Shown in pieces: positions 1-64,000 of a stretch of DNA of 64,000 bases. Position numbers and translations under genes: made by a program. Location of the stretch: the NCBI RefSeq assembly GCF_900108295.1, contig NZ_FNWK01000001.1:1736001-1800000 (forward strand). Reading direction: 5' to 3'. Under the pieces are notes generated by a model that was not told the origin of the DNA, ran no database searches, and saw only the letters and a program-made list of their open reading frames with translations. Source of the DNA: Sphingopyxis sp. YR583. GTDB taxonomy: Bacteria > Pseudomonadota > Alphaproteobacteria > Sphingomonadales > Sphingomonadaceae. Positions within the stretch are counted from its first letter, which is position 1; each line of letters starts with the position of its first letter.

Positions 1-423
1 GTCGTCGAACACATGGCCGAGATGGCCGCCGCAGCGCCGGCAATGCACTTCGGTGCGTGCATAGCCGAGTTCGCGGTCGGTCGCGGTGCCGATCGCCCCT
101 TTGAGCGGCGCCCAGAAGCTGGGCCAGCCGGTGCCGCTGTCGAACTTGGTCTTGCTCGAATAGAGCGGCAGCGCGCAGCCGGCGCAGGCGAAAATTCCGG
201 CCCGTTTTTCCTTGTCGAGCGGGCTGGTGAAGGCGCGTTCGGTAGCCGCCTCGCGCAGCACGCGATATTGAAGCGGCGACAGGCGTTTTTTCCATTCGGC
301 GTCGGACAATTGCCAGCCGGCTTCGCCTGCCGGGCGCTTGCCAGGCCTTGCGAACAACATGGGCGCGGCGATCACCGCGCCGCCAAGCGCGAGACCGGAG
401 AGAATGTGACGGCGGTCGATCAT
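1..423 (-). CDS. msrB: Peptide methionine-(R)-S-oxide reductase MsrB, C-terminus cut by window edge
   Basis: Reduces methionine-R-sulfoxide in oxidised proteins. The 141 visible codons carry the zinc-site pair CAGC and CRRCGGHLGHVF, plus the MsrB landmark GTGWPSF. The catalytic C-terminal cysteine lies beyond base 1, so the gene runs off the window and is not shown to be broken. The ATG at 423 gives an N-terminus starting MIDRRHILSG followed by a hydrophobic stretch of about 15 residues. This twin-arginine-like RRxxL plus hydrophobic core suggests a periplasmic, Tat-exported MsrB rather than the usual cytoplasmic form (inference). Confidence 0.9.
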   Translation of the reverse strand, partial: MIDRRHILSGLALGGAVIAAPMLFARPGKRPAGEAGWQLSDAEWKKRLSPLQYRVLREAATERAFTSPLDKEKRAGIFACAGCALPLYSSKTKFDSGTGWPSFWAPLKGAIGTATDRELGYARTEVHCRRCGGHLGHVFDD

Positions 424-478
424 ATCGGGACTCCTTGCCCGGAATACGCGCGCCGGTCGCGCCCGGTTACATCCCCCG

Positions 479-1735
479 TCAATATCGTTCGAGTTCGACC
501 TGCATATGACGATAGCCATGGACGAAGCTGGCGTTGACGCGTTCGGGTTCCGACAGGACGTTCACGCGCAGGCGGCGCTTCTGCATTTCGGAAATTAGCG
601 TCGTGAGCTGGAGTTCGGCGACACGCGCGCCGACGCAGCGATGGATGCCATAGCCGAAGGCCAGGTGGCGGCGTGCGTTTTCGCGGTCGACGATGATCCG
701 GTCGCCATCGGGGAAAATCTCTTCGTCGCGGTTTGCCGAGGCGTACCACAGGGCGAGTTTGTCGCGCTTCTTGATCTGGTGACCGAATAATTCGGTATCT
801 TCCATCGCGGTGCGGCGCATGTGCGCGAGCGGGGTCTGCCAGCGGATGATTTCGTGCATCGCGTTGACCGCGAGGTCGGGATCATGATTCGCCTCGAGCT
901 TCGCGCGTTCTTCGGGGAAGCAATGGAGGCCATAGGCATAGGCCGACATCGAATTGCGCGTCGTATCGTTGCCGCCGACGATGAGCAGGATCAGGTTCCC
1001 CATGAACTCATGCTCGCTCATATGGTTCATCGCGTCGGACTGAAGCATGATCGAGATGAGGTCGTGCTTGCCGGGATTCTTCGCCTTATGATCCCAAAGC
1101 TCCTTGAACGCCGCACCCATTTCGAATGCCGTCGCGGTGCGCGCGTGGCGAAGCTCGGCGGTGTCGAAGGATTCGATGTCGCCGAGCGCATCGGACCAGC
1201 GGGTGAGGTTGTGGCGGTCGGCCCATGGGAAATCGAACAGGATCGCGAGCATGTCGGTCGTCAGCTCGATCGAGAGCTTTTCGACCCAATCGAAGGGCTG
1301 GCCGACGGGCAGCGTGTCGATCAGCGCCGCGGTGCGTGCGACGGTGTCGGCGCGCATACGCTCGATCTCCGACGGGCCGAAGGCGGGCGCGACGGTGCGG
1401 CGCTGTGCGGTGTGCTGCGGCGGATCCATCGCGATGAACATCGGCATCGGGATCTCACCCTCTTTCAGATATTCGACTCCGTCGCCGGCGACGGTGATCC
1501 CGCCATATTCCCACGATGAAGAGAAGATCTTCGGCAGCGCTTCGACATGCTGGATCGGCTTGTAGGTCGTCACCGACCAATAGGGGCCGAACTTCGAATC
1601 CTCGCAATAATAGATCGGCGATTCGGCGCGTAGCTGGCGCATCGGTTCCTGCCACTTGTCTTCGCGCCACATGTCGGCGCGGCTGACATCGAGCGGATGG
1701 GGGGCTTCGGATTCGACGCGGATCTGGGTGGCCAT
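479..1735 (-). CDS. Cytochrome P450, CYP153-like alkane/fatty-acid terminal hydroxylase
   Basis: A 418-residue soluble bacterial P450. The heme-thiolate loop FGYGIHRCVG puts the axial cysteine at about residue 367, the I-helix oxygen-activation motif GGNDTTRN lies at about 254-261, and the ExxR helix is in EIIRW. The NDTTRN I-helix, the FIAMDPPQH segment and the GIHRCVG..AELQL ending are typical of CYP153, a family that hydroxylates the terminal carbon of medium-chain alkanes, alcohols or fatty acids and needs a separate ferredoxin and reductase. No ferredoxin or reductase gene is adjacent, so the redox partners must be elsewhere. Family assignment is from recognition, not from a tree. Confidence 0.85.
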   Translation of the reverse strand: MATQIRVESEAPHPLDVSRADMWREDKWQEPMRQLRAESPIYYCEDSKFGPYWSVTTYKPIQHVEALPKIFSSSWEYGGITVAGDGVEYLKEGEIPMPMFIAMDPPQHTAQRRTVAPAFGPSEIERMRADTVARTAALIDTLPVGQPFDWVEKLSIELTTDMLAILFDFPWADRHNLTRWSDALGDIESFDTAELRHARTATAFEMGAAFKELWDHKAKNPGKHDLISIMLQSDAMNHMSEHEFMGNLILLIVGGNDTTRNSMSAYAYGLHCFPEERAKLEANHDPDLAVNAMHEIIRWQTPLAHMRRTAMEDTELFGHQIKKRDKLALWYASANRDEEIFPDGDRIIVDRENARRHLAFGYGIHRCVGARVAELQLTTLISEMQKRRLRVNVLSEPERVNASFVHGYRHMQVELERY

Positions 1736-1859
1736 TGGCAGCTCCTCTGCGCGGCCGTCTGGCGCGGCCGATTCAGTTGCAGAATGCCACTATTTACAGC
1801 TTTGTCAACGAAGCAATCCCGCGGATCGGATCACCCGAATTTGGTGCGAGGCGAACGCG

Positions 1860-3107
1860 TCACACGGCCTTTCTTTTCTTCCAGAATTTCCAGCCGCTGC
1901 CACTGCTCAGCACGCCGGCGCGGAAGAGGCGGACCGAAAGCCAGATCACCAGTGCGACCCAGACGGCCTGCCAGCCGAGCGCCAGCAGATGGACCGTTTT
2001 CGAATCATCGGTTGCGGCGCGCGCCGCCATTGCGAGCGGCGAGGAGAAGGGGAAAATCTGGGCGAAATGGGCGAGGCCGCTTCCCGGCGCGCTCGCGGCG
2101 CCCGCCGAAAGGCTGAACATGCCGACCTGGAAGATGGTGATCGGTAGGCTGAGCATCTGGATTTCGCGCACCGAACCCGCCTGCGCCCCGACGCCGAGGA
2201 AGACCGCGCCGAGCAGGAGGAAGGACAGGATGAAATAGGCGAAACCGATGCCGAGGAAAAAGGTCCAGCCGGTCGCGGGCATCGAGGCGAGTGCGCTCGC
2301 CGCCTTGCCGGCCTTGCCCGCCGCAGCGATGGCGGCGGGATCGACCTGCGTCGCCGCGACCAGCCCGCCGCCCATCGCGATGACCATCCAGAAGGCGATG
2401 AACAGCACGGCGACACCGAGCATGCCGAGCAGCTTGCCAAGGAACACGCTTTCGAGCGGGACCGCGGCGGCGAGGATCTCGATGACCTTGTTGCCCTTTT
2501 CTTCGGCGAGTGAACTCACCGTCTGGCCCGCGAGGAGCAGGGTAAGGAGGAAGATGATGAACACCGCACCGAAGCCGAGAGATTGTTGCACCGCGATGCT
2601 GGTGCCACCGCTCGACAAGGCCTCGAAATCGGGGGTGATCGACGGGAGCGGGCCGGCGGCGCGGGCACGCTGCACATCGCCCGCCAGCAAGCCCAGATAG
2701 CGTCCCGAACTGCTGCCCTTTTCGCGTTCGACGATGCGCGGTGCCGTGAGCGGACCGCTCATCACGGCATAGGTGTCGCTGCCTTTTTCGCGCGCGATCG
2801 CGACGGGATCGGCGTTCGCCGGACCCGCGATCCGGATGTCGAGCGTCGCGGGCTCGCGCGCCATCGCGGCGCGGAGGCGCGTGTCGGCAGCGCGCAATGC
2901 CTCGATATCGGCGGGGTCGGCGACGACGACGATGCGGCCGGCACCGCGCGCACTGTCGGCGAGCTGCGACGCGCCAACACCGCCGGCGAGCCCCATCGCG
3001 ACCATGAACAGGGGCGCAAGCAGAAAGAGGAGAAAGGTCGGGGTGGCGACGATCGCGAGAAAGTCGCGCCGCGCAACAACGAACATGCTGCGAAGGAAGG
3101 GGGTCAT
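1860..3107 (-). CDS. ABC-2 type transporter permease (NatB-like)
   Basis: Membrane half of an ABC exporter, 415 residues. One hydrophobic segment sits near residues 15-40, a large extracytoplasmic loop follows (about 45-175), and five or so more membrane segments fill the C-terminal half. This is the ABC2_membrane_3 / NatB layout. It overlaps the upstream ATPase gene by 4 bases (ATGA type), so the two are translated together. The family exports sodium, drugs or other small molecules; the substrate here cannot be read from sequence. Confidence 0.88.
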   Translation of the reverse strand: MTPFLRSMFVVARRDFLAIVATPTFLLFLLAPLFMVAMGLAGGVGASQLADSARGAGRIVVVADPADIEALRAADTRLRAAMAREPATLDIRIAGPANADPVAIAREKGSDTYAVMSGPLTAPRIVEREKGSSSGRYLGLLAGDVQRARAAGPLPSITPDFEALSSGGTSIAVQQSLGFGAVFIIFLLTLLLAGQTVSSLAEEKGNKVIEILAAAVPLESVFLGKLLGMLGVAVLFIAFWMVIAMGGGLVAATQVDPAAIAAAGKAGKAASALASMPATGWTFFLGIGFAYFILSFLLLGAVFLGVGAQAGSVREIQMLSLPITIFQVGMFSLSAGAASAPGSGLAHFAQIFPFSSPLAMAARAATDDSKTVHLLALGWQAVWVALVIWLSVRLFRAGVLSSGSGWKFWKKRKAV

Positions 3108-4060
3108 GCGCTGGCCTCCTCTACGGCGTCCTGGGCGGCGTCGGCGTCGAAGCCCGCATCGACCTGCCGGACGATATGAACAAAGGCATCGTGCAGCGCC
3201 GGGCGGCTGATCGACAGCCCGGTGACGCCATGACCGCTCGCGGTGATGCGCGCGAGCAATGGTTCGACATCGGCGTCGCCGATCGTGAAATGCCAGGCCT
3301 CGGCATGGCGCTCGGCGCCCGTGGGCAGATAGGCGGCGACCGCAGCCGGATCGTCTTGATCGCGCGGGGTATAGCGAACCTGCATCGGCAGCAGCGCGCG
3401 CGCTTCGTCGACGGTGCCTTCGAAACGGCGCGCCGAGCGGGCGATGATCGCGATCCGGTCGCAGAGCCGTTCGGCATGCGCCATGACATGCGTCGAGAAG
3501 AGAATCGTCGCCCCGCGTTCGCGCTCGCGTCGCACGAGCATTTCGAGCCGTTCCTGATTCACGGGATCGAGCCCCGAGAAAGGTTCGTCGAGGACGATGA
3601 GGTCGGGGGCGTGGACGATCGAGCCGATCAACTGGATCATCTGCGCCATGCCTTTCGACATCTTGCGGATTTTGGTGTCGACGACGCGTTCGAGCCCGAG
3701 TTCGGTCATGAAGCGTTCGGCGCGGCGACGGCCTTCGGCCCAGTCGAGCCCGCGCAGCGCGCCCATGAAGGCGATCGCCTCGCGCGCTTTCATGCCGGGA
3801 TAAAGCCCGCGTTCCTCGGGGAGATATCCGATGCGGTTACGCACGCTTTGCGGTTTGTGGTCGCCGAGCAGCCGGCTCGTCCCCTCGTCGGGGTCGATGA
3901 TGCCGAGCGTCATCCGCAGGCTTGTCGTCTTGCCCGCGCCATTGGGGCCAAGCACGCCATAGATGCTGCCGGTCGGCACCGCGAGGCTGACATGATCGAC
4001 GGCCTTGTAATCGCCGAAATATTTGGTGAGGCCGTTCGCCTCGACACTGAAATCGTTCAA
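3104..4060 (-). CDS. ABC transporter ATP-binding protein (NatA-like)
   Basis: ATPase partner of the permease just downstream, 318 residues. Walker A is GPNGAGKTT, Walker B is LIVLDEPFSGLDP and the H-loop is STH. The signature motif reads MSKGMAQ instead of LSGGQ, a variant seen in NatA-type exporters. The last 80 residues form the accessory DUF4162-like domain of this subfamily. The start at 4060 lies 66 bases from the divergent queG start. Confidence 0.9.
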   Translation of the reverse strand: MNDFSVEANGLTKYFGDYKAVDHVSLAVPTGSIYGVLGPNGAGKTTSLRMTLGIIDPDEGTSRLLGDHKPQSVRNRIGYLPEERGLYPGMKAREAIAFMGALRGLDWAEGRRRAERFMTELGLERVVDTKIRKMSKGMAQMIQLIGSIVHAPDLIVLDEPFSGLDPVNQERLEMLVRRERERGATILFSTHVMAHAERLCDRIAIIARSARRFEGTVDEARALLPMQVRYTPRDQDDPAAVAAYLPTGAERHAEAWHFTIGDADVEPLLARITASGHGVTGLSISRPALHDAFVHIVRQVDAGFDADAAQDAVEEASA

Positions 4061-4126
4061 ACCTGGTCCCCGATCATCCCCTCACCGGACTATGGCACGG
4101 CGAGACCGCTCGCGTATAGAGCGCCA

Positions 4127-5179
4127 ATGGTTGCCGAAGCCTTGCCCTCTTTGGAAGAACGCCTCGAAGCGGTCGCGCGCGAACATGGATTCGCGGCGTT
4201 CGGGATCGCGCGCGCCGACGCGGCCCCGCAAACCGCCGCGCGGCTGAACCAGTGGCTGGCCGAGGGGCGCCACGGCGACATGATCTGGATGGAAAGCCGC
4301 GCCGAGCAGCGCGGATCGCCCAGGGGATTGTGGCCCGAGGTCCAGTCGGTGATCGCATTGGGTATGAGTTATGCCCCCGCGCTCGACCCGCTGGCGCTGG
4401 CGGAGCATCGGACACGCGGGCGCATTTCGGTTTATGCGCAGGGCGGCGACTATCATGACGTCGTGAAAAAAGCGCTGAAAGCCGTCGCACGCTGGCTGGT
4501 CGCCGAGGTTCGCGACGCCGAGGTGAAGGTGTTCGTCGACACCGCGCCGGTGATGGAAAAGCCGCTGTCGGCGGCCGCCGGCCTCGGCTGGCAGGGCAAA
4601 CACACCAACCTCGTCAGCCGTGACCATGGCAGCTGGCTGTTCCTGGGGGCGATTTACACGACGCTGGAGCTTGCGCCTTCGACGCCGGGCCGCGACACGT
4701 GCGGCAGCTGTTCGGCGTGCCAGGACGCTTGCCCGACACAGGCGTTTCCTGCGCCCTATCGGCTCGATGCGCGGCGCTGTATCTCGTACCTGACGATCGA
4801 ACATAATGGCCCGATCCCGGTCGCGCTGCGGCGCGGAATCGGCAACCGCATCTATGGTTGCGACGATTGCCTTGCGGCCTGCCCGTGGAACAAGTTCGCC
4901 GACACCGCGCACACGCATCGGGCCTTTCTGCCGCGCGCCGAGCTGGCCGCACCGTCGATCGCGGATCTGCTCGACCTCGACGACGCCGGGTTCCGGCAGG
5001 TGTTCGCGGGGTCGCCGATCAAGCGGATCGGACGGGGACGGATGGCGCGCAACGCCGCGATGGCGGCCGGAAACAGCGGCGACAGGCGGTTTGTTCCGGC
5101 ATTGGAACGGCTGGCGAAGGACGAATCGCCGATGGTCGCCGACGCGGCCTTGTGGGCGCTCGCCGAATTGGCGTCGTGA
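4127..5179 (+). CDS. queG: Epoxyqueuosine reductase QueG
   Basis: Last step of queuosine synthesis: cobalamin- and Fe4S4-dependent reduction of epoxyqueuosine to queuosine in tRNA. The 350-residue protein has two ferredoxin-like clusters, CGSCSACQDACP and CDDCLAACP, and the typical segment GLGWQGKHTNLV. The C-terminus ends in a HEAT-like repeat, as in full-length QueG. The open frame continues about 950 bases upstream, but that part is antisense to the ABC ATPase gene. ATG 4127 is the first start that gives the family N-terminus (an LxxxAxxxGF segment). Confidence 0.93.
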   Translation: MVAEALPSLEERLEAVAREHGFAAFGIARADAAPQTAARLNQWLAEGRHGDMIWMESRAEQRGSPRGLWPEVQSVIALGMSYAPALDPLALAEHRTRGRISVYAQGGDYHDVVKKALKAVARWLVAEVRDAEVKVFVDTAPVMEKPLSAAAGLGWQGKHTNLVSRDHGSWLFLGAIYTTLELAPSTPGRDTCGSCSACQDACPTQAFPAPYRLDARRCISYLTIEHNGPIPVALRRGIGNRIYGCDDCLAACPWNKFADTAHTHRAFLPRAELAAPSIADLLDLDDAGFRQVFAGSPIKRIGRGRMARNAAMAAGNSGDRRFVPALERLAKDESPMVADAALWALAELAS

Positions 5180-5186
5180 CGTCGCT

Positions 5187-5570
5187 CTAGCGTTGCAGAG
5201 ATTGCGCGCAGCTGTTCACCTCGGCGTTGCGGCCGTCGGGGGTGCGCGCGTCGACGTGCGTCGCGACGGGATTGGCGCCCGCGCGCGGCGCATAGAAATA
5301 GATGTCGAGGATGCAGTTGGATCCCGCGAACTGCAGCTTGCGGCCCGCGCCTTCGGTGATGTCGAGCCGCGGTTTGCCGAACATCCGGCCGATCGCGTCG
5401 GCGCTGCTTCCGATCAGCGCGTTATTCTGGACCGGTTTCACCACGGTGGTCGGCGGCGGACCGCCCGTCGGGGGTGGCGGCGTCGCGCGCGGGATGGCGG
5501 GACCGGCGCAGGCGCCCAGCGTCAAGGCGAGTCCGGCGATGGCGGCCAGACGGCGGTTTTCTATCGTCAA
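5187..5570 (-). CDS. Small predicted lipoprotein, function unknown
   Basis: A 127-residue protein I do not recognise. From a TTG start at 5570 it has a short basic N-terminus, a hydrophobic core and LTLGAC, a plausible lipobox with cysteine near residue 18. A proline-rich linker (RATPPPPTGGPPPTT) and a compact domain with two more cysteines follow. The TTG overlaps the TGA of the upstream EI24 gene (TTGA), so translation is probably coupled. No ATG is available in frame near the signal peptide. It converges on queG with 7 bases between stop codons. Confidence 0.7.
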   Translation of the reverse strand: MTIENRRLAAIAGLALTLGACAGPAIPRATPPPPTGGPPPTTVVKPVQNNALIGSSADAIGRMFGKPRLDITEGAGRKLQFAGSNCILDIYFYAPRAGANPVATHVDARTPDGRNAEVNSCAQSLQR

Positions 5571-6247
5571 TTCGGATCCCCCTTGCCGAGATGCAGCATG
5601 TGGACCGCCATAGCGGCGCCGAGAATCGGCGCCAACAAATTGGCGACGGGAACCACGAAGCTTGCGGCGGACAGCAGGCCGAGCGACCAGCGCGCCGACC
5701 GGTCGAAGCGCGGATGACCGGGGTGGCGCGCGAGCACCATCGCCTCGAGATCGCGGCCAAGGAGCAGCGCATTGACGAGCAGCGCGAAGATCGGTGTGCC
5801 GATTCCGGTGACAAGCAGCAGGATATAGATAGGCAGGGCGAGCAGATTGCCGCCGATCAGCCGGCCGAGCGACGCGAGTGCGAGCGCGATATTCTGGCGC
5901 CAGCCGACATCGACGGCACGCCGGGCCGCAGCGGGATAATGGCGTCCCTCGACATCGGCGACGATCGCATCGGCGAACAGGCCGACGACGACGATCGCGA
6001 CCGCGCGAAACAGCAGCCAACTGCCCGCGATGATGAGGAGGACGATCAATATGCCCGCCATGTCGAGCTGCGCCGCGTCCAGCCATTTCCAGTGCGCAAG
6101 CGACCAGCGCGAGCCGAAGAAGAGTGCGGCGCCCGAAACGGCGAGGAGGAGCAGGGTGAGCGCGAGGCTTTGCGCTAGCACGCGGAGCACGCGCGGCTGG
6201 GGCAGGTCTCTGAGCGCGAGCAGGAAAGCGTGAACGGCGCGGGCCAT
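5567..6247 (-). CDS. EI24-domain (CysZ-like) membrane protein
   Basis: A 226-residue multi-pass inner-membrane protein with about five hydrophobic segments, including a long LALTLLLLAVSG helix near residue 30. It shows the EI24 features of an N-terminal FLLALRDLPQPR segment, NLLALPIYILLL in the middle and a C-terminal HMLHLGKG. CysZ relatives move sulfate, but many EI24 proteins have no assigned substrate. ATG 6247 is chosen because the extra 31 codons up to 6340 are arginine/alanine-rich and look non-coding. Coupled to the lipoprotein gene downstream. Confidence 0.82.
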   Translation of the reverse strand: MARAVHAFLLALRDLPQPRVLRVLAQSLALTLLLLAVSGAALFFGSRWSLAHWKWLDAAQLDMAGILIVLLIIAGSWLLFRAVAIVVVGLFADAIVADVEGRHYPAAARRAVDVGWRQNIALALASLGRLIGGNLLALPIYILLLVTGIGTPIFALLVNALLLGRDLEAMVLARHPGHPRFDRSARWSLGLLSAASFVVPVANLLAPILGAAMAVHMLHLGKGDPN

Positions 6248-6357
6248 CGCTCGTGGATGAGCGGCGCGGAGCGCTGCGTCAAGCGCCCGCGCTTGCCTTG
6301 GCGCGCCGTCGCCCTTAAAGGCGCGCGCAGCTTTTCCCATACAGCACAGGATTTTTC

Positions 6358-7356
6358 ATGGCTTCCACCGCCCGTTTCGACGTTGTCGCCATCGGCAATG
6401 CCATCGTCGATGTTCTCGCCCGCGCCGATGATGCGCTGATCGAGGCCGAAGGCCTGACCAAAGGCTCGATGCGGCTGATCGACGGCGAAGAGGCCGAACG
6501 TCTCTATGCGGCGATGGGCCCGGCGGTCGAGGTGTCGGGCGGGTCGGCGGCGAACACGCTCGCGGGCATGGCGGCGCTTGGCGAACGCTGTGCCTTCATC
6601 GGCCAGGTCGCAGACGACCAGCTCGGCCATGTCTTCACGCATGATCTGCGCGCGCTTGGCGTCGCGTATGAAACCCCGCCGCTGAAGGAAGGTGCGCCGA
6701 CCGCGCGCTGCCTGATTCTCGTCACACCCGACGGGCAGCGCACGATGAACACCTTCCTCGGCGCGAGCCATCTTCTCGAACAGCGCATGATCGACGAGGC
6801 GTGGATCGCCGATAGCGAGATCCTCTATCTCGAGGGCTATTTGTGGGATCCCGAGCTGTCGCGTGCGGCGATGCGCCGCGCGATCGACGTATCGCGCGCG
6901 GCGGGTCGCAAGGTCGCTTTCACCTTATCCGATGCCTTCATCATCGACCGGCACGGCGCGGATTTCCGCAAGCTGATCACCGAGGGGCTGTTCGACATCC
7001 TGTTCGCGAATGAGGTCGAAATCTGCGCTCTTGCGGAGACCGAGGATTTCGAGGCGGCGGTTGCGAAGATTGCGCCGCAGGTGCCGTTGCTGATCGTCAC
7101 GCGCGGCTCGGACGGCGCGATCGCGCTGCAGGGCGGGACGCGCACGGAGGTCGGTGCCGAGCCGATCGATACGGTCGTCGACACGACGGGCGCGGGCGAC
7201 CTGTTCGCCGCCGGTTTCCTGTCAGGCTTGGCCGATGGGCGGCCGATCGGCGATTGCCTGACGATGGGCGCCGTATGTGCGCGCGAAATCATCGCGCAGG
7301 TTGGCCCGCGCGCGCAGGTCGACCTCAAGGCGAAGGTTGCCGAACGGCTGGGCTAG
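6358..7356 (+). CDS. PfkB-family sugar kinase, adenosine kinase-like
   Basis: A 332-residue ribokinase-fold kinase. The N-terminal GNAIVDVLA and VSGGSAANT segments bind the sugar moiety. The C-terminal signature DTTGAGDLFAAGFL carries the catalytic aspartate and the anion hole. The layout, including the lid segment GEEAERLYAAMGP, matches alphaproteobacterial proteins annotated as adenosine kinase, which make AMP from adenosine. Other nucleoside or ribose substrates remain possible. Confidence 0.85.
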   Translation: MASTARFDVVAIGNAIVDVLARADDALIEAEGLTKGSMRLIDGEEAERLYAAMGPAVEVSGGSAANTLAGMAALGERCAFIGQVADDQLGHVFTHDLRALGVAYETPPLKEGAPTARCLILVTPDGQRTMNTFLGASHLLEQRMIDEAWIADSEILYLEGYLWDPELSRAAMRRAIDVSRAAGRKVAFTLSDAFIIDRHGADFRKLITEGLFDILFANEVEICALAETEDFEAAVAKIAPQVPLLIVTRGSDGAIALQGGTRTEVGAEPIDTVVDTTGAGDLFAAGFLSGLADGRPIGDCLTMGAVCAREIIAQVGPRAQVDLKAKVAERLG

Positions 7357-7414
7357 GAACTTTCGCCGGTCGCCGAGCGTCCTATGCCGCATCACAGGCA
7401 TGGGAGTTTTCTTT

Positions 7415-7672
7415 ATGGCCGACGAAATCCACACGACACGCGATCCCGACGGGACGACGCACACCACCACCGTCATCGACCGCGAACCGCGCCGCGGCGG
7501 CGGAATGGGCCTTGGCCTGATTTTCCTCGTCGCGATCCTGATCGCCGCCTTTTTCGCTTTCCAGTTTCTTTCGAATGAAAAGGCGGAGAGCGGGGCGATC
7601 GCCGAAGCGGCGCAGAAGGTCGGCGACGCTGCCGAAGATGTCGGCGATGCAGCGCAGAAGGCGGTCGACTGA
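7415..7672 (+). CDS. Small single-pass membrane protein, unknown function
   Basis: An 85-residue protein with a charged, histidine/threonine-rich N-terminus (MADEIHTTRDPDGTTH), one strongly hydrophobic helix (GLIFLVAILIAAFFAFQFL) and a helical tail with repeated VGDAAEDVGDAAQKA heptads. ATG 7415 is preferred over ATG 7400 because a GGGAG ribosome-binding site lies 8 bases before it. No function can be assigned; the tail looks like a small coiled or amphipathic helix facing one side of the membrane. Confidence 0.72.
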   Translation: MADEIHTTRDPDGTTHTTTVIDREPRRGGGMGLGLIFLVAILIAAFFAFQFLSNEKAESGAIAEAAQKVGDAAEDVGDAAQKAVD

Positions 7673-7675
7673 CGA

Positions 7676-9205
7676 TCAGGCGGCGGGAGTGGCGGCCGGA
7701 TCGGGGTGTTTCCGGAACAATTCGCGGTCCGCGGGCCCGAAACCGCGCGTCCAGATCAGCCAGCCATAGATGCCGAGGATGAAGGGCACGCCGATCAGCA
7801 GTTCGGCCCATTCGGGAAGCTGCGTCGCACCATAACCGAGGATCGTCGCGCCCGCGGTCGCCCAGACAAGCGCCCAGCGCAGGCTGTTGACCGGCGCGCC
7901 GAGAATACGCGCAAGCAGGCGCGCCTTGACCAGCGAGGCAAAACCGAGCGCGAGCATCAGCGCGAGGGCGACAGCGCCCGCATAGGTGATCGGCGGGAGC
8001 CCCATCGACTTCGCGATCAGGATCAGCGCAACGCTGAGCGCGGCCTGGAGCGCAAGCGTCGCGATGCTGATCAGCAGGTTGCGGTGGCGTGCGACATAAA
8101 CGAGCGCCGCTTCGCTGACGACTGCGGTCGCCGCGACGACTTCGGCCGCAAGAAGGAAGGCGAGCGCGGCGGTGCCGCTGACGAATTCGGGGCCGACGAG
8201 ACCCATCACCGCCTCGCCCGGGATGCCGAGCGCGAGCGCGACGCCGGCTTGCGCGGCGATGATCCAGAAGCCGACCTGGCTGACCTGCGCGGCGACGGCG
8301 GCGAGCCGGTTTTCGGCGAGGTTGCGCGTGATCACGGGGCCGAGGATCGGTTCGAAACTCGTCTTGAGCTTCTGCGGCAGCGAGGCGACCTGCTGCGCCA
8401 TATAATAGATGCCGTAGATCGTCGGCGAGGTGAACTGGCCGAGGATGAACAGGTCGAGGCGGCGGGTGCCCCATTCGATCGCGTCGGCGGCGGCGAGCGG
8501 CGCGTTGCGCCGCGCAACTGCGATCAGGTGGGCGGGATGCGGTTGCCATCCCTGCGGGCTGCCATAGTGGCGCAGCATCGGGATCAGCGCGGTCAGGAAG
8601 GCGCCGAGCATCGCGGCGGCATAGGACAGCATCAGCCCGTCGCGCGCCGAAATAAACCAGAATCCCGCCGCAGCGGCGCTGATGACCCACGGCTCGACGA
8701 CTGCACGCGCGCGCACGGTGGCGCCGACGTCGAATTTATAGGCGCAGGCGGCGAGCGCGATATCTGTCCCCGCGATCGCGAAGACGAGCAACGCCATCCA
8801 GCGATCGGCGCTGTCGATACCGCCCGACGGAAACATCAGCTGCGGAAAGATGCCGAGCAGCAGCGATCCGGCCGCCGAGGCGATGAAGGCGACGAACATG
8901 CCGTCCCACACAACGGTGCGTTGGTCGGCGCCCGGTGCGCTCAGTTGCTCGGCGAGGCCGCGTTTGAGACCGAGCGTCGCAAGCTGCGCGACGAGTTCGA
9001 TAACGAGCACGGCGAAGGCGAAGCGCCCGACCGCCTCGGGTCCGTACCAGCGGCCCGCCACGTAAAGGAAGGGCAGGCGCGCGACGAGGCGAAGGATGAA
9101 GCCGAAGAAATTGGTGCGCCCGCCTTTGGCCAGCGCGGCGGTGTCCGCATCGCGCGAGGTCGAGTCGGGTGATCGGGGCGCGGCTGCGCTATCGGTGTGG
9201 CTCAA
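7676..9205 (-). CDS. Polysaccharide flippase / O-antigen transporter-like protein (Wzx/MATE fold)
   Basis: A 509-residue protein with about 12-14 hydrophobic segments and the MVF/polysaccharide-synthase layout. An N-terminal LRLVARLPFLYVAGRWYGPEAVGRFA segment resembles the first two helices of lipid-linked oligosaccharide flippases. No glycosyltransferases are next to it, so the cargo is unknown. It converges on the small membrane protein gene with almost no gap. The N-terminal 25 residues are polar and probably cytoplasmic. Confidence 0.8.
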   Translation of the reverse strand: MSHTDSAAAPRSPDSTSRDADTAALAKGGRTNFFGFILRLVARLPFLYVAGRWYGPEAVGRFAFAVLVIELVAQLATLGLKRGLAEQLSAPGADQRTVVWDGMFVAFIASAAGSLLLGIFPQLMFPSGGIDSADRWMALLVFAIAGTDIALAACAYKFDVGATVRARAVVEPWVISAAAAGFWFISARDGLMLSYAAAMLGAFLTALIPMLRHYGSPQGWQPHPAHLIAVARRNAPLAAADAIEWGTRRLDLFILGQFTSPTIYGIYYMAQQVASLPQKLKTSFEPILGPVITRNLAENRLAAVAAQVSQVGFWIIAAQAGVALALGIPGEAVMGLVGPEFVSGTAALAFLLAAEVVAATAVVSEAALVYVARHRNLLISIATLALQAALSVALILIAKSMGLPPITYAGAVALALMLALGFASLVKARLLARILGAPVNSLRWALVWATAGATILGYGATQLPEWAELLIGVPFILGIYGWLIWTRGFGPADRELFRKHPDPAATPAA

Positions 9206-9281
9206 GCCTAGCGCCCCTTCTGCTTTACCCCGCCGCGCAGTTTAGCGCGGTCGGGGGAGGCAGGCAATTGTGCGAAGCAAT

Positions 9282-10274
9282 TCATCGTCCTTCGGGTCGC
9301 AGCGGCCGGCTGAGCAGGGCCTGAATGGCGTCGCCGACGCGCGTTTCGCCGGAAACAAGGCGCGCGACGGTGTCGGTGATCGGCATGTCGATGCCATCGG
9401 CGCGCGCGGCTGCGGCGACGACGGGTGCGCTGAACGCTCCCTCGGCAACGGTACGGCGGTCGGCCATCAGCACCTCGGCGGCTTCACCGCGGCCGAGCCC
9501 CTGTCCGAGCGCGAAGTTGCGCGAATTCGACGATGTGCAGGTCAGCACAAGGTCACCGAGGCCTGCAAGCCCCGCAAGCGTTTCGGCCTGTGCGCCGCGC
9601 GCGAGGCCAAAACGCGTCATTTCGGCGAAGCCGCGGCTGATGAGCGCAGCGCGCGCGTTGAGCCCGAGTCCGGCGCCATCGACAATGCCGCAGGCGATCG
9701 CGAGGATGTTCTTCACCGCCCCGCCAATCTCGGCGCCGATCACATCGGTCGAAACATAGGGACGGAAATGCGGGCGCGCGAGCGCATGTGCGATATCGGT
9801 TGCGAGTTCGACATCGGCGGCGGCGAGGGTGATTGCTGTGGGGAGGCCGGCGGCGACTTCGTGCGCGAAGGTCGGGCCGGACAGCACGGCGTGCGGCCGC
9901 TGCGGCGTGAGGTCGCGCGCCATGTCGATCGGGAAGGCGAAGCTGCCTGCCTCCATGCCCTTGCTGCAAAAGATCAGCGGCGCGTTACCCGTCGGAAGGT
10001 CGGTCAGCACGGCGCGCAAGAAGGGCACGGGGACGACGACGAGCAGCGCGTCGAGATCGGCCATGTCGGCAAGATGGCCGGTTGCGGTGAGCGAGGGAGA
10101 AAGTGCCGCATCGGGAAGGAAAGCCCGGTTGCGGTGTCCGGTATTGATATCGGCGACGACATCCTCTTCGCGCGCCCATAGTCGCACAGGTGCACCGTCG
10201 GCGGCGAGGAGCTGTGCGAGCGCGGTTCCCCACGCGCCGCCGCCAATCACGCCGAAGTTGGCATATGACGTCAT
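9282..10274 (-). CDS. gpsA: Glycerol-3-phosphate dehydrogenase [NAD(P)+]
   Basis: Makes sn-glycerol-3-phosphate from dihydroxyacetone phosphate for phospholipid synthesis. The 330-residue enzyme has the Rossmann motif [10 protein letters not shown] near residue 10, the GPTFAHEVA segment, and the catalytic-lysine region [17 protein letters not shown] 10274 overlaps the stop of tsaD (ATGA), so gpsA is translationally coupled to it. The longer frame upstream of 10274 is an out-of-frame reading of tsaD. Confidence 0.95.
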
Positions 10275-11305
10275 GCTTTCACTCCAGCTCCGCGCACGGC
10301 TTCGGCATCCGGATCGAGAGGCCAGCGCGGGCGCGCGGCGGTGTCGAGCGGGTCGGTGAGGCCTGCCGTGAAACGTTCGGCGCCCGCCCACGCGATCATC
10401 GCGCCATTGTCGGTGCAAAGCCACAGCGGCGGCGCCACGAAAGGCTTGTCGAAGCGTGCGGCGAGATCGGTCAGCGCGCCGCGAATCGCGCCGTTGGCGG
10501 CGACCCCGCCCGCGACGACGAAGGCGGTTGCGTCGGGACAGGCGGCAAGCGCGATCCGGCTCCGGTCGACGAGGCAATCGACGACGGCCTGCTGGAAGGA
10601 GGCGGCGAGATCGGGGATGGAGTGCGCACCCGATGCGGCGGCGCGCGCAACAGCGCTTTTGAGCCCGGCGAAGGAAAAATGCGGTTCGGCGCTGCCGACG
10701 AGCGGGCGCGGCAGCGGAACCGCATGCGGATCGCCATCCTTTGCCACGCGCTCGACAGCGGGGCCGCCCGGATAGCCGAGCCCGAGCAGCTTTGCGGTCT
10801 TGTCGAAGGCTTCGCCCGCAGCGTCGTCGATCGTCGTTGCGAGGCGGCGATAGTCGCCGACCCCGCGCACGAGCAGCAACTGGCAATGCCCGCCCGAGAC
10901 GAGCAGCAACAGATAGGGAAATTCGAGACCCGGTTCGGCAAGGCGGGGGCTCAGTGCGTGGCCTTCGAGGTGATTGACCGCGATCAACGGCTTGTTTGCG
11001 GCGTGCGCGAGCGCCTTGCCGGTGACGAGCCCGACCATGACGCCGCCGATCAGCCCCGGCCCCGCGGTTGCGGCGATCGCGTCGACATCGGCGAGCGACA
11101 CGCCGGCGTCGGCGAGCACGCCTTCGACGATCGGCGCGAGCCGGTCGACATGTGCGCGTGCCGCGATTTCGGGAACGACGCCGCCATAGGGGCTATGTTC
11201 GGCCTCCTGCCCCGCGACGCGGTACGCCAATATGCGCCGTTCGCTGTCGACGAGCGCTGCCGCGGTTTCGTCGCAGCTCGATTCAAGGCCGAGGATCAGG
11301 GTCAT
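10271..11305 (-). CDS. tsaD: tRNA N6-threonylcarbamoyladenosine transferase TsaD
   Basis: Transfers the threonylcarbamoyl group to A37 of ANN-decoding tRNAs, working with TsaB, TsaC and TsaE. The 344-residue ASKHA-fold protein begins [15 protein letters not shown] and carries the metal-binding HLEGHALS motif and [12 protein letters not shown] 11305 gives the conserved N-terminus. The gene is divergent from hemC with 63 bases between the starts, the usual alphaproteobacterial hemC/tsaD arrangement. Confidence 0.96.
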
Positions 11306-11368
11306 ATTGTTGCGCGTTCCTTTACCCGCCCCTTTATCGGCAGGGCAAGCCGCGCTAGCAGCTTGCGC

Positions 11369-12316
11369 ATGAATGGACTTCCCACCCCCGAAAACCCGCT
11401 GCGGATCGGCACAAGAGCCTCCCCGCTCGCGATGGCACAGGCGCATATGGCGATGGCGGCGCTGATTGCCAGCCATAGTATCGACATGGCGGCGCTTGAA
11501 ATCGTGCCGATGACCGCGACGGGCGACAAGATTCAGGACCGCGCGCTGGCCGAGGTCGGCGGCAAGGCACTGTGGACGCGCGAACTCGACGCTGCGCTCG
11601 ACGCCGGAGCGATCGATATCGCGGTCCATTCGCTTAAGGATGTCGAAACGCTGCGCGACGCGCGCTTTTTCCTGGGTGCGATGCTCGAACGCGCCGATCC
11701 GCGCGACCGGCTGGTCGTACGCGAGGGGATCGCGGCGGCGGCGATCGCCGACCTGCCGCACGGCGCGCGGCTCGGAACGAGCAGCCCGCGGCGTGCGGCG
11801 CAGGTGAAGCGGATCCGGCCCGACCTCGAAACCGTGCTGCTGCGCGGCAATGTCGCGACGCGGCTTGCGAAGATCGCGGCCGGCGATGCCGATGCGACGC
11901 TGCTTGCGGCGGCCGGGCTCGAACGGCTCGGGATGCACGACATCGGGACGGTGCAGGAGGCGAGCCTGCTGCTTCCCGCCGCGTCGCAAGGCGCGATCGG
12001 GATCGAATGCCGGGCCGACGATGCCGCGACGCGCGCATTGCTCGCCGCGGTCGATCATACGCCAACCCATCTTGCTGTCGCGGCCGAGCGCGAATTTCTG
12101 GCGGCACTCGGCGGCGATTGCCGGTCGCCCGTCGCGGCGCATGCGTCGTGGCAAGATGATGGCGCACTGCGCCTCGATGCCGAGATTTTTTCCGAAGACG
12201 GCGCCGATCACGCCGCAGGGCATGTCGTCGTCACCGATTCGGGAACGGTCCCGGCGCTGGCGCGCCGGCTGATCGAACAGGCGCCCGACAGCGTCCGGCG
12301 CCTGTTCGCGGCATGA
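11369..12316 (+). CDS. hemC: Porphobilinogen deaminase (hydroxymethylbilane synthase)
   Basis: Condenses four porphobilinogens to hydroxymethylbilane in tetrapyrrole synthesis. The 315-residue enzyme has [14 protein letters not shown] near the N-terminus, the HSLKDVE substrate loop, [11 protein letters not shown], and the [10 protein letters not shown] motif whose cysteine holds the dipyrromethane cofactor. ATG 11369 leaves a short extension before the conserved RIGTR segment. The next gene, hemD, overlaps by 4 bases. Confidence 0.96.
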
Positions 12317-13002
12317 CCGCCTCCCCGCCGCTGATCGTGACGCGGCCCGAGCCGGGTAACGCGGCGACGGTCGAACGGGCGAGGGCGATGGGATTCGAAG
12401 CGTTTGCGATGCCGCTTTTCGACGCGCGGCCGGTCGACTGGACGCCGCCGCGAGCCGGCGATTACGATGCCTTGCTGCTGACCAGTGCCTTCGCTGCACG
12501 CTTGGCCGGGCAGGGGCTCGCCGAACTGGCATCGCTGCCTGTCCATGCCGTCGGTACAGCGACGGCGCGCGCGGCAGAGGCGGCGGGTCTGACGGTGGCC
12601 ATGACCGGATCGGCGGGCGCGCAGCGACTTCTTGACGACATGACGTCGGCAAATATCCGAAATATATTATGGCTTTGCGGCCAGGACCGGTCCGAATTCA
12701 GCGCGCTGGACGTCGCGGTCGTGCCGCTGCCCTGCTATGCCGTCGATCCGGTTCCTCCGCCCGCCGGATGGACCGAGCTGACGGCCGCGCCTGCCATCCT
12801 GCTTGCGCATTCGATGCGCGCGGCGCGGCGCATATCCGATCTTGTCGGTATGAGGCGCGATCATCTGTCGCTGGTCGCGATCAGCCCCGCGGTCGCGGCG
12901 GCGGCGGGTACAGGCTGGCGCGACCTTGCCATTGCGGAACAGCCGGACGATGTCGCAATATTGGCACAGGCGCGCGCTTTGTGGCACAAAGGTACGAAAT
13001 AG
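12313..13002 (+). CDS. hemD: Uroporphyrinogen-III synthase
   Basis: Cyclises hydroxymethylbilane with inversion of ring D. The 229-residue protein has weak sequence conservation, as is usual for HemD. The two-domain pattern is visible: [12 protein letters not shown] and [15 protein letters not shown] in the first half, [12 protein letters not shown] and [13 protein letters not shown] in the second. It starts inside the hemC stop (ATGA overlap), so its identity is firmly backed by position. Confidence 0.92.
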
Positions 13003-13021
13003 GGTCGTTCGAAAGAGAAAC

Positions 13022-13918
13022 ATGGCAATCGACAGCATCGACACGTCGTCGTCGGCGGACGAGGCGATCCCTGCACGGGGACTATCGTTTCGCGCTATCG
13101 CCATCGGTGCCTTCCTGCTGCTCCTGATCGGTATCGGCGGCGGCGGGTGGGCTGTGAATCGCTGGCTGACGGGCGACAATCTGCCGCCTCCGGCAAAAAT
13201 GATCGGCGCGCCCGCCGGCACCGCCAGTCCGCCCGCGGTCAAAAGCGGGGGGGCAGCCGCGCTGCCGATGGTGTCGCCGGTCGACGGGGCCGATGCGCTG
13301 GCGACGCGCGTCGCCGAACTCGAACAGCGGCTGTCGCGGATCACGCTCGAGGCCGAATCGGCGTCGGGCAATGCCTCGCGCGCCGAGGGGCTGCTCGTGG
13401 CCTTTGCCGTGCGCCGTGCGCTCGATCGCGGGCTGTCGCTCGGCTATCTCGATGCGCAGCTTCGTCTGCGTTTCGGCGACGACCAACCCAATGCGGTCAA
13501 GACGATCATCGAAACGTCGCGCGAACCGGTGACACTCGAACAGCTTCGCGCCGAACTCGATGCGATGGCGCCGCAGCTCGTCGGGCGCGGCGGCGACGAT
13601 AATGGCAGCCTGTGGACCGGGCTGCGCCGCGAACTGGGCGAGCTGTTCGTCGTGCGCGCTGCGGGAACGCAGTCGCCGCGCGCGTCCGAACGGCTCGATC
13701 GCGCGCGGCGCTATCTGACCGCAGGACAGGCCGACCTTGCGATCGCCGAGGTCGAGGCAATGCCCGGGTCGGACGTCGCGAGCGAATGGCTGATCGAGGC
13801 GCGGCGCTATCATGAGGCACGGCGCGCGCTTGACCTGATCGAGACGGCGGCGATATTGGAGCCGCGTGACAGCCCCGCTGCCGCGATGGCCCGCAAAACG
13901 GCCGAACCGACCCCATAG
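13022..13918 (+). CDS. Mitofilin-like (alpha-Mic60 type) inner-membrane protein
   Basis: A 298-residue protein with one N-terminal membrane helix (about residues 25-45), a proline/alanine linker, a predicted coiled coil ([20 protein letters not shown]) and an alpha-helical C-terminal domain. This layout and its place directly after hemC-hemD match the COG4223 family, the bacterial homologues of Mic60 that shape intracytoplasmic membranes in alphaproteobacteria. It lies 19 bases after hemD, probably in the same operon. ATG 13022 is chosen because the frame upstream is a shadow of hemD. The C-terminal mitofilin signature is weak here. Confidence 0.7.
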
Positions 13919-13970
13919 CGTGCGAGCCTCTCGAGGGGCTGCCCGCCCTTTAGAGAGAAAGCGCCCTTCC

Positions 13971-15173
13971 ATGGCCCTCGCCGATCCGCAGCGCATCGAA
14001 GCGCTCGACCCGCTCGATCCCCTCCAGCTCGATGCGGAGCTGAGCGAAGAGGAGCGGATGGTCCGCGACACGGCGCGCTCCTATGCGACCGACGCCCTGC
14101 TGCCGCGCGTAACGTCGGCGTTTCTCGATGAGCGGTTCGACCGCGAGATCATGTCCGAAATGGGCGCGCTCGGCCTGCTCGGCGCGACGATCGACCCCGA
14201 ATATGGCGGCGCGGGTCTGAATTATGTCAGCTACGGCCTGATCGCGCGCGAAGTCGAGCGCATCGATTCGGGCTATCGCTCGGCCTGCTCGGTGCAGAGC
14301 AGCCTCGTGATCCACCCGATCAACGCCTATGGCAGCGAGGAGCAGAAGCGCAAATATCTGCCCGGGCTGACCTCGGGCGAACTCGTCGGCTGTTTCGGCC
14401 TGACCGAGCCCGACGCGGGCAGCGACCCCGGCGGCATGCGCACCCGGGCCGAGAAAATCGAGGGCGGCTATCGCCTCAAGGGCGCGAAGATGTGGATCAC
14501 CAATTCGCCGATCGCCGACGTCTTCGTCGTCTGGGCGAAGTCCGACGCGCATGACGGCGCGATCCGCGGTTTCGTGCTCGAAAAGGGCATGAAGGGCCTG
14601 TCGGCGCCCAAGATCGAGGGCAAGGTCTCGCTGCGCGCGTCGGTTACCGGCGAGATCGTCATGGATTCGGTCGAGGTCGGCGAAGATGCGCTGCTGCCGC
14701 ATGTTTCGGGCCTGAAAGGTCCGTTCGGCTGTCTAAACCGCGCGCGTTACGGCATCGGCTGGGGCGCGATGGGCGCCGCCGAATTCTGCTATGAAGCGGC
14801 ACGCAATTATACCGGCGAACGCAAGCAGTTCGGACGCCCGCTCGCGGCGAACCAGATCGTGCAATTGAAGCTCGCGAACATGCTCACCGAAATCGCGCTC
14901 GGCACGCAGGCGGCGCTGCGCGTCGGCCGGCTGATCGACGAGGGACGGCTCGTTCCCGACGCGATCAGCCTTCTGAAGCGCAACAATTGCGGCAAGGCGC
15001 TCGATATCGCGCGCGTCGCGCGCGATATGCACGGCGGCAACGGCATTTCGGCCGACTATCATGTAATCCGCCATGCGGTGAACCTCGAAACCGTGAACAC
15101 TTATGAGGGCACGCACGACGTTCATGCACTGATCCTTGGCCGCGCGATCACGGGCATTTCGGCTTTTGCCTGA
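13971..15173 (+). CDS. gcdH: Glutaryl-CoA dehydrogenase
   Basis: FAD enzyme that oxidatively decarboxylates glutaryl-CoA to crotonyl-CoA in lysine, tryptophan and glutarate breakdown. The 400-residue protein shows [29 protein letters not shown] and [12 protein letters not shown]. The C-terminal [20 protein letters not shown] carries the catalytic glutamate near residue 379 and closely follows known GCDH sequences. A class III CoA-transferase follows at once, as in glutarate catabolic units. Confidence 0.94.
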
Positions 15174-15177
15174 GCCT

Positions 15178-16302
15178 TTGGGCTTGAAACCTCTGCAGGG
15201 CATCCGCGTCATCGAACTGGCGCGGGTGCTCGCGGGCCCTTGGTGCGGGCAATTGCTTGCCGATCTCGGCGCCGAGGTGGTCAAGGTCGAACGACCCGGC
15301 GCTGGCGACGATACGCGCGAATGGGGACCGCCCTTCGTGACGGGACCGGACGGCGAAGCGCTCGGCGCGGCTTATTACCACAGCTGCAATCGCGGCAAGC
15401 GCAGCGTTGCGATCGATATTGCGTCGGCCGAAGGACAGGCAGACGTGCGTGCGCTGCTCGCCGATGCCGATGTAGTCATCGAAAATTACAAGGTCGGCGG
15501 GCTCGTCAAATATGGGCTCGACCCGGCGCGATTGCGCGCGGATTTTCCACAGCTCGTGGTCTGTTCGATCACAGGCTTCGGCCAGACCGGGCCCTATGCG
15601 CACCGCGCGGGCTATGATTATATCGTGCAGGCGATGAGCGGCTTCATGTCGCTGACCGGCGATCCCGACGGGCCACCGCAAAAGGCGGGAATTGCCTACG
15701 CCGATATCTTCACCGGCATGTATTCGGCGGTCGCGATCCTGGCTGCACTGCGACGTCGTGACGTCACGGGCGAGGGGGCGCATGTCGACATGGCATTGCT
15801 CGATAGCCAGGTCGCGGTGCTTGCCAACCAGGCGGCCAACTATCTGGCAAGCGGTATCGTGCCGAAACGGATGGGCAACGCACATGTCAATGTCGTTCCC
15901 TATCAGGTGTTTGCGACCGCCGACGGCCAACTGGTCATTGCGGTCGGAAACGACGGCCAATATCGGAAGCTGTGCGCCATATTGGGAGTGCCCGAATGGG
16001 CCGACGATGTGCGCTTTGCGAATAATGCGGCGCGGCTCGCAAACCGGGCCGAGCTGATCCCGCTGCTGGCGGCGAAGATCGCCACATGGGATGCGCAGCC
16101 GCTGTCGCTCGCGCTCGAGGCCGAGGGTGTGCCCGCAGGACCGATCAACGATCTGGCCCAGGTGTTCGCTGACCCGCAGGTTCAGGCGCGGGGTATGCGC
16201 TTCCGTCCCGAAGGTGCGTCGATCGACGGGGTTGCGAGCCCGATCGTCATCGACGGCGAGCGTATGGTCGCCGCCACCGGGGCGCCGCCGCTCGTCCCAT
16301 AG
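15178..16302 (+). CDS. Class III (CaiB/BaiF) CoA-transferase, probably glutarate CoA-transferase
   Basis: Family III CoA-transferase of about 374 residues. It begins LQGIRVIELARVLAGPWCGQ, and the conserved aspartate that carries the acyl anhydride lies in AYADIFTGMYS. Position right after gcdH suggests it loads glutarate with CoA, as GcdG does in pseudomonads and SUGCT in animals (inference from context). No ATG exists near the conserved N-terminus. TTG codons at 15178 and 15184, just past the gcdH stop, are the likeliest starts; an earlier TTG at 15136 would overlap gcdH. Confidence 0.85.
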   Translation: MGLKPLQGIRVIELARVLAGPWCGQLLADLGAEVVKVERPGAGDDTREWGPPFVTGPDGEALGAAYYHSCNRGKRSVAIDIASAEGQADVRALLADADVVIENYKVGGLVKYGLDPARLRADFPQLVVCSITGFGQTGPYAHRAGYDYIVQAMSGFMSLTGDPDGPPQKAGIAYADIFTGMYSAVAILAALRRRDVTGEGAHVDMALLDSQVAVLANQAANYLASGIVPKRMGNAHVNVVPYQVFATADGQLVIAVGNDGQYRKLCAILGVPEWADDVRFANNAARLANRAELIPLLAAKIATWDAQPLSLALEAEGVPAGPINDLAQVFADPQVQARGMRFRPEGASIDGVASPIVIDGERMVAATGAPPLVP

Positions 16303-16333
16303 AAAAAGGGGCGCCGAACGGACGCCCCTTTCC
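16303..16333. terminator. Bidirectional hairpin terminator
   Basis: A GGGGCG/CGCCCC stem with A-rich left and T-rich right flanks lies between the converging CoA-transferase and TonB receptor genes. It would give a U-tract on either strand. Confidence 0.7.
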
Positions 16334-16353
16334 CCCTTTTTACATGCGCCGGC

Positions 16354-18714
16354 TCAGAATTTGACCGTGCCGGTAACGAAGACCTGCCGCGGATTGCCGT
16401 AGAATGCGGTGACCACGCCTTCCTGTCCCAGACCGGGCGTCACGTTGCCGGCCTGCGTCAGGATGGGCACGCCCGTCGTCGGGTTGACCGCGACGAACTG
16501 ATAGCCCGAAGTCTTGTACTGCTTGTCCAATATATTCTTGGCATGCAGGCCGATCGAAAAGCCGTCGTCGCTCGACGACCAGACCAGATTCGCATCCCAC
16601 AGGGCATAGCCCTTCTGATCGAGATAGGGGCTCGGGGTTTCGAACTGCGTGGTCTTGCTGCGATAGGACAGCGTGGTTGACGCGTTGATCGAGCCCGAGA
16701 AGCCCGGGAACTGCCCCGAGAGCGTGCCCGATGCGGTCCATTTGGGCGTGTTCTGGATGTCCCGGTAGTCGGCGACGTCGACGCCCAGATTGTTGATGAA
16801 CTTCAGATATTTCCCATCGATATAGCCAAGCGTCCCCGCGAGGTTGATCGCCGATCCGTCCCCGGCAAAATCGCGTGCCAGCGTGGCGGAGCTTTCGACC
16901 TCGACCCCCTGCAAGCGCGCCTTCGAGGCGTTGGTCGTGATCCCGGCGAAGGTTTCGAACACGCCATCGCCATTATTGTCGACACCGACCGAACCGGGGA
17001 TCTGCACATCCTTGTAATCGGCGCGGAAGCCCGTGACGGCAAGGCGCAGGCGGCCGTCAGCCAGCGATCCTTTGTACCCGATTTCATAGCTGTCGACCGT
17101 TTCCGGATCGAAGGTCAGGAAATTGAAGATCTCGTCATAGCTGCGCACGCCGTCGCGATTGGTATCCGGGGCGCCGGTGGAGTTGCCCCGCGGGTCGAAA
17201 CCGCCGCCTTTGAAGCCGCTCGAATAGGATGCGTAGATCAGATGATCATCGGTCGGCTTGAATGCGATCGAGGCGCGCGGGGTGAATTTGGTGAACTTGC
17301 GCGAGCCCGCGAAATCGGAATCGGTGACCAGCGAAATCGGCGCATTGCCGCCCAGCTGGGGATCGGGCCCCAAAATCCGGCGCTGTTTCAGGATGCGGGC
17401 GTCGCGAACGTCGGACGTGTAGCGCCCGCCGACCGAGATCGAAAGCTGATCGGTGACGTCATAGGTGAAATCACCGAACGCCGACCATGTGTCGGTCTTG
17501 ACCGTGCCGCCCGTGTAGGACGAGAATTGCGGGAAGCCGAGAAGGTTGCCGGTGGTATAAAGCAACACGTCGAAATTGGTGATCGCCGACGCATTGAGAT
17601 AATAGAAGCCGACCAGACCGTTCAGCCTGTCGCTTTGATAGAGAATCTGGAATTCCTGGCTGAGCTGCTCATTCTTGTAGAGGCCGGGAACGTCGACATC
17701 GACAGCGGGAAGCGCGTCGAAATCGATCGGGCCGAAGCTCGTGTCCTTGCGCCAGGCGCTGATGCTACGCACCGTGACCGTGTCCGACAGGTCGGCCGAG
17801 ACATTCATCGAGAGACCATAAGCCTCGATATCCTGCTTCGGCGTGACGAGGCCGCCTCGGGTGTCGTAGACATCGTCGAGTACGGGCGTTCCGGTCTGCA
17901 GGCTGCGGATCAGGCGGTGGCCGCCGCGCGGCTGCGACTTGTCCTTGGTATAGTCGCCCGAAATGCGGATCAGCACCGGTTCGCCATAGCCACCGAATTC
18001 GACGGTGCCCCGCCCTGCCCAGATATCCTTGTTATAATTGTCGAGTCCGGTCGTCAGATTCTTGCCGAACCCGCCGCGTGACAGCCGCGCAACCGACCCG
18101 CCGACGCGGAGGAGGTCGCCAATCGGCGCACTGGCGGTGATGACACCCTCTGCCTGGTCATAGGTGCCATAGGTCGCGCGCAGCTTCAGCGAAAAATCCT
18201 GCGGCAGCGTCTTGGTGACATATTTGACCGCGCCGCCGATGGTGTTGCGACCGTAAAGCGTGCCTTGCGGACCACGCAAAATCTCGATCCGTTCCACATC
18301 GTAAATGTCGAGCACGGCGGCCTGCGGGCGGTTGAGATAGACATCGTCGAGATAGATGCCGACGCCGGCCTCAAATCCGCCGACCGGATCCTGCTGCCCG
18401 ACGCCGCGGATGAACGCGGTCAGCGTCGAATTGGTCGCGCGCGAGTTTTCCAGCGTGACGTTGGGCGTCGTGTCGGAAATGGCGGTGATGTCGGACGCGC
18501 CCGATTGCTCCAGCGCCGCACCCGAATAAGCGGTAACCGCAATCGGCACGTCGAGCAGCGATTCTTCGCGGCGGCGAGCGGTGACGACGATGTCTCCGTC
18601 GCTGGAGTCGGTCGTGCCCGCTTCCTGCGCGAAAGCGGCGGGGACGAAGGCGATCATCGGAAGCGCGCTGGTGGCAAGGACGGCACGGCGCAGCGGGCGG
18701 GCGAAAGGACGCAT
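16354..18714 (-). CDS. TonB-dependent outer-membrane receptor
   Basis: A 786-residue receptor. A cleavable signal peptide ends near AFAQEA, a TonB-box-like DIVVTARRREES follows, and the plug domain contains FIRGVGQQDP and RIEILRGPQGTLYGRNTIGG. The beta-barrel runs to a C-terminal phenylalanine (VKF). ATG 18714 is chosen because GGGAG lies 7 bases before it and a signal peptide begins there; the 54 extra codons upstream have no such features. The plug resembles sphingomonad receptors near catabolic genes, but the ligand is unknown. Divergent from a TetR regulator that probably controls it. Confidence 0.92.
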   Translation of the reverse strand: MRPFARPLRRAVLATSALPMIAFVPAAFAQEAGTTDSSDGDIVVTARRREESLLDVPIAVTAYSGAALEQSGASDITAISDTTPNVTLENSRATNSTLTAFIRGVGQQDPVGGFEAGVGIYLDDVYLNRPQAAVLDIYDVERIEILRGPQGTLYGRNTIGGAVKYVTKTLPQDFSLKLRATYGTYDQAEGVITASAPIGDLLRVGGSVARLSRGGFGKNLTTGLDNYNKDIWAGRGTVEFGGYGEPVLIRISGDYTKDKSQPRGGHRLIRSLQTGTPVLDDVYDTRGGLVTPKQDIEAYGLSMNVSADLSDTVTVRSISAWRKDTSFGPIDFDALPAVDVDVPGLYKNEQLSQEFQILYQSDRLNGLVGFYYLNASAITNFDVLLYTTGNLLGFPQFSSYTGGTVKTDTWSAFGDFTYDVTDQLSISVGGRYTSDVRDARILKQRRILGPDPQLGGNAPISLVTDSDFAGSRKFTKFTPRASIAFKPTDDHLIYASYSSGFKGGGFDPRGNSTGAPDTNRDGVRSYDEIFNFLTFDPETVDSYEIGYKGSLADGRLRLAVTGFRADYKDVQIPGSVGVDNNGDGVFETFAGITTNASKARLQGVEVESSATLARDFAGDGSAINLAGTLGYIDGKYLKFINNLGVDVADYRDIQNTPKWTASGTLSGQFPGFSGSINASTTLSYRSKTTQFETPSPYLDQKGYALWDANLVWSSSDDGFSIGLHAKNILDKQYKTSGYQFVAVNPTTGVPILTQAGNVTPGLGQEGVVTAFYGNPRQVFVTGTVKF

Positions 18715-18813
18715 ATGACTCTCCCATGTGGCGGGTGACCCCTCGCCACCCTGTTCTGGTTTTCTTGGGCCGGTGCTTGCCAAGCCGCGTCGCATCCAAT
18801 AATGAAACATGAA

Positions 18814-18829
18814 CCAAGTTTCAACTTGG
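18814..18829. promoter_or_regulatory. Perfect palindrome, candidate TetR operator
   Basis: CCAAGTTTCAACTTGG, two 7-base arms around TC, lies in the 205-base gap between the TonB receptor and the TetR gene. Its size and symmetry fit a TetR-family operator controlling both promoters. Confidence 0.6.
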
Positions 18830-18919
18830 AATGTGCAGCCGTCGTTTTTTGCTTGCCAGTGGTGCGAAAAAGCCACGATGCAGGATTGGGGCAGCGACGG
18901 AGGGGAGACGAGGACCGTT

Positions 18920-19555
18920 ATGGATCAACCGCCAGCCGCGACAGCAAGGGTCGATAGCGAAGCGCGCGACAAGACGCCGCGCACCGAGCGCGGGCGACGC
19001 ACGCTGCGCAAGCTGCTCGACGCGGCGGCGATCGAATTCGGCGAACGCGGCTTTCACGAGGCATCGATCAGCGCGATCACGCGCCGCGCGGGGACGGCGC
19101 TCGGCAGCTTCTACACCTATTTCGATTCGAAAGAGGAAATCTTCCAGGCGCTCGTTCGCTATATGAGCGAGCAGCTCCGCGATCATGTCACGCCGCTGGT
19201 TCAGGCGGCACCCGACGAGATCAGCGCCGAACGCATCGGGCTCGAATCCTATTTGGGCTTCGTGCGCGAGCATAAGGAGATTTACCGCATCATCGATGAG
19301 GCGGAATTCGTCGATTATGAAAGCTATCGCCGTCATTATGAAACCACCGTCGCGCGCGTGCGTCAGCGGCTGGAGAATGGCGCGGCGCGGGGCGAAATCC
19401 GCGATGACGTCAGCGAAATCCACGCATGGGCGATCGGTGGGATGAACGTGTTCCTGGGAATGCGCTATGGCCTGTGGGATACCGAGAGCGATATTTCGGA
19501 GATTGCGCGGATCGCGAACGACCTGCTCGCCAACGGGTTGAAAAAGCCGGATTAG
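18920..19555 (+). CDS. TetR/AcrR-family transcriptional regulator
   Basis: A 211-residue regulator. The N-terminal HTH is clear: LLDAAAIEFGERGFHEASIS, then ITRRAGTALGSFYTYFDSKEEIF. The C-terminal half is a typical variable ligand-binding domain. ATG 18920 is preferred, with AGGA 6 bases before it; ATG codons at 18809 and 18878 would add a tail, and the first would run across the palindromic operator candidate. Divergent from a TonB receptor, which it probably represses. The ligand is unknown. Confidence 0.9.
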   Translation: MDQPPAATARVDSEARDKTPRTERGRRTLRKLLDAAAIEFGERGFHEASISAITRRAGTALGSFYTYFDSKEEIFQALVRYMSEQLRDHVTPLVQAAPDEISAERIGLESYLGFVREHKEIYRIIDEAEFVDYESYRRHYETTVARVRQRLENGAARGEIRDDVSEIHAWAIGGMNVFLGMRYGLWDTESDISEIARIANDLLANGLKKPD

Positions 19556-20139
19556 CTACGCGAAATCAGGAAGATCGCATGTTCGGCGCGCCAGCTCGCC
19601 GCGGCGTCGCTCGTCGGCCGGTCGCCCGACAGGTGCCAGACGCGTTCGACCCCGATGCCCTTGGCGCGGACGAGATCGCGGAAATCGCTCACCGTGACAT
19701 GGTGGATGTTCGGGGTTTCGTACCAGGCGATCGGGATCGACCGCGTGACCGGCATGCGCCCGCCCCACAATAACGCGAGCCGCACGCGCCAATGCGCGAA
19801 ATTGGGGAAGCTGACGAAGGCGCGCGGCGCGATGCGCAGCAATTCGTCGACGATGCGGTCGGGGCGCTCGGTCGTCTGCAGCGTCTGCGACAGGATCGCA
19901 TAGTCGAAGGCGTCATCGGGATAGTCGGCAAGGTCGCGGTTCGCGTCGCCCTGTACCACCGACTGGCCGCGCGCGATCGCCGCCGTGACGTTGGCCGGAT
20001 CGATTTCCAGCCCGCGCGCGTCGACTCCCTTGTTGCGCAGCGCAACCATCAGCTCGCCGTCGCCGCAACCGACGTCGAGAACGCGTGACGTCGCGGGAAC
20101 GGCGTCGGCGATGATCGCAAGGTCGGGACGCAGCGCCAT
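19552..20139 (-). CDS. metW: Methionine biosynthesis protein MetW
   Basis: A 195-residue class I SAM-methyltransferase-fold protein with motif I VLDVGCGDGELM, then YAILSQTLQTTERPD and FPNFAHWRVR, all typical of MetW. MetW works with MetX in homoserine acylation; metX lies directly upstream, and its stop shares one base with the metW start (TGATG). The 3' end overlaps the converging TetR gene by 4 bases. Confidence 0.94.
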   Translation of the reverse strand: MALRPDLAIIADAVPATSRVLDVGCGDGELMVALRNKGVDARGLEIDPANVTAAIARGQSVVQGDANRDLADYPDDAFDYAILSQTLQTTERPDRIVDELLRIAPRAFVSFPNFAHWRVRLALLWGGRMPVTRSIPIAWYETPNIHHVTVSDFRDLVRAKGIGVERVWHLSGDRPTSDAAASWRAEHAIFLISRS

Positions 20140-21260
20140 CAGAAACCCGATCCCAAAGCGCCCGCGACGAGGCGGTCGAGCGCGGGGACGTCGAGGAGGA
20201 AGCTGTCGTGGCCGAAGGGCGCCGACAGCTCGACGAAGCTGGCCGCGGCGCCGACACTCTGCAACGCCTGCACGACGCGGCGCGATTCGGAGGTCGGATA
20301 GAGCCAGTCGGTGTCGAAGCTGACGAGCGTGAAGCGTACATCTTTCGCGGCGGCGAACGCGCCGGCAAGCCGCCCGTCGTGCGGGTCGGCGAGGTCGAAA
20401 TAGTCCATCGCGCGGGTGATATAGAGATAGGCGTTGGCGTCGAAACGGTCGGTGAAGGCGAGCCCCTGATGCCGGAGATAGGATTCGACCTGGAAATCGG
20501 CATCGAAACCGAAGCTCTTGATATCGCGCGCCTGCAGGCGGCGGCCAAATTTCTCGGTCAGCCCTTCTTCGGAGAGATAGGTGATGTGCGCCGCCATGCG
20601 CGCGACCGCGAGGCCCTTGGTCGGCGCGCGTGCGCTGCCGTAATATTGACCGTCTTGCCAGTCGGGGTCGGCCATGATCGCCTGCCGACCGACCTCGTGG
20701 AACGCGATATTCTGCGCCGAATGGCGTGCCGCGCTCGCGATGACGAGCGCCGAGGCGAGGCGATGGGGATAGGCCGCGGCCCAGGCGAGCGTCTGCATGC
20801 CGCCCATTGAACCGCCGACGACGGCATGAAGTCGTGCGATCCCGAGATGGTCGAGCAGTATCGCCTGCGCGCGCACCATGTCGGTGATTGTGATGACGGG
20901 GAAGGCCATGCCGAGCGGCGCGCCGGTTGTCGCGTCGGGCGACGCGGGGCCGCTCGTCCCCATGCAGCTGCCGAGCACATTGGCGCAGATGACGTGGAAA
21001 CGGTCGGTGTCGATCGGCTTGCCGGGGCCGACCATGCGCGCCCACCAGCCGGGCTTGCCGGTCGCCGGATGGTCGCTCGCGACATATTGGTCGCCGGTCA
21101 GCGCGTGGCAGATCAGCACCGCGTTCGATTTGTCGGCGTTGAGCGCGCCATAGCTTTGGTAGGCGATCGTCACCGACGGCAAGACCTGCCCGCTGTCGAG
21201 AGGCAGCGGCGCGGCGATCGTCACGCTGTGATGCCGGATATCGTGGAGAAGGCTCGCCAT
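20139..21260 (-). CDS. metX: Homoserine O-acyltransferase MetX
   Basis: Acylates homoserine as the first committed step of methionine synthesis. The 373-residue alpha/beta-hydrolase has the nucleophile elbow [14 protein letters not shown], the oxyanion segment CHALTGDQY and a C-terminal catalytic histidine in GHDSFLLD. MetX proteins may use acetyl- or succinyl-CoA, and the MetX/MetW pair alone does not decide which, so the acyl donor is left open. Confidence 0.94.
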
Positions 21261-21338
21261 GGTTCGCGCGGGCTAAGCGTGCGCGCGCACCCTGTCAACG
21301 TGCTGGACTTGGGCCGCGCAGCCGTTAAACGGCGCGGC

Positions 21339-22454
21339 ATGACCGATCACACCGCCACTCTCACCCCGAAGCCGTGGATCAGCGGCATCGCTCCTTATGT
21401 TCCGGGCAAGTCGGCAGGCGCCGACGGCCGCCCGCTGATCAAGCTCAGCGCGAACGAAAATCCGCTCGGGACGGGGAAGAAAGCGCGTGCGGCCTTCGCA
21501 GCGGCGCAGGCGACACCCGATGCGCTGTCGCGCTATCCCGATCCGGGCTCCGCCGTGCTGCGCGAGACGATCGCGGCAAAGTTCGGGCTCGATCCGGCGC
21601 GGATCATTTGCGGCAATGGTTCGGACGAATTGCTGCACCTCGCGGCGGGCACCTATGCCGGCGCGGGCGATGAGATCCTCTATGTGCGCTACGGCTTCGC
21701 GGTCTACGAAATCGCGGCGCGCCGGGTCGGTGCCGTGCCGATCGAGGCCGATGACAAGGATTATGCGACCGATGTCGACGCGCTGCTCGCGGCAGTGACC
21801 GACAAGACGCGTGTCGTCTATCTCGCCAATCCGAACAACCCGACGGGCACGCTCGCGACGCGCGAAGAGGTTGCCCGCCTCTATGCCGGGCTGCCGAAGA
21901 ATGTCCTGTTCGTGATCGACCAGGCCTATAGCGAATATCTCTCGGACGCCGAGGATGACGGTGGGCTCGAGCTCGCAAAGACGCAGCCGAATGTGTTCAT
22001 CACGCGTACCTTCTCGAAGATCCACGGGCTCGCCGCCGAACGCATCGGTTGGGGTTATGCCGCTGCCGAGGTGATTTCGGCGCTGCACCGCATCCGCCTG
22101 CCGTTCAACGTCACGCGCGCCGGACAGGCGGCGGCGGTTGCGGCGCTCGGCGACGAGGAATTCGTGACGCACAGCCGCGAACATAATGCCGAATGGCGCG
22201 CGTGGCTGTCCGGCGAGCTTGAAAGCCTCGGCAACCATGGCCTGCACGTCGTACCGTCGGCGTGCAACTTCCTGCTCGTGCTGTTCGAGGGCGATGTGAG
22301 CGCCGAGACCGTCTACAACCGGCTGATGGATGCGGGCTATATCGTTCGCTGGCTGCCGGGGCAGGGATTGCCGAACGCGCTGCGCATGACGATCGGCACC
22401 GAAGACGAAACGCGCGGGCTCGCGGCGGCGATCCGCGCCGCGCTGAACGGCTGA
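21339..22454 (+). CDS. hisC: Histidinol-phosphate aminotransferase
   Basis: A 371-residue fold-type I PLP enzyme. [10 protein letters not shown] is at the N-terminus, [11 protein letters not shown] binds the cofactor phosphate region, and the Schiff-base lysine is in [18 protein letters not shown]. It sits directly before tyrC with an overlapping stop/start (TGATG). In many alphaproteobacteria such a HisC also transaminates aromatic 2-oxo acids, so it may serve both histidine and tyrosine/phenylalanine synthesis. Confidence 0.93.
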
Positions 22455-23356
22455 TGACGATAAGGCGCGTCGCGATCGTCGGACTGGGCCTGATCGGCTC
22501 GTCGGTCGCGCGCGCGGTCAGCGAGCGGCTGCCGGATGTAGGCGTCATCGGTCACGACGCCAGCGACGAGGTGCGCCAGATCGCCCGCAAACTTGGACTT
22601 TGCGACGCGATCATCGACGATCCGGCCGCAGCGGTGGCGGACGCCGACCTTGTGATCCTCGCGGTGCCCGTCGGACGCATGGCCGATGCGGCCGCCGCGA
22701 TCGCGCCGGGGCTGAAGGCCGATGCGATCATCTCGGATGTCGGTTCATCGAAGGCCGGGGTGGCCGAGGCGCTCGCCAGGGCGTTGCCCGATCATGTCAT
22801 CATTCCCGCGCATCCGGTGGCAGGGACCGAAAATAGCGGCCCTGCTGCGGGTTTCGCATCGCTGTTCGACGGCCGCTGGTGCATCGTGACGCCGGACGCG
22901 GGGGCATCCGACGACGCCGTGACGGCGGTGACGTCCTTCTGGCAGGCGCTCGGCGCAAAGGTCGAGATGATGGATGCCGCGCATCATGACATGGTGCTCG
23001 CGGTAACCAGCCATTTGCCGCACCTGATCGCCTATACTATCGTCGGGACCGCGAGCGAGCTCGAGGAAGTCACCGAAAGCGAAGTCATCAAATATTCGGC
23101 GGGCGGTTTTCGCGATTTCACGCGCATCGCGGCGAGCGACCCGGTGATGTGGCGCGACGTCTTCCTCGCCAACAAGGATGCGGTGCTAGCGACCTTGCAG
23201 CGCTTCAACGAGGATCTGACGGTACTCCAGCAGGCGATCCGCCGCGGCGACGCCGACAAGCTCGAGAACTGGTTCACGCGCACGCGCGCGATCCGGCGGT
23301 CGATCATCGAGCAGGGTCAGGATGATGCGGCGCCCGACTTCGGGCGGAAACACTGA
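22454..23356 (+). CDS. tyrC: Prephenate/arogenate (cyclohexadienyl) dehydrogenase
   Basis: NAD(P)-dependent oxidative decarboxylation in tyrosine synthesis. The 300-residue protein begins VAIVGLGLIGSSVARA. It has DVGSSKAGV, the HPVAGTENSGP loop and a helical C-terminal dimerisation domain with HHDMVLAVTSHLPHLIAY. It lacks a chorismate mutase domain, so it is the single-function TyrC form. Translationally coupled to hisC. Arogenate versus prephenate preference cannot be told from sequence. Confidence 0.92.
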   Translation: MTIRRVAIVGLGLIGSSVARAVSERLPDVGVIGHDASDEVRQIARKLGLCDAIIDDPAAAVADADLVILAVPVGRMADAAAAIAPGLKADAIISDVGSSKAGVAEALARALPDHVIIPAHPVAGTENSGPAAGFASLFDGRWCIVTPDAGASDDAVTAVTSFWQALGAKVEMMDAAHHDMVLAVTSHLPHLIAYTIVGTASELEEVTESEVIKYSAGGFRDFTRIAASDPVMWRDVFLANKDAVLATLQRFNEDLTVLQQAIRRGDADKLENWFTRTRAIRRSIIEQGQDDAAPDFGRKH

Positions 23357-23381
23357 AAGCCGACGCCGATCTTCGCGGGAA

Positions 23382-24113
23382 TCAGGAGGCTTTATAGCCT
23401 TCCAGCAAGGCTTCGGGCGGGTTCAGCGCGTTGATTGCGCGCCACACGCGCTCCTCGGCTTCTTCGCGCGGCAGGCCCGCCGGGATCGTCTCGCCAACCT
23501 TGTAGGTGATCGTCCCCGACCATTTGACCCAGCGGCGCGGCGGATAGGCGATGCCGCTGTTCACCGCAACCGGGATGACGGGGACGCCGAGCAGGCGATA
23601 GATGCCGGCAAAACCCGAACGCAGCGGCGGCGCCTCGCCGTGCGGAATGCGCGTTCCCTCGGCGAACAGCACGAGCGGGCGATCCTTGGCGAGCGCGGCC
23701 TTGGCGGCGTTCAGCATCGCGCGCATTGCCTTGCCGCCGCCGTCGCGGTCGACCGGGATCAGGCCATAGAAATGCGCCGCCTGGCCCCAGACGGGGATGT
23801 TGAACAGCTGTTCCTTCGCAAAGACAGCCGGATGCTTGAAGAGCCCCGGCTGTTCGATCGTCTCGAACGCGCCCTCATGCTTGAAGACATAAAGCACCGG
23901 AATATCGGGCATTTCGCCCTCGACGACAATCTTCTGGCCCAGCACGAAGCGGCAGATCAGCCGGTGGAACTGCGCCCAGATGCGGACGAACCAGATCGTC
24001 GCCTTGTGCGAGATGGGTAGCGAGATCACGGCGCCGATCGAACTGAAGCTGCTCATCAGGACGAAGAGCAGCCAAAAGAGGATCGAGCGGAAAAGGGCGA
24101 CAGTGTAGCGCAT
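23382..24113 (-). CDS. plsC: 1-acyl-sn-glycerol-3-phosphate acyltransferase (PlsC family)
   Basis: Adds the second acyl chain to lysophosphatidic acid. The 243-residue protein has two N-terminal hydrophobic segments, the catalytic box KHEGAFETI (HX4E in place of the common HX4D, as in some proteobacterial PlsC proteins) and FAEGTRIPHG for substrate binding. Last gene of the ftsE-ftsX-ydcF-plsC run on this strand; it starts 11 bases after ydcF. Confidence 0.88.
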   Translation of the reverse strand: MRYTVALFRSILFWLLFVLMSSFSSIGAVISLPISHKATIWFVRIWAQFHRLICRFVLGQKIVVEGEMPDIPVLYVFKHEGAFETIEQPGLFKHPAVFAKEQLFNIPVWGQAAHFYGLIPVDRDGGGKAMRAMLNAAKAALAKDRPLVLFAEGTRIPHGEAPPLRSGFAGIYRLLGVPVIPVAVNSGIAYPPRRWVKWSGTITYKVGETIPAGLPREEAEERVWRAINALNPPEALLEGYKAS

Positions 24114-24124
24114 CGGCGCAGGTC

Positions 24125-24655
24125 TTAGAGGCCGAGAAGCCCGCCCGCCAGCCCCGCGAGATATTTATGATATTCGCGAAACAAAGTCGCGAAGTTGGGC
24201 TGGCTGCGCACCGCATCGGGCAGGATGGTGACCTTGTCGCCGACCGCGCGGCCGATTTCATATTCGGCGCGGCGCATGTGCCAGTCGGTGGTGATCAGCC
24301 GGATACTCTTATATTTGCGGCGTTCCACCCAGGTTGCGACCTCGGTCGCATTCGAGCGCGTATCTTCGGCCTCGAACCCCAGCGCGATGCAGCAATCGAA
24401 GAGCGAGACCGGGCGCTTATATTCGGCGGCGAGTTCGCGCGGTTTCACTTCGCGCGCGACGCCGCTGATGAGGAGGCGTTTGGCATCGCCCGCCTCGAGC
24501 CGTTCGAGCGCGCGGTCGATGCGTCCGGGGCCGCCGGTGAGCACGACGATCGCGTCGGTCTTTTGCGCGTCGGCGGGCAGCGGCAACAGCAGCGCGAACC
24601 ATGCGAAGCCGAGCACCCAGGCAAGGAACAACAGCGAAATCAGGCGCTTGATCAT
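24125..24655 (-). CDS. YdcF-family (DUF218) membrane-anchored protein
   Basis: A 176-residue protein with an N-terminal membrane helix (LISLLFLAWVLGFAWFALLL) and a DUF218/YdcF domain, recognised by AIVVLTGGPGRIDRALE, the RSNATEVATW segment and RLITTDWHMRRAEYE. Relatives (ElyC, SanA, YdcF) are linked to envelope integrity, but the reaction is unknown. Overlaps the ftsX stop by 4 bases, so it belongs to the ftsEX operon. Confidence 0.85.
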   Translation of the reverse strand: MIKRLISLLFLAWVLGFAWFALLLPLPADAQKTDAIVVLTGGPGRIDRALERLEAGDAKRLLISGVAREVKPRELAAEYKRPVSLFDCCIALGFEAEDTRSNATEVATWVERRKYKSIRLITTDWHMRRAEYEIGRAVGDKVTILPDAVRSQPNFATLFREYHKYLAGLAGGLLGL

Positions 24656-25557
24656 AATATCTTCTTGAGCGCGGCGAGCAGGGTCTGCCGCGCCGTGAGA
24701 GCGGCTAGCGCGATAGCCAATAGCGGCAGCGCCAGCAAGAGCGCCCAGCCTGCAGGCCCGAGCGATGCGGTCGCGGCGAGGCCCGATGTGATCCCCGACC
24801 ATTGCCAGCCAATGAGCAGCAGGATCGCTGCGGCAACGGCGGTGCCGAGCGCGATGCCATAGGCGGTGTCGATCGCGATGCGGCGCTGGAACAGCCGCGT
24901 GATCTGACGGTCGGTGGCGCCGATCATGTGGAGCATCTCGATCGTCGGGAAATGAGTGGCGAGCGCGGCGCGGGCGGTCATGATCACCACCGCGGCGCTG
25001 GCGAGCGTCATCAGCACGACGAGGCCCCCGGCGATCCACGCCAGCGAGCGGATCAGCCGCGCGACCGGGCCGAGCCATTCGGCGTGCGGAATAATCCGCG
25101 CGCCCGGCGCCTCGCGCGCGACCAGTGCCTGCAACTGACGCATATGGCCGGTGCGATCTTCGCCGACGAAATCGATGTCGACGAGCGCGGGCAGGGGCAG
25201 CGATTTCAGGACCGGATCGTCGCCCTCTGCGCTGCCGAACCATTGGCCGAGCGTCGCCTGCAATTCTTCCTGCTCAACCGAGCGCGCCGAAAGGACAAAG
25301 GGTTGCGCGGCGGCGGCACGGCGGAGCGCCGCGGCCTGCTCGGCGCGCGTCACGGGATTGGCGGTGACGATCTGCACCGTCACGCGTCCCGCGATCGCGG
25401 CGCCGATCGCATTCGCCGACCGGGCGAGTCCTACCCCGGCGGCGGCGGCGAGCAAGGTCAGCATCATCAATATCGCGATCACCCATGGGGTCGGTCCCGA
25501 CAGGCGGCGGTCGGGGAGCAGGCGGCGATGCTGGACGGGAACGCGCGGGATGATCAT
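24652..25557 (-). CDS. ftsX: Cell-division protein FtsX
   Basis: Integral-membrane partner of FtsE. The 301-residue protein has a first helix near residues 25-50, a periplasmic domain of about 115 residues, then three more helices in the FtsX/MacB order (about 165-290). FtsEX normally links divisome constriction to periplasmic peptidoglycan hydrolases. ftsE lies 3 bases upstream. Confidence 0.92.
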   Translation of the reverse strand: MIIPRVPVQHRRLLPDRRLSGPTPWVIAILMMLTLLAAAAGVGLARSANAIGAAIAGRVTVQIVTANPVTRAEQAAALRRAAAAQPFVLSARSVEQEELQATLGQWFGSAEGDDPVLKSLPLPALVDIDFVGEDRTGHMRQLQALVAREAPGARIIPHAEWLGPVARLIRSLAWIAGGLVVLMTLASAAVVIMTARAALATHFPTIEMLHMIGATDRQITRLFQRRIAIDTAYGIALGTAVAAAILLLIGWQWSGITSGLAATASLGPAGWALLLALPLLAIALAALTARQTLLAALKKIL

Positions 25558-25560
25558 CGA

Positions 25561-26292
25561 TCAGGTCCGGTTCGCCGGCGGATAGCGTAATGCCCCGGTG
25601 GGATCGGAAAGCCGGCCCCTTTCGAGCCGCATCATCTGGGCATTTTCGATGCGGCTGATCAGGTGGATATCGTGGGTCGCGACGACGACGGTGGTGCCGA
25701 GGCGGTTCAATGCCTCGAACAGGCCAAGCAGGCGCATCGCCATGTCGGGGTCGACGTTACCCGTCGGCTCGTCGGCGACGAGCAGTTGCGGGCGGGCGAT
25801 CACCGCACGCGCGATCGCGACGCGTTGCTGCTCGCCGCCCGACAGCGTCGCGGGACGGGCATCGGCGCGGTCGCCAAGGCCAATCCAGCTCAGCATTTCG
25901 CCGACCGGGCCCGACAAATCCTCTTCGCTGACCCCCGCAATCCGCAGCGGCAGCGCAATATTGTCGCGTGCGCTGAGGTGGGGGATCAGCCGGAAGTCCT
26001 GGAACACCACGCCGATACGGCGGCGAAATCCGGGCAGGCGGTGGCGCGGCATCGCGACCAGATCCTCACCGAACAGGCGGACGATGCCGCGGCTCGGGCG
26101 CTGCGCGAGATAGAGCATCTTGAGCAGCGACGTTTTGCCCGCACCCGATGCGCCGGTGAGGAAATAGAAACTGCCCGGTTGAAGATTGAAGCTGATATCG
26201 CTCAATATTTCGGCGTCGGGGCCATAGCGAAGGCCAACCCCGTCGAATTCGACCATGGCCCCCCCGGGCCGCGCCGGAGCGGCGTCCGTCAT
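25561..26292 (-). CDS. ftsE: Cell-division ATP-binding protein FtsE
   Basis: ATPase of the FtsEX complex, 243 residues. It has Walker A GASGAGKTS, VVFQDFRLIPHLSARDNI around the Q-loop, the intact signature LSGGEQQRVAIARA, Walker B LLVADEPTGNVDP and H-loop ATHD. The N-terminal 12 residues before MVEFDGVGLRYG are extra, so ATG 26256 is an alternative start. Divergent from a zinc-ribbon membrane protein gene, an arrangement common in alphaproteobacteria. Confidence 0.93.
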   Translation of the reverse strand: MTDAAPARPGGAMVEFDGVGLRYGPDAEILSDISFNLQPGSFYFLTGASGAGKTSLLKMLYLAQRPSRGIVRLFGEDLVAMPRHRLPGFRRRIGVVFQDFRLIPHLSARDNIALPLRIAGVSEEDLSGPVGEMLSWIGLGDRADARPATLSGGEQQRVAIARAVIARPQLLVADEPTGNVDPDMAMRLLGLFEALNRLGTTVVVATHDIHLISRIENAQMMRLERGRLSDPTGALRYPPANRT

Positions 26293-26461
26293 GGCGTCAC
26301 CGGCCCGCTGTTTCGCGCCGGCGTGGGGTCAAGGAACAGGGGCGCTGGTCCGCTCATCCGGCAGCATCTCGCACGGCTATCCACAGAGGACAAGTGCTGT
26401 AGCCGACTCAAACGGCACGCGGCGCTTGCAACGCGCGAATCGCCGTGTTTAGAGGAAGCCC

Positions 26462-27259
26462 ATGATCCTTGCATGTCCGTCCTGTCACACACGCTATGTC
26501 GTTCCCGATACGGCGATCGGACCCACAGGCCGCACCGTGCGCTGCGCCAATTGCCGCCATAGCTGGTTTCAGGAGCCGGCCGCCGCGCCGGTAGAAGCCG
26601 CGACGGCCCCAGTCGCGCCTCCGCCCGCGCCCTCGGTCGAGTCCGCTTCACAACCGGCTCCGGCGCCCGCGTCGACGCCGGCCCCCCAAGCACCGCCGGT
26701 CCCGGCCGCCACCTATTCGGATTTCTCCGAACCCGGCCCGGTTTCGGCACCCTCGGGCTTTGCTGCCGAGCCGGCGCGCCGCGGCACGCCGCCGGTCGAC
26801 GATGCCCCGCTGCCGTTCCGTCGGCCGCGGCGCAACCCCGCAAAGCGTTGGACGATCGTCGCCGCCAGCGCCGCCGCGCTGATGCTCGCCGCGACCGGGG
26901 GACTCATGTATTTCGGCCTGCCGGCCTGGGCGCAGGGGCTGGGCCTGCCGGGCGGCGCCGACGAGCCCGACCTGGTGATCGAACTGCCGCCGAACCAGGA
27001 TCACCGCGAACTTGCCGACGGCACGATCTATTTCGCCGCGTCGGGGGTGATCATCAACCCCACCGACCGCGAACAGCGCGTGCCGCCGATCCTTGCCGAG
27101 CTGCGCGATGCGCAGGGAACGATCGTCTATAGCTGGACGATCAAGCCGCCGGTGCGGATGCTGCCGCCGAACGAGAAGGTCAATTTCAGCGAGGCGAAGC
27201 TCGATATTCCGCGCCGCGCGACGCAGCTTACGGTCAGTTGGGCGCTACCGAAAAGCTGA
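26462..27259 (+). CDS. MJ0042-type zinc-ribbon membrane protein
   Basis: A 265-residue protein. The N-terminal zinc ribbon has two CxxC pairs (CPSCHTRY and CANCRHSWF) at residues 5-35. A long proline/alanine-rich linker follows, then a membrane helix (about 130-155) and a C-terminal domain of about 100 residues with [18 protein letters not shown], resembling the FxLYD-like or DUF3426 region of this family. Function is unknown. Its place next to ftsE is widely conserved and hints at an envelope or division role (inference). Confidence 0.8.
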
Positions 27260-27290
27260 CATCGAAAATGCTTTCGGTGACGTCGTGGCG

Positions 27291-28322
27291 TCACAGGCTC
27301 ATCGCCGCAGCAAGTGATAACAGAAAGCTTGTCAGCGTCGCGACGATGATGGGCGCAAAGCTGCGCCATCCCTGATCGAGCAAAAGGTGCAGCCGCGCTT
27401 TCATCGCGGTCGCGACGATCGCGAGCAGCAATAGCGCCTGCGCTCCCGTTGCGGCGCCGTCCTGAACGGGCTTCGGGATCGCTATCAGCGAGTTGAGTGC
27501 GGCGATGGCCAGAAAACCGAGGATGAACCAGGGGAGGCGCAGCGGAATCCGCCCCGTCTCTCCTTCGCCAGCGCGGCCAAGCCAGAATGCTACAAGCATC
27601 AGCATCGGCGCAAGCAGGGCGACGCGGGTCAGCTTGACGATCGTCGCGACCTCGCCCGCGGCCGGCGAAAAGGAAAAGCCGCCGCCGATCGCCTGCGCGA
27701 CGTCGTGGATCGAGGCGCCGATCAGAAATCCCGCCTGCGCGTCGGTCAACCCCAGCTCGGCCGCGAGAACCGGATAGAGCGTCATCGCAAACGCGCTCGC
27801 GACGGTGATACCGACGAGCGTCAGCGTGAATCGCGCCTGGTCGACGCGTCGGTCGCCGATCAGCGAATAAAGCGCGAGCGCAGCGGAGGCGCCGCAGATC
27901 GCCGTCGCCCCGCCGGCGAGCAGCGCCGCATGCCGGTCCTGCGCGAACAGCCGCGCACTCGCCACGGTAATCAGGATGACTGCCAACATGATGAGGACCA
28001 GCAGGGCGAAGGGCCACGGCCCGAGTTCAACCAGCTGTTCGGCGGTGATCCGCGCGCCGACGAGGACGATCCCGATACGTAGCGCGGTCTGCGACATCAG
28101 GTCGAGCCCGGCGTGGGTGCGCTTGTCTTGCGAAAGGAAACTCATCGCGAGGCCGATCAGCAGCCCCATCAGCACCAGCGGTGCGGCATAATGGTCGGCC
28201 AGCCACGCGGCGGCGAGCGCGGCGGTCGCGGTGACGAGAATGCCGGGCAGAAAGTCGCGCCAGCGCCGCTTGGCGGGCGGGTGCGCCTCAAGCTGCATCT
28301 CGCCATAAAGATCGGCGGCCAT
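27291..28322 (-). CDS. YeiH-family (UPF0324) putative sulfate exporter
   Basis: A 343-residue protein with about 10 membrane helices. The family hallmark GGATAICGASAALA and the repeated-motif region GASIHDVAQAIGGG are both present. COG2855 members are annotated as putative sulfate exporters, but transport is shown for few of them. ATG 28322 is preferred over the 30-codon-longer start at 28412, which has no hydrophobic or conserved content. Confidence 0.88.
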   Translation of the reverse strand: MAADLYGEMQLEAHPPAKRRWRDFLPGILVTATAALAAAWLADHYAAPLVLMGLLIGLAMSFLSQDKRTHAGLDLMSQTALRIGIVLVGARITAEQLVELGPWPFALLVLIMLAVILITVASARLFAQDRHAALLAGGATAICGASAALALYSLIGDRRVDQARFTLTLVGITVASAFAMTLYPVLAAELGLTDAQAGFLIGASIHDVAQAIGGGFSFSPAAGEVATIVKLTRVALLAPMLMLVAFWLGRAGEGETGRIPLRLPWFILGFLAIAALNSLIAIPKPVQDGAATGAQALLLLAIVATAMKARLHLLLDQGWRSFAPIIVATLTSFLLSLAAAMSL

Positions 28323-28453
28323 CGGCCAACCCTGTTCGGATGATTTCACGCAGGATGCTTTCTGCCCATGCGCCGCGCTTCGCACATCGGCGCGCCATGG
28401 TCGATAGGCCATTGCTGGCAGCGCGCGGGCTTGCTAGAGGCCGCGCTCTACCG

Positions 28454-28530
<77 letters not shown>

Positions 28531-28595
28531 TTTTCCTACCGCGCAAAAATGCCGGGTAATCTCGCGAAATATTTTCGCGAGCGATTGGGGGCCGG

Positions 28596-29807
28596 ATGTA
28601 CGACCTGCTGGCTGGCCTGTCGGTGATCGAAGCATCGTCCTTTGTCGCCTCTCCGACCGCAGGGCTTTATTGTGCGCAAATGGGCGCCGAAGTGATCCGC
28701 GTCGACCAGATTGGCGGTGGCCCCGATTTCCGGCGCTGGCCCGTCACCGATGCCAATGATTCGCTCTATTGGGAAAATCTCAATCGCGCGAAGAAGTCGG
28801 TCGCCCTCGATCTTGGCCGGCCCGAGGGGCGCGAATTGTTGCAGGCGCTGGTGCGCGCGACCGGCCAGTTCGTCACCAATTTTCCGGTCGGGGGGTTCCT
28901 GTCGCACGAGGTGCTGGCCGAGGGGCGGCCCGACCTGATCACCGTGCGCGTGATGGGATGGGCCGACGGCTCGCCCGCGCTCGACTATACGGTGAACAAC
29001 AGCGTCGGTTATCCGATGCTCACGGGCGCAGGCCCCGACCCGGTCAACCATGTCCTGCCGGCATGGGATCTGCTCACCGGCGCTTACGCGGCCTTCGCAC
29101 TGCTCGCGGCGATCCAGCGGCGGACCATGACGGGCGAGGGTGGCGAGATACGGCTGCCGCTGTCCGACGTTGCGATCGGTACCGTCGCCAATCTCGGCGG
29201 CCTCGCCGAGGTGCTTTACGCGGGCGCAAACCGGCCGCGGCTTGGCAATGCTGTCTATGGCCTGTTCGGGCGCGATTTTGTGACCCGCGACGGCCGGCGG
29301 ACGATGATCGTCGTCGTGACCCCGCGCCAATGGACGAATCTGGTCGCGGCACTTGGTCTTGGTGAGGCGATCGCAGCGATCGAGGCCACGCGCGGGGTTT
29401 CCTTCGCCAAGGACGACGGGCTCCGTTTCGTCCATCGCGATGCGCTCTATCCCCTGTTCGAGAGTGCGATCGCGGGGCGCGACCACGCCGACCTCGCTGC
29501 AGCGTTCGACGCCGGGGGCATCGTCCATTCGCCCTATCGCACGATGCACGATGCGGTACAGGATCCAGCACTCGTCGCCGACAATCCTATCTTCGGGCAA
29601 GCCGCCAATCCTAGCGGATTTGCCTATCCCGCCGCCGGCGCCTTTGCGACATTGCCGCAGCAGGAGCGCGGACCGCCTGCTTCTGCGCCGCGCAACGGAC
29701 AGCATAGCGAGGAAATATTGAGCAATCGTCTGTCGCTTTCGAGCGGCGAACTCGCCCGCCTGATCGATGCCGGTATCGTCGGAATCGCCGACGGAGGAAA
29801 GCAATAG
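28596..29807 (+). CDS. Class III CoA-transferase resembling mesaconyl-CoA C1-C4 CoA-transferase (2-methylfumaryl-CoA isomerase)
   Basis: A 403-residue CaiB/BaiF protein. The N-terminus ([16 protein letters not shown]), the segment [28 protein letters not shown] and [15 protein letters not shown] follow the Chloroflexus Mct protein in order and spacing; the aspartate of AWDLLTG is the expected catalytic acid. Mct moves CoA within mesaconyl-CoA from C1 to C4. The next gene encodes an enzyme resembling the one that makes mesaconyl-C1-CoA, which supports the assignment. Another CoA-transferase specificity is possible. Confidence 0.72.
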
Positions 29808-29881
29808 GATGAGCCGTCGTCGCGCGGTCATCATCAACCCCGATCAGGCCCGGGACGGCGAAGGAAAAGGAACAAGCTCCA

Positions 29882-31480
29882 ATGACGCGCGCTACGCTTC
29901 ATAACGCGCTGACGGCGGTACGCGCCTATCGCGGCGCGGCGCACGCGGCGCTGACCGCACGGTTGGCTGCAACCCCGATCGATGGTCAGCAGCGCGCGGC
30001 GCACGGCTTTGCATGGGTCGCGACGACGGTTGCGGCGCTGGATGCGACGATCGACTGGCTCGATGCGGGCAAAGAGGCGAATCCGCTCGACGCGAAGATC
30101 GCCACGCTTGCCTTTGCCGAGAGCATCGGACAGCTCGCCGGCGGTCTGCCGATGGGGCAGAATGAAATCTTCCGTCCCGCCGACCTTGGCGTCGGTGCGG
30201 CGGCGCGCGCACTTGCCGACGCCTGTGCCGATCTGCTCGACGCCGATCATGCCGCGACCCGCGCCGACGTCGCCGCCGCGCTCGCCGAAGGGCATTGGCC
30301 GAGCGAGACATTGCATGACGCCGACCTAGACGCGATCCGCGATCAATATCGCCGCTTCACCGACGCTGCGATCATCCCGCACGCGCACGGCTGGCATCTC
30401 GCCAACGATCTGATCCCCGACGCGACGGTGCAGGCCATGGCCGACCTTGGCACCTTCGGCGTCTGCATTCCCGAGGAGTTCGGCGGTCTTGGCCTCGGCA
30501 AGCTCGTCATGTGCATCGTCACCGAAGAGCTGTCGCGGGGGTGGATCGGCACCGGTTCGCTCGGCACGCGATCTGAAATCGCGGGCGAATTGATCGTGCT
30601 CGGCGGCACCGAGGCGCAGAAGGCCGAATGGCTCCCGAAAATCGCCAGCGGCGAGATTCTGCCGACCGCGGTGTTCACCGAACCCGACGTCGGCTCGGAC
30701 CTTGGCTCGCTCCAGACGAAAGCGCGCCGCGAGGGACAACATTGGGTTATCGATGGCGCGAAGAACTGGATCACCCACGCAGCGCGCTCGGACCTGATGA
30801 CATTGCTCGCGCGCACCGTCCCCGACGCAAAGGGCTATGCCGGACTGTCGATGCTGCTCGTGCCCAAGCCGCGTGGGAGCGAGGCCGAACCATTCCCCGC
30901 CGCGGGCATGAGCGGCAGCGAGATCGAGGTGCTCGGCTATCGCGGCATGCGGGAATATGCGTTGCAGTTCGACGGGATGACGGCGCATTCCGATGCGCTG
31001 CTCGGCGGCGAGGAGGGACAGGGCTTCAAGCAACTGATGCGAACCTTTGAGGGCGCACGCATCCAGACCGCGGCGCGCGCGGTCGGGGTGGCGCGCCGCG
31101 CGCTCGAACTCGGCCTCGATTATGCGCGCGGCCGCAAACAGTTCGGCAAGGCGATCATCCATTTCCCGCGCGTCGCCGACAAGCTCGCGATGAGCCTCGT
31201 CGATTTCGTGATGGCGCGCGAACTGAGCTATGCCGCCGCGCGCGCGAAGGATTCGGGCAAACGCTGCGATATCGAGGCGGGCATGGCGAAGCTGCTGGGC
31301 GCGCGGGCGGCGTGGGCGAATGCCGATGCGAGCCTGCAGATTCATGGCGGCAACGGCTATGCGCTCGAATATGAGATCAGCCGTGTGCTTTGCGACGCGC
31401 GTATCCTCAACATTTTCGAGGGGGCTGCCGAGATTCAGGCGCAGGTAATCGCGCGCGGGCTGGTCGAGGGCCGAAACTAG
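29882..31480 (+). CDS. mcd: (2S)-methylsuccinyl-CoA dehydrogenase-like acyl-CoA dehydrogenase
   Basis: A 532-residue flavoprotein, about 150 residues longer than ordinary acyl-CoA dehydrogenases because of an N-terminal helical domain, as in Mcd of the ethylmalonyl-CoA pathway. Segments ELSRGWIGTGSLGTRSEIAG, AVFTEPDVGSDLGSL, IEVLGYRGMREY and RIQTAARAVGVA match what I know of Rhodobacter Mcd. The catalytic glutamate in NIFEGAAEIQAQ is near residue 513. A strong AAGGAAAAGGAA site precedes ATG 29882. Mcd oxidises methylsuccinyl-CoA to mesaconyl-C1-CoA. The 3' end overlaps the converging lyase gene by 4 bases. Confidence 0.8.
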   Translation: MTRATLHNALTAVRAYRGAAHAALTARLAATPIDGQQRAAHGFAWVATTVAALDATIDWLDAGKEANPLDAKIATLAFAESIGQLAGGLPMGQNEIFRPADLGVGAAARALADACADLLDADHAATRADVAAALAEGHWPSETLHDADLDAIRDQYRRFTDAAIIPHAHGWHLANDLIPDATVQAMADLGTFGVCIPEEFGGLGLGKLVMCIVTEELSRGWIGTGSLGTRSEIAGELIVLGGTEAQKAEWLPKIASGEILPTAVFTEPDVGSDLGSLQTKARREGQHWVIDGAKNWITHAARSDLMTLLARTVPDAKGYAGLSMLLVPKPRGSEAEPFPAAGMSGSEIEVLGYRGMREYALQFDGMTAHSDALLGGEEGQGFKQLMRTFEGARIQTAARAVGVARRALELGLDYARGRKQFGKAIIHFPRVADKLAMSLVDFVMARELSYAAARAKDSGKRCDIEAGMAKLLGARAAWANADASLQIHGGNGYALEYEISRVLCDARILNIFEGAAEIQAQVIARGLVEGRN

Positions 31481-32640
31481 AGCCAGAGCAACGGCTGGCG
31501 CACCGGAAAATTGCGCACGACCTCCGCTGTCGTGGGATCGGGATCGAGGTGTTGCCAAAGCTTCAGCCAGTCGGCGCGTTTTTGTGCCATGGCGCCGAAG
31601 AGCAGGCTCGGCTGGCGCACCGGAAAGCCGTCCCAATATTCGATATCGGGCGGAAGCGGCCATTTGCTCTTGTCCGCGATAAACGGTGCCATCCATGCGA
31701 TCGCGCCGCTGATCGAACGATCGTCGGAAGTCTGCCAGTCGATCAGCTCGCGGCCTCCGACGAGCCATGCTGTCGCCGCCAGCACGTCGAGATTGAAGAG
31801 TGAATAGGCATAGGGTTTGGTCCGCGCGAGTTCGAGCGGCTGGCGCCCGTCGCGTTCGATCTGGTTCGGGACGATGATCGTCTGCAGCCGGTGACGCGCT
31901 TCCTGAATCAGATCGTCGCGGCCGAGCAGTGCGGCGAACGACACCGTCTGGAGGAGCCAGCAGGTGCCATGATTGTTTTTTTCATCGCGTTCGGTGGTGC
32001 CGAAAGGAGAGGTGGTGAGCCAGTCCAGATATTCGGTGAACCAGCCCTCCACCCCCGCGCGGATCGCGGCATAGCCCGGCGCATCTTTGCGCGCGAACAA
32101 AGCTGCGGCGCGTGCGACCTCGACGATTTGCAGCGTGTCGATCACGCCGATCGCGCGGCCCGTGTTGACGCCGATGATCGCCTGCGCATGGTTGAGATTC
32201 GGGTTCATCCGCGTTTCCGGGTCGACGAACCAGCCACGAAGATGGCGCATCGTGGCGTCGGCGAACCGCGCTTCACCAGTTAGCTCCCAAAGCGCTGCGA
32301 GCGCCGGGACGGTGCGGCCGAAGGCGATCATCGCGTCGCGGTGACCGTCGAACTTGTCGGGGTTCGAACGGCCGTCGCGGCGCACATAGGCGCCGCCGGG
32401 ATTCGCCGGATCGGGCCACCAATAATCGCCTTCGGAATAATAGTCCTGCGGCCCTGCGGGGCTGCGCGGCGCGGGAATAACGGCGATGGTGCGCGGCGCC
32501 GCAGCGAGCAGCGCGGCTGCCTGCGGCAGCAGGCGGCGGCGCTCGATCGCGCGAATGTCGGGCGTGTGAAATTGCGGGCGTGCCCATGCTGCCGGGGCGG
32601 CGAGCAAGGCGGCAAGGAGCAGCGAGCGGCGCGCAATCAT
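31477..32640 (-). CDS. Alginate/glucuronan lyase-fold protein (PF05426-like), exported
   Basis: A 387-residue protein with a signal peptide (MIARRSLLLAALLAAPAAWA, twin-arginine-like start). It has the family block DYYSEGDYWWPDPANPGGAY near residues 67-85, NPNLNHAQAI, and the presumed catalytic set NNH at 222-224, R273 and Y279 (LART..YAYS). The fold is shared by PL5 alginate lyases and PL38 glucuronan/alginate lyases; the DYWWPDP block favours the PL38 side. It cleaves uronic-acid chains by beta-elimination. Third gene of an operon with a TonB receptor and a paralogous lyase; 9 bases follow its neighbour. Confidence 0.82.
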   Translation of the reverse strand: MIARRSLLLAALLAAPAAWARPQFHTPDIRAIERRRLLPQAAALLAAAPRTIAVIPAPRSPAGPQDYYSEGDYWWPDPANPGGAYVRRDGRSNPDKFDGHRDAMIAFGRTVPALAALWELTGEARFADATMRHLRGWFVDPETRMNPNLNHAQAIIGVNTGRAIGVIDTLQIVEVARAAALFARKDAPGYAAIRAGVEGWFTEYLDWLTTSPFGTTERDEKNNHGTCWLLQTVSFAALLGRDDLIQEARHRLQTIIVPNQIERDGRQPLELARTKPYAYSLFNLDVLAATAWLVGGRELIDWQTSDDRSISGAIAWMAPFIADKSKWPLPPDIEYWDGFPVRQPSLLFGAMAQKRADWLKLWQHLDPDPTTAEVVRNFPVRQPLLWL

Positions 32641-32649
32641 GTCCTGTCC

Positions 32650-33885
32650 TTATCGGATGCGATGGCGCAGCAACAGGTCGCCGCTGATCGTGCGTGGATA
32701 GGCACTGGGGCCCCAGGCGTCGTCGGCGCGAACGAGCAACTCGTCGAGCATGTCGGCGGGCCAGCCCTGTTCCTTGTGAGGCCAGCTGGCCCCCCGGCCG
32801 CGATAGGCAGCGACATAATCGGTCGCCCCGCGCAGCGAACGCCCTTTTTCGACGGTGCGATAGAGGTCGATGCCAAGGCATGCCGCGCTGTCGGCAACTA
32901 TATAGGCGGCATCGAGCGCATAGAGCGAATAATGGAAGCTGCGTGTGCGCGCCAGCTCTTTGGGCAGGGCGCCGGACGCGTCGACCTGCTGCGCGATCCG
33001 CGCTTTTGGAAAGGCGAGGGCGATCCTGCGCGCGATCTCCGGTTTGCGCGCGAATAATGCGAAGCGTGCAACCTGCGCATCGTACCACAGGCCGTGGTTG
33101 TTCGATGCCTTGCCCTCCGCCTTGCCGTTGGCGCTCTTCAGCATCCAGTCGAGATAGCGCGCGAACCAGCTTTCAAGCGCGCGGGTCTCGTCCGGCGTCA
33201 GCGCGCCCGACGGGGCGATCAGCCCTGCGGCGTCGATCACCCCGATGAAGCTGGCTCCATCGAGCACGCCCTCGGCGCGGCCATTCGAGACGCCCGGCAC
33301 CGCCTGCGCAAAATTCATATGCGGGTTCATGGCGGTCCCCGGATCGAGGAACCATGTGCGGATCACGCGCGCCGCGCCCTCGGCATATTTGCGCTCGCCA
33401 CTGTAATAGAAAGCGAGTGCGAGCGTGTCCGCGTCGCGCGCCATGCGGCTCAGCGCCGTGCGATCGAAACGATTGCTTTCGACGTCGGGGTTGGTGTCGC
33501 CGTCGCGGCGGACATAAGCGCCCTTGGGGTTTGCCGGGTTCGGCCACCAGTAACGCGCAAGGCTGACATAGTCGTGGCGGTCGCCCGAAACGGGGATGCT
33601 GCGCTTGTCCATCACCGAGGCGGATTTCGCCGCGAGTGCCTTGTCGGCGCGCCGGATCAGTTCGTCGTAAGCCGCTTTGATCGCCGGATCGTTCGGCAGC
33701 GCCGTCTTGATCGCTTCGAGATCGTCCGGGTGCAGCGAGAAGGTGCGGCGCCCATCGAACGATGCCGCATAGCCGTCGCTCGCCTGACAGGCGGGAGCCG
33801 GGGAAAAAGCCGCCGCCGCGGATGGAAAATACGCGGCGGCGGCCAGTATAGCCCAAGGGAGTCGGGCTAAAGTCGTTCGCTTCAC
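32650..33885 (-). CDS. Second alginate/glucuronan lyase-fold protein (PF05426-like), exported
   Basis: A 411-residue paralogue of the next gene. The signal peptide ends near ASAAAAFS, RYWWPNPANPKGAYVRRDGD is at about 111-130, NPHMNFAQAVPG follows, and the catalytic set NNH (262-264), R313 and Y319 is intact. The start is GTG 33885, inside the stop of the TonB receptor (GTGA), so the two are translationally coupled. An earlier in-frame extension is antisense-free receptor sequence in another frame and is rejected. With the first lyase it may split chain-internal and oligomer cleavage (inference). Confidence 0.82.
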   Translation of the reverse strand: MKRTTLARLPWAILAAAAYFPSAAAAFSPAPACQASDGYAASFDGRRTFSLHPDDLEAIKTALPNDPAIKAAYDELIRRADKALAAKSASVMDKRSIPVSGDRHDYVSLARYWWPNPANPKGAYVRRDGDTNPDVESNRFDRTALSRMARDADTLALAFYYSGERKYAEGAARVIRTWFLDPGTAMNPHMNFAQAVPGVSNGRAEGVLDGASFIGVIDAAGLIAPSGALTPDETRALESWFARYLDWMLKSANGKAEGKASNNHGLWYDAQVARFALFARKPEIARRIALAFPKARIAQQVDASGALPKELARTRSFHYSLYALDAAYIVADSAACLGIDLYRTVEKGRSLRGATDYVAAYRGRGASWPHKEQGWPADMLDELLVRADDAWGPSAYPRTISGDLLLRHRIR

Positions 33886-36809
33886 AGGCGGACCCGGAAG
33901 CCGAAGAAATATTGCGGGCCGCTGCGCGATACCTCGGCGATGCTGTCGTATCCGCCCTTGTACATGATATCCTGCGTGTTCGTGACGTTGAGCGCCTGCA
34001 GCTTGAGCTGGACATTTTTGGTGATGTCGTACTGTGCCGACAGGTTGAGGTAGGTGCCGCCGCGGATCTCGCGATTGGTGCCGCCATTCGGCTTGTAATA
34101 ACCCGAGCGGTAACGAAGGTTCGCGCGGAGCGAGAGGCCCCATTTTTCGAACCACACCGATCCGCTCGCGGTCCATTTCGACAGGCCGATGAGGTTCGCC
34201 GGATCGACATAGTCGGCGATCGGCGAGGTGTCGGGATATTCGAAATTGGCAAAGGCGCGGTTGACCGATCCCTGCACGCCGAAGCCATCGAGCGGGTCGG
34301 GCAGCCAGGTGAAGGCATGGCTCGCGGTCGCTTCGATGCCATACAGATGCCGCGTCTCGAGGTCGTTCGAGGGTGCGACGGGGTTGATCGTGAAGGTCTC
34401 GGTCACCGGTGTGCCGCCATCGCGGATCGTGGTGACGGTGATGTCCGACGGGATCGGTTCGGAGCGGCCGATCACCGTACCCTTTGCCCATTTATAATAG
34501 CCCGCGACCGAGATCAGCGTGTCCTGCGACGCGTAAAGTTCGAGGCTGGCGTCGAGGTTCCATGCGCGCAACGGCTTGAGGTTCGGGTTGCCGGTGGTCG
34601 CGTTGAAGATGATGTTGTCGACGCCCGTCGCCGACGTCGTCGGGTTGAGGTTCACCCCCGCGCCGAAGCTTTCGATCCCCGACCGCGCGATGGCGCGATA
34701 GGCGGCGAGGCGGAGTTTGACCTGCTGCGAGAGTTCGAAGGCGATATTCGCCGACGGCAGGAAATAATTATAGCTGCCCTTGGCTTTGTTGGTCTGGAGC
34801 TGGCCTGCCGGATCGACGCCGATCGAATAGGTGTCGCCGACGGTGTCGATCACGATGCGATAGGGCTGGCGAAAACCGATCGAGGTGATGTCGGTCTTGA
34901 CCCAGCGCAGGCCGATATTGCCGCTGAACGGCACGCTGCCCGCATCCGACGCGAAATTGGCCATCGCATATGCGGCATAGATGCGCTCGGTGACGTCGAT
35001 GTCGCTGGGGTCGCGGCCGTCGGCGGGATAGGGCAATGCGTCATCCGAACCGGCGAAAGTACGGAACAGGCAGTCGTTATCGAACGTCGCCCATTTGGTG
35101 ACGTTCGTGCCCATGCCGCGCATGTAGCTGGTGGTGGTGAAGGGGACGCGGCAGTTCTGGTTTGCTTGGGTGATCAGCGCGGTGACCTGTGCCGGGGTGC
35201 CAGGAATGGTGTTGAGATCGTTGTTGCGCGCATTGTCGTTGGTGCGCTGGTGATCCGACACGCGCCCGCCGAATTTCACGCTGGTGATGAAGCCGTCGAG
35301 TTCGCGGTCGATGTCGAGCCGTGCGGCCCATATCCGATCCTTGCGGTCGGTGACGAAGCGGTTGCGCGCATAGACGGCATTGTTCGCGGTCGCGAGGAAG
35401 AGGTTGGGGTCGGTGATATCGAAATTGTCGAACTCGACGACCGGCACGACATCGTCGCCCTCATAGGTCAGCGTGTAGCCGACGCGGCGCGTCGAGCGCA
35501 TGCGCGTCTGTTTCTGCGTTTCGGTGCGATGGCTGTTCGAATAGGAGGCGTCGAAGGCGACGTTCCAGCGGTCGGGCGACCAGATCAGGCTGAGCCCACC
35601 GCCAAGATATTCCTCGACGCGGCGCCGCATTTCGAGCTGGTTTTCAAGGTTCGAATTGCCGCGATAGCTGATGAGGGCGCCGGGCGAATAGCCGTTGCTG
35701 CCATTGCCGATGATCAGCGGCTGGACCCCGCGCAGTCCCTCGGTAATGCCAAGGACGTTGCGGTCCTCGAGACTGTTGCGCTTCGAATATTGGCCGTCGA
35801 GGGCAATCTCGAAATCGGGCGAGGGGCGCCACTGGATCGCGCCGATCAGCCCGTCGCGCACTTCCGACGTGGTTTGGGTCCGGAAGCTGCGCGACGAATT
35901 GGCGAAATAGGCATCGCCGCGGGTCTCGCCGACCAGCACCGGCGGTGTACCGGCGCTGCGCGGCCCTGTGGCGAAGGTACAATTCTGGTTGGCGCCGGCG
36001 CCCGTCTGTACCGCCGTCGTTCCGGTCAGCTGGAAGGGGTTGTTCGCCGAGGTGTTGCAGAGCTGGAAAGTCGAATTGGCGTTGTAATAATCCTCGGGCG
36101 CGGTCGTGTCCTGCCGCTGGTAACCGATCGATATGCCGATATCGCCAAGCCCGGTCGAGAACTGGTCGGTGTAAGAGAAGTTGGCGCGATAACCGAGGCC
36201 GTCGTGCTGATAGACGTCATTGTCCTGCGGCTGGAAATCGCCGCGCACCTCGAACTGGACGCGGCGCTTGCCATAGTCGAGCGGCTTCATCGACTTGAGC
36301 TCGATAATTCCGCCGACGCCGCCTTCGAGGAAGTCGGCGCGCTGCGATTTATAGACGAGCACGCCGTTGACGAGTTCCGACGGGAATTGCTGGAACGCGA
36401 CCGAGCGGTCGGGGCCCGCAGTCGACACCTCGCGCCCGTTGAAGGTCGAGAAGCTGAGCGTCGGGCCGAGGCCGCGCACCGACAGCTCGTTGGCATTGCC
36501 CTTGAAGCGGTCGGCCGAGACGCCGACGATACGTTCGAGTGTGTCGCCAACCGAGTTGTCGGGGGTCGCGCCGATCTCGTCGCTTACGAGGCCGTCGACG
36601 ACGACGTCGGCGGCGCGTTTGAATTCGATCGAGCTCCGCTGCGTTGCGCGGGTGCCGGTGACGAGGATCTCGTCGCCGCTATCGACCGCTGCGGGCTGGT
36701 CGCTTTCGATTTCGGCGGGTGCTTCCTGCGCCTGTGCGGGCAGGGCGGCGAAAAGCGCCGCCGAGGCCAGCAAGGCTGCGCGGGCCGGCAAGGCCGATGG
36801 TGACTTCAT
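33882..36809 (-). CDS. TonB-dependent receptor of the Xanthomonas/Caulobacter carbohydrate type
   Basis: A 975-residue receptor. The signal peptide ends ALPAQAQEAP. EILVTGTRATQRSSIEFKRA and VVVDGLVSDEIGATPDNSV mark the TIGR01782-like subfamily, often found with polysaccharide genes. The plug carries LSVRGLGPTLSFSTFNGRE, and the protein ends in aromatic/hydrophobic GFRVRL. GGAGAGGGAA precedes ATG 36809. It is the first gene of the operon with the two lyases, so it probably imports their oligosaccharide products. Two operator types lie upstream. Confidence 0.93.
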   Translation of the reverse strand: MKSPSALPARAALLASAALFAALPAQAQEAPAEIESDQPAAVDSGDEILVTGTRATQRSSIEFKRAADVVVDGLVSDEIGATPDNSVGDTLERIVGVSADRFKGNANELSVRGLGPTLSFSTFNGREVSTAGPDRSVAFQQFPSELVNGVLVYKSQRADFLEGGVGGIIELKSMKPLDYGKRRVQFEVRGDFQPQDNDVYQHDGLGYRANFSYTDQFSTGLGDIGISIGYQRQDTTAPEDYYNANSTFQLCNTSANNPFQLTGTTAVQTGAGANQNCTFATGPRSAGTPPVLVGETRGDAYFANSSRSFRTQTTSEVRDGLIGAIQWRPSPDFEIALDGQYSKRNSLEDRNVLGITEGLRGVQPLIIGNGSNGYSPGALISYRGNSNLENQLEMRRRVEEYLGGGLSLIWSPDRWNVAFDASYSNSHRTETQKQTRMRSTRRVGYTLTYEGDDVVPVVEFDNFDITDPNLFLATANNAVYARNRFVTDRKDRIWAARLDIDRELDGFITSVKFGGRVSDHQRTNDNARNNDLNTIPGTPAQVTALITQANQNCRVPFTTTSYMRGMGTNVTKWATFDNDCLFRTFAGSDDALPYPADGRDPSDIDVTERIYAAYAMANFASDAGSVPFSGNIGLRWVKTDITSIGFRQPYRIVIDTVGDTYSIGVDPAGQLQTNKAKGSYNYFLPSANIAFELSQQVKLRLAAYRAIARSGIESFGAGVNLNPTTSATGVDNIIFNATTGNPNLKPLRAWNLDASLELYASQDTLISVAGYYKWAKGTVIGRSEPIPSDITVTTIRDGGTPVTETFTINPVAPSNDLETRHLYGIEATASHAFTWLPDPLDGFGVQGSVNRAFANFEYPDTSPIADYVDPANLIGLSKWTASGSVWFEKWGLSLRANLRYRSGYYKPNGGTNREIRGGTYLNLSAQYDITKNVQLKLQALNVTNTQDIMYKGGYDSIAEVSRSGPQYFFGFRVRL

Positions 36810-36856
36810 TTCCCTCTCCTCTTTTTTGCCGCCGCCGTCCGCGACGCTGACCCGCT

Positions 36857-36870
36857 TGATACCGGTGTCA
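36857..36870. promoter_or_regulatory. LacI-like palindrome upstream of the TonB receptor/lyase operon
   Basis: TGATACCGGTGTCA is one base from a perfect 14-base palindrome TGACACCGGTGTCA with a central CG, the usual LacI-family form. A near-identical site lies at 40643-40656. No LacI gene is in the window. Confidence 0.5.
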
Positions 36871-36878
36871 TTTTTATA

Positions 36879-36906
36879 TGTAATACAACTTGAGAAATGT
36901 ATTACA
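36879..36906 (-). promoter_or_regulatory. Tandem GntR-like boxes overlapping the promoter
   Basis: On the minus strand AAGTTGTAATACAT and AAGTTGTATTACAT form a direct repeat at 19-base spacing. Each contains GTnnnAC, the core recognised by FadR-type GntR proteins (TTGTnnnACAA with one mismatch). The upstream box overlaps the predicted -10. Confidence 0.6.
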
Positions 36907-36926
36907 ACTTTGAGAAGGTAAGTCAA
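36899..36926 (-). promoter_or_regulatory. Predicted promoter of the TonB receptor/lyase operon
   Basis: TTGACT (36921-36926) and TAATAC (36899-36904) are 16 bases apart on the minus strand. The -10 lies inside a GntR-like box, which fits repression. Confidence 0.5.
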
Positions 36927-36982
36927 TTGCCTGCATCGTGTGGACGAAGGCGGGCCGGTTTTGATGATCCGTTCCTTTTATA

Positions 36983-38134
36983 TCAATGTTTTAGCTGTTT
37001 ACTTGACAGATCGTACATAGCGGTTCCGGCGAGCAGATAGGCGCCGCTGCCATAGAATTGCGTTTCCGTTGCCGATACGCTGTCGGGGCGATCGCCAACC
37101 TGTTGAACCCAGCCGAGCATGCCGTCGGGCTGCACCGCGCGCTGCAATGCAGCCCATCCGCGCACGGCCGAAGGCTGATAGGTCGCGCGATCGAGCAAGC
37201 CGTTGTCGACCCCCCAGGCAAAGGCATAGGTGAAAAACGCGGTTCCGCTCGATTCGGGCGGGGCGCCGGGGTCGTTGTCGAGCAGCGAGGCGGGCCAGTA
37301 TCCGTCGGCCTTTTGCAGCGTGACGAGCCTTGCCGCCATGCCCTTGAACAGCTTCTCGTAATAGGGGCGCTGCGGATCCTTTTTGTCGAGCACCTGCAGC
37401 ACGCGCACGAGACCGCCCATCACCCAGCCGTTGCCACGGCTCCAGAACAGCTTGCGGCCCTTCGCGTCGCTCATGTCGAAGAAACGGCTGTCGCGAAAAT
37501 AGAGCTGCTCCGACGGATCGAAGAGATAGTCGGTCGTCGCCTTCCACTCCTGATGCACGAAATCGGCGTAGCGCCTGTCGCCCGTTGCCTTGGCGAGACG
37601 GAGCATCGTCGGTGGCGCCATGAACAGCGCATCGCACCAGCACCACCGGTCGGTGCAGGTCGACGTACCCTTGCCGGGCGCGACCGGGATGAATTCGAGT
37701 CCGATCGTCGGGCGATTGGCGAGCACATGGTCGAAATAGGCGCGCGTCGGCGCAATCGCTTTCCTGCCTTCGCCATTTTGTGCTGCCCATAGCCAAGCCT
37801 GTCCGATCAACTGGTCGTCGGCGTGAAACGGCAGGTCGCCCATCTGCCATTTTTCGGCGCGGCCGAGGTCGAGGAGCGGTTTCGCATAGGCCTTATCGCG
37901 GTTCGCGAGTTCGGTGAGCGCGATCCAGAAGGTCGCCTGCTGCCAGTCGCGCACTTCCTGCACGCTTTTGCGCGCTGCAGGCATCGTCGCCCAGTTGGTG
38001 CGATTCGCAAGCTGCCAGTCGGCCACACGCTTCGTTTCGGCCAGTATCACCGCGGGCTTGGGCATGACGGGCTCGGCCGGAGCGACCGCGGCGGCGGGGC
38101 TGCTCATCATCAGGGCAAAGAGGCTCAGCGACAT
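36983..38134 (-). CDS. GH105 unsaturated uronyl/rhamnogalacturonyl hydrolase
   Basis: Hydrates and removes the 4,5-unsaturated uronic acid left at the non-reducing end by polysaccharide lyases. The 383-residue (alpha/alpha)6-barrel protein has the catalytic HADDQLIGQ at 104-112, WCWCDALFMAPP, WSRGNGWVMGGL and SGTAFFTYAFAWGVDNG, all typical of GH105/GH88. The N-terminus is a weak signal peptide (MSLSLFALMMSSPAAAV), so the enzyme may be periplasmic. It overlaps the GH3 gene by 10 bases. GH88 is the main alternative. Confidence 0.88.
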   Translation of the reverse strand: MSLSLFALMMSSPAAAVAPAEPVMPKPAVILAETKRVADWQLANRTNWATMPAARKSVQEVRDWQQATFWIALTELANRDKAYAKPLLDLGRAEKWQMGDLPFHADDQLIGQAWLWAAQNGEGRKAIAPTRAYFDHVLANRPTIGLEFIPVAPGKGTSTCTDRWCWCDALFMAPPTMLRLAKATGDRRYADFVHQEWKATTDYLFDPSEQLYFRDSRFFDMSDAKGRKLFWSRGNGWVMGGLVRVLQVLDKKDPQRPYYEKLFKGMAARLVTLQKADGYWPASLLDNDPGAPPESSGTAFFTYAFAWGVDNGLLDRATYQPSAVRGWAALQRAVQPDGMLGWVQQVGDRPDSVSATETQFYGSGAYLLAGTAMYDLSSKQLKH

Positions 38135-40602
38135 GGTGTTTCCTTTATGGGCGTGAGGGCGATCGACGAGAGGGTGAGGCGCAGCGGCGCGTTCGACGAC
38201 AGCGCGAAGGGGGCTGTGACATTGTCGAGGCGGACGTCGGGAAGGCAGGAAAGCGGGATCGAAAGGCTCTGCCAGCCCTTGCTCGCGATCGCTGCGAGGC
38301 GCGGCCCGATATCGAGGCGCGCGGTACAGCCGGGACCGCAGCGCAATTCGAGCGTCGCGGGCGCGGTTGGTGCCTGATCGATCTTGAGGTCGACCGTCAG
38401 TGCGAGCGATCCGGCGCCCGACAGATTGGCTGCGCGCGGATTGGCGACGATCAACGTCCCGCGCGACTTGCCCGCCCAGATGATTTCACGCGCATCCTCC
38501 TGCGCGTCGCGGTCGATCGGGCGCACCGCGATCGCGCCATTGTCGGCGGCGCCGCTGATCGCCTGCGGGCTGTCGTTCGCTCCGTCGATCTGCAGTTGGC
38601 GTGTGCCTATCGGCCGGCCGCGCGCGAAGATCGGGCCGGTGAGCGGCTGCTCGACGATAATGCCGGGGTCTTCGGAAAGCGCCCGCGCGCGTTTGCGGTC
38701 GGTCAGGGTCAGGCCGAAACCGAAAGGATAGAGCGGCTTGTAACCGGCATCGCCGACATTGAGCGGCGCCCCTCTGGCGTCGGCGGGCCATGAGAAGGGG
38801 AGCTTGCCTTTGAAGTCGGCCTTGCCGAACAGGATATCGGCGACGCCGCCGCCTTCGGATCCCGGCAACCACGCCGCGACGAACGCGTCGGCGGCGTTGA
38901 TATGGCGATTGACCCACAAAGGGCGCCCCGAAAGAAAGACCGCCACGACGGGAATGCCCGCAGCCTTCAGCCGGTTCATTATGTCCAGATTGCCGCGCGT
39001 GTCGTCGAAATAGAGGTCGGCGCGGTCGCCCTGAAACTCGGCATAGGGGTCCTCGCCGAATACGATAATCGCGGCATCGGGCTTTGCCGAATAGCGGCCA
39101 TCGACCACGAGTTCGGCGGAGCCGCCGCCCGCCTGCGCTACGTCACGCACCCCCGCGAAGATCGATGTCGCGCCGGGGAAATGTTCGGGCCGTGTGCCGG
39201 TGCCCTGCCAGGTCAGCGTCCAGCCGCCGGACTGTCTCGCGACATCGTCGGCGCCGTCGCCCACCACGAGTATGCGCGCATCGGCCTTGAGCGGGAGGAT
39301 GCCGTTGCTCTTGAGCAGGACGAGCGATTCGCGCACCGCTTGTCGCGCAATCGCGCGATGCTCGGGCGCGCCGAGCAGATCATAGCGCGCGGCATAGGGG
39401 CGCGACGAAGGCCTGCCTGCCCCGAAAAGCCCCGCGCGCAGCTTGACCCGCAAGATACGGCGCACCGCATCTTCGAGCCGTCCCATCGGTAGCGCGCCCG
39501 ACCGCGCTGCGGCGAGTGTCGAGGCGTAAAGGCCCTTCCAGCTCGCGGGCCCCATATAGATGTCGAGCCCCGCAGCGATCGAGGCAGGGCAGTCGGTCGG
39601 GGTGCAGCCCGGCACCTTGGCATGGCCGTCCCAATCGCCGACAACGAGCCCGTCGAAGCCCCAGCGCTGTTTGAGAACGCCGGTCAGCAGGCTGACGTTG
39701 CCGTGCATCTTGACGCCATTCCATCCCGAGAAGCTGGCCATCACGCTTTGCACGTCGGCCTTGAGCGCGGCGACATAGGCGGGGGCGTGGAGCCGAATCA
39801 GTTCGGCCTCGTCGATTCTCGCATCGCCGCGGTCGCGACCGTCCGCTGTGCCGCCGTCGGCAAGGAAATGCTTGGCCGTCGCGATGATATGCGGGCCCCT
39901 GAGCCAGTCGGGATCACCGCGCCGTCCCTGGATCCCGTGGACGAGGGCTGCGGCATAGGATTCAGCGATGGCGGGATCCTCGCCAAAGCTTTCATAGGTG
40001 CGGCCCCAGCGGTCGTCGCGTGCGACCGCGATCGTCGGCGCAAAGGTCCAGTCGAGCCCGGTGACGCGCATCTCGATCGCTGTCGCTTGCCCGATCTTTT
40101 CCATCAGCGCCGGGTTCCGTGCTGCGCCAAGGCCGATATTGTGTGGAAACAATGTCGCGCCGACGATATTGTTATGGCCGTGGACCGCATCGGACCCCCA
40201 CATCACCGGGATGCGCGGCAGGTTGCCGTTCGGGCGCATCGACGCGTCATAATAGGCGTCGGCGGCTGCGACCCATGCCGATGCGGGGCCGAATTCATCG
40301 CCGCCGGGCGACGAACTGCCGCCGTTGAGGATCGAGCCGAGATGATAGGTCGCGACGTCTTCGGGTGTCGTGCTGCCGATATCGCCCTGGATGATCTGAC
40401 CGACCTTCTGCTCGATCGACATCGCCGCGATCAGGGTGTCGATTCGTTGCTCGATGGCGGGGTCGGTGACAGGCGCTGCCAGTGCGGGCCAGGATTCGGG
40501 ATGCACGGCCCCGGTGGCCTCGGCGGCCGCCGACGCGGAGCCTGCAAACAGCGCTGCCGTGGACAGGCTTGCCACGGTCAGGGCGCGCCAGGCGCTTCGC
40601 AT
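38125..40602 (-). CDS. GH3 exo-beta-glucanase / beta-glucosidase, exported
   Basis: An 825-residue protein. The signal peptide ends ALFAGSASAAAEA, and the GH3 N-domain has VMWGSDAVHGHNN and KHFLADGGT. The catalytic nucleophile is D323 in LVVGDWDGHAKV, followed by the GH3 C-domain and a final beta-rich region of about 150 residues as in ExoP-type 1,3/1,4-beta-glucan glucohydrolases. GGGAGAG lies 8 bases before ATG 40602; the GTG just before it is less likely. First gene of an operon with GH105, divergent from manD. Confidence 0.92.
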   Translation of the reverse strand: MRSAWRALTVASLSTAALFAGSASAAAEATGAVHPESWPALAAPVTDPAIEQRIDTLIAAMSIEQKVGQIIQGDIGSTTPEDVATYHLGSILNGGSSSPGGDEFGPASAWVAAADAYYDASMRPNGNLPRIPVMWGSDAVHGHNNIVGATLFPHNIGLGAARNPALMEKIGQATAIEMRVTGLDWTFAPTIAVARDDRWGRTYESFGEDPAIAESYAAALVHGIQGRRGDPDWLRGPHIIATAKHFLADGGTADGRDRGDARIDEAELIRLHAPAYVAALKADVQSVMASFSGWNGVKMHGNVSLLTGVLKQRWGFDGLVVGDWDGHAKVPGCTPTDCPASIAAGLDIYMGPASWKGLYASTLAAARSGALPMGRLEDAVRRILRVKLRAGLFGAGRPSSRPYAARYDLLGAPEHRAIARQAVRESLVLLKSNGILPLKADARILVVGDGADDVARQSGGWTLTWQGTGTRPEHFPGATSIFAGVRDVAQAGGGSAELVVDGRYSAKPDAAIIVFGEDPYAEFQGDRADLYFDDTRGNLDIMNRLKAAGIPVVAVFLSGRPLWVNRHINAADAFVAAWLPGSEGGGVADILFGKADFKGKLPFSWPADARGAPLNVGDAGYKPLYPFGFGLTLTDRKRARALSEDPGIIVEQPLTGPIFARGRPIGTRQLQIDGANDSPQAISGAADNGAIAVRPIDRDAQEDAREIIWAGKSRGTLIVANPRAANLSGAGSLALTVDLKIDQAPTAPATLELRCGPGCTARLDIGPRLAAIASKGWQSLSIPLSCLPDVRLDNVTAPFALSSNAPLRLTLSSIALTPIKETPCR

Positions 40603-40642
40603 CACTCAATCTCTCCCATGTGAAACGGTCGGGTTTTTACCT

Positions 40643-40656
40643 TGACACCGGTGACA
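40643..40656. promoter_or_regulatory. LacI-like palindrome between GH3 and manD
   Basis: TGACACCGGTGACA is one base from the perfect palindrome TGACACCGGTGTCA and the partner of the site at 36857-36870. It lies 40 bases before the GH3 start. Confidence 0.5.
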
Positions 40657-40689
40657 TATCTCTTTCCTTTTGATGCGAGTGTCAATAAG

Positions 40690-40702
40690 GTTGTCACACA
40701 AC
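40690..40702. promoter_or_regulatory. GntR-like operator between GH3 and manD
   Basis: GTTGTCACACAAC is a perfect 13-base palindrome of the form TTGTnnnACAA. It lies 28 bases before the manD start, and on the other strand just upstream of a TTGACA (40680-40685) that may be the GH3 -35. Confidence 0.6.
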
Positions 40703-40729
40703 TAATCGATGTGGCGATGAGGGGATGGA

Positions 40730-41941
40730 ATGCCGAAGATCGTGTCAGCCCGGGTGATATTGACCGCGCCGGGTCGCAATTTCACGACGCTGAAGATCGA
40801 GTGCGACGACGGGACGACCGGCGTCGGCGATGCGACGCTCAACGGCCGCGAACTCGCGGTTGCGGCCTATCTGTCCGAACATGTCGTCCCCTGCCTAATC
40901 GGACGCGATGCCCACCGGATCGAGGATATCTGGCAATATCTCTACAAGGGCGCCTATTGGCGGCGCGGGCCGGTGACGATGGCGGCAATTGCTGCGGTCG
41001 ACATGGCGCTGTGGGACATCAAAGGAAAGGTCGCCGGGCTGCCGGTGTACCAGCTGCTTGGCGGCGCGGCGCGCGAGGGGTGCATGGCCTATGGCCACGC
41101 CAACGGAACGACGATCGAGGATACGATCGAGGCTGCGCTCGATTATCGGCGGCAAGGATATAGGGCGATCCGCCTGCAGTGCGGCGTGCCCGGGATGGCG
41201 TCGACCTATGGCGTCAGCAAAGATCGCTATTTTTACGAGCCCGCCGACAATGACCTGCCGACCGAGAATGTCTGGTCGACGGCGAAATATATGCGCGTTG
41301 TGCCCGAACTTTTCGCGGCGGCGCGCGAAGCGCTGGGCTGGGACGTCCATCTGCTCCATGACATCCATCACAGGCTGACGCCGATCGAGGCGGCGCGGCT
41401 CGGCAAGGATCTCGAGCCGTACCGGCCGTTCTGGATCGAGGATGCGACCCCGGCGGAGGATCAGGATGCATTCCGCCTGATCCGCCAGCATACGACGACG
41501 CCACTCGCGGTCGGCGAAATCTTCTCGTCGATCTGGGACTGCAAGGCGCTGATCGAGAACCGGCTGATCGACTATATTCGCGCGACTGTGCTCCACGCCG
41601 GCGGCATCACGCATATGCGCCAAATCGCGTCGCTCGCCGATCTCTATCAAATCCGCACCGGCTGCCACGGCGCGACCGACCTGTCGCCGGTGACGATGGC
41701 GGCGGCGCTGCACCTTGGTCTCGCGATCCCCAATTTCGGCGTGCAGGAATATATGCGGCATACGGACGAGACCGACGCTGTCTTCCCACACGCCTGGCGC
41801 TTTGAGGACGGCATGCTTCATCCCGGCGATGTACCGGGCCTAGGCGTCGATATTGACGAGGCGCTCGCCGAATCCTTTCCTTATGCCCGCGCCTATCTGC
41901 CGGTGAACCGGCTTGAGGACGGGACGATGTGGAGCTGGTGA
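40730..41941 (+). CDS. manD: D-mannonate dehydratase, enolase superfamily (ManD type)
   Basis: Dehydrates D-mannonate to 2-keto-3-deoxygluconate, the step after glucuronate isomerisation and reduction. The 403-residue protein carries metal ligands D211, E237 and E263, the general bases R148/Y160 pair and H213 (HDIHH), and [11 protein letters not shown]. These sit one residue from the positions reported for Novosphingobium ManD. It begins the plus-strand operon with the DUF4861-like gene and the GntR regulator. Its presence points to D-glucuronate as the liberated sugar. Confidence 0.92.
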
Positions 41942-42834
41942 TGCGTTTGCCGTCTCTGGCGCTTGCCTTGCTGGTCGTACCAGCGGCCGGGCAGGAACAT
42001 GAACCGCTTCGGCCGGCAACAGCGGAAGAGCAGAGGGTGCGCGCGGCGGTGGTGATCGCCGATTATCGTTTCGACGACCTGCTGTGGGAAAACGACCGGA
42101 TCGCGCATCGCATCTATGGCCGCGCGCTCGAAAGAGCCGAGCCGCCCTCGTCGTCGGGGATCGACGTGTGGGGAAAGCGGGTGCGCTGGCCCTTCATGGA
42201 CCGCCAACTGCGCACCGGCGATCAGCACGCCGACCATGGCGAGGGCATAGACTTCTATAATGTCGGTACCGGCCGTGGAACCGGCGGGCTCGGCATCTGG
42301 TACGACAACAAGCTTTGGACCTCGCGCAACTATGTCCGCCCGCGCATCCTGCAGTCGGGCGGAGACATTGCCGATTTTGCGGTCGATTATGATCCCTGGC
42401 CGGTCGATACGTTGCGCACGGTGCGTGAGACGCGGCGCTTCGCTTTGATGGCGGGGACGAATTTTACCCGGCTGACCTCGACCATCGCGTCGAGCAGCGA
42501 GGCCGAACTGATCGTCGGGATCGGAATCTCGAAACGGCCGATCAATGGGAGCAAGCTGGGCGAGATCCGGCAGGATCGCGCGAACGCGCGCATGAGCTGG
42601 TGGGGCCCTGCCGATGGCGAAAAGGGCCGGATGGCGGCGGCCGTGATGGTCGACCCGGCTGCCTTTGCCGGCTTCGTCGAGGACGCCGACAATTATCTGA
42701 TCCTCGTTCGCGTCCAGCCGGGCACGCCGTTTGTCTATTATAGCGGCGCGGCGTGGGATCGCGGAGGCGACTTTGCGAGCGCGGTTGCGTGGAATAGCTA
42801 TGTCGATGCGCAGCGGCCTGATTTCCGGCCCTAG
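41941..42834 (+). CDS. DUF4861-like exported protein
   Basis: A 297-residue protein with a short signal peptide ([17 protein letters not shown]). The domain resembles DUF4861, recognised by DDLLWENDRIAHRIYG, HADHGEGIDFYNVGTGRGTGG and SRNYVRPRILQSG. Family members occur in pectin, alginate and other uronate-rich utilisation loci; no reaction is established that I know of. ATG 41941 shares one base with the manD stop (TGATG); ATG 41929 would add four residues. A sugar-binding or lyase-like role is possible. Confidence 0.78.
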   Translation: MRLPSLALALLVVPAAGQEHEPLRPATAEEQRVRAAVVIADYRFDDLLWENDRIAHRIYGRALERAEPPSSSGIDVWGKRVRWPFMDRQLRTGDQHADHGEGIDFYNVGTGRGTGGLGIWYDNKLWTSRNYVRPRILQSGGDIADFAVDYDPWPVDTLRTVRETRRFALMAGTNFTRLTSTIASSSEAELIVGIGISKRPINGSKLGEIRQDRANARMSWWGPADGEKGRMAAAVMVDPAAFAGFVEDADNYLILVRVQPGTPFVYYSGAAWDRGGDFASAVAWNSYVDAQRPDFRP

Positions 42835-42867
42835 CCAGTTTCGCGGCGCAATGATAACGCAGCATCC

Positions 42868-43575
42868 ATGGCGGTAACCAAGGCGGCGTCGCTGGCGGAC
42901 GATCTCGTCCAGCGCTTCGAGGAACAGATCGAAACGGGCGAAATGCCCGTGGGATCACGTTTCCCGACCGAAAAAGACATCACTGAGACGTTCGGCGTCA
43001 GCCGCACCGTCGTGCGCGAGGCTTATTCGCGCCTCGCGGCGCGCGGCCTGCTCGTGTCGCGGCGCGGATCGGGGGCCTATGTCCCCGACGGAGCGCAATA
43101 TCGCGCCTTCCAGGTGACCGCCGAGGAAGTCGGCGAGATCGATGATGTCTTGAAGCTGCTTGAGATGCGAATGGGGTTCGAAGCCGAGATGGCGGACCTT
43201 GCCGCGCGCCGCCGGACCGATGCCGATCTGGCCGCACTACGTCATGCGCTCGACGCGATGGAGGAAAGCAGCGACGTCGATGCGTCGGTCGCTGCGGACG
43301 CCGCCTTTCATGCGGCGATCGCGAGCGCGACAGGCAATTCCTATTTTCTGCGCTTCACCCAGTTTCTCGGCGTGCGCCTTGTCCCCTCGCGGCGGCTCTA
43401 CCTGCAGGGCGACGATCCGGTTCAGCACCAGCGCTATGCCCATACGATCAACCGCGACCATGAGGCGATCGTCGTTGCGATCGAGGCGGGCGACCCCGTG
43501 GCTGCGCGGCGCGCGGCACGCCGCCACATCGAAAAATCGATCCTGCGCTATCGGACACTTAAGGAGAGCCGTTAA
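42868..43575 (+). CDS. GntR-family regulator with FCD domain (FadR subfamily)
   Basis: A 235-residue regulator. The winged-helix HTH spans residues 10-75 (GEMPVGSRFPTEKDITETFGVSRT and LVSRRGSGAYV). The all-helical FCD ligand domain has FHAAIASATGNSYF and HEAIVVAIEAGDPVAARRAARRHI, which supply the metal-site histidines. It is last in the manD operon and the natural candidate to bind the GTnnnAC boxes at 36879-36906 and 40690-40702. The inducer is probably a uronate or aldonate (inference). Confidence 0.9.
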   Translation: MAVTKAASLADDLVQRFEEQIETGEMPVGSRFPTEKDITETFGVSRTVVREAYSRLAARGLLVSRRGSGAYVPDGAQYRAFQVTAEEVGEIDDVLKLLEMRMGFEAEMADLAARRRTDADLAALRHALDAMEESSDVDASVAADAAFHAAIASATGNSYFLRFTQFLGVRLVPSRRLYLQGDDPVQHQRYAHTINRDHEAIVVAIEAGDPVAARRAARRHIEKSILRYRTLKESR

Positions 43576-43672
43576 GCCAACTTCCCTTGGTCAGCCGAAT
43601 CACTCGACACGGTCGGCCGGGAATGGGGCAGGCGGGAAATTAGCTATCTACTGACCTTGATTTCGACTCGTG

Positions 43673-44170
43673 ATGCTCTATTCCAAGCCCGTGCAAGGCG
43701 ACCCCGACAATTATATAAGCCTGCTGTCTGCCGCGCAGATCGAAACGTTGCGGCATGTTTACGAGCATAAAAATTCCAAGCAGATCGCGCGCCTGATGAA
43801 CGTCTCGCCGCACACGGTCGACGAGCGGGTGCGCCGGGTGTTAAAGAAACTTAATGTTTCTAACAGGATAGAGGCTGCGCGTATCCTGGCGGTTAACGGT
43901 GTCTTCGATCATGTTACCCCTTATCAGCCTTTGACATATCAATTGATCGACCTTGGCGACGTTTCCCCGTCCGACGATGCGGATCCGGGGCGCAGTTCGT
44001 TTCGGCGATTATTCGATATAGGTTCGCCATTTCCTACCGCGTCCCAGCCGGCCAACCGGCACGGGTTGATGGAAAGGATAATCTGGCCGATTTTGATCGC
44101 ATTCGCGACAATCTTGGCTTTCTCCGCCCTCTATTCGATCCTTGTCGGGCTCGGTCGTGTTTTGACTTGA
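43673..44170 (+). CDS. LuxR-type HTH protein with C-terminal membrane helix
   Basis: A 165-residue protein. Residues 15-75 form a GerE/LuxR HTH (LSAAQIETLRHVYE, SKQIARLMNVSPHTVDERVRRVLKKLNVSNRIEAARIL). A disordered linker leads to one strongly hydrophobic helix near the C-terminus (IIWPILIAFATILAFSALYSILVGL). There is no receiver or autoinducer domain, so it is an unusual membrane-tethered DNA-binding protein. ATG 43673 follows a GTG at 43670. It opens a four-gene run before the flagellar cluster. Confidence 0.8.
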   Translation: MLYSKPVQGDPDNYISLLSAAQIETLRHVYEHKNSKQIARLMNVSPHTVDERVRRVLKKLNVSNRIEAARILAVNGVFDHVTPYQPLTYQLIDLGDVSPSDDADPGRSSFRRLFDIGSPFPTASQPANRHGLMERIIWPILIAFATILAFSALYSILVGLGRVLT

Positions 44171-44228
44171 TGCTCGAACGAATGCTGCGGGGGGGAACCG
44201 GTAGCATTCTTTTTCAAGGAAAAAGAAC

Positions 44229-44603
44229 ATGCTGAATCAACGAGTTTCTGCGGCGAAGAAGATCGCTTCCGACCTGCACCATGCCGAAGACGCCATCGAC
44301 GAAGCGATGATCCGTATCGCCCAGCTTGCCGCGACGCTGCCCACCGCGCGCCGCGAAACCAACATGTCGGCGATCGTCGGCCAGGAAGCGATGGCAAAGG
44401 TCGCACATGCGCTCGCGGCCGCCGGCGAAGTCCGTCAGCTGCTTACCGATGCGCATCTGGCGCTGACGGTGACGCAGAAGGAAGTCGGGCTTGGCACGCG
44501 GATGTTCGGGGCGGGTGTGAAGCCGGCCGCCGCAAAGCTGGTCGACCAAGGCAGCAACGATCGCTCGGGCGACGGCGCTGCTACATTCGCGAAGGCCGGT
44601 TGA
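44229..44603 (+). CDS. Hypothetical helical protein
   Basis: A 124-residue protein I do not recognise. It is mostly alpha-helical with a heptad-like N-terminal half (AAKKIASDLHHAEDAIDEAMIRIAQLAA), no signal peptide and no membrane helix. AAGGAAAAAG lies 4 bases before ATG 44229, a strong ribosome-binding site. Its place between a LuxR-HTH gene and a small membrane-protein gene suggests a shared unit, but no function can be named. Confidence 0.7.
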   Translation: MLNQRVSAAKKIASDLHHAEDAIDEAMIRIAQLAATLPTARRETNMSAIVGQEAMAKVAHALAAAGEVRQLLTDAHLALTVTQKEVGLGTRMFGAGVKPAAAKLVDQGSNDRSGDGAATFAKAG

Positions 44604-44628
44604 TCCGCAAGAAAGGCTGACAGCCACA

Positions 44629-45042
44629 ATGTGGTCCGTCGCGATCTATTATGTTGTTCTGCTCATCACGGTGGCCGTCGCGATCCGACGCGGCGGGCCG
44701 CTGGAACGCTGGGCGGCCTATACAGCGCTGATCGCCTCGGTCCTTACCAGTGCCGTGACACCTTTCCCGACCTGGGCCGATATTGAACTGAATATCTTCA
44801 TCATAGACGTGCTGGTTCTGCTGAGCTTCTGGTTCATCGCCATGAAGACCCACAGTTTCTGGCCTTACTGGATCACCGGATGGCAGCTCATTGCTATCTT
44901 TGGCCACATCCAGAAATATATGTTTTCGGAGATATTGGCGCGACCCTATTCGCTCCTCTCGGTCTATATATCGTACCCGATCCTGTTGCTGATTATCTAC
45001 GCATCGGGGTCGCACAGTCGGCGGAATGACGTCACGGTCTGA
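44629..45042 (+). CDS. Small four-helix membrane protein, unknown function
   Basis: A 137-residue protein with four predicted membrane helices (starting near residues 2, 32, 58 and 95), short loops, and tryptophan/tyrosine-rich third and fourth segments. No known family is recognised. Its stop shares one base with the start of the next gene (TGATG), so it is co-translated with the MarR-like regulator. Confidence 0.7.
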   Translation: MWSVAIYYVVLLITVAVAIRRGGPLERWAAYTALIASVLTSAVTPFPTWADIELNIFIIDVLVLLSFWFIAMKTHSFWPYWITGWQLIAIFGHIQKYMFSEILARPYSLLSVYISYPILLLIIYASGSHSRRNDVTV

Positions 45043-45566
45043 TGTGGCTGCCCAAAGGGCATCTTCACATGCAGCAATTTTCGAACCAAGAAATTGCCGA
45101 ACTGAAATCGCGGGTCGATCAGATCCACGAACTGCTTGCGGGCCGCGGCGAGGAATCGTCGCCCGTGGGTCTGCGCGTCGTCGATGCCGACGGAACGTCC
45201 ATCAAGGCGGGGCTGCTCGACCAGCTGTCGTTCAGCATTCAGATCCGGCGCCTTCGTCGCAGCCATTTCGGCACGGCTGAAATGTCCGGCCCGGTGTGGG
45301 ACATGATGCTCGACCTGATGCTGGCGGGCGCGCACGGCCGCGTGCTGAGTGCGAGCGACCTTGCGACCGGCGCGGCGGTTCCGCTGTCGTCGGGATTGCG
45401 CATGATCAGCGCGCTGGAGAAGCAGGGATTCGTACATCGCTCGATCGACGAGCGCGACCGGCGGCGTACCATCGTCCGGCTGACCGATGTCGGAACCGAG
45501 CGCATGGCAAGCTATTTCGAGAAAATCGGCACCGCCTGGCAGGGCGGGCAAACGCTGGCAGCCTAG
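45042..45566 (+). CDS. MarR-like winged-helix regulator
   Basis: A 174-residue protein. The C-terminal two thirds form a MarR/wHTH fold: AGAHGRVLSASDLATGAAVP, the recognition helix region SSGLRMISALEKQGFVHRS, and the wing DERDRRRTIVRLTDVGTERM. The N-terminal 60 residues are an extra helix with IAELKSRVDQIHELLAG, perhaps a coiled coil. ATG 45042 overlaps the previous stop; ATG 45069 (MQQFSNQEIAEL) is an alternative start. The target is unknown; it converges on fliA. Confidence 0.75.
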   Translation: MWLPKGHLHMQQFSNQEIAELKSRVDQIHELLAGRGEESSPVGLRVVDADGTSIKAGLLDQLSFSIQIRRLRRSHFGTAEMSGPVWDMMLDLMLAGAHGRVLSASDLATGAAVPLSSGLRMISALEKQGFVHRSIDERDRRRTIVRLTDVGTERMASYFEKIGTAWQGGQTLAA

Positions 45567-45618
45567 CCCCCGGACCGGGTGCGGGCCGACTGGTCGCGCG
45601 CGTCGCACCTGGTCCCCC

Positions 45619-46365
45619 CTATTCGGTCATTTCCTTCATCATGCGGTCGACCTTGATCATTGCTTCGCGCTTGATCTGGCAGATGCGCGCGGCGCTGACG
45701 TCGAGCGTCAGCCCGATTTCGTGCAGGTTGAGTTCCTCGAAGAAATAGAGCTGCAGGACCATCTGTTCGCGCTCGGAGAGGCGTCCGACGCACTGGCGCA
45801 GCGCCCCCATCAGATCGTCCCGCTCGCACCGCTCGTCGGCACCTTCGTCTTCGTCAGCGGCAAGGAAGGCGCCGATATCGGTCAACTCGTCGAGCGAGGT
45901 CGAACGGCCGTGCGTCGCATTGCGTTCGAGCGCGAAATAGTCCTCGGCCGACATATCGAACGCCACCGCCATTTCGGCGGGGGTCGGCGCGCGCATCAAT
46001 TGTTGTTCGAGCGCGGCGCGCATCGCGTGGATCCGCTTTGCGGCGACCATCGCCGAACGACCGACATCGGCCTCGCGGCGCAGCTGGTCGATCATCGCGC
46101 CGCGGATGCGGGTCGTGGCATAGGTGGCAAAGGCAAACCCGCGTTCTTCATAGTTGCGGCTCGCCTCGATCAGCGCGATCAGCCCCGTCTGGATCAGGTC
46201 GTCGAGTTCGCTCGTCCGCGACACACGCGAAAACACCTGCCAGGCGATCTTGCGGACCAGCGGCGAATATTCCTCGACCAGCGCCTCGACGCTTTCCCCA
46301 TAGCCGCGTGCGCGCGACGTCCGGCTGGTGGCCCCGGCAAATTGCTCGGCGGGCTCAATTCTCAT
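45619..46365 (-). CDS. fliA: Flagellar sigma factor FliA (sigma-28)
   Basis: Directs RNA polymerase to late flagellar promoters. The 248-residue protein has the sigma-28 region 2 ELDDLIQTGLIALIEASRNYEERGFAFATYATTRIRG in order. Region 4 ends EELNLHEIGLTLDVSAARICQIKREAM. ATG 46365 is chosen because GGAGG lies 9 bases before it; it overlaps the flhA stop by 11 bases. ATG 46389 is a weaker alternative. Its anti-sigma factor FlgM is encoded 3.3 kb away, and three candidate target promoters are in the window. Confidence 0.94.
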   Translation of the reverse strand: MRIEPAEQFAGATSRTSRARGYGESVEALVEEYSPLVRKIAWQVFSRVSRTSELDDLIQTGLIALIEASRNYEERGFAFATYATTRIRGAMIDQLRREADVGRSAMVAAKRIHAMRAALEQQLMRAPTPAEMAVAFDMSAEDYFALERNATHGRSTSLDELTDIGAFLAADEDEGADERCERDDLMGALRQCVGRLSEREQMVLQLYFFEELNLHEIGLTLDVSAARICQIKREAMIKVDRMMKEMTE

Positions 46366-48478
46366 GCGGTTGGTCCTCCATGTGGGCATCGGGCCCGGAC
46401 GCGAGGCGCGGTACTTCGGCGCCGATCGTCGCGACGATTTCGGTCTGCTTGGTCGCCGGTATTTCGAGATAGGAAATGACGGCGACGTCGGGGAAGGTGG
46501 CGCGCACGAGACGCGAAAGAGCGGAACGGCAGATCGGCGATGCGACGAGCGCGAAGCTGCGCGTCTGCAAAAGCAGAGGTTCGACCGCTTGGCCGACCTG
46601 TTCGATGATCGTCATCGCCATGCCATGTTCGAACGGCCATTCGGCGGCCGGGTTCGCGCGCACCGCCTGGTTGAGCAGCACTTCGACCTCGGGGCTGAAG
46701 GTGACGACGGGCAGCGGCATCCGGCTCGGCACGATCGTCTGCACGATCAGCGCGCCGATGCGCTGGCGCACCGCTTCGATCAGGTCGATCTCGCCCAGCT
46801 GTTGCGGCGACAGCGCGACCATCGCCTCGGCGATCTTGCGGAAATCGCGGAGCGGCACGCGCTCGACGAGCAAGGATTTGCAGAGGCTTGCGACGCGCGG
46901 CAGCGAATAGCCTTGCGGGCTGAGGTTCTGCGCAAGCTGCGGATAATGCGTCTTGAGATTGTCGATCAGCGCCTGGGCATCGTCGATGCCGAACAGTTCG
47001 GCGGCTGAACCGACGATGCTGTTGTTGAGGTGCGTTGCGACGACGGTTGCCGGATCGACGACGGTGTAGCCCGCGGCGATCGCATCATTCTGCATCGCCT
47101 TGGGAATCCAGAGCGCGTCGAGGCCGAAGGTGGGATCCTTGCACGGGCGGCCGGCGACCTTGGTGACGAGATCGCCCGAATCGAGCGCGAGCATTTCGTT
47201 GGGGAAGACCTCGTCCTCGCCGACGATCACCCCGGCGACCGAGATGCGATAGACGTTGCCGGGCAGCGAAAGGTCGTCGGTCACTTTCACCGGTGGAACG
47301 ACGAAGCCGAGTTCCTTCGACAATTGGCGGCGGATGCCGGTGATGCGCGTCATCAGCGGCGAACCCTTGCGTTCGTCGACGAGGGTGACGAGCGCGTAGC
47401 CGATCTCGAGCTGGCATGCGCTCGCGTCGCTGACGTCGGCCCATTCGATATGCGACGGGTCGGGTGCGGGCGCGACGGGTTCGGGCAGGTCGGCGACGGC
47501 GGCCTCGGCGCGGCGGAGTTGCCAACCGACCGCAAATGCGAGTGCGGCGGCGGGCAGGATCAGCATCTGCGGCATCGCGGGAACGAGGCCGAGGATGAAA
47601 AGGATGCCGCCAACCGCCATCCAGATGGTGGGCGAGGAAAACTGGCTGCCGATCTGGCCGCTGAGGTCGAAGGGCGAGGTCACGCGGGTGACGATCGCGG
47701 CGGCCGCAATCGAGAGCAGCAGCGCCGGAATCTGCGCGACGAGCGCGTCGCCGATCGCGAGCGTGATATAGGTGCTGCCGGCTTCGGACAGGCTGAGGCC
47801 ATGGCTGAAGATGCCGAGGATCAGCCCGCCGACGATGTTGACGAACAGGATCAGCAGGCCGGCGACGGCGTCGCCCTTCACGAATTTCGAGGCACCGTCC
47901 ATCGAGCCATAGAAATCGGCTTCGGTGCCGACTTCGACGCGGCGTGCCTTGGCCTCTTCGGGTGTAAGCAGCCCGGCGTTCAGGTCGGCGTCGATCGCCA
48001 TCTGCTTGCCGGGGAGGGCGTCGAGGGTGAATCGCGCCGACACTTCGGACACGCGTCCTGCGCCCTTGGTGATCACGATCAGGTTGATGATCATCAGGAC
48101 GAAAAAGACGAACAGGCCGACGATATAGTCACCGCCGATCAGCACCTGGCCGAACGCCTCGATCACATGGCCCGCCGACGCGGTGCCTTCGTGGCCGTGA
48201 ACGAGCACGACGCGCGTCGAGGCGACGTTGAGCGCGAGCCGGAACAGCGTCGCGAGGAGGAGGACGGTCGGGAATGCCGAGAAGTCGAGCGGTTTCGACG
48301 CCTGCAGTGCGACCATCAGGATGAGCAGGCTGATCATGATGTTGGCGACAAAGCTGATGTCGAGGATCAGCGGCGAAACCGGGATCACCATCAGTCCGAC
48401 GACGATCAGCATCCCCGCCGGCAAAGCCGAGAGGCTGGCGATGCGCGAGAAATTGCGGAGGTTGAAACCGTCGGTCAT
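46355..48478 (-). CDS. flhA: Flagellar export gate protein FlhA
   Basis: Central component of the flagellar type III export gate. The 707-residue protein has 8 N-terminal membrane helices (to about residue 330). They include the conserved FHIPEP-type cytoplasmic loop region NLIVITKGAGRVSEVSARFTLDALPGKQMAIDADLNAG, in pieces. A large cytoplasmic domain follows, with GLDALWIPKAMQNDA. ATG 48478 overlaps the muramidase stop by 4 bases, and the 3' end overlaps fliA, so the three genes form one tightly coupled operon. Confidence 0.95.
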   Translation of the reverse strand: MTDGFNLRNFSRIASLSALPAGMLIVVGLMVIPVSPLILDISFVANIMISLLILMVALQASKPLDFSAFPTVLLLATLFRLALNVASTRVVLVHGHEGTASAGHVIEAFGQVLIGGDYIVGLFVFFVLMIINLIVITKGAGRVSEVSARFTLDALPGKQMAIDADLNAGLLTPEEAKARRVEVGTEADFYGSMDGASKFVKGDAVAGLLILFVNIVGGLILGIFSHGLSLSEAGSTYITLAIGDALVAQIPALLLSIAAAAIVTRVTSPFDLSGQIGSQFSSPTIWMAVGGILFILGLVPAMPQMLILPAAALAFAVGWQLRRAEAAVADLPEPVAPAPDPSHIEWADVSDASACQLEIGYALVTLVDERKGSPLMTRITGIRRQLSKELGFVVPPVKVTDDLSLPGNVYRISVAGVIVGEDEVFPNEMLALDSGDLVTKVAGRPCKDPTFGLDALWIPKAMQNDAIAAGYTVVDPATVVATHLNNSIVGSAAELFGIDDAQALIDNLKTHYPQLAQNLSPQGYSLPRVASLCKSLLVERVPLRDFRKIAEAMVALSPQQLGEIDLIEAVRQRIGALIVQTIVPSRMPLPVVTFSPEVEVLLNQAVRANPAAEWPFEHGMAMTIIEQVGQAVEPLLLQTRSFALVASPICRSALSRLVRATFPDVAVISYLEIPATKQTEIVATIGAEVPRLASGPDAHMEDQPHEN

Positions 48479-49311
48479 GCCGCGCCTCCCGAAAGCGACG
48501 CGAGCCGCCGATAGGCATCGGCGGCAAAGCCCATCGAGAGCTTTTTGGGCATAGGCTGGATATCCATCATTTGCAGGGGCGGACGCCCCCCTCCGTTGCC
48601 TGGGCCGGCAAGTCCGATCGAGCTGCTCGCTTGCACGTGCCAACCCCCGGGGGCGAAGGGCTTCATATTTTCGATCTTGCCGCCGCCATCCTCGAGCTTC
48701 ACGCGAAAGCGTTCGCGGATCTCGGCGAGACTGCGCATGCTGCCGTCGGGCGCGTAAAAGACCGACCGGTTCGCGGCGGCGGCCTCGGGCATCATCGATG
48801 CGCCGGGCTGGTCAGGGTTCGTTTCGAGCGCCGTCAGGAATTTGGCGGCGCCGCCGCTCCCGAGGAAATGCGCAAGATAGAGGTCGACCGGTTCGGCGGC
48901 GCGGCCGATACGACTTTCAAGATAGTCGCGATTGTCGCCGGTCAGCGCAGCGGCCATGCTCGACGATGCCGTCGGATCGTCGCGCAGGTCGAGAATCTGC
49001 TGGCGGAGCACCGGATCGGCGACCGTCAGCCGTCCCGACGCGTCGCGGCCGATCGCATCGGCCGCCCAGGCGAGCCCATGGTTGGCGCCATGGCGGTCGA
49101 GGGTCGCGAGCCAGGTCTGTTTTGTGAACTGATACAGTCCGCGCGCCGAAGAAGTTGGCGCCTTTGCGGTCGGATTATAGCCGCTTTCGACGCGTGCGAC
49201 GTCGAACAGATAATCGAAATCGATCCCCGTGCGCGCCGACGCGCTCTGCACCGCATCCAGGACGGGTGCGGCGATGCGGGTCGCGGCATTGGGATTGTTG
49301 ATTGCGTTCAT
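48475..49311 (-). CDS. Flagellar-associated lytic transglycosylase (stand-alone muramidase)
   Basis: A 278-residue protein with an SLT/lysozyme-like fold: VARVESGYNPTAKAPTSSARGLYQF carries the catalytic glutamate near residue 42 and the GLYQF substrate segment, followed by LYLAHFLGSGGAAKFL. No signal peptide is visible, so export may go through the flagellar system. The FlgJ in this cluster lacks a muramidase domain, so this protein probably supplies the peptidoglycan-cutting activity. First gene of the flhA-fliA operon, behind a sigma-54 promoter. Confidence 0.85.
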   Translation of the reverse strand: MNAINNPNAATRIAAPVLDAVQSASARTGIDFDYLFDVARVESGYNPTAKAPTSSARGLYQFTKQTWLATLDRHGANHGLAWAADAIGRDASGRLTVADPVLRQQILDLRDDPTASSSMAAALTGDNRDYLESRIGRAAEPVDLYLAHFLGSGGAAKFLTALETNPDQPGASMMPEAAAANRSVFYAPDGSMRSLAEIRERFRVKLEDGGGKIENMKPFAPGGWHVQASSSIGLAGPGNGGGRPPLQMMDIQPMPKKLSMGFAADAYRRLASLSGGAA

Positions 49312-49343
49312 GGCTCTTGGTTCCGCTTGTTCAGCAGACCAAA

Positions 49344-49359
49344 AGCAATCATCGTGCCA
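49344..49359 (-). promoter_or_regulatory. Sigma-54 promoter of the muramidase-flhA-fliA operon
   Basis: TGGCACGATGATTGCT on the minus strand matches the sigma-54 -24/-12 consensus (TGGCACG-N4-TTGCW) at every defined position. It lies 33 bases before the muramidase start. Confidence 0.88.
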
Positions 49360-49391
49360 TTTCGCGGAAACGGCAGTGAATTATAGGGTTA

Positions 49392-49700
49392 TCAGTAGCT
49401 TAAAGCCGCTCCGCGCGGACGCGTGCCACGGATCTCGTGGTTCTTGTCAATCCTCTGACGCGTCCAGTTCTTCAATATGTTGACGCGCATCGCGGCGGCT
49501 TCGAGCTGACCGAGCGTCTGCCCGATCAGTGCCCGCGCGCGATGTTCGCTGCCCGCGGGAACGTTCGCGCCGCGAAACAGGATGACGGCGGTCGCGAGTT
49601 CCTCGGTCGCCGCGATGATCGCGCCGGCGTCGTGCCCGTCGAGTGCGCCGACCAGTGTTTCGAGCCGCGTTTCAATTTCTTCCATCTGCGCCAGCATCAT
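49392..49700 (-). CDS. flgN: FlgN-like flagellar chaperone
   Basis: A 102-residue all-helical protein, similar in size and pattern to FlgN, the export chaperone for FlgK and FlgL. A long amphipathic helix (MEEIETRLETLVGALDGHDA) is followed by AAMRVNILKNWTRQRIDKN. Sequence conservation in FlgN is low, so the call rests largely on position: the ATG overlaps the flgM stop by 4 bases, the usual flgM-flgN order. A second ATG follows directly. Confidence 0.7.
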   Translation of the reverse strand: MMLAQMEEIETRLETLVGALDGHDAGAIIAATEELATAVILFRGANVPAGSEHRARALIGQTLGQLEAAAMRVNILKNWTRQRIDKNHEIRGTRPRGAALSY

Positions 49701-49993
49701 TCGGCCCCGCCGTGGAAGTCGAGCATTGCGCTGGCGATGATGGCGGGATGGACGCCGTAGCTGCCATTTGCGATCGCGGTGCGCAGCGATGCGACGCGCG
49801 CGACGTCGACTGGCGGCGCCTGTTCGGCGAGGCTGCTCGCGAGGCGGGTCAGGCGCGCGGTCGGCAGATTGTCCTGCGTCGGCTGGAGCTGCGCCGGGGC
49901 GCGCATCGCGGTCGTCGCCTCGCTGGCGACCCTGCGCAGCGGGCCGGCACGGCCGATGCCGCCGACTGGTCCGATCTTGCTGTCACCCGACAT
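49697..49993 (-). CDS. flgM: Anti-sigma-28 factor FlgM
   Basis: Binds and inhibits FliA until it is exported through the finished hook-basal body. The 98-residue protein has a disordered N-terminal half and the conserved C-terminal helices VDVARVASLRTAIANGSYGV and HPAIIASAMLDF. ATG 49993 is chosen because GGAGG lies 5 bases before it; a longer start at 50005 is possible. A sigma-28-like promoter lies 54 bases upstream, which would give FliA-FlgM feedback. Confidence 0.88.
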   Translation of the reverse strand: MSGDSKIGPVGGIGRAGPLRRVASEATTAMRAPAQLQPTQDNLPTARLTRLASSLAEQAPPVDVARVASLRTAIANGSYGVHPAIIASAMLDFHGGAE

Positions 49994-50046
49994 AAAAGCC
50001 TCCATCCGGTGCCGTCAGAAAAGTGACGACGCGGTTCACGAAGGCT

Positions 50047-50073
50047 TTAACGGATGGTGTATGCGGCGATTAA
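50047..50073 (-). promoter_or_regulatory. Sigma-28-like promoter upstream of flgM
   Basis: TTAATCGC, 11 bases, TCCGTTAA on the minus strand resembles the sigma-28 consensus TAAAGTTT-N11-GCCGATAA. The weakest of the three such elements here; its -10 differs by two bases. Confidence 0.5.
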
Positions 50074-50084
50074 GGCGGCCCGTC

Positions 50085-50137
50085 GCAAAAAAGACAAAAG
50101 AAAGGCCCGGCGCCGTCGGAAAGCCGACAGCCCGGGC
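50085..50137 (-). terminator. Rho-independent terminator after flgA
   Basis: A strong hairpin (arms around 50105-50137, GCCCGG..TGTCGG / CCGACG..GCCGGGC) is followed on the minus strand by a T-rich run at 50085-50104. It ends flgA transcription and separates flgA from flgM. Confidence 0.8.
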
Positions 50138-50162
50138 CAGATGGTGGGTAGAGAGGGCGTTT

Positions 50163-50684
50163 TCAGTCTTGCAGGATCGCGCGTCCGGCGCCGGTAACGG
50201 TGGCGCTGAGCGGTGATTTCGCGTCGGCACCGCGCAGCGCGATCGTCTCGCCGACGCGGCCGTCCTGCGTCGCGACGGCGGTGTAGCTGATCGAATAGCT
50301 TTCGGTTTCGATCGTGACGCGGACATTGTCGCCGCGTCGGATGACAAGGGCGCTCGCCGCAGGGCGAGCGAAGCTCGCGGCGATCGGTGCGGCGTCGGTG
50401 GGGCCCGTCATCGGGACGCGCAGGCGCCAGCCCAGCGAGGCGCAGCGAACCGCGAGCGTATGGGCGTCGACCGCGGTGACCGATGCCTGTTCGGGACAGC
50501 GCGCGAGCTTGATGCGACGGTCGATCGGGGTCGCGTTGCGGCCCATCGCGTTCGCGACCATGTCGGTCAGCACATCGATCGTCTGCCAATCCTCATTGCC
50601 CTGCTGGGCATAGGTCGCGACCGGGGCCGCGAACGACAGGGTGGCGGCGCATATGGCAAGGCGCGCGAGAGTGTTACGGGACAA
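50163..50684 (-). CDS. flgA: Flagellar P-ring assembly chaperone FlgA
   Basis: Periplasmic chaperone for FlgI. The 173-residue protein has a signal peptide ending APVATYAQQ. Its C-terminal SAF-like domain has VIRRGDNVRVTIETESYSISY and a final GETIALRGADAKSPLSATVTGAG segment. The start is TTG 50684: AGGAG lies 7 bases before it and the signal peptide begins there, while no in-frame ATG exists. Divergent from flgB across a 258-base gap. Confidence 0.88.
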   Translation of the reverse strand: MSRNTLARLAICAATLSFAAPVATYAQQGNEDWQTIDVLTDMVANAMGRNATPIDRRIKLARCPEQASVTAVDAHTLAVRCASLGWRLRVPMTGPTDAAPIAASFARPAASALVIRRGDNVRVTIETESYSISYTAVATQDGRVGETIALRGADAKSPLSATVTGAGRAILQD

Positions 50685-50860
50685 GGTCCATCTCCTTCGG
50701 TCCAAAATGGTCGACCCTCATTAAGCAGGAAGCGTGCCAGTCGCGGTTTGATGCCCGGTTTTGCAGGGCCGCGCGCGACATCGTCGGTTTTTTGACTCGT
50801 GCAAATCAGCTGCATCTCAAATCCATATCAAATAATTGAAAATAATACATAAATTACATT

Positions 50861-50876
50861 TGGCACGCCCATTGCA
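50861..50876 (+). promoter_or_regulatory. Sigma-54 promoter of the flgB operon
   Basis: TGGCACGCCCATTGCA is a perfect match to the sigma-54 -24/-12 consensus, 67 bases before flgB. It lies in an AT-rich part of the flgA-flgB gap and should drive the flgB-flgL operon. Confidence 0.92.
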
Positions 50877-50942
50877 TAATGCCTTGGTGTTTTTCCGCGC
50901 GTCCGTGCCCGATCCGGCCCGGACCCCGGCGAAAGGAATTTG

Positions 50943-51296
50943 ATGATGGCATCCGAGAAACTCTTTGGCCTGCATGCGACGGCGCTGCAGCTGCGCAGCC
51001 AGCGCATGATGATGCTCGCGTCGAACATCGCGAACTCCGCGACGCCGGGCTACAAGGCGCGCGATATCGACTTTGCCAAGGCGCTCGATCTGGCGCAGCA
51101 GGGCGGCTCGACCGCCCATGCCATGGAGGGCGCGATCAGCTATCGCGTCCCGGTGCAGGCCTCGCTCGACGGCAACACTGTCGAAATGGCGACCGAGCAG
51201 ACCGCTTATGCCGAAAACGCGCTCGCCTATCGCTCGAGCCTGTCGTTCCTCAGTGGCCGCATCAATACGCTGTCGCGCGCGATCAAGGGCGAATGA
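50943..51296 (+). CDS. flgB: Flagellar proximal rod protein FlgB
   Basis: A 117-residue rod protein. The N-terminal axial-family motif is RMMMLASNIANSATPGYKARDIDF, followed by the C-terminal helix ALAYRSSLSFLSGRINTLSRAI. ATG 50943 follows AAAGGA by 5 bases; ATG 50946 is equally possible. First gene of the hook-basal body operon, 67 bases after the sigma-54 promoter. The flgC start overlaps its stop by 4 bases. Confidence 0.93.
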   Translation: MMASEKLFGLHATALQLRSQRMMMLASNIANSATPGYKARDIDFAKALDLAQQGGSTAHAMEGAISYRVPVQASLDGNTVEMATEQTAYAENALAYRSSLSFLSGRINTLSRAIKGE

Positions 51297-51703
51297 CGAT
51301 GAACGGCAATTTCTCCGTCTTCGATATCAGCGGCCGCGCGATGTCGGCGCAGCTCGTCCGGCTGAACACCACCGCATCGAACCTCGCGAATGCGGGAACG
51401 GTCGCGGGCAGCGAAGCGGGCGCTTTCCGTTCGCTGAAGCCCGTGTTTCGTACCGTGATGGACGATCATGGCCGCGCGACGGTCCAGATCGACGAGGTCA
51501 CGACCTCGAAAATGGCGCCGTCGAAACGCCACGATCCGTCGAACCCGCTCGCCGATGCGGACGGCAACGTCTGGGAAGCCGCGGTCGATAGCGCCGCCGA
51601 GCTGGTCGAGATGGTCGAGACCGCGCGCCAGTATCAAAACAATGTCCAGGTCCTCGAAACCGCGAAGGGCCTGATCAACGAAACCCTCAGGATGGGACAG
51701 TAA
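51293..51703 (+). CDS. flgC: Flagellar proximal rod protein FlgC
   Basis: A 136-residue rod protein with the N-terminal axial motif NTTASNLANAGTV and the C-terminal ELVEMVETARQYQNNVQVLETAK, both standard for FlgC. The start ATG 51293 sits in the flgB stop (ATGA); ATG 51299 is an alternative two codons later. The open frame upstream of 51293 is a shadow of flgB. Confidence 0.93.
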   Translation: MTMNGNFSVFDISGRAMSAQLVRLNTTASNLANAGTVAGSEAGAFRSLKPVFRTVMDDHGRATVQIDEVTTSKMAPSKRHDPSNPLADADGNVWEAAVDSAAELVEMVETARQYQNNVQVLETAKGLINETLRMGQ

Positions 51704-51704
51704 A

Positions 51705-52007
51705 ATGAGCGTCTACAGCGTCACCAACAACAGCAACCCCGTATTCCAGCCCAAGGGCGGCAAGCAGATGGATCAGAGCGACTTCATGCGCCTGATGACC
51801 GCGCAGCTGTCGCATCAGGATCCGTTCAATCCGGTCGATAACCAGCAGATGGTTGCGCAGATGGCGCAATTCTCGAGCCTCGCCGGGATCAGCGATACCA
51901 ACACCGCGCTCGCGAAGATTTCGGAACAGCTCACGGCGCAGACGCAGCTGCTCAAAGACATCAAGGCCGCCACGCCGGCGCCCGCGCCGACGACGCCCAC
52001 AACTTAA
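51705..52007 (+). CDS. flgD: Short flagellar hook-capping protein FlgD
   Basis: Caps the growing hook. Only 100 residues long, against about 230 in Escherichia coli. The conserved N-terminal half is complete (MDQSDFMRLMTAQLSHQDPFNPVDNQQMVAQMAQFSSL), but the protein ends in a threonine/proline tail. The C-terminal tudor/Ig-like part is absent. The stop codon is clean and flgE follows 27 bases later, so this looks like a short natural form, not a frameshift. Confidence 0.88.
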   Translation: MSVYSVTNNSNPVFQPKGGKQMDQSDFMRLMTAQLSHQDPFNPVDNQQMVAQMAQFSSLAGISDTNTALAKISEQLTAQTQLLKDIKAATPAPAPTTPTT

Positions 52008-52034
52008 GCCCTGTTTCTCAAGAAGGATAAGTCC

Positions 52035-52862
52035 ATGTCATTCTATACCTCGCTTTCGGGCCTCAAGGGCGCGCAGACCGACATGTCGGTCATTTCGAAC
52101 AATATCGCGAACGCCGGTTCGATCGGCTTCAAGCGCAGCAAGGCGCAGTTCGGCGATATTTTCGCGTCGTCGCCGACGCAGTCGACGAAGATGATCGCGG
52201 GTCAGGGCACCCGCCTTAACGGCATCACCCAGCAGTTCACGCAGGGGTCGTATGAATCGAGCGAAAAGACGCTTGATCTGGCGATCGTCGGCGAGGGTAT
52301 GTTCATCGTGAAGGGCGATCCGCCGCGCGAGGCGATCACCTACACGCGCAACGGCTCGTTCGAACCGACCCCCGACCGCTATGTCATCGATTCGACGGGC
52401 GCGAAGCTGCAGCTGCTTCCGGTCGACGCGGACGGTAACGTCACGAACAACACGCTCGCCGGTGCATTCGACATGCGCCTGCCCGCCGGGGCGCCGAGCG
52501 ACCCCGCCTCGGGCCTCGTCAACGTTTCGATCGGCCTCGACGGCCTCGTCACTGCGACCTTCGCCAATGGCGAGGACCAGGTGCTCGGCAAGGTTGCGAT
52601 GGCGACGTTCCCGACCATGTCGGGCCTGCGTCCGACAGGCGACGCGCACTGGCAATCGACGGGCGAAAGCGGCCCGCCGACGATCGATGCCGCGACCAAT
52701 GGCCCGATGGGCGCAATCCGCGCCGGCGCGCTCGAGCGTTCGAACGTCGATATCACCGAGGAACTGGTGATGCTGATGGCCGCGCAGCGCAATTTCCAGG
52801 CGAATGCCAAGGCGATCGAGGGCGCGTCGCAGCTGACCCAGACGATCATCGGCATGCGTTGA
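52035..52862 (+). CDS. flgE: Flagellar hook protein FlgE, short form
   Basis: Forms the hook. The N-terminus SFYTSLSGLKGAQTDMSVISNNIANAGSIGFKRSK (in pieces) and the C-terminal RSNVDITEELVMLMAAQRNFQANAKAI are typical of FlgE. At 275 residues it is far shorter than the usual 400 or more: the outer D2-type domain between the two axial parts is missing, giving a size like FlgG. AAGGA lies 8 bases before ATG 52035. The short FlgD beside it may match the short FlgE. Confidence 0.9.
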   Translation: MSFYTSLSGLKGAQTDMSVISNNIANAGSIGFKRSKAQFGDIFASSPTQSTKMIAGQGTRLNGITQQFTQGSYESSEKTLDLAIVGEGMFIVKGDPPREAITYTRNGSFEPTPDRYVIDSTGAKLQLLPVDADGNVTNNTLAGAFDMRLPAGAPSDPASGLVNVSIGLDGLVTATFANGEDQVLGKVAMATFPTMSGLRPTGDAHWQSTGESGPPTIDAATNGPMGAIRAGALERSNVDITEELVMLMAAQRNFQANAKAIEGASQLTQTIIGMR

Positions 52863-52897
52863 CGCATCGCTGACCGCCGCCTGCCGGGAGTAATCAG

Positions 52898-53641
52898 ATG
52901 GACCGCCTTATCTACACCAGCCTTGCCGCGATGCGGGGTAGCATGTCCCGGCAGACGGCGATCGCCAATAATCTGGCGAACGCCCAGACGCCGGGGTTCC
53001 GCGCCGACATGGCAAGCGCGCAGGCGCTGTGGCTGGACGGCGGCGGGCTCGATGCGCGCGCCATGTCTTCCGAGGAAGTTCTCGGCGCCGACATGAAGGC
53101 GGGCACCGTCACCCAGACGGGCCGCGACCTCGACATCGCGATGCAGGGCGACGCGCTGCTCGTAGTGCAGGCAAAGAACGGCGAAGAAGCCTATACGCGG
53201 CGCGGCGACCTGCAGGTCTCGCCGAGTGGTCTCCTTACGACCGGCGACGGCAGTCCCGTCCAGGGTACGCAGGGCCCGGTCACCATCCCGCCCGCCGACG
53301 CGATCAATATCGACCAGGAAGGCCGCGTATGGATCGTGCCGCAGGGCGGCGATCCCGAAAATCCGCAGGAGGTCGACCGGCTTCGTCTTGCGACCCCGAC
53401 GGGGTCGGACATTGCGAAGGGCCTCGACGGCCTGTTCCGCGTCAAGGGCGGCGGCATATTGCCCGACGATCCCGAAGCGCGGTTGCTCACCCGCTCGATC
53501 GAAGGATCGAACGTCACCGCCACCACCGCGCTCGTCGAGATGATCGAGGCGAGCCGCAGCTGGGACACGCAATTGAAGATGATCAGCGACGCGCGCGACA
53601 TGGACAGCGCGACCGCCAATCTGATGCAGCTCCCCCGTTAA
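52898..53641 (+). CDS. flgF: Flagellar proximal rod protein FlgF
   Basis: A 247-residue rod protein starting DRLIYTSLAAMRGSMSRQ, with IANNLANAQTPGFRADMAS and DLDIAMQGDALLVVQ, and ending ATTALVEMIEASRSWDTQLK. Rod position between hook gene flgE and distal rod gene flgG fits the standard order. GGGAG lies 8 bases before ATG 52898. Confidence 0.93.
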   Translation: MDRLIYTSLAAMRGSMSRQTAIANNLANAQTPGFRADMASAQALWLDGGGLDARAMSSEEVLGADMKAGTVTQTGRDLDIAMQGDALLVVQAKNGEEAYTRRGDLQVSPSGLLTTGDGSPVQGTQGPVTIPPADAINIDQEGRVWIVPQGGDPENPQEVDRLRLATPTGSDIAKGLDGLFRVKGGGILPDDPEARLLTRSIEGSNVTATTALVEMIEASRSWDTQLKMISDARDMDSATANLMQLPR

Positions 53642-53653
53642 GGAGAAAATGAA

Positions 53654-54439
53654 ATGAGTATCGGTGCCTTGCACGTCGCGCGGACCGGTCTGGATGCCCA
53701 AGGCTTCCGGATGCAGGTGATCGCCAACAACCTCGCCAACGTAAACACCACGGGCTTCAAGCGCGACCGCGCGAGCTTCGAGACGCTGAGCTATCAGATG
53801 ATGACCGCGCCGGGTGCGCCGTCGACGGCGGAAAACCGCTATGCGACCGGGCTCAACCTCGGTACCGGCGTCGCGCTTAACGGCACCGCGCGTATGGACA
53901 CGCAGGGCACGTTCCAGACGACGGGCAACGGCCTCGATGTCGCGATCGACGGCGCCGGCTATTTCCAGGTCGAAATGCCCGACGGGCGCACCGGCTATAC
54001 TCGCGCGGGCAATTTCGGCCGCGCCCCCGACGGCACGATCGTGACCTCGGACGGCAAGCCGCTGACCCCCGCGATCCAGATTCCCGAAGATGCGAGCAAT
54101 GTGACGATCGGGCTCGATGGCACGGTATCGGCAACGGGTTCCGACGGCACCGCGCTCGAACTCGGCCGGATCGAGATTGCGCGCTTTGCAAACCCCGCCG
54201 GATTGCAGGCGATCGGCGGCAATATGCTCGTCGAAACGCAGGCATCGGGTGCGCCGCTGGTCGGCGGTGCGGGCGAGGAAGGTCGTGGTTCGCTGCGTGG
54301 CGGGATGCTCGAGGGATCGAACGTCAATGTCGTCGAGGAACTCGTCGACATGATCGAGACACAACGTGCCTATGAGGTCAATTCGAAGATGATCTCTGCC
54401 ACCGACGAGATGATGAAAAATGCGTCGCAGACTCTCTAA
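53654..54439 (+). CDS. flgG: Flagellar distal rod protein FlgG
   Basis: A 261-residue rod protein of the usual length. N-terminal ALHVARTGLDAQGFRMQVIANNLANVNTTGFKRDRASF (in pieces), the core GNGLDVAIDGAGYFQVEMPDG, and the C-terminal GSNVNVVEELVDMIETQRAYEVNSK are all standard. AAGGAGAAAA lies 4 bases before ATG 53654. The 3' end overlaps flgH by 20 bases. Confidence 0.95.
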   Translation: MSIGALHVARTGLDAQGFRMQVIANNLANVNTTGFKRDRASFETLSYQMMTAPGAPSTAENRYATGLNLGTGVALNGTARMDTQGTFQTTGNGLDVAIDGAGYFQVEMPDGRTGYTRAGNFGRAPDGTIVTSDGKPLTPAIQIPEDASNVTIGLDGTVSATGSDGTALELGRIEIARFANPAGLQAIGGNMLVETQASGAPLVGGAGEEGRGSLRGGMLEGSNVNVVEELVDMIETQRAYEVNSKMISATDEMMKNASQTL

Positions 54440-55079
54440 ACTGGCGATGCTGGTCCTCGTGCTGGCGCCTGCTTCGGCGTTCGCGAAGGACAAGCTGCCG
54501 CCCGACGCCTTTTCGGTTTCGATGCCGCCGCCGCCGCCGGCACCGCCGGCGAACGGCTCGATCTTTCAGGGCAGTTATGTGGCGCTCACCTCGGGCGGCC
54601 GTGCAGGCGCCGTTGGCGATATCGTCACGATCCAGCTCGTCGAGCGCACCGCCGCGACAAAGAGCAATGCCGCCGGCACGCAGCGCGACGGCAGCATCGG
54701 CCTCACGCCGCCCACGACCGGCCCGCTGTCGCTGTTCAGCCCCAGCGATATCGCTGCGGGTGGCGGCCAGCAGTTCAAGGGCAAGGGCGACGCGTCGCAG
54801 TCGAACGCGCTGTCGGGCGAAGTCAGCGTGACGATCGCCGCCGTCTATCCGAACGGCACGATGTTCGTACGCGGCGAAAAGCTGCTTACGCTCAACCGCG
54901 GCGACGAACGCGTCCAGATTTCGGGGATCATCCGCGCGATCGACATCAGCCCCGACAACCGCATCCTGTCGACCCGCGTCGCAGATGCCAAGATCCGTTA
55001 CGTCGGCAAGGGCGAGATCGCCCGCGCGAGCCAGCAGGGCTGGCTGCAGCGCTTCTTCTCGATCATCAGCCCGTTCTAA
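54420..55079 (+). CDS. flgH: Flagellar L-ring protein FlgH without lipobox
   Basis: Outer-membrane L-ring subunit, 219 residues. The conserved domain is clear: GSYVALTSGGRAGAVGDIVTIQL, ANALSGEVSVTIAAV-like, and NRGDERVQISGIIRAIDISPDN. The N-terminus MRRRLSKLAMLVLVLAPASAFAKD is a type I signal peptide. The protein has no cysteine at all, so it cannot be the lipoprotein that FlgH is in most bacteria. A proline-rich stretch (PPPPPAPP) follows the signal. ATG 54420 lies within flgG. Confidence 0.9.
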   Translation: MRRRLSKLAMLVLVLAPASAFAKDKLPPDAFSVSMPPPPPAPPANGSIFQGSYVALTSGGRAGAVGDIVTIQLVERTAATKSNAAGTQRDGSIGLTPPTTGPLSLFSPSDIAAGGGQQFKGKGDASQSNALSGEVSVTIAAVYPNGTMFVRGEKLLTLNRGDERVQISGIIRAIDISPDNRILSTRVADAKIRYVGKGEIARASQQGWLQRFFSIISPF

Positions 55080-55093
55080 CAGAGGAATTTGAA

Positions 55094-56203
55094 GTGACCC
55101 AGCGTCCGACCCTGTTCACCCTTATTGCGCTTCTCCTCGCGAGCTTCGCCTTTGCGGCGCCCGCGCAGGCCGAGCGCATCAAGGACATGGGCCAGTTCCA
55201 GGGCCTGCGCGCCAACCAACTGACGGGGTACGGCATCGTTGTCGGCCTTGCGGGAACGGGCGACGACAGCCTCGACTATTCGACGCTGGGCATGAAGGGC
55301 GCGGTGTCGCGCTTCGGCCTGACGCTGCCGCCGGGGGTGAATCCGGCGCTGAAGAACGCCGCGGCCGTGATGATCACCGCCGAGCTGCCGCCGTTCGCCA
55401 AGCCCGGCCAACGCCTTGACGTCACCGTGTCGGCGATCGGCAAGTCGAAAAGCCTTCGCGGCGGCACGCTCGTACTCGCGCCGCTTTATGGTGCCGATGG
55501 TCAGATCTATGCGATGGTGCAGGGCAATCTCGTCATCGGCGGGCTTGGCGTCGATGCCGCCGACGGATCGAAACTGACGGTCAATGTGCCGTCGAGCGGA
55601 CGCATCGCGGGCGGCGCGACGGTCGAGCGTGCGGTCGATACCGGCTTTGCCTCGGCGAGCCAGCTGACCTTTAACCTCCACCAGTTCGACGCGACCAATG
55701 CGAAGCGCGTGACCGATGCGATCAACGCCGCGATCCCCGGATCGGCGACGATGCTCGACGGCGCCAGCATCGCCATTCGCGCGATGGGCACCGGCGACGA
55801 GCGCATCCGGCTGATCTCGCAGATCGAGAATCTGGGCGTCCAGCGCGCCGAGCCGCCGGCCAAGGTCATCGTCAATGCCCGCACGGGCACCGTGGTGATC
55901 AATGGCGCGGTTCGCGTCGGCACCGCGGCGGTGACGCAGGGCAAGCTCACCGTCTCGATCAAGGAATCGCCGACTGTCGTGCAGCCCGCGCCGTTCAGCC
56001 GCGGGCAGACCGCGATCGAGCCGTCGAGCGATATCAGTGTCGAACAGGATTATCGTCCGGTGATGCTGGTCAAGCCGACCGCTTCGCTTTCCGAACTCGT
56101 CGATGCGATCAACCGCATGGGCGTTCCTCCCGGCGACCTCGTCGCCATCCTCGAAGCGCTGAGCCAGGCCGGCGCGCTCACTGCGGAACTGGTGATCATA
56201 TGA
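55094..56203 (+). CDS. flgI: Flagellar P-ring protein FlgI
   Basis: Periplasmic P-ring subunit, 369 residues with a signal peptide ending AAPAQAERIKD. Family landmarks are NQLTGYGIVVGLAGTGDD, VMITAELPPFAKPGQRLDV and GTVVINGAVRVGTAAVTQG. The C-terminal segment LSELVDAINRMGVPPGDLVAILEA is also present. AGAGGAA precedes ATG 55094. It overlaps flgJ by 4 bases. Confidence 0.95.
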   Translation: MTQRPTLFTLIALLLASFAFAAPAQAERIKDMGQFQGLRANQLTGYGIVVGLAGTGDDSLDYSTLGMKGAVSRFGLTLPPGVNPALKNAAAVMITAELPPFAKPGQRLDVTVSAIGKSKSLRGGTLVLAPLYGADGQIYAMVQGNLVIGGLGVDAADGSKLTVNVPSSGRIAGGATVERAVDTGFASASQLTFNLHQFDATNAKRVTDAINAAIPGSATMLDGASIAIRAMGTGDERIRLISQIENLGVQRAEPPAKVIVNARTGTVVINGAVRVGTAAVTQGKLTVSIKESPTVVQPAPFSRGQTAIEPSSDISVEQDYRPVMLVKPTASLSELVDAINRMGVPPGDLVAILEALSQAGALTAELVII

Positions 56204-56517
56204 CGAGCCCCATTTCTTCGATCGGCGCGACGCCGACCCCCGCAGCCGCCGGTGGCGGCGACGGGGGGCTCCGCAAGGCAGCCGAGGCTTTCGAAGCCGT
56301 GATCCTGCGCCAGCTGATGGCGTCGATGCGGCAGGCGAAGCTCGGCGACGACATCTTCGGATCGAGCGCGACCGACAATTTCCGCGAAATGGCCGACGCG
56401 CGCACTGCCGACAGCCTCGCCGCGATGCGCCAGTTCGGGATCGCCGACATGGTCGAGCAGCAGTTTCGCGGCCAGCTTGCGGCTCACGCCAACAAATTTG
56501 GGGGAGGCGTACAATGA
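56200..56517 (+). CDS. flgJ: FlgJ rod-binding protein, N-terminal domain only
   Basis: Rod-cap scaffold of 105 residues. LRKAAEAFEAVILRQLMASMRQAKL and ARTADSLAAMRQFGIADMVEQQF match the rod-binding domain of FlgJ. The C-terminal muramidase domain found in enterobacterial FlgJ is absent; a separate transglycosylase is encoded at 48475-49311. It overlaps both flgI and flgK by 4 bases. Confidence 0.9.
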   Translation: MTSPISSIGATPTPAAAGGGDGGLRKAAEAFEAVILRQLMASMRQAKLGDDIFGSSATDNFREMADARTADSLAAMRQFGIADMVEQQFRGQLAAHANKFGGGVQ

Positions 56518-57839
56518 GCGACCTGCTCGGCATCGGCTACAGCGGGCTCAAGGCCTATTCGCGTGCGCTCTCGACGATCGGCGACAATATCGCCAACGCG
56601 CAGACGCCCGGTTATGCGCGCCGTCGGCTCGAGATGATGGAAGCCGTCGGTGGCGGCAATTCGATCTTCTATCGCGGCAATACCAATCCTGGCGGCGTCG
56701 ACATCCGCGGCATCGACCGTTCGGTCGACCAGTGGCTGATCGAGGATTCGCGCATCACCTCGGGCGATGCCGAACGTTCGGCGGCGAAGCTTTCGTGGCT
56801 CGACAAGGTCGAGGGTGCGCTCAGCGACGAAACCAACGGCATCAAGACCGGGCTCACCAAGCTGTACACGACCGCCGACCAGTTGACTTCCGACCCGGCA
56901 AACCGGACGCTGCGCGCGCAGTTCCTGCAGTCGGTCGACGATGTTGCATCGGGTTTCCGTACCGCCGCGAACCAGCTCGACAAGATGGGCGAGGGGATCG
57001 AAGGGGCCGCGACGAGCGAAGTCGATCAGTTCAACGCGAACCTCAATGCGCTCGAACAGATCAACATCGGGCTGCGTAAGGCGCGGCCGGGCTCGACCAA
57101 CGAGGCGAGCCTGCTCGACGAACGCGACAGGTTACTGGACAAATTGTCGGCGCAGGCGGGCGTCAGTCCGACCTTCGACAATAATGGCGCCGTGACGCTG
57201 CGTGCGGCCGGATCGGGCGACCTGCTCGTCGGCGGCGGCGTGGTGAATCCGATTTCGGTGACCGCCGCACCCGACGGCCGCCTGTCGTACAGCGTCGGCG
57301 GATCGCCGCTCGCCATCTCGACGGGCTCGCTGGCCGGCCTTGCCGAAGGCGCGAACCATGTCGCCGATCAGCGCGCTTCGCTCGATACGATGGCGACTCA
57401 GTTCGCGAGCCAGCTCAACGCGGCGCATCAGGCCGGTACCGACGCCAATGGCAATCCGGGCCAGCCATTGTTCACCGGCACCAGTGCCGCCACGCTGACC
57501 GCCGCGGCGCTGAACCCCGATCAGGTGGCGGCGGCGAACGCGTCGGGCAGCAACGGCAATATGCTTGCGCTTGGTACGATGCGCGGCGCGAACGATCCCG
57601 AGGCCCGCTGGTCGGGGCATCTTGCGACGCAGGCACAGGCGGTTTCGTCGGCCCGCGCGCAGGATGCTGCTGCGGCCACCCGCGCCGACGCTTCGGCCGC
57701 CGCGCGCGACAGCGTCAGCCAGGTCGATCTCGATACCGAAGCCGCCGAGTTGCTGCGCTTTCAGCAGGCTTATTCGGCGGCCGCCCGGACGATCCAGGTC
57801 GCGCGCGAAACGATGCAGACGCTCCTGAGCTCGCTGTAA
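56514..57839 (+). CDS. flgK: Flagellar hook-filament junction protein FlgK
   Basis: A 441-residue hook-associated protein 1. The N-terminus LLGIGYSGLKAYSRALSTIGDNIANAQTPGYARRR (in pieces) and the C-terminus LDTEAAELLRFQQAYSAAARTIQVARETMQTLL (in pieces) are typical. The middle is shorter than in Escherichia coli (547 residues). ATG 56514 overlaps flgJ by 4 bases. Its likely export chaperone is the FlgN-like protein at 49392-49700. Confidence 0.93.
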   Translation: MSDLLGIGYSGLKAYSRALSTIGDNIANAQTPGYARRRLEMMEAVGGGNSIFYRGNTNPGGVDIRGIDRSVDQWLIEDSRITSGDAERSAAKLSWLDKVEGALSDETNGIKTGLTKLYTTADQLTSDPANRTLRAQFLQSVDDVASGFRTAANQLDKMGEGIEGAATSEVDQFNANLNALEQINIGLRKARPGSTNEASLLDERDRLLDKLSAQAGVSPTFDNNGAVTLRAAGSGDLLVGGGVVNPISVTAAPDGRLSYSVGGSPLAISTGSLAGLAEGANHVADQRASLDTMATQFASQLNAAHQAGTDANGNPGQPLFTGTSAATLTAAALNPDQVAAANASGSNGNMLALGTMRGANDPEARWSGHLATQAQAVSSARAQDAAAATRADASAAARDSVSQVDLDTEAAELLRFQQAYSAAARTIQVARETMQTLLSSL

Positions 57840-57852
57840 GGAAGGCAGGACC

Positions 57853-58683
57853 ATGATCAACGCCGTTGGCAACCGCATGACGCGCGAAATCGCGCGCCAA
57901 CAGAAACTCGCCGATGCGCTCGAACGGACGCAGATCCAGATTTCGGGAGGCAAGAAGCTGCTTCGCATGTCCGACGATCCGGTCGCCGCACGGCGCATCG
58001 CGACGATCGGGACGACCCAATCGAGCATGACCGCCTGGTCGTCGAACATCAATTCGGCATCGGCGCTCGTGTCGCAGGCCGACGGCGTCATGAAGTCGGT
58101 GACCAATTTGATGACGCGCGCACGCGAACTGACGCTTGCGGCATCGAGCGATACGACGAACCCCGCTGACCGCGCCACCATCGCCGCCGAACTCGGCACG
58201 ATCGCCGACGAGCTCGATGCGCTGGCCGCGACGCGCGATTCGAATGGTGAACCGGTGTTCGCGACGGGCACCGCGCGCGTGATGCGTTTCGATTCCGACG
58301 TGACCTTTGCGCCGGTTCCGTCGGCGGCCGATGTTTTCGTCGTCGGCGGAAACAGCCTTTCGACCGGTATCCGCGACGCCGCTACGGCGGTCGCTGCCGG
58401 CGACAAGGCCGGAATGAACGCTTCACTGGGCGCCCTTGCCACCTCGATCGACCATGTCGCCGACAAGCATGCCGAAATCGGGCTTGCGGGCGGGCGGCTC
58501 GACCGCATCGGCGACGGGCTCGAATTGCGCAAGATCACGCTCAAGGACGAGCGATCGGATATCGAGGACACCGACCTCGATGTCGCGATTGCCGAACTCA
58601 ATGCGCAGGATCTGACGCTGCGAGCCGCGCAGGCGGCGTTCGCAAAGATCAACAGCCGGACCTTGTTCGATATTTTGAACTGA
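57853..58683 (+). CDS. flgL: Flagellar hook-filament junction protein FlgL
   Basis: A 276-residue flagellin-related protein. The N-terminal helix has QQKLADALERTQIQISGGKKL and MSDDPVAARRIATI, and the C-terminal helix ends LNAQDLTLRAAQAAFAKINSRTLFDIL, both typical of FlgL. GGAAGGCAGGA lies 4 bases before ATG 57853. Last gene of the operon that begins with flgB; a sigma-28-like promoter starts 7 bases after its stop. Confidence 0.92.
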   Translation: MINAVGNRMTREIARQQKLADALERTQIQISGGKKLLRMSDDPVAARRIATIGTTQSSMTAWSSNINSASALVSQADGVMKSVTNLMTRARELTLAASSDTTNPADRATIAAELGTIADELDALAATRDSNGEPVFATGTARVMRFDSDVTFAPVPSAADVFVVGGNSLSTGIRDAATAVAAGDKAGMNASLGALATSIDHVADKHAEIGLAGGRLDRIGDGLELRKITLKDERSDIEDTDLDVAIAELNAQDLTLRAAQAAFAKINSRTLFDILN

Positions 58684-58689
58684 GGCCGC

Positions 58690-58716
58690 TCAACTTTGCG
58701 GCGCTGCTGCCGTTAA
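58690..58716 (+). promoter_or_regulatory. Sigma-28-like promoter upstream of motA
   Basis: TCAACTTT, 11 bases, GCCGTTAA. Against TAAAGTTT-N11-GCCGATAA it matches 6 of 8 and 7 of 8 bases. It lies 70 bases before motA and shares its exact -10 with the fliD promoter. Confidence 0.68.
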
Positions 58717-58785
58717 TCATCAAGACGTACCTGAATTGGCGGGGGCCGGCTTCGACAGTCGGATCCCGAATGGAGTTGCTCGCAC

Positions 58786-59649
58786 ATGTTTCCCGCTGTC
58801 GGCATTGTCGTACTGATCCTGCTGGTCTTCGGGGGCTTCGCGCTGACCGGGGGCAATCTGGGTCCGGTCATGCATGCGTTGCCCCACGAAATGCTGATCA
58901 TCGGTGGGGCCGCGCTCGGCTCGCTGATCATCGGCAATTCGGGCGCCGATCTGAAGGCGCTCGGCGGCGGGCTCGGCAAGGTGTTCAAAGGGCCGCAATA
59001 TAAGAAGCAGGATTATCTCGACTGCATCCTGCTCGTCTCGACGCTGATGAAGATGATGCGCACCGAAGGACCGGTCGCGGTCGAGCCGCATATCGAAGAT
59101 CCGAAAAATTCGACGATCTTTCAGCAATACCCCAAGCTTTTGAAGGACGACACGCTCGTCCATCTGATCTGTGATACGCTGCGCCTCGTCGTCGTGTCGT
59201 CGGGTACGCTCGATCCGCATGCGGTCGAAGAGGTGATGGACAATGCGCTGAAGAGCCACAACCATCATTCGATGAAACCCGCCGAGGGTCTGCAGAGCCT
59301 CGCCGACGCGCTTCCGGCGCTCGGCATCGTCGCCGCGGTGCTCGGCGTCGTGAAGACGATGGGTTCGATCGACAAGCCGCCGGCAATCCTTGGTGGCATG
59401 ATCGGTTCGGCGCTCGTCGGTACCTTTCTCGGCGTGTTGCTCGCTTATGGTCTCGTCGGTCCGTTCGCGACGCGCGCCAAGGCGGTGATCGAGAGCGACA
59501 ACGCCATCTATCATACGGTGAAGCAGCTGATCATCGCGTCGCTCCACGGCCATCCGCAGCCGCTGGTGATCGAGGCCGCGCGCTCGGGCGTCGACCATAG
59601 CAACCAGCCGAGCTTTGCCGAGGTCTTTGACGGGATGCGGGGCCGCTGA
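58786..59649 (+). CDS. motA: Flagellar motor stator protein MotA
   Basis: A 287-residue stator subunit with four membrane helices, two near the N-terminus and two near residues 165-230. The conserved proton-channel segment ALGIVAAVLGVVKTMGSIDKPP and GGMIGSALVGTFLGVLLAYGLVGP are intact, as is the cytoplasmic loop with charged residues for FliG contact. It abuts motB (TGATG). Confidence 0.95.
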   Translation: MFPAVGIVVLILLVFGGFALTGGNLGPVMHALPHEMLIIGGAALGSLIIGNSGADLKALGGGLGKVFKGPQYKKQDYLDCILLVSTLMKMMRTEGPVAVEPHIEDPKNSTIFQQYPKLLKDDTLVHLICDTLRLVVVSSGTLDPHAVEEVMDNALKSHNHHSMKPAEGLQSLADALPALGIVAAVLGVVKTMGSIDKPPAILGGMIGSALVGTFLGVLLAYGLVGPFATRAKAVIESDNAIYHTVKQLIIASLHGHPQPLVIEAARSGVDHSNQPSFAEVFDGMRGR

Positions 59650-60512
59650 TGGCCGCGCGCCCCAACATGCCGCGGCCGATCATCGTCAAAAAGGTGATCC
59701 AGGAAGCGCACGGCGGCCACCATGGCGGCGCGTGGAAGGTCGCCTATGCCGATTTCGTGACCGCGATGATGGCCTTCTTCCTGTTGATGTGGCTGCTCGG
59801 CGCGACGAACGAGAAGCAGCGCAAGGCGCTCGCCGATTATTTCGCGCCCACCATCGTCCAGAGCAAGCAGGACACGGCGGGGTCGAATGGCCTGTTCGGA
59901 GGCGACTCGCTCGTTTCGGTCGACAAATATCCCCACGGCGCGGCGCAGACGGGGACCCGTTCGATGACGATCCCGCGCGACGCCACGGGCGGACCGCGCG
60001 AAGCCTCGGGGCGCGAACGCGCAAGCGACAAGCAGCGGTTCCAGCGACTGGCGCAGACGCTGATGGAGCAATTGCAGAGCAAGGGCGATCTGAAGCGCCT
60101 CGCGCCGAACCTGCGTTTTACCGAGACGCTCGAAGGGTTGCGTATCGATGTTGTCGATGACGCCGATTTTTCGATGTTCGTGATCGGAACCAGCCAGCTG
60201 ACCCCCGACGGGGCGCGGCTGTTCAGCGAAATCGCAAAGCCCGTCGCAGCGGTGACAAACCAGGTGATGATCCGCGGCCACACCGATGCCGCTCCCTGGT
60301 CGGCGAAGTCGGGCACGAACAACTGGCGCCTGTCGGTCGATCGTGCCGAGGTGACGCGCCACTATCTGGAGTTCCGCGGGATCTCTTCGGGGCGCTTCTC
60401 GCGAATCGAGGGGGTCGCCGATCGGGAGCCCTATGTCCCCTCCGACCGATTCGATCCGCGCAATCGCCGCATCTCGATCACGCTCGGCTGGCGAACCGGC
60501 GAAGACAATTAG
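59649..60512 (+). CDS. motB: Flagellar motor stator protein MotB
   Basis: A 287-residue stator subunit. One membrane helix spans about residues 33-52, with the proton-binding aspartate at D35 in VAYADFVTAMMAFFLLMWLL. A plug/linker follows, then an OmpA-like peptidoglycan-binding domain (MIRGHTDAAPW, RLSVDRAEVTRHYLEFRG, DPRNRRISI). The conserved Asp and the length suit a proton-driven stator. Last gene before the sigma-54 activator. Confidence 0.95.
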   Translation: MAARPNMPRPIIVKKVIQEAHGGHHGGAWKVAYADFVTAMMAFFLLMWLLGATNEKQRKALADYFAPTIVQSKQDTAGSNGLFGGDSLVSVDKYPHGAAQTGTRSMTIPRDATGGPREASGRERASDKQRFQRLAQTLMEQLQSKGDLKRLAPNLRFTETLEGLRIDVVDDADFSMFVIGTSQLTPDGARLFSEIAKPVAAVTNQVMIRGHTDAAPWSAKSGTNNWRLSVDRAEVTRHYLEFRGISSGRFSRIEGVADREPYVPSDRFDPRNRRISITLGWRTGEDN

Positions 60513-60575
60513 TGCCAATTTGGCGGCATATTGGAGCCGATTGACGCAATTGCGAGCCAGATACTGCCAATATGG
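60511..60575 (+). repeat. Repeated TGCCAAT-TGG elements upstream of the sigma-54 activator
   Basis: AGTGCCAATTTGG (60511-60523) and ACTGCCAATATGG (60563-60575) form a direct repeat with 11 of 13 bases shared. A reverse-oriented GGCATATTGG lies between. A regulator binding array is possible; the protein is unknown. Confidence 0.45.
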
Positions 60576-60692
60576 TAATATCTATTTGTTTTGAATGACT
60601 TAGCTAACGCTCGATAAGCTTTTGTTTACCAGTTTCGTCAATTCGTAAATCCATCGAAGGGGCACCGAGCGGGCGGTGCGGTGGAGACCAGA

Positions 60693-61766
60693 ATGACTGT
60701 GGGGCACAACAACAATACGGCGCTGGAAGCGCTGATCATCGGCACGAGCGCGGCGGCTTGCCGGCTGCGCGAGATGATCCGGCGCGTAGCGCGCTCGAAC
60801 GCATCGGTGATGCTCTGTGGCCCGTCGGGCTCGGGCAAGGAACTGGTGGCGCGTGCGATCCACGACGAGGGTGCCCGGTCGGGCAAGGCCTTCTCTGCGA
60901 TAAATTGCGGCGCGATCCCCGGCGAGCTTATCGAATCCGAACTGTTCGGGCATGAGAAGGGCAGCTTCACCGGCGCCCATGCTCGCCGCATCGGCCATTT
61001 CGAAGCGAGCGAGGGCGGCACGCTCTTCCTCGACGAAATCGGCGACATGCGCTTTGACATGCAGGTCAAGCTGCTCCGCGTGCTGGAGGACCGGACGATC
61101 GTCCGCGTCGGCAGCAGCGAAGTGAAGGCCGTCGACGTTCGCGTCATCTCGGCCACTCATCAGGATCTCGGCGCCGCGATCGCCGATGGCAAGTTCCGCG
61201 AAGATCTGTTCTTCCGGCTCGGCGTGGTTGTGCTGCAGGTCCCCAGCCTTGCCAGCCGCGCCGAGGATATTCCGGCGCTCATCCGCCACTTTCAGCGCAA
61301 CATGCCGGCGGAGACCAAGTGCCGCTATGACGATGCCGCGATGGCCCTGCTGATGCAGCACGCTTGGCCGGGCAATGTCCGTGAACTGCGTAACTTCGTC
61401 GAACGCGCCAGCGTTCTCCATAGCGGCGAGACGCTCGGTCTCGAAGACGTCGCCATGCTTTTGAACCCCACCGCAGCGCTTGCGCCGTGGCAGGCTGTCC
61501 CCAGCAGCCCTGCCGCGGTGCAGGCCAGCGCGGAAGACTTCGCCGCCATGCCCTTTGCTTCGGCGACGCCGCAGGCAAAGACGCCGGCGCCGGGCCGTCC
61601 GATCGACCTCAAGCGCGAGATCGAGACGATCGAACTCGAACAGATCCACGTCGCGCTCGACCTTGCCGACGGCATTATTTCGGAAGCTGCGCGCCTGCTG
61701 ACGCTGAAGCGCACGACGCTGATCGAAAAGATGCGCAAATATGGCGTTCACCAGCAGGCCGCCTGA
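60693..61766 (+). CDS. Sigma-54-dependent flagellar activator without receiver domain (FleQ/FlbD-like)
   Basis: Probable activator of the two sigma-54 promoters here. The 357-residue protein has almost no N-terminal domain; the AAA+ domain starts near residue 15. Walker A is GPSGSGKE (43-50), Walker B GGTLFLDE (108-115), and WPGNVRELRNFVERA is present. The sigma-54 contact loop reads GSFTGA (90-95) instead of GAFTGA. The Fis-type HTH ends EAARLLTLKRTTLIEKMRKYG, very like FleQ. GGAG lies 6 bases before ATG 60693; GTG 60681 is an alternative. Confidence 0.87.
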   Translation: MTVGHNNNTALEALIIGTSAAACRLREMIRRVARSNASVMLCGPSGSGKELVARAIHDEGARSGKAFSAINCGAIPGELIESELFGHEKGSFTGAHARRIGHFEASEGGTLFLDEIGDMRFDMQVKLLRVLEDRTIVRVGSSEVKAVDVRVISATHQDLGAAIADGKFREDLFFRLGVVVLQVPSLASRAEDIPALIRHFQRNMPAETKCRYDDAAMALLMQHAWPGNVRELRNFVERASVLHSGETLGLEDVAMLLNPTAALAPWQAVPSSPAAVQASAEDFAAMPFASATPQAKTPAPGRPIDLKREIETIELEQIHVALDLADGIISEAARLLTLKRTTLIEKMRKYGVHQQAA

Positions 61767-61829
61767 CCAGCCCGCACACACGAGTTTCAGCACCCGCTGG
61801 AAAAGGGAGCTCTGGTCCGCTCCCGCACC

Positions 61830-61865
61830 ACCCGGCCGCCCGTCCCCACCTTTGGGCGGCCGGGT
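61830..61865. terminator. Strong hairpin after the sigma-54 activator gene
   Basis: ACCCGGCCGCCC pairs perfectly with GGGCGGCCGGGT across a 12-base loop. No T-run follows, so it may be a terminator helper or an RNA-stabilising stem. Confidence 0.55.
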
Positions 61866-61898
61866 AACCAGCGGGCTCTTACGAACCCGAAAACGACA

Positions 61899-61932
61899 AC
61901 GGCCCGCTCCTTTCCTTGAAAGGGCGGGCCGT
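61899..61932. terminator. Hairpin between the activator gene and fliS
   Basis: ACGGCCCGC pairs with GCGGGCCGT; inner AAGG/CCTT bases add to it. It lies between the converging sigma-54 activator and fliS genes and could stop transcription from either side. Confidence 0.6.
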
Positions 61933-61959
61933 CTTGCTGTCAGGCGGGTGAGGCCGATG

Positions 61960-62364
61960 TCAGCGGAGCTGTCGCCAGGCGGCGCTGATCGTCAAAATTC
62001 CCTCTAGCAGTTCGGCCAGCCCTTCGCCGCTGTTTGCGGCGACGGCATCGTCAAGCTTGCGGCGCATGCTGCGATAGACGCGCGATAGTGCCGTCGCGAC
62101 GTCGCCGCCCTTGTCGCGGTCGAGATTGACGTCGAGGCCGATCAGGATCGCGCGCGCGCGATGCGCGGGCTCGGTCGCCGAAATGCGTTGTCCCTGCCGA
62201 ACCATGGCTCCCAGAACGCCGACAGCGGTTTCGAGCTCGTCATAGAGCATGGTAACCAGCTCGACGGGATCGGCCGCTGCGGCGCGGCTTTCATTCTGCA
62301 ATCGGCGATACAGCCCGGTTGCCCGGACGGTCGAGGCGGTAGCGGTCACGGCGGTGGTCCCCAA
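61960..62364 (-). CDS. fliS: Flagellin export chaperone FliS
   Basis: A 134-residue all-helical protein with the FliS signature DPVELVTMLYDELETAVGVL and ATALSRVYRSMRRKLDDAV. It binds flagellin C-termini before export. No in-frame ATG exists; TTG 62364 or GTG 62349 must start translation, and the GGGGA upstream of the GTG favours the latter slightly. It follows fliD by 10 bases and belongs to its operon. Confidence 0.88.
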   Translation of the reverse strand: MGTTAVTATASTVRATGLYRRLQNESRAAAADPVELVTMLYDELETAVGVLGAMVRQGQRISATEPAHRARAILIGLDVNLDRDKGGDVATALSRVYRSMRRKLDDAVAANSGEGLAELLEGILTISAAWRQLR

Positions 62365-62374
62365 GCTCTAGCTA

Positions 62375-63742
62375 TTAGTCGTTACCCTGGTTCGACCAGA
62401 GCTTGATCTGTTGTTCGAGGTAGCTTTGCGTTGCCTTGAACGACGCGAGGCGAGCCTCGAGCGAGCCATATTGCTTCTCGAGCCGCTTCTTGTACGCCTC
62501 TTCGCGCTCCTCGATCTTCTCGAGCTGTTCGGCGAGATTTTCCTTCTTCTCGGTCAGCGACTTCGAAACGCGCTCGATCGCGCCGTTCACGCCAACCGCC
62601 TTGTCGCGGATCGCGTCGAGCGCAAAGGCGATGCCGGGATCGCTCTGCTCGGTATGCGTCGCGTCGCGTCGCGGATTGAAGAGCGCCTCAACCGCGCCGG
62701 CATCGGACGCGAGCACCTTGTCGAGCTTGGCGTTATCGACCGCCAGAAGGCCGTCCTTGGTCGACGTGATGCCGATATCGGATAGTTTGTTGATGCTGCC
62801 GTGGCTCGAAATGACTTTGTGCAGGAGCCCGGACAGTTCGCGCTCGAGCTCGCGAAGTGAGGTGGTCGGCCCCGACATGCTCGATGCCGCGACAAGGCTC
62901 TTCTTGAGTTGATTATACACTGCGACGAAATCGCCGACGGTTTGCTTGATCATGTCGAGCGGACGGCTCGCGCCGATATCGACGGGCTGTCCGGGGGCCG
63001 CCTTCTTGAGCGTCAGCGACATACCGGGAACGACGTCGTCGATGATGTTGGTCGCACGGCTGAATGCGACGCCATCGATCGTGAATTCGGCGTTTGCCGC
63101 ACTCTGTCCGACCGTCATTCCGCTGGTGGAGAAAGATGAAAGTCCGGGATCTGCGCCCGCGTCGGCGCTGAACGTGAAAGCGCCGGCCTCGCCCGTCGGG
63201 CCTTTCAGGATCAGCCGATGGCCGCCTTCGTCGGCGATGATCGACGCGGTTACACCGGCGCCGCTGGTATTGATCGCATTCGCAAGTCCGTCGAGGCTGT
63301 TGTTCGTTGCGCCGATGGTAATCGTCTTGGCGACGCCGCCGACAGTCAGTGTCATCGTACCCGTGCCGATTGCGGCGGTGCGGTCGGCGACGACGCCCGA
63401 ATAGTTGGTTTGCGCGCGCGCGAGCTGGTTCACGACGACGGTCGCGGCAAAGCTGTCGGCCGAAAGGCCGGCGCGGCTGGTCGCACCGAGCACGCTTTCG
63501 TCGGAAACCGTCGGCGTGCTGCGCAGTGTTCCGTCGCTCACCATCTGGCCGAGGGAATCGGCAAAGCCATCAAGATCGGATCGCGCCTGCGCCAGCGCAC
63601 TGATCCGCGTCTGGTTCTTTTGCGTCAAATCCGCCATTTGCTTGATCTTGGGATCACGCGATGCGTTCGACAGGTCGGTGACGAGCTGTTTGATGTCGAT
63701 ACCCGACCCGAAGCCGAGGCTGTTTGCGATTGAGCTGACCAT
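62375..63742 (-). CDS. fliD: Flagellar filament cap protein FliD
   Basis: A 455-residue hook-associated protein 2. The N-terminal SIANSLGFGSGIDIKQLVTDL and the middle ATVVVNQLARAQ are typical of FliD, as are the C-terminal coiled helices (KKENLAEQLEKIEEREEAYKKRLEKQYGSLEARL, in pieces). ATG 63742 is the only sensible start. A sigma-28-like promoter ends 22 bases before it, so fliD-fliS should be late flagellar genes. Confidence 0.93.
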   Translation of the reverse strand: MVSSIANSLGFGSGIDIKQLVTDLSNASRDPKIKQMADLTQKNQTRISALAQARSDLDGFADSLGQMVSDGTLRSTPTVSDESVLGATSRAGLSADSFAATVVVNQLARAQTNYSGVVADRTAAIGTGTMTLTVGGVAKTITIGATNNSLDGLANAINTSGAGVTASIIADEGGHRLILKGPTGEAGAFTFSADAGADPGLSSFSTSGMTVGQSAANAEFTIDGVAFSRATNIIDDVVPGMSLTLKKAAPGQPVDIGASRPLDMIKQTVGDFVAVYNQLKKSLVAASSMSGPTTSLRELERELSGLLHKVISSHGSINKLSDIGITSTKDGLLAVDNAKLDKVLASDAGAVEALFNPRRDATHTEQSDPGIAFALDAIRDKAVGVNGAIERVSKSLTEKKENLAEQLEKIEEREEAYKKRLEKQYGSLEARLASFKATQSYLEQQIKLWSNQGND

Positions 63743-63763
63743 GGCAAATATCCTTCGAACCCC

Positions 63764-63790
63764 TTAACGGCGGCCCGCGGACAAGATTAA
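63764..63790 (-). promoter_or_regulatory. Sigma-28-like promoter upstream of fliD
   Basis: TTAATCTT, 11 bases, GCCGTTAA on the minus strand. It matches 5 of 8 and 7 of 8 bases of the sigma-28 consensus. It overlaps the last codons of the flhB-like gene. Confidence 0.65.
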
Positions 63791-64000
63791 GCCTGTCGGC
63801 GACCCTCCGGATCAAAACGATGCGAGGGCGGAACGTCGACGGAAGGCTGGGCGGTCCCTTCGGCCGCCGCGCGCTCAAGCTGGAAGACGAAGGCGAGCAC
63901 GGTGGCGACCGCGACGAACAATTCCTCTGGAATCGTCCGTCCCGCGCGCGCGGTGAAATAGATGGCGCGGGTGAGCTGCGGATATTCGAGCATCGGCACG
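63787..64000 (-). CDS. flhB: C-terminal end of FlhB (or an FlhB-like protein), cut by window edge
   Basis: The last 70 residues of a flagellar export switch protein. VPMLEYPQLTRAIYFTARAGRTIPEELFVAVATVLAFVFQLE (in pieces) matches the FlhB cytoplasmic C-terminal part after the NPTH cleavage site. The frame stays open to base 64000, so the start is outside. A stand-alone FlhB C-domain homologue cannot be excluded. The tail VDVPPSHRFDPEGRRQA is species-specific. Confidence 0.8.
   Translation of the reverse strand, partial: VPMLEYPQLTRAIYFTARAGRTIPEELFVAVATVLAFVFQLERAAAEGTAQPSVDVPPSHRFDPEGRRQA

Follow-up and report, generated by a model that had tools for sequence, protein, structure and literature searches.

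Which polysaccharide is degraded by the products of a compact eight-gene locus in the 4.31-Mb genome of Sphingopyxis sp. YR583? The locus lies at positions 31477-43575 of the window, the 64,000-nucleotide stretch of DNA analysed here, which covers positions 1,736,001 to 1,800,000 of its contig; among named database entries, its nearest relatives are Sphingopyxis proteins. A sequence-only reading had described two lyases, a TonB receptor, GH105, GH3, ManD, a DUF4861 protein and a GntR regulator in two divergent operons, and every one of these genes was confirmed where that reading had placed it:

31477..32640, minus strand: LyA, PL38-like lyase of a separate lineage, 387 aa (PF05426, 249.7 bits)
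32650..33885, minus strand: LyB, PL38-type lyase, 411 aa (PF05426, 263.8 bits over 404 aa scanned)
33882..36812, minus strand: TonB-dependent receptor, 976 aa (TIGR01782, 522 bits, cut-off 310)
36878..36907, read on the minus strand: putative tandem operators TTGTAATACAT and TTGTATTACAT in the receptor promoter, 19 bp apart
36983..38134, minus strand: GH88/GH105-type unsaturated uronyl hydrolase (PF07470, 229 bits, cut-off 26.6)
38125..40605, minus strand: accessory GH3 protein, exo-1,3/1,4-beta-glucanase-like (3usz, E 1.7e-213)
40691..40701, no strand assigned: putative operator TTGTCACACAA in the gap separating the divergent operons, conserved in all 34 loci
40730..41941, plus strand: ManD, D-mannonate dehydratase (NF043051, 727.8 bits, cut-off 550; 3thu, E 6e-240)
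41929..42834, plus strand: DUF4861 protein, 301 aa, exported-looking (PF16153, 157 bits, cut-off 22.3)
42868..43575, plus strand: GntR/FCD regulator (PF00392 and PF07729, both above cut-off)

The minus-strand operon runs in the order GH3, GH105, TonB receptor, LyB and LyA, and the plus-strand operon in the order ManD, DUF4861 and GntR. Frame overlaps at GH3/GH105, receptor/LyB and ManD/DUF4861 fit co-transcription. The lyB gene probably starts at the GTG at 33885, overlapping the stop of the receptor gene (read from the ATG at 36812), since the resulting protein of 411 aa is then as long as the window's own database copy and most of its close relatives. By its TIGR01782 match, the receptor belongs to the Xanthomonas/Caulobacter type and would take up the polymer or large oligosaccharides. 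The SusC/SusD pair of a Bacteroidota-type PUL was not found, as none of the nine proteins scanned matches the SusD family.

For the two lyases, PL5 and PL38 had been named as the families to check. Both are PL38-like, being closest in sequence and fold to solved PL38 enzymes, and PL5 is the less likely family. LyB matches the solved PL38 chains 3nfv (E 9.5e-72) and 8bdq (E 9.5e-55), versus A1-III of PL5 at only E 1.3e-5 and a PL5-type NCBIfam model at 33.6 bits (cut-off 429); LyA matched no solved PL5 chain at E<=0.01. LyB groups with the solved PL38 enzymes, and LyA belongs to a separate, widespread lineage with relatives in Acidobacteria, Bacteroidota, Betaproteobacteria and other groups. 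Among the six positions mutated in BoPL38 structures (Y91, D108, Q173, N242, H297 and Y298), all are kept in LyB, which has Tyr319, His318 and His264, and five in LyA, where Tyr279 and His224 correspond to Tyr298 and His243 of BoPL38 and Ala278 stands in place of His297. In the alignment, a histidine at the latter position is present in 50 of 55 LyB-named rows and in none of the 104 LyA-named rows. It is not strictly required, since the solved PL38 chain 3nfv has a glycine there. LyB is probably a glucuronan lyase, presumably endo-acting.

Family membership leaves several substrates, as PL38 combines several activities. In the available portions of PMC13027841 and PMC9029943, CUL-I and TpPL38A are described as cleaving beta-1,4-glucuronan, Aly38A and BoPL38 as alginate lyases, and RiPL38 as cutting hyaluronan and, weakly, chondroitin; according to the available part of PMC9029943, CUL-I acts on glucuronan and not on alginate. 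It is the neighbouring genes that have to decide the substrate.

We searched 80 Sphingopyxis genomes, including that of YR583, for LyB relatives at E<=1e-10. Such relatives are present in 36 genomes, 30 with a LyB orthologue of at least 70% identity and six with a weaker, LyA-type match only. Regions were taken from the 35 other genomes; L043, which ends at a contig end, and L052, which has a LyA-like protein (58%) and none of the other core genes, were left out, giving 33 comparable loci. With a gene counted as present when its best match had at least 60% identity, LyA, GH105, ManD and GntR are each found in 33 of the 33, LyA partly by construction because the loci were picked by a lyase match. 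DUF4861 follows in 29 loci, LyB and the receptor in 28 each, and GH3 in 7. The core genes keep their relative order across the 33 loci, which chance would not explain. Flanking acyl-CoA dehydrogenase (19/33) and LuxR-like (24/33) genes are regarded as neighbours and not as parts of the locus. The invariant genes make up a uronate set, and the earlier proposal of a uronic-acid polysaccharide locus is supported.

The low count of GH3 bears on the proposal of a beta-linked glucan rich in glucuronic acid, which had rested on this gene and is not supported. If the locus served a polymer mixing glucose with glucuronate, such as partly oxidised cellulose, a sphingan or some other exopolysaccharide, GH3 would be essential. 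The gene does lie within the operon, its frame overlapping that of GH105 by 10 bp, and its product is closest to a true exo-beta-glucanase (3usz, labelled 'Exo-1,3/1,4-beta-glucanase'). However, GH3 is missing from 26 of the 33 comparable loci, which keep the other core genes, in a comparison that covers the locus regions only. Consequently, GH3 cannot define the substrate and is accessory. A gellan-like sphingan, also on the earlier list, is made less likely by the lack of any alpha-L-rhamnosidase match among the nine proteins scanned. We consider a mixed polymer unlikely.

GH105, an invariant member with a signal peptide-like N-terminus, has as its nearest solved chain 4ce7, an ulvan unsaturated glucuronyl hydrolase (E 5.3e-59), followed by 5noa and 4q88, with YteR (1nc5) behind at 5e-13. 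Its proximity to ulvan- and Bacteroides-type enzymes, the hyaluronan activity of RiPL38 and a neighbouring uronate cluster with plant-polysaccharide genes would suit a locus for glucuronate-containing plant, algal or animal glycans, such as arabinogalactan side chains, ulvan or hyaluronan. Against such glycans, which we regard as very unlikely substrates, no sulfatase, rhamnosidase, hexosaminidase, galactanase or further glycosidase family was matched among the nine proteins scanned. The DUF4861 protein recurs beside GH105 or fused with it, four other proteins carrying DUF4861 joined to a GH88/105 domain, which suggests a partner of GH105. Its match to PF16153 covers only profile positions 120-370 of 380, and with 193.7 bits it falls below the cut-off of 320 of the BT3233 family (NF058564). 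The predicted model (pLDDT 90.6) has a mutarotase-like supersandwich fold.

The remaining invariant enzyme points to D-glucuronate. ManD acts on D-mannonate, which is derived from D-glucuronate. Searches of the genome gave no other mannonate dehydratase candidate: neither UxuA (PF03786) nor a second ManD (E<=1e-5) was detected. Other steps are encoded in a second uronate cluster about 45-69 kb away: KduI (375 bits, cut-off 250), KduD (409, cut-off 339) and a PfkB kinase some 50.5-52 kb away from the end of the locus, and an MFS transporter, UxaC (PF02614, 256 bits) and a fructuronate-reductase-like gene at 65-67 kb. KduI and KduD exceed their NCBIfam cut-offs and UxaC its Pfam cut-off; a KdgK-like kinase remains below every NCBIfam cut-off, and the reductase-like protein scores highest with the fructuronate reductase model, though its 331 bits stay under the cut-off of 603, and reaches 172 bits with tagaturonate reductase. 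ManD would thus be the sole step of the glucuronate route missing from the second cluster, and the glucuronate-type exit proposed earlier gains support. UxaC is present in 35 of 36 lyase-bearing Sphingopyxis genomes versus 25 of 44 others (Fisher p 1.7e-5, relatedness not controlled); the one lyase-bearing genome without UxaC is that of L052, where the core locus is missing. In Sphingopyxis sp. HIX, KduI, KduD and KdgK orthologues (93-96%) are located within about 11 kb of lyA. Also encoded in the second-cluster stretch are a GH43 protein, carboxylesterases, a protein resembling altronate/galactarate dehydratase and one resembling pectate lyase (329.5 bits, short of the cut-off of 840), from which we infer that the cluster is of pectin type. 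Its TonB receptor gene (PF00593, 131 bits) has orthologues (85-91% identity) that directly adjoin lyA in 8 of the 33 loci.

This route also helps to weigh alginate, which the PL38 lyases would cut while GH105 acted on unsaturated oligo-mannuronates. BoPL38 and Aly38A are alginate lyases, both lyases of the locus match the Pfam alginate lyase model, and the solved PL38 chains nearest LyB carry alginate lyase labels. However, alginate breakdown needs no ManD, UxaC or GH105, and a separate PL17-type gene (PF05426, Hepar_II_III_C, Alg17C_C) resides on another contig of the genome. Counting against glucuronan, LyB-like genes from the family's other genera often adjoin KduD- and KdgK-like genes without ManD or GH105, suggesting that LyB itself is not glucuronan-specific; where their neighbours are alginate-like, GH105, ManD and DUF4861 are missing from the fetched flanks in nearly all cases. 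Alginate is accordingly quite unlikely, and the earlier exclusion of plain alginate is probably borne out.

How the two clusters might be coordinated is suggested by a short sequence motif. In each of the 34 loci, a single copy of TTGTNNNACAA stands within 130 bp ahead of manD, at a distance of 31-50 bp from its start; the arms are invariant and the third centre base varies (20 C, 12 G, 2 T). About 12 bp to its left are nearly as conserved, so that part of the conservation may reflect the promoter. Receptor promoters have at least one site in 27 of 28 loci and two, 18-19 bp apart, in 20 of 28. The motif is not enriched genome-wide, with 16 perfect sites versus 49 for the backwards control pattern. 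Among the 16 is TTGTCATACAA, 177 bp upstream of the second-cluster TonB receptor gene, and a near-site, TTGTCATACAT, is located in the 100-bp gap that precedes four genes in a row, the last two being UxaC and the fructuronate-reductase-like gene. Where the second-receptor orthologue adjoins lyA, the gap beside it contains the same perfect site in 5 of 8 loci; for one of these eight genomes, the remainder of the second cluster (L077 and L078) yielded none of the sites. Just five FCD-type regulators were detected genome-wide in YR583: the GntR protein of the locus, one close to the PL17 gene and three at other places, none of them in the second cluster. The locus GntR protein is presumed to bind TTGTNNNACAA. 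Because the sites are shared and no FCD regulator was found in the second cluster, it is plausible that this protein governs both.

Taken together, the genes form a real and conserved uronate-polysaccharide locus, for which we favour, with moderate confidence, polyglucuronate (most likely beta-1,4-glucuronan) as the substrate. A glucuronate homopolymer is the simplest fit to the neighbours, which include a GH105 nearest to an ulvan enzyme and ManD, with no further glycosidase, sulfatase or rhamnosidase family matched among the nine proteins scanned. From the earlier list of substrates, glucuronan stays as the most likely candidate, and the glucan and sphingan entries are not supported. In the glucuronan pathway that we propose, the TonB receptor would import the polymer or large oligomers, and the two PL38-like lyases would cleave GlcA-GlcA bonds by beta-elimination, probably with Tyr298/His243-type chemistry, leaving 4,5-unsaturated ends. 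GH105 would take off the unsaturated uronate, to be converted by KduI and KduD to 2-keto-3-deoxygluconate (KDG), and leftover saturated D-glucuronate would reach KDG through UxaC, fructuronate reductase and ManD. DUF4861 may aid the GH105 step, either by supplying its substrate or by handling its product. GH3, where present, might trim glucose off mixed or partly oxidised glucans. Through TTGTNNNACAA, the GntR regulator would repress the two divergent promoters; the second uronate cluster, at a distance of 45-69 kb, is probably another of its targets.

Although the enzyme families are known, their combination, the control sites and the DUF4861 partner look undescribed; a literature search of open-licence papers did not find the gene combination described. 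What is new lies in DUF4861, the LyA lineage and a regulon that the two clusters may share. More tentatively, we raise the possibility of an undescribed glucuronan regulon in which DUF4861 is a new stand-alone supersandwich enzyme (lyase, dehydratase or mutarotase-like), LyA founds a separate lyase lineage able to work without a His297 equivalent, and GntR also controls the distant pectin-type cluster. As far as the available parts of PMC9029943 and PMC13027841 indicate, bacterial polyglucuronate use is known mainly from single lyases, CUL-I and TpPL38A. The Sphingopyxis locus brings together a complete pathway and its regulator in a compact form that can be tested, and it suggests concrete hypotheses on two parts that have no assigned role so far, DUF4861 and the LyA lineage. 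It also illustrates that ManD can be separated from the remaining glucuronate route and sited in a polysaccharide locus.

Several known systems can be compared. The proposed route resembles the Ashwell D-glucuronate pathway of E. coli (UxaC-UxuB-UxuA) in that D-mannonate and KDG would be reached by way of UxaC and a fructuronate-reductase-like protein. Unlike in E. coli, ManD of the enolase superfamily replaces UxuA and is encoded inside the polysaccharide locus, with the earlier steps about 66-69 kb away. BoPL38 of Bacteroides ovatus (8bdq and the 9fh/9fi entries) differs in its alginate substrate and in His297, which has no equivalent in LyA; its gene neighbourhood presumably differs as well. 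In the ulvan pathway of Formosa agariphila, the dehydratase P29_PDnc, predicted via PL37, prepares the substrate for P33_GH105 according to the available part of PMC8511951, a possible role for DUF4861, although the Sphingopyxis locus has no sulfatase. A further likeness is to Brevundimonas sp. SH203 (BDMM00000000), the source of the PL38 enzyme CUL-I: in both cases, an alphaproteobacterium has a PF05426/PL38-type lyase and polyglucuronate as the known or proposed substrate, with one PF05426 protein reported for SH203 in the accessible text of PMC5477187 and PMC9029943 and two encoded in the Sphingopyxis locus.

Proteins in which DUF4861 is fused to a GH88/105 domain occur with both domain orders; the fusions, by fetched region (L-numbers), are:

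L139:7363-9549, DUF4861-GH88/105 fusion
L182:310-2853, DUF4861-GH88/105 fusion
L183:1318-3870, DUF4861-GH88/105 fusion
L184:1159-3864, DUF4861-GH88/105 fusion

Directly after the GntR gene lies a further gene, retained next to the locus in 24 of the 33 Sphingopyxis loci:

window 43670-44170, small LuxR/GerE-domain protein

Window 45619-48643, after the locus, carries what we take from its sequence to be flagellar-type genes (FliA-like sigma factor, FlhA-like protein). The presumed operator motif, TTGTNNNACAA, has an additional perfect match in the window:

window 12979-12989, reads TTGTGGCACAA

Two further regions of the genome (G000; contigs C1 and C3) are listed here:

G000:C1:1824292-1848171 (L075, L076), second uronate cluster
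G000:C3:242281-245865 (L003), protein resembling PL17-type alginate lyases, with matches to PF05426, Hepar_II_III_C and Alg17C_C

The former contains a TonB receptor, KduI, KduD, a PfkB kinase, an MFS transporter, UxaC, GH43, pectate-lyase-like and altronate-dehydratase-like proteins, and a site resembling the operator of the studied locus. An FCD-type regulator is encoded at C3:235872, ~6 kb from the PL17-type gene.
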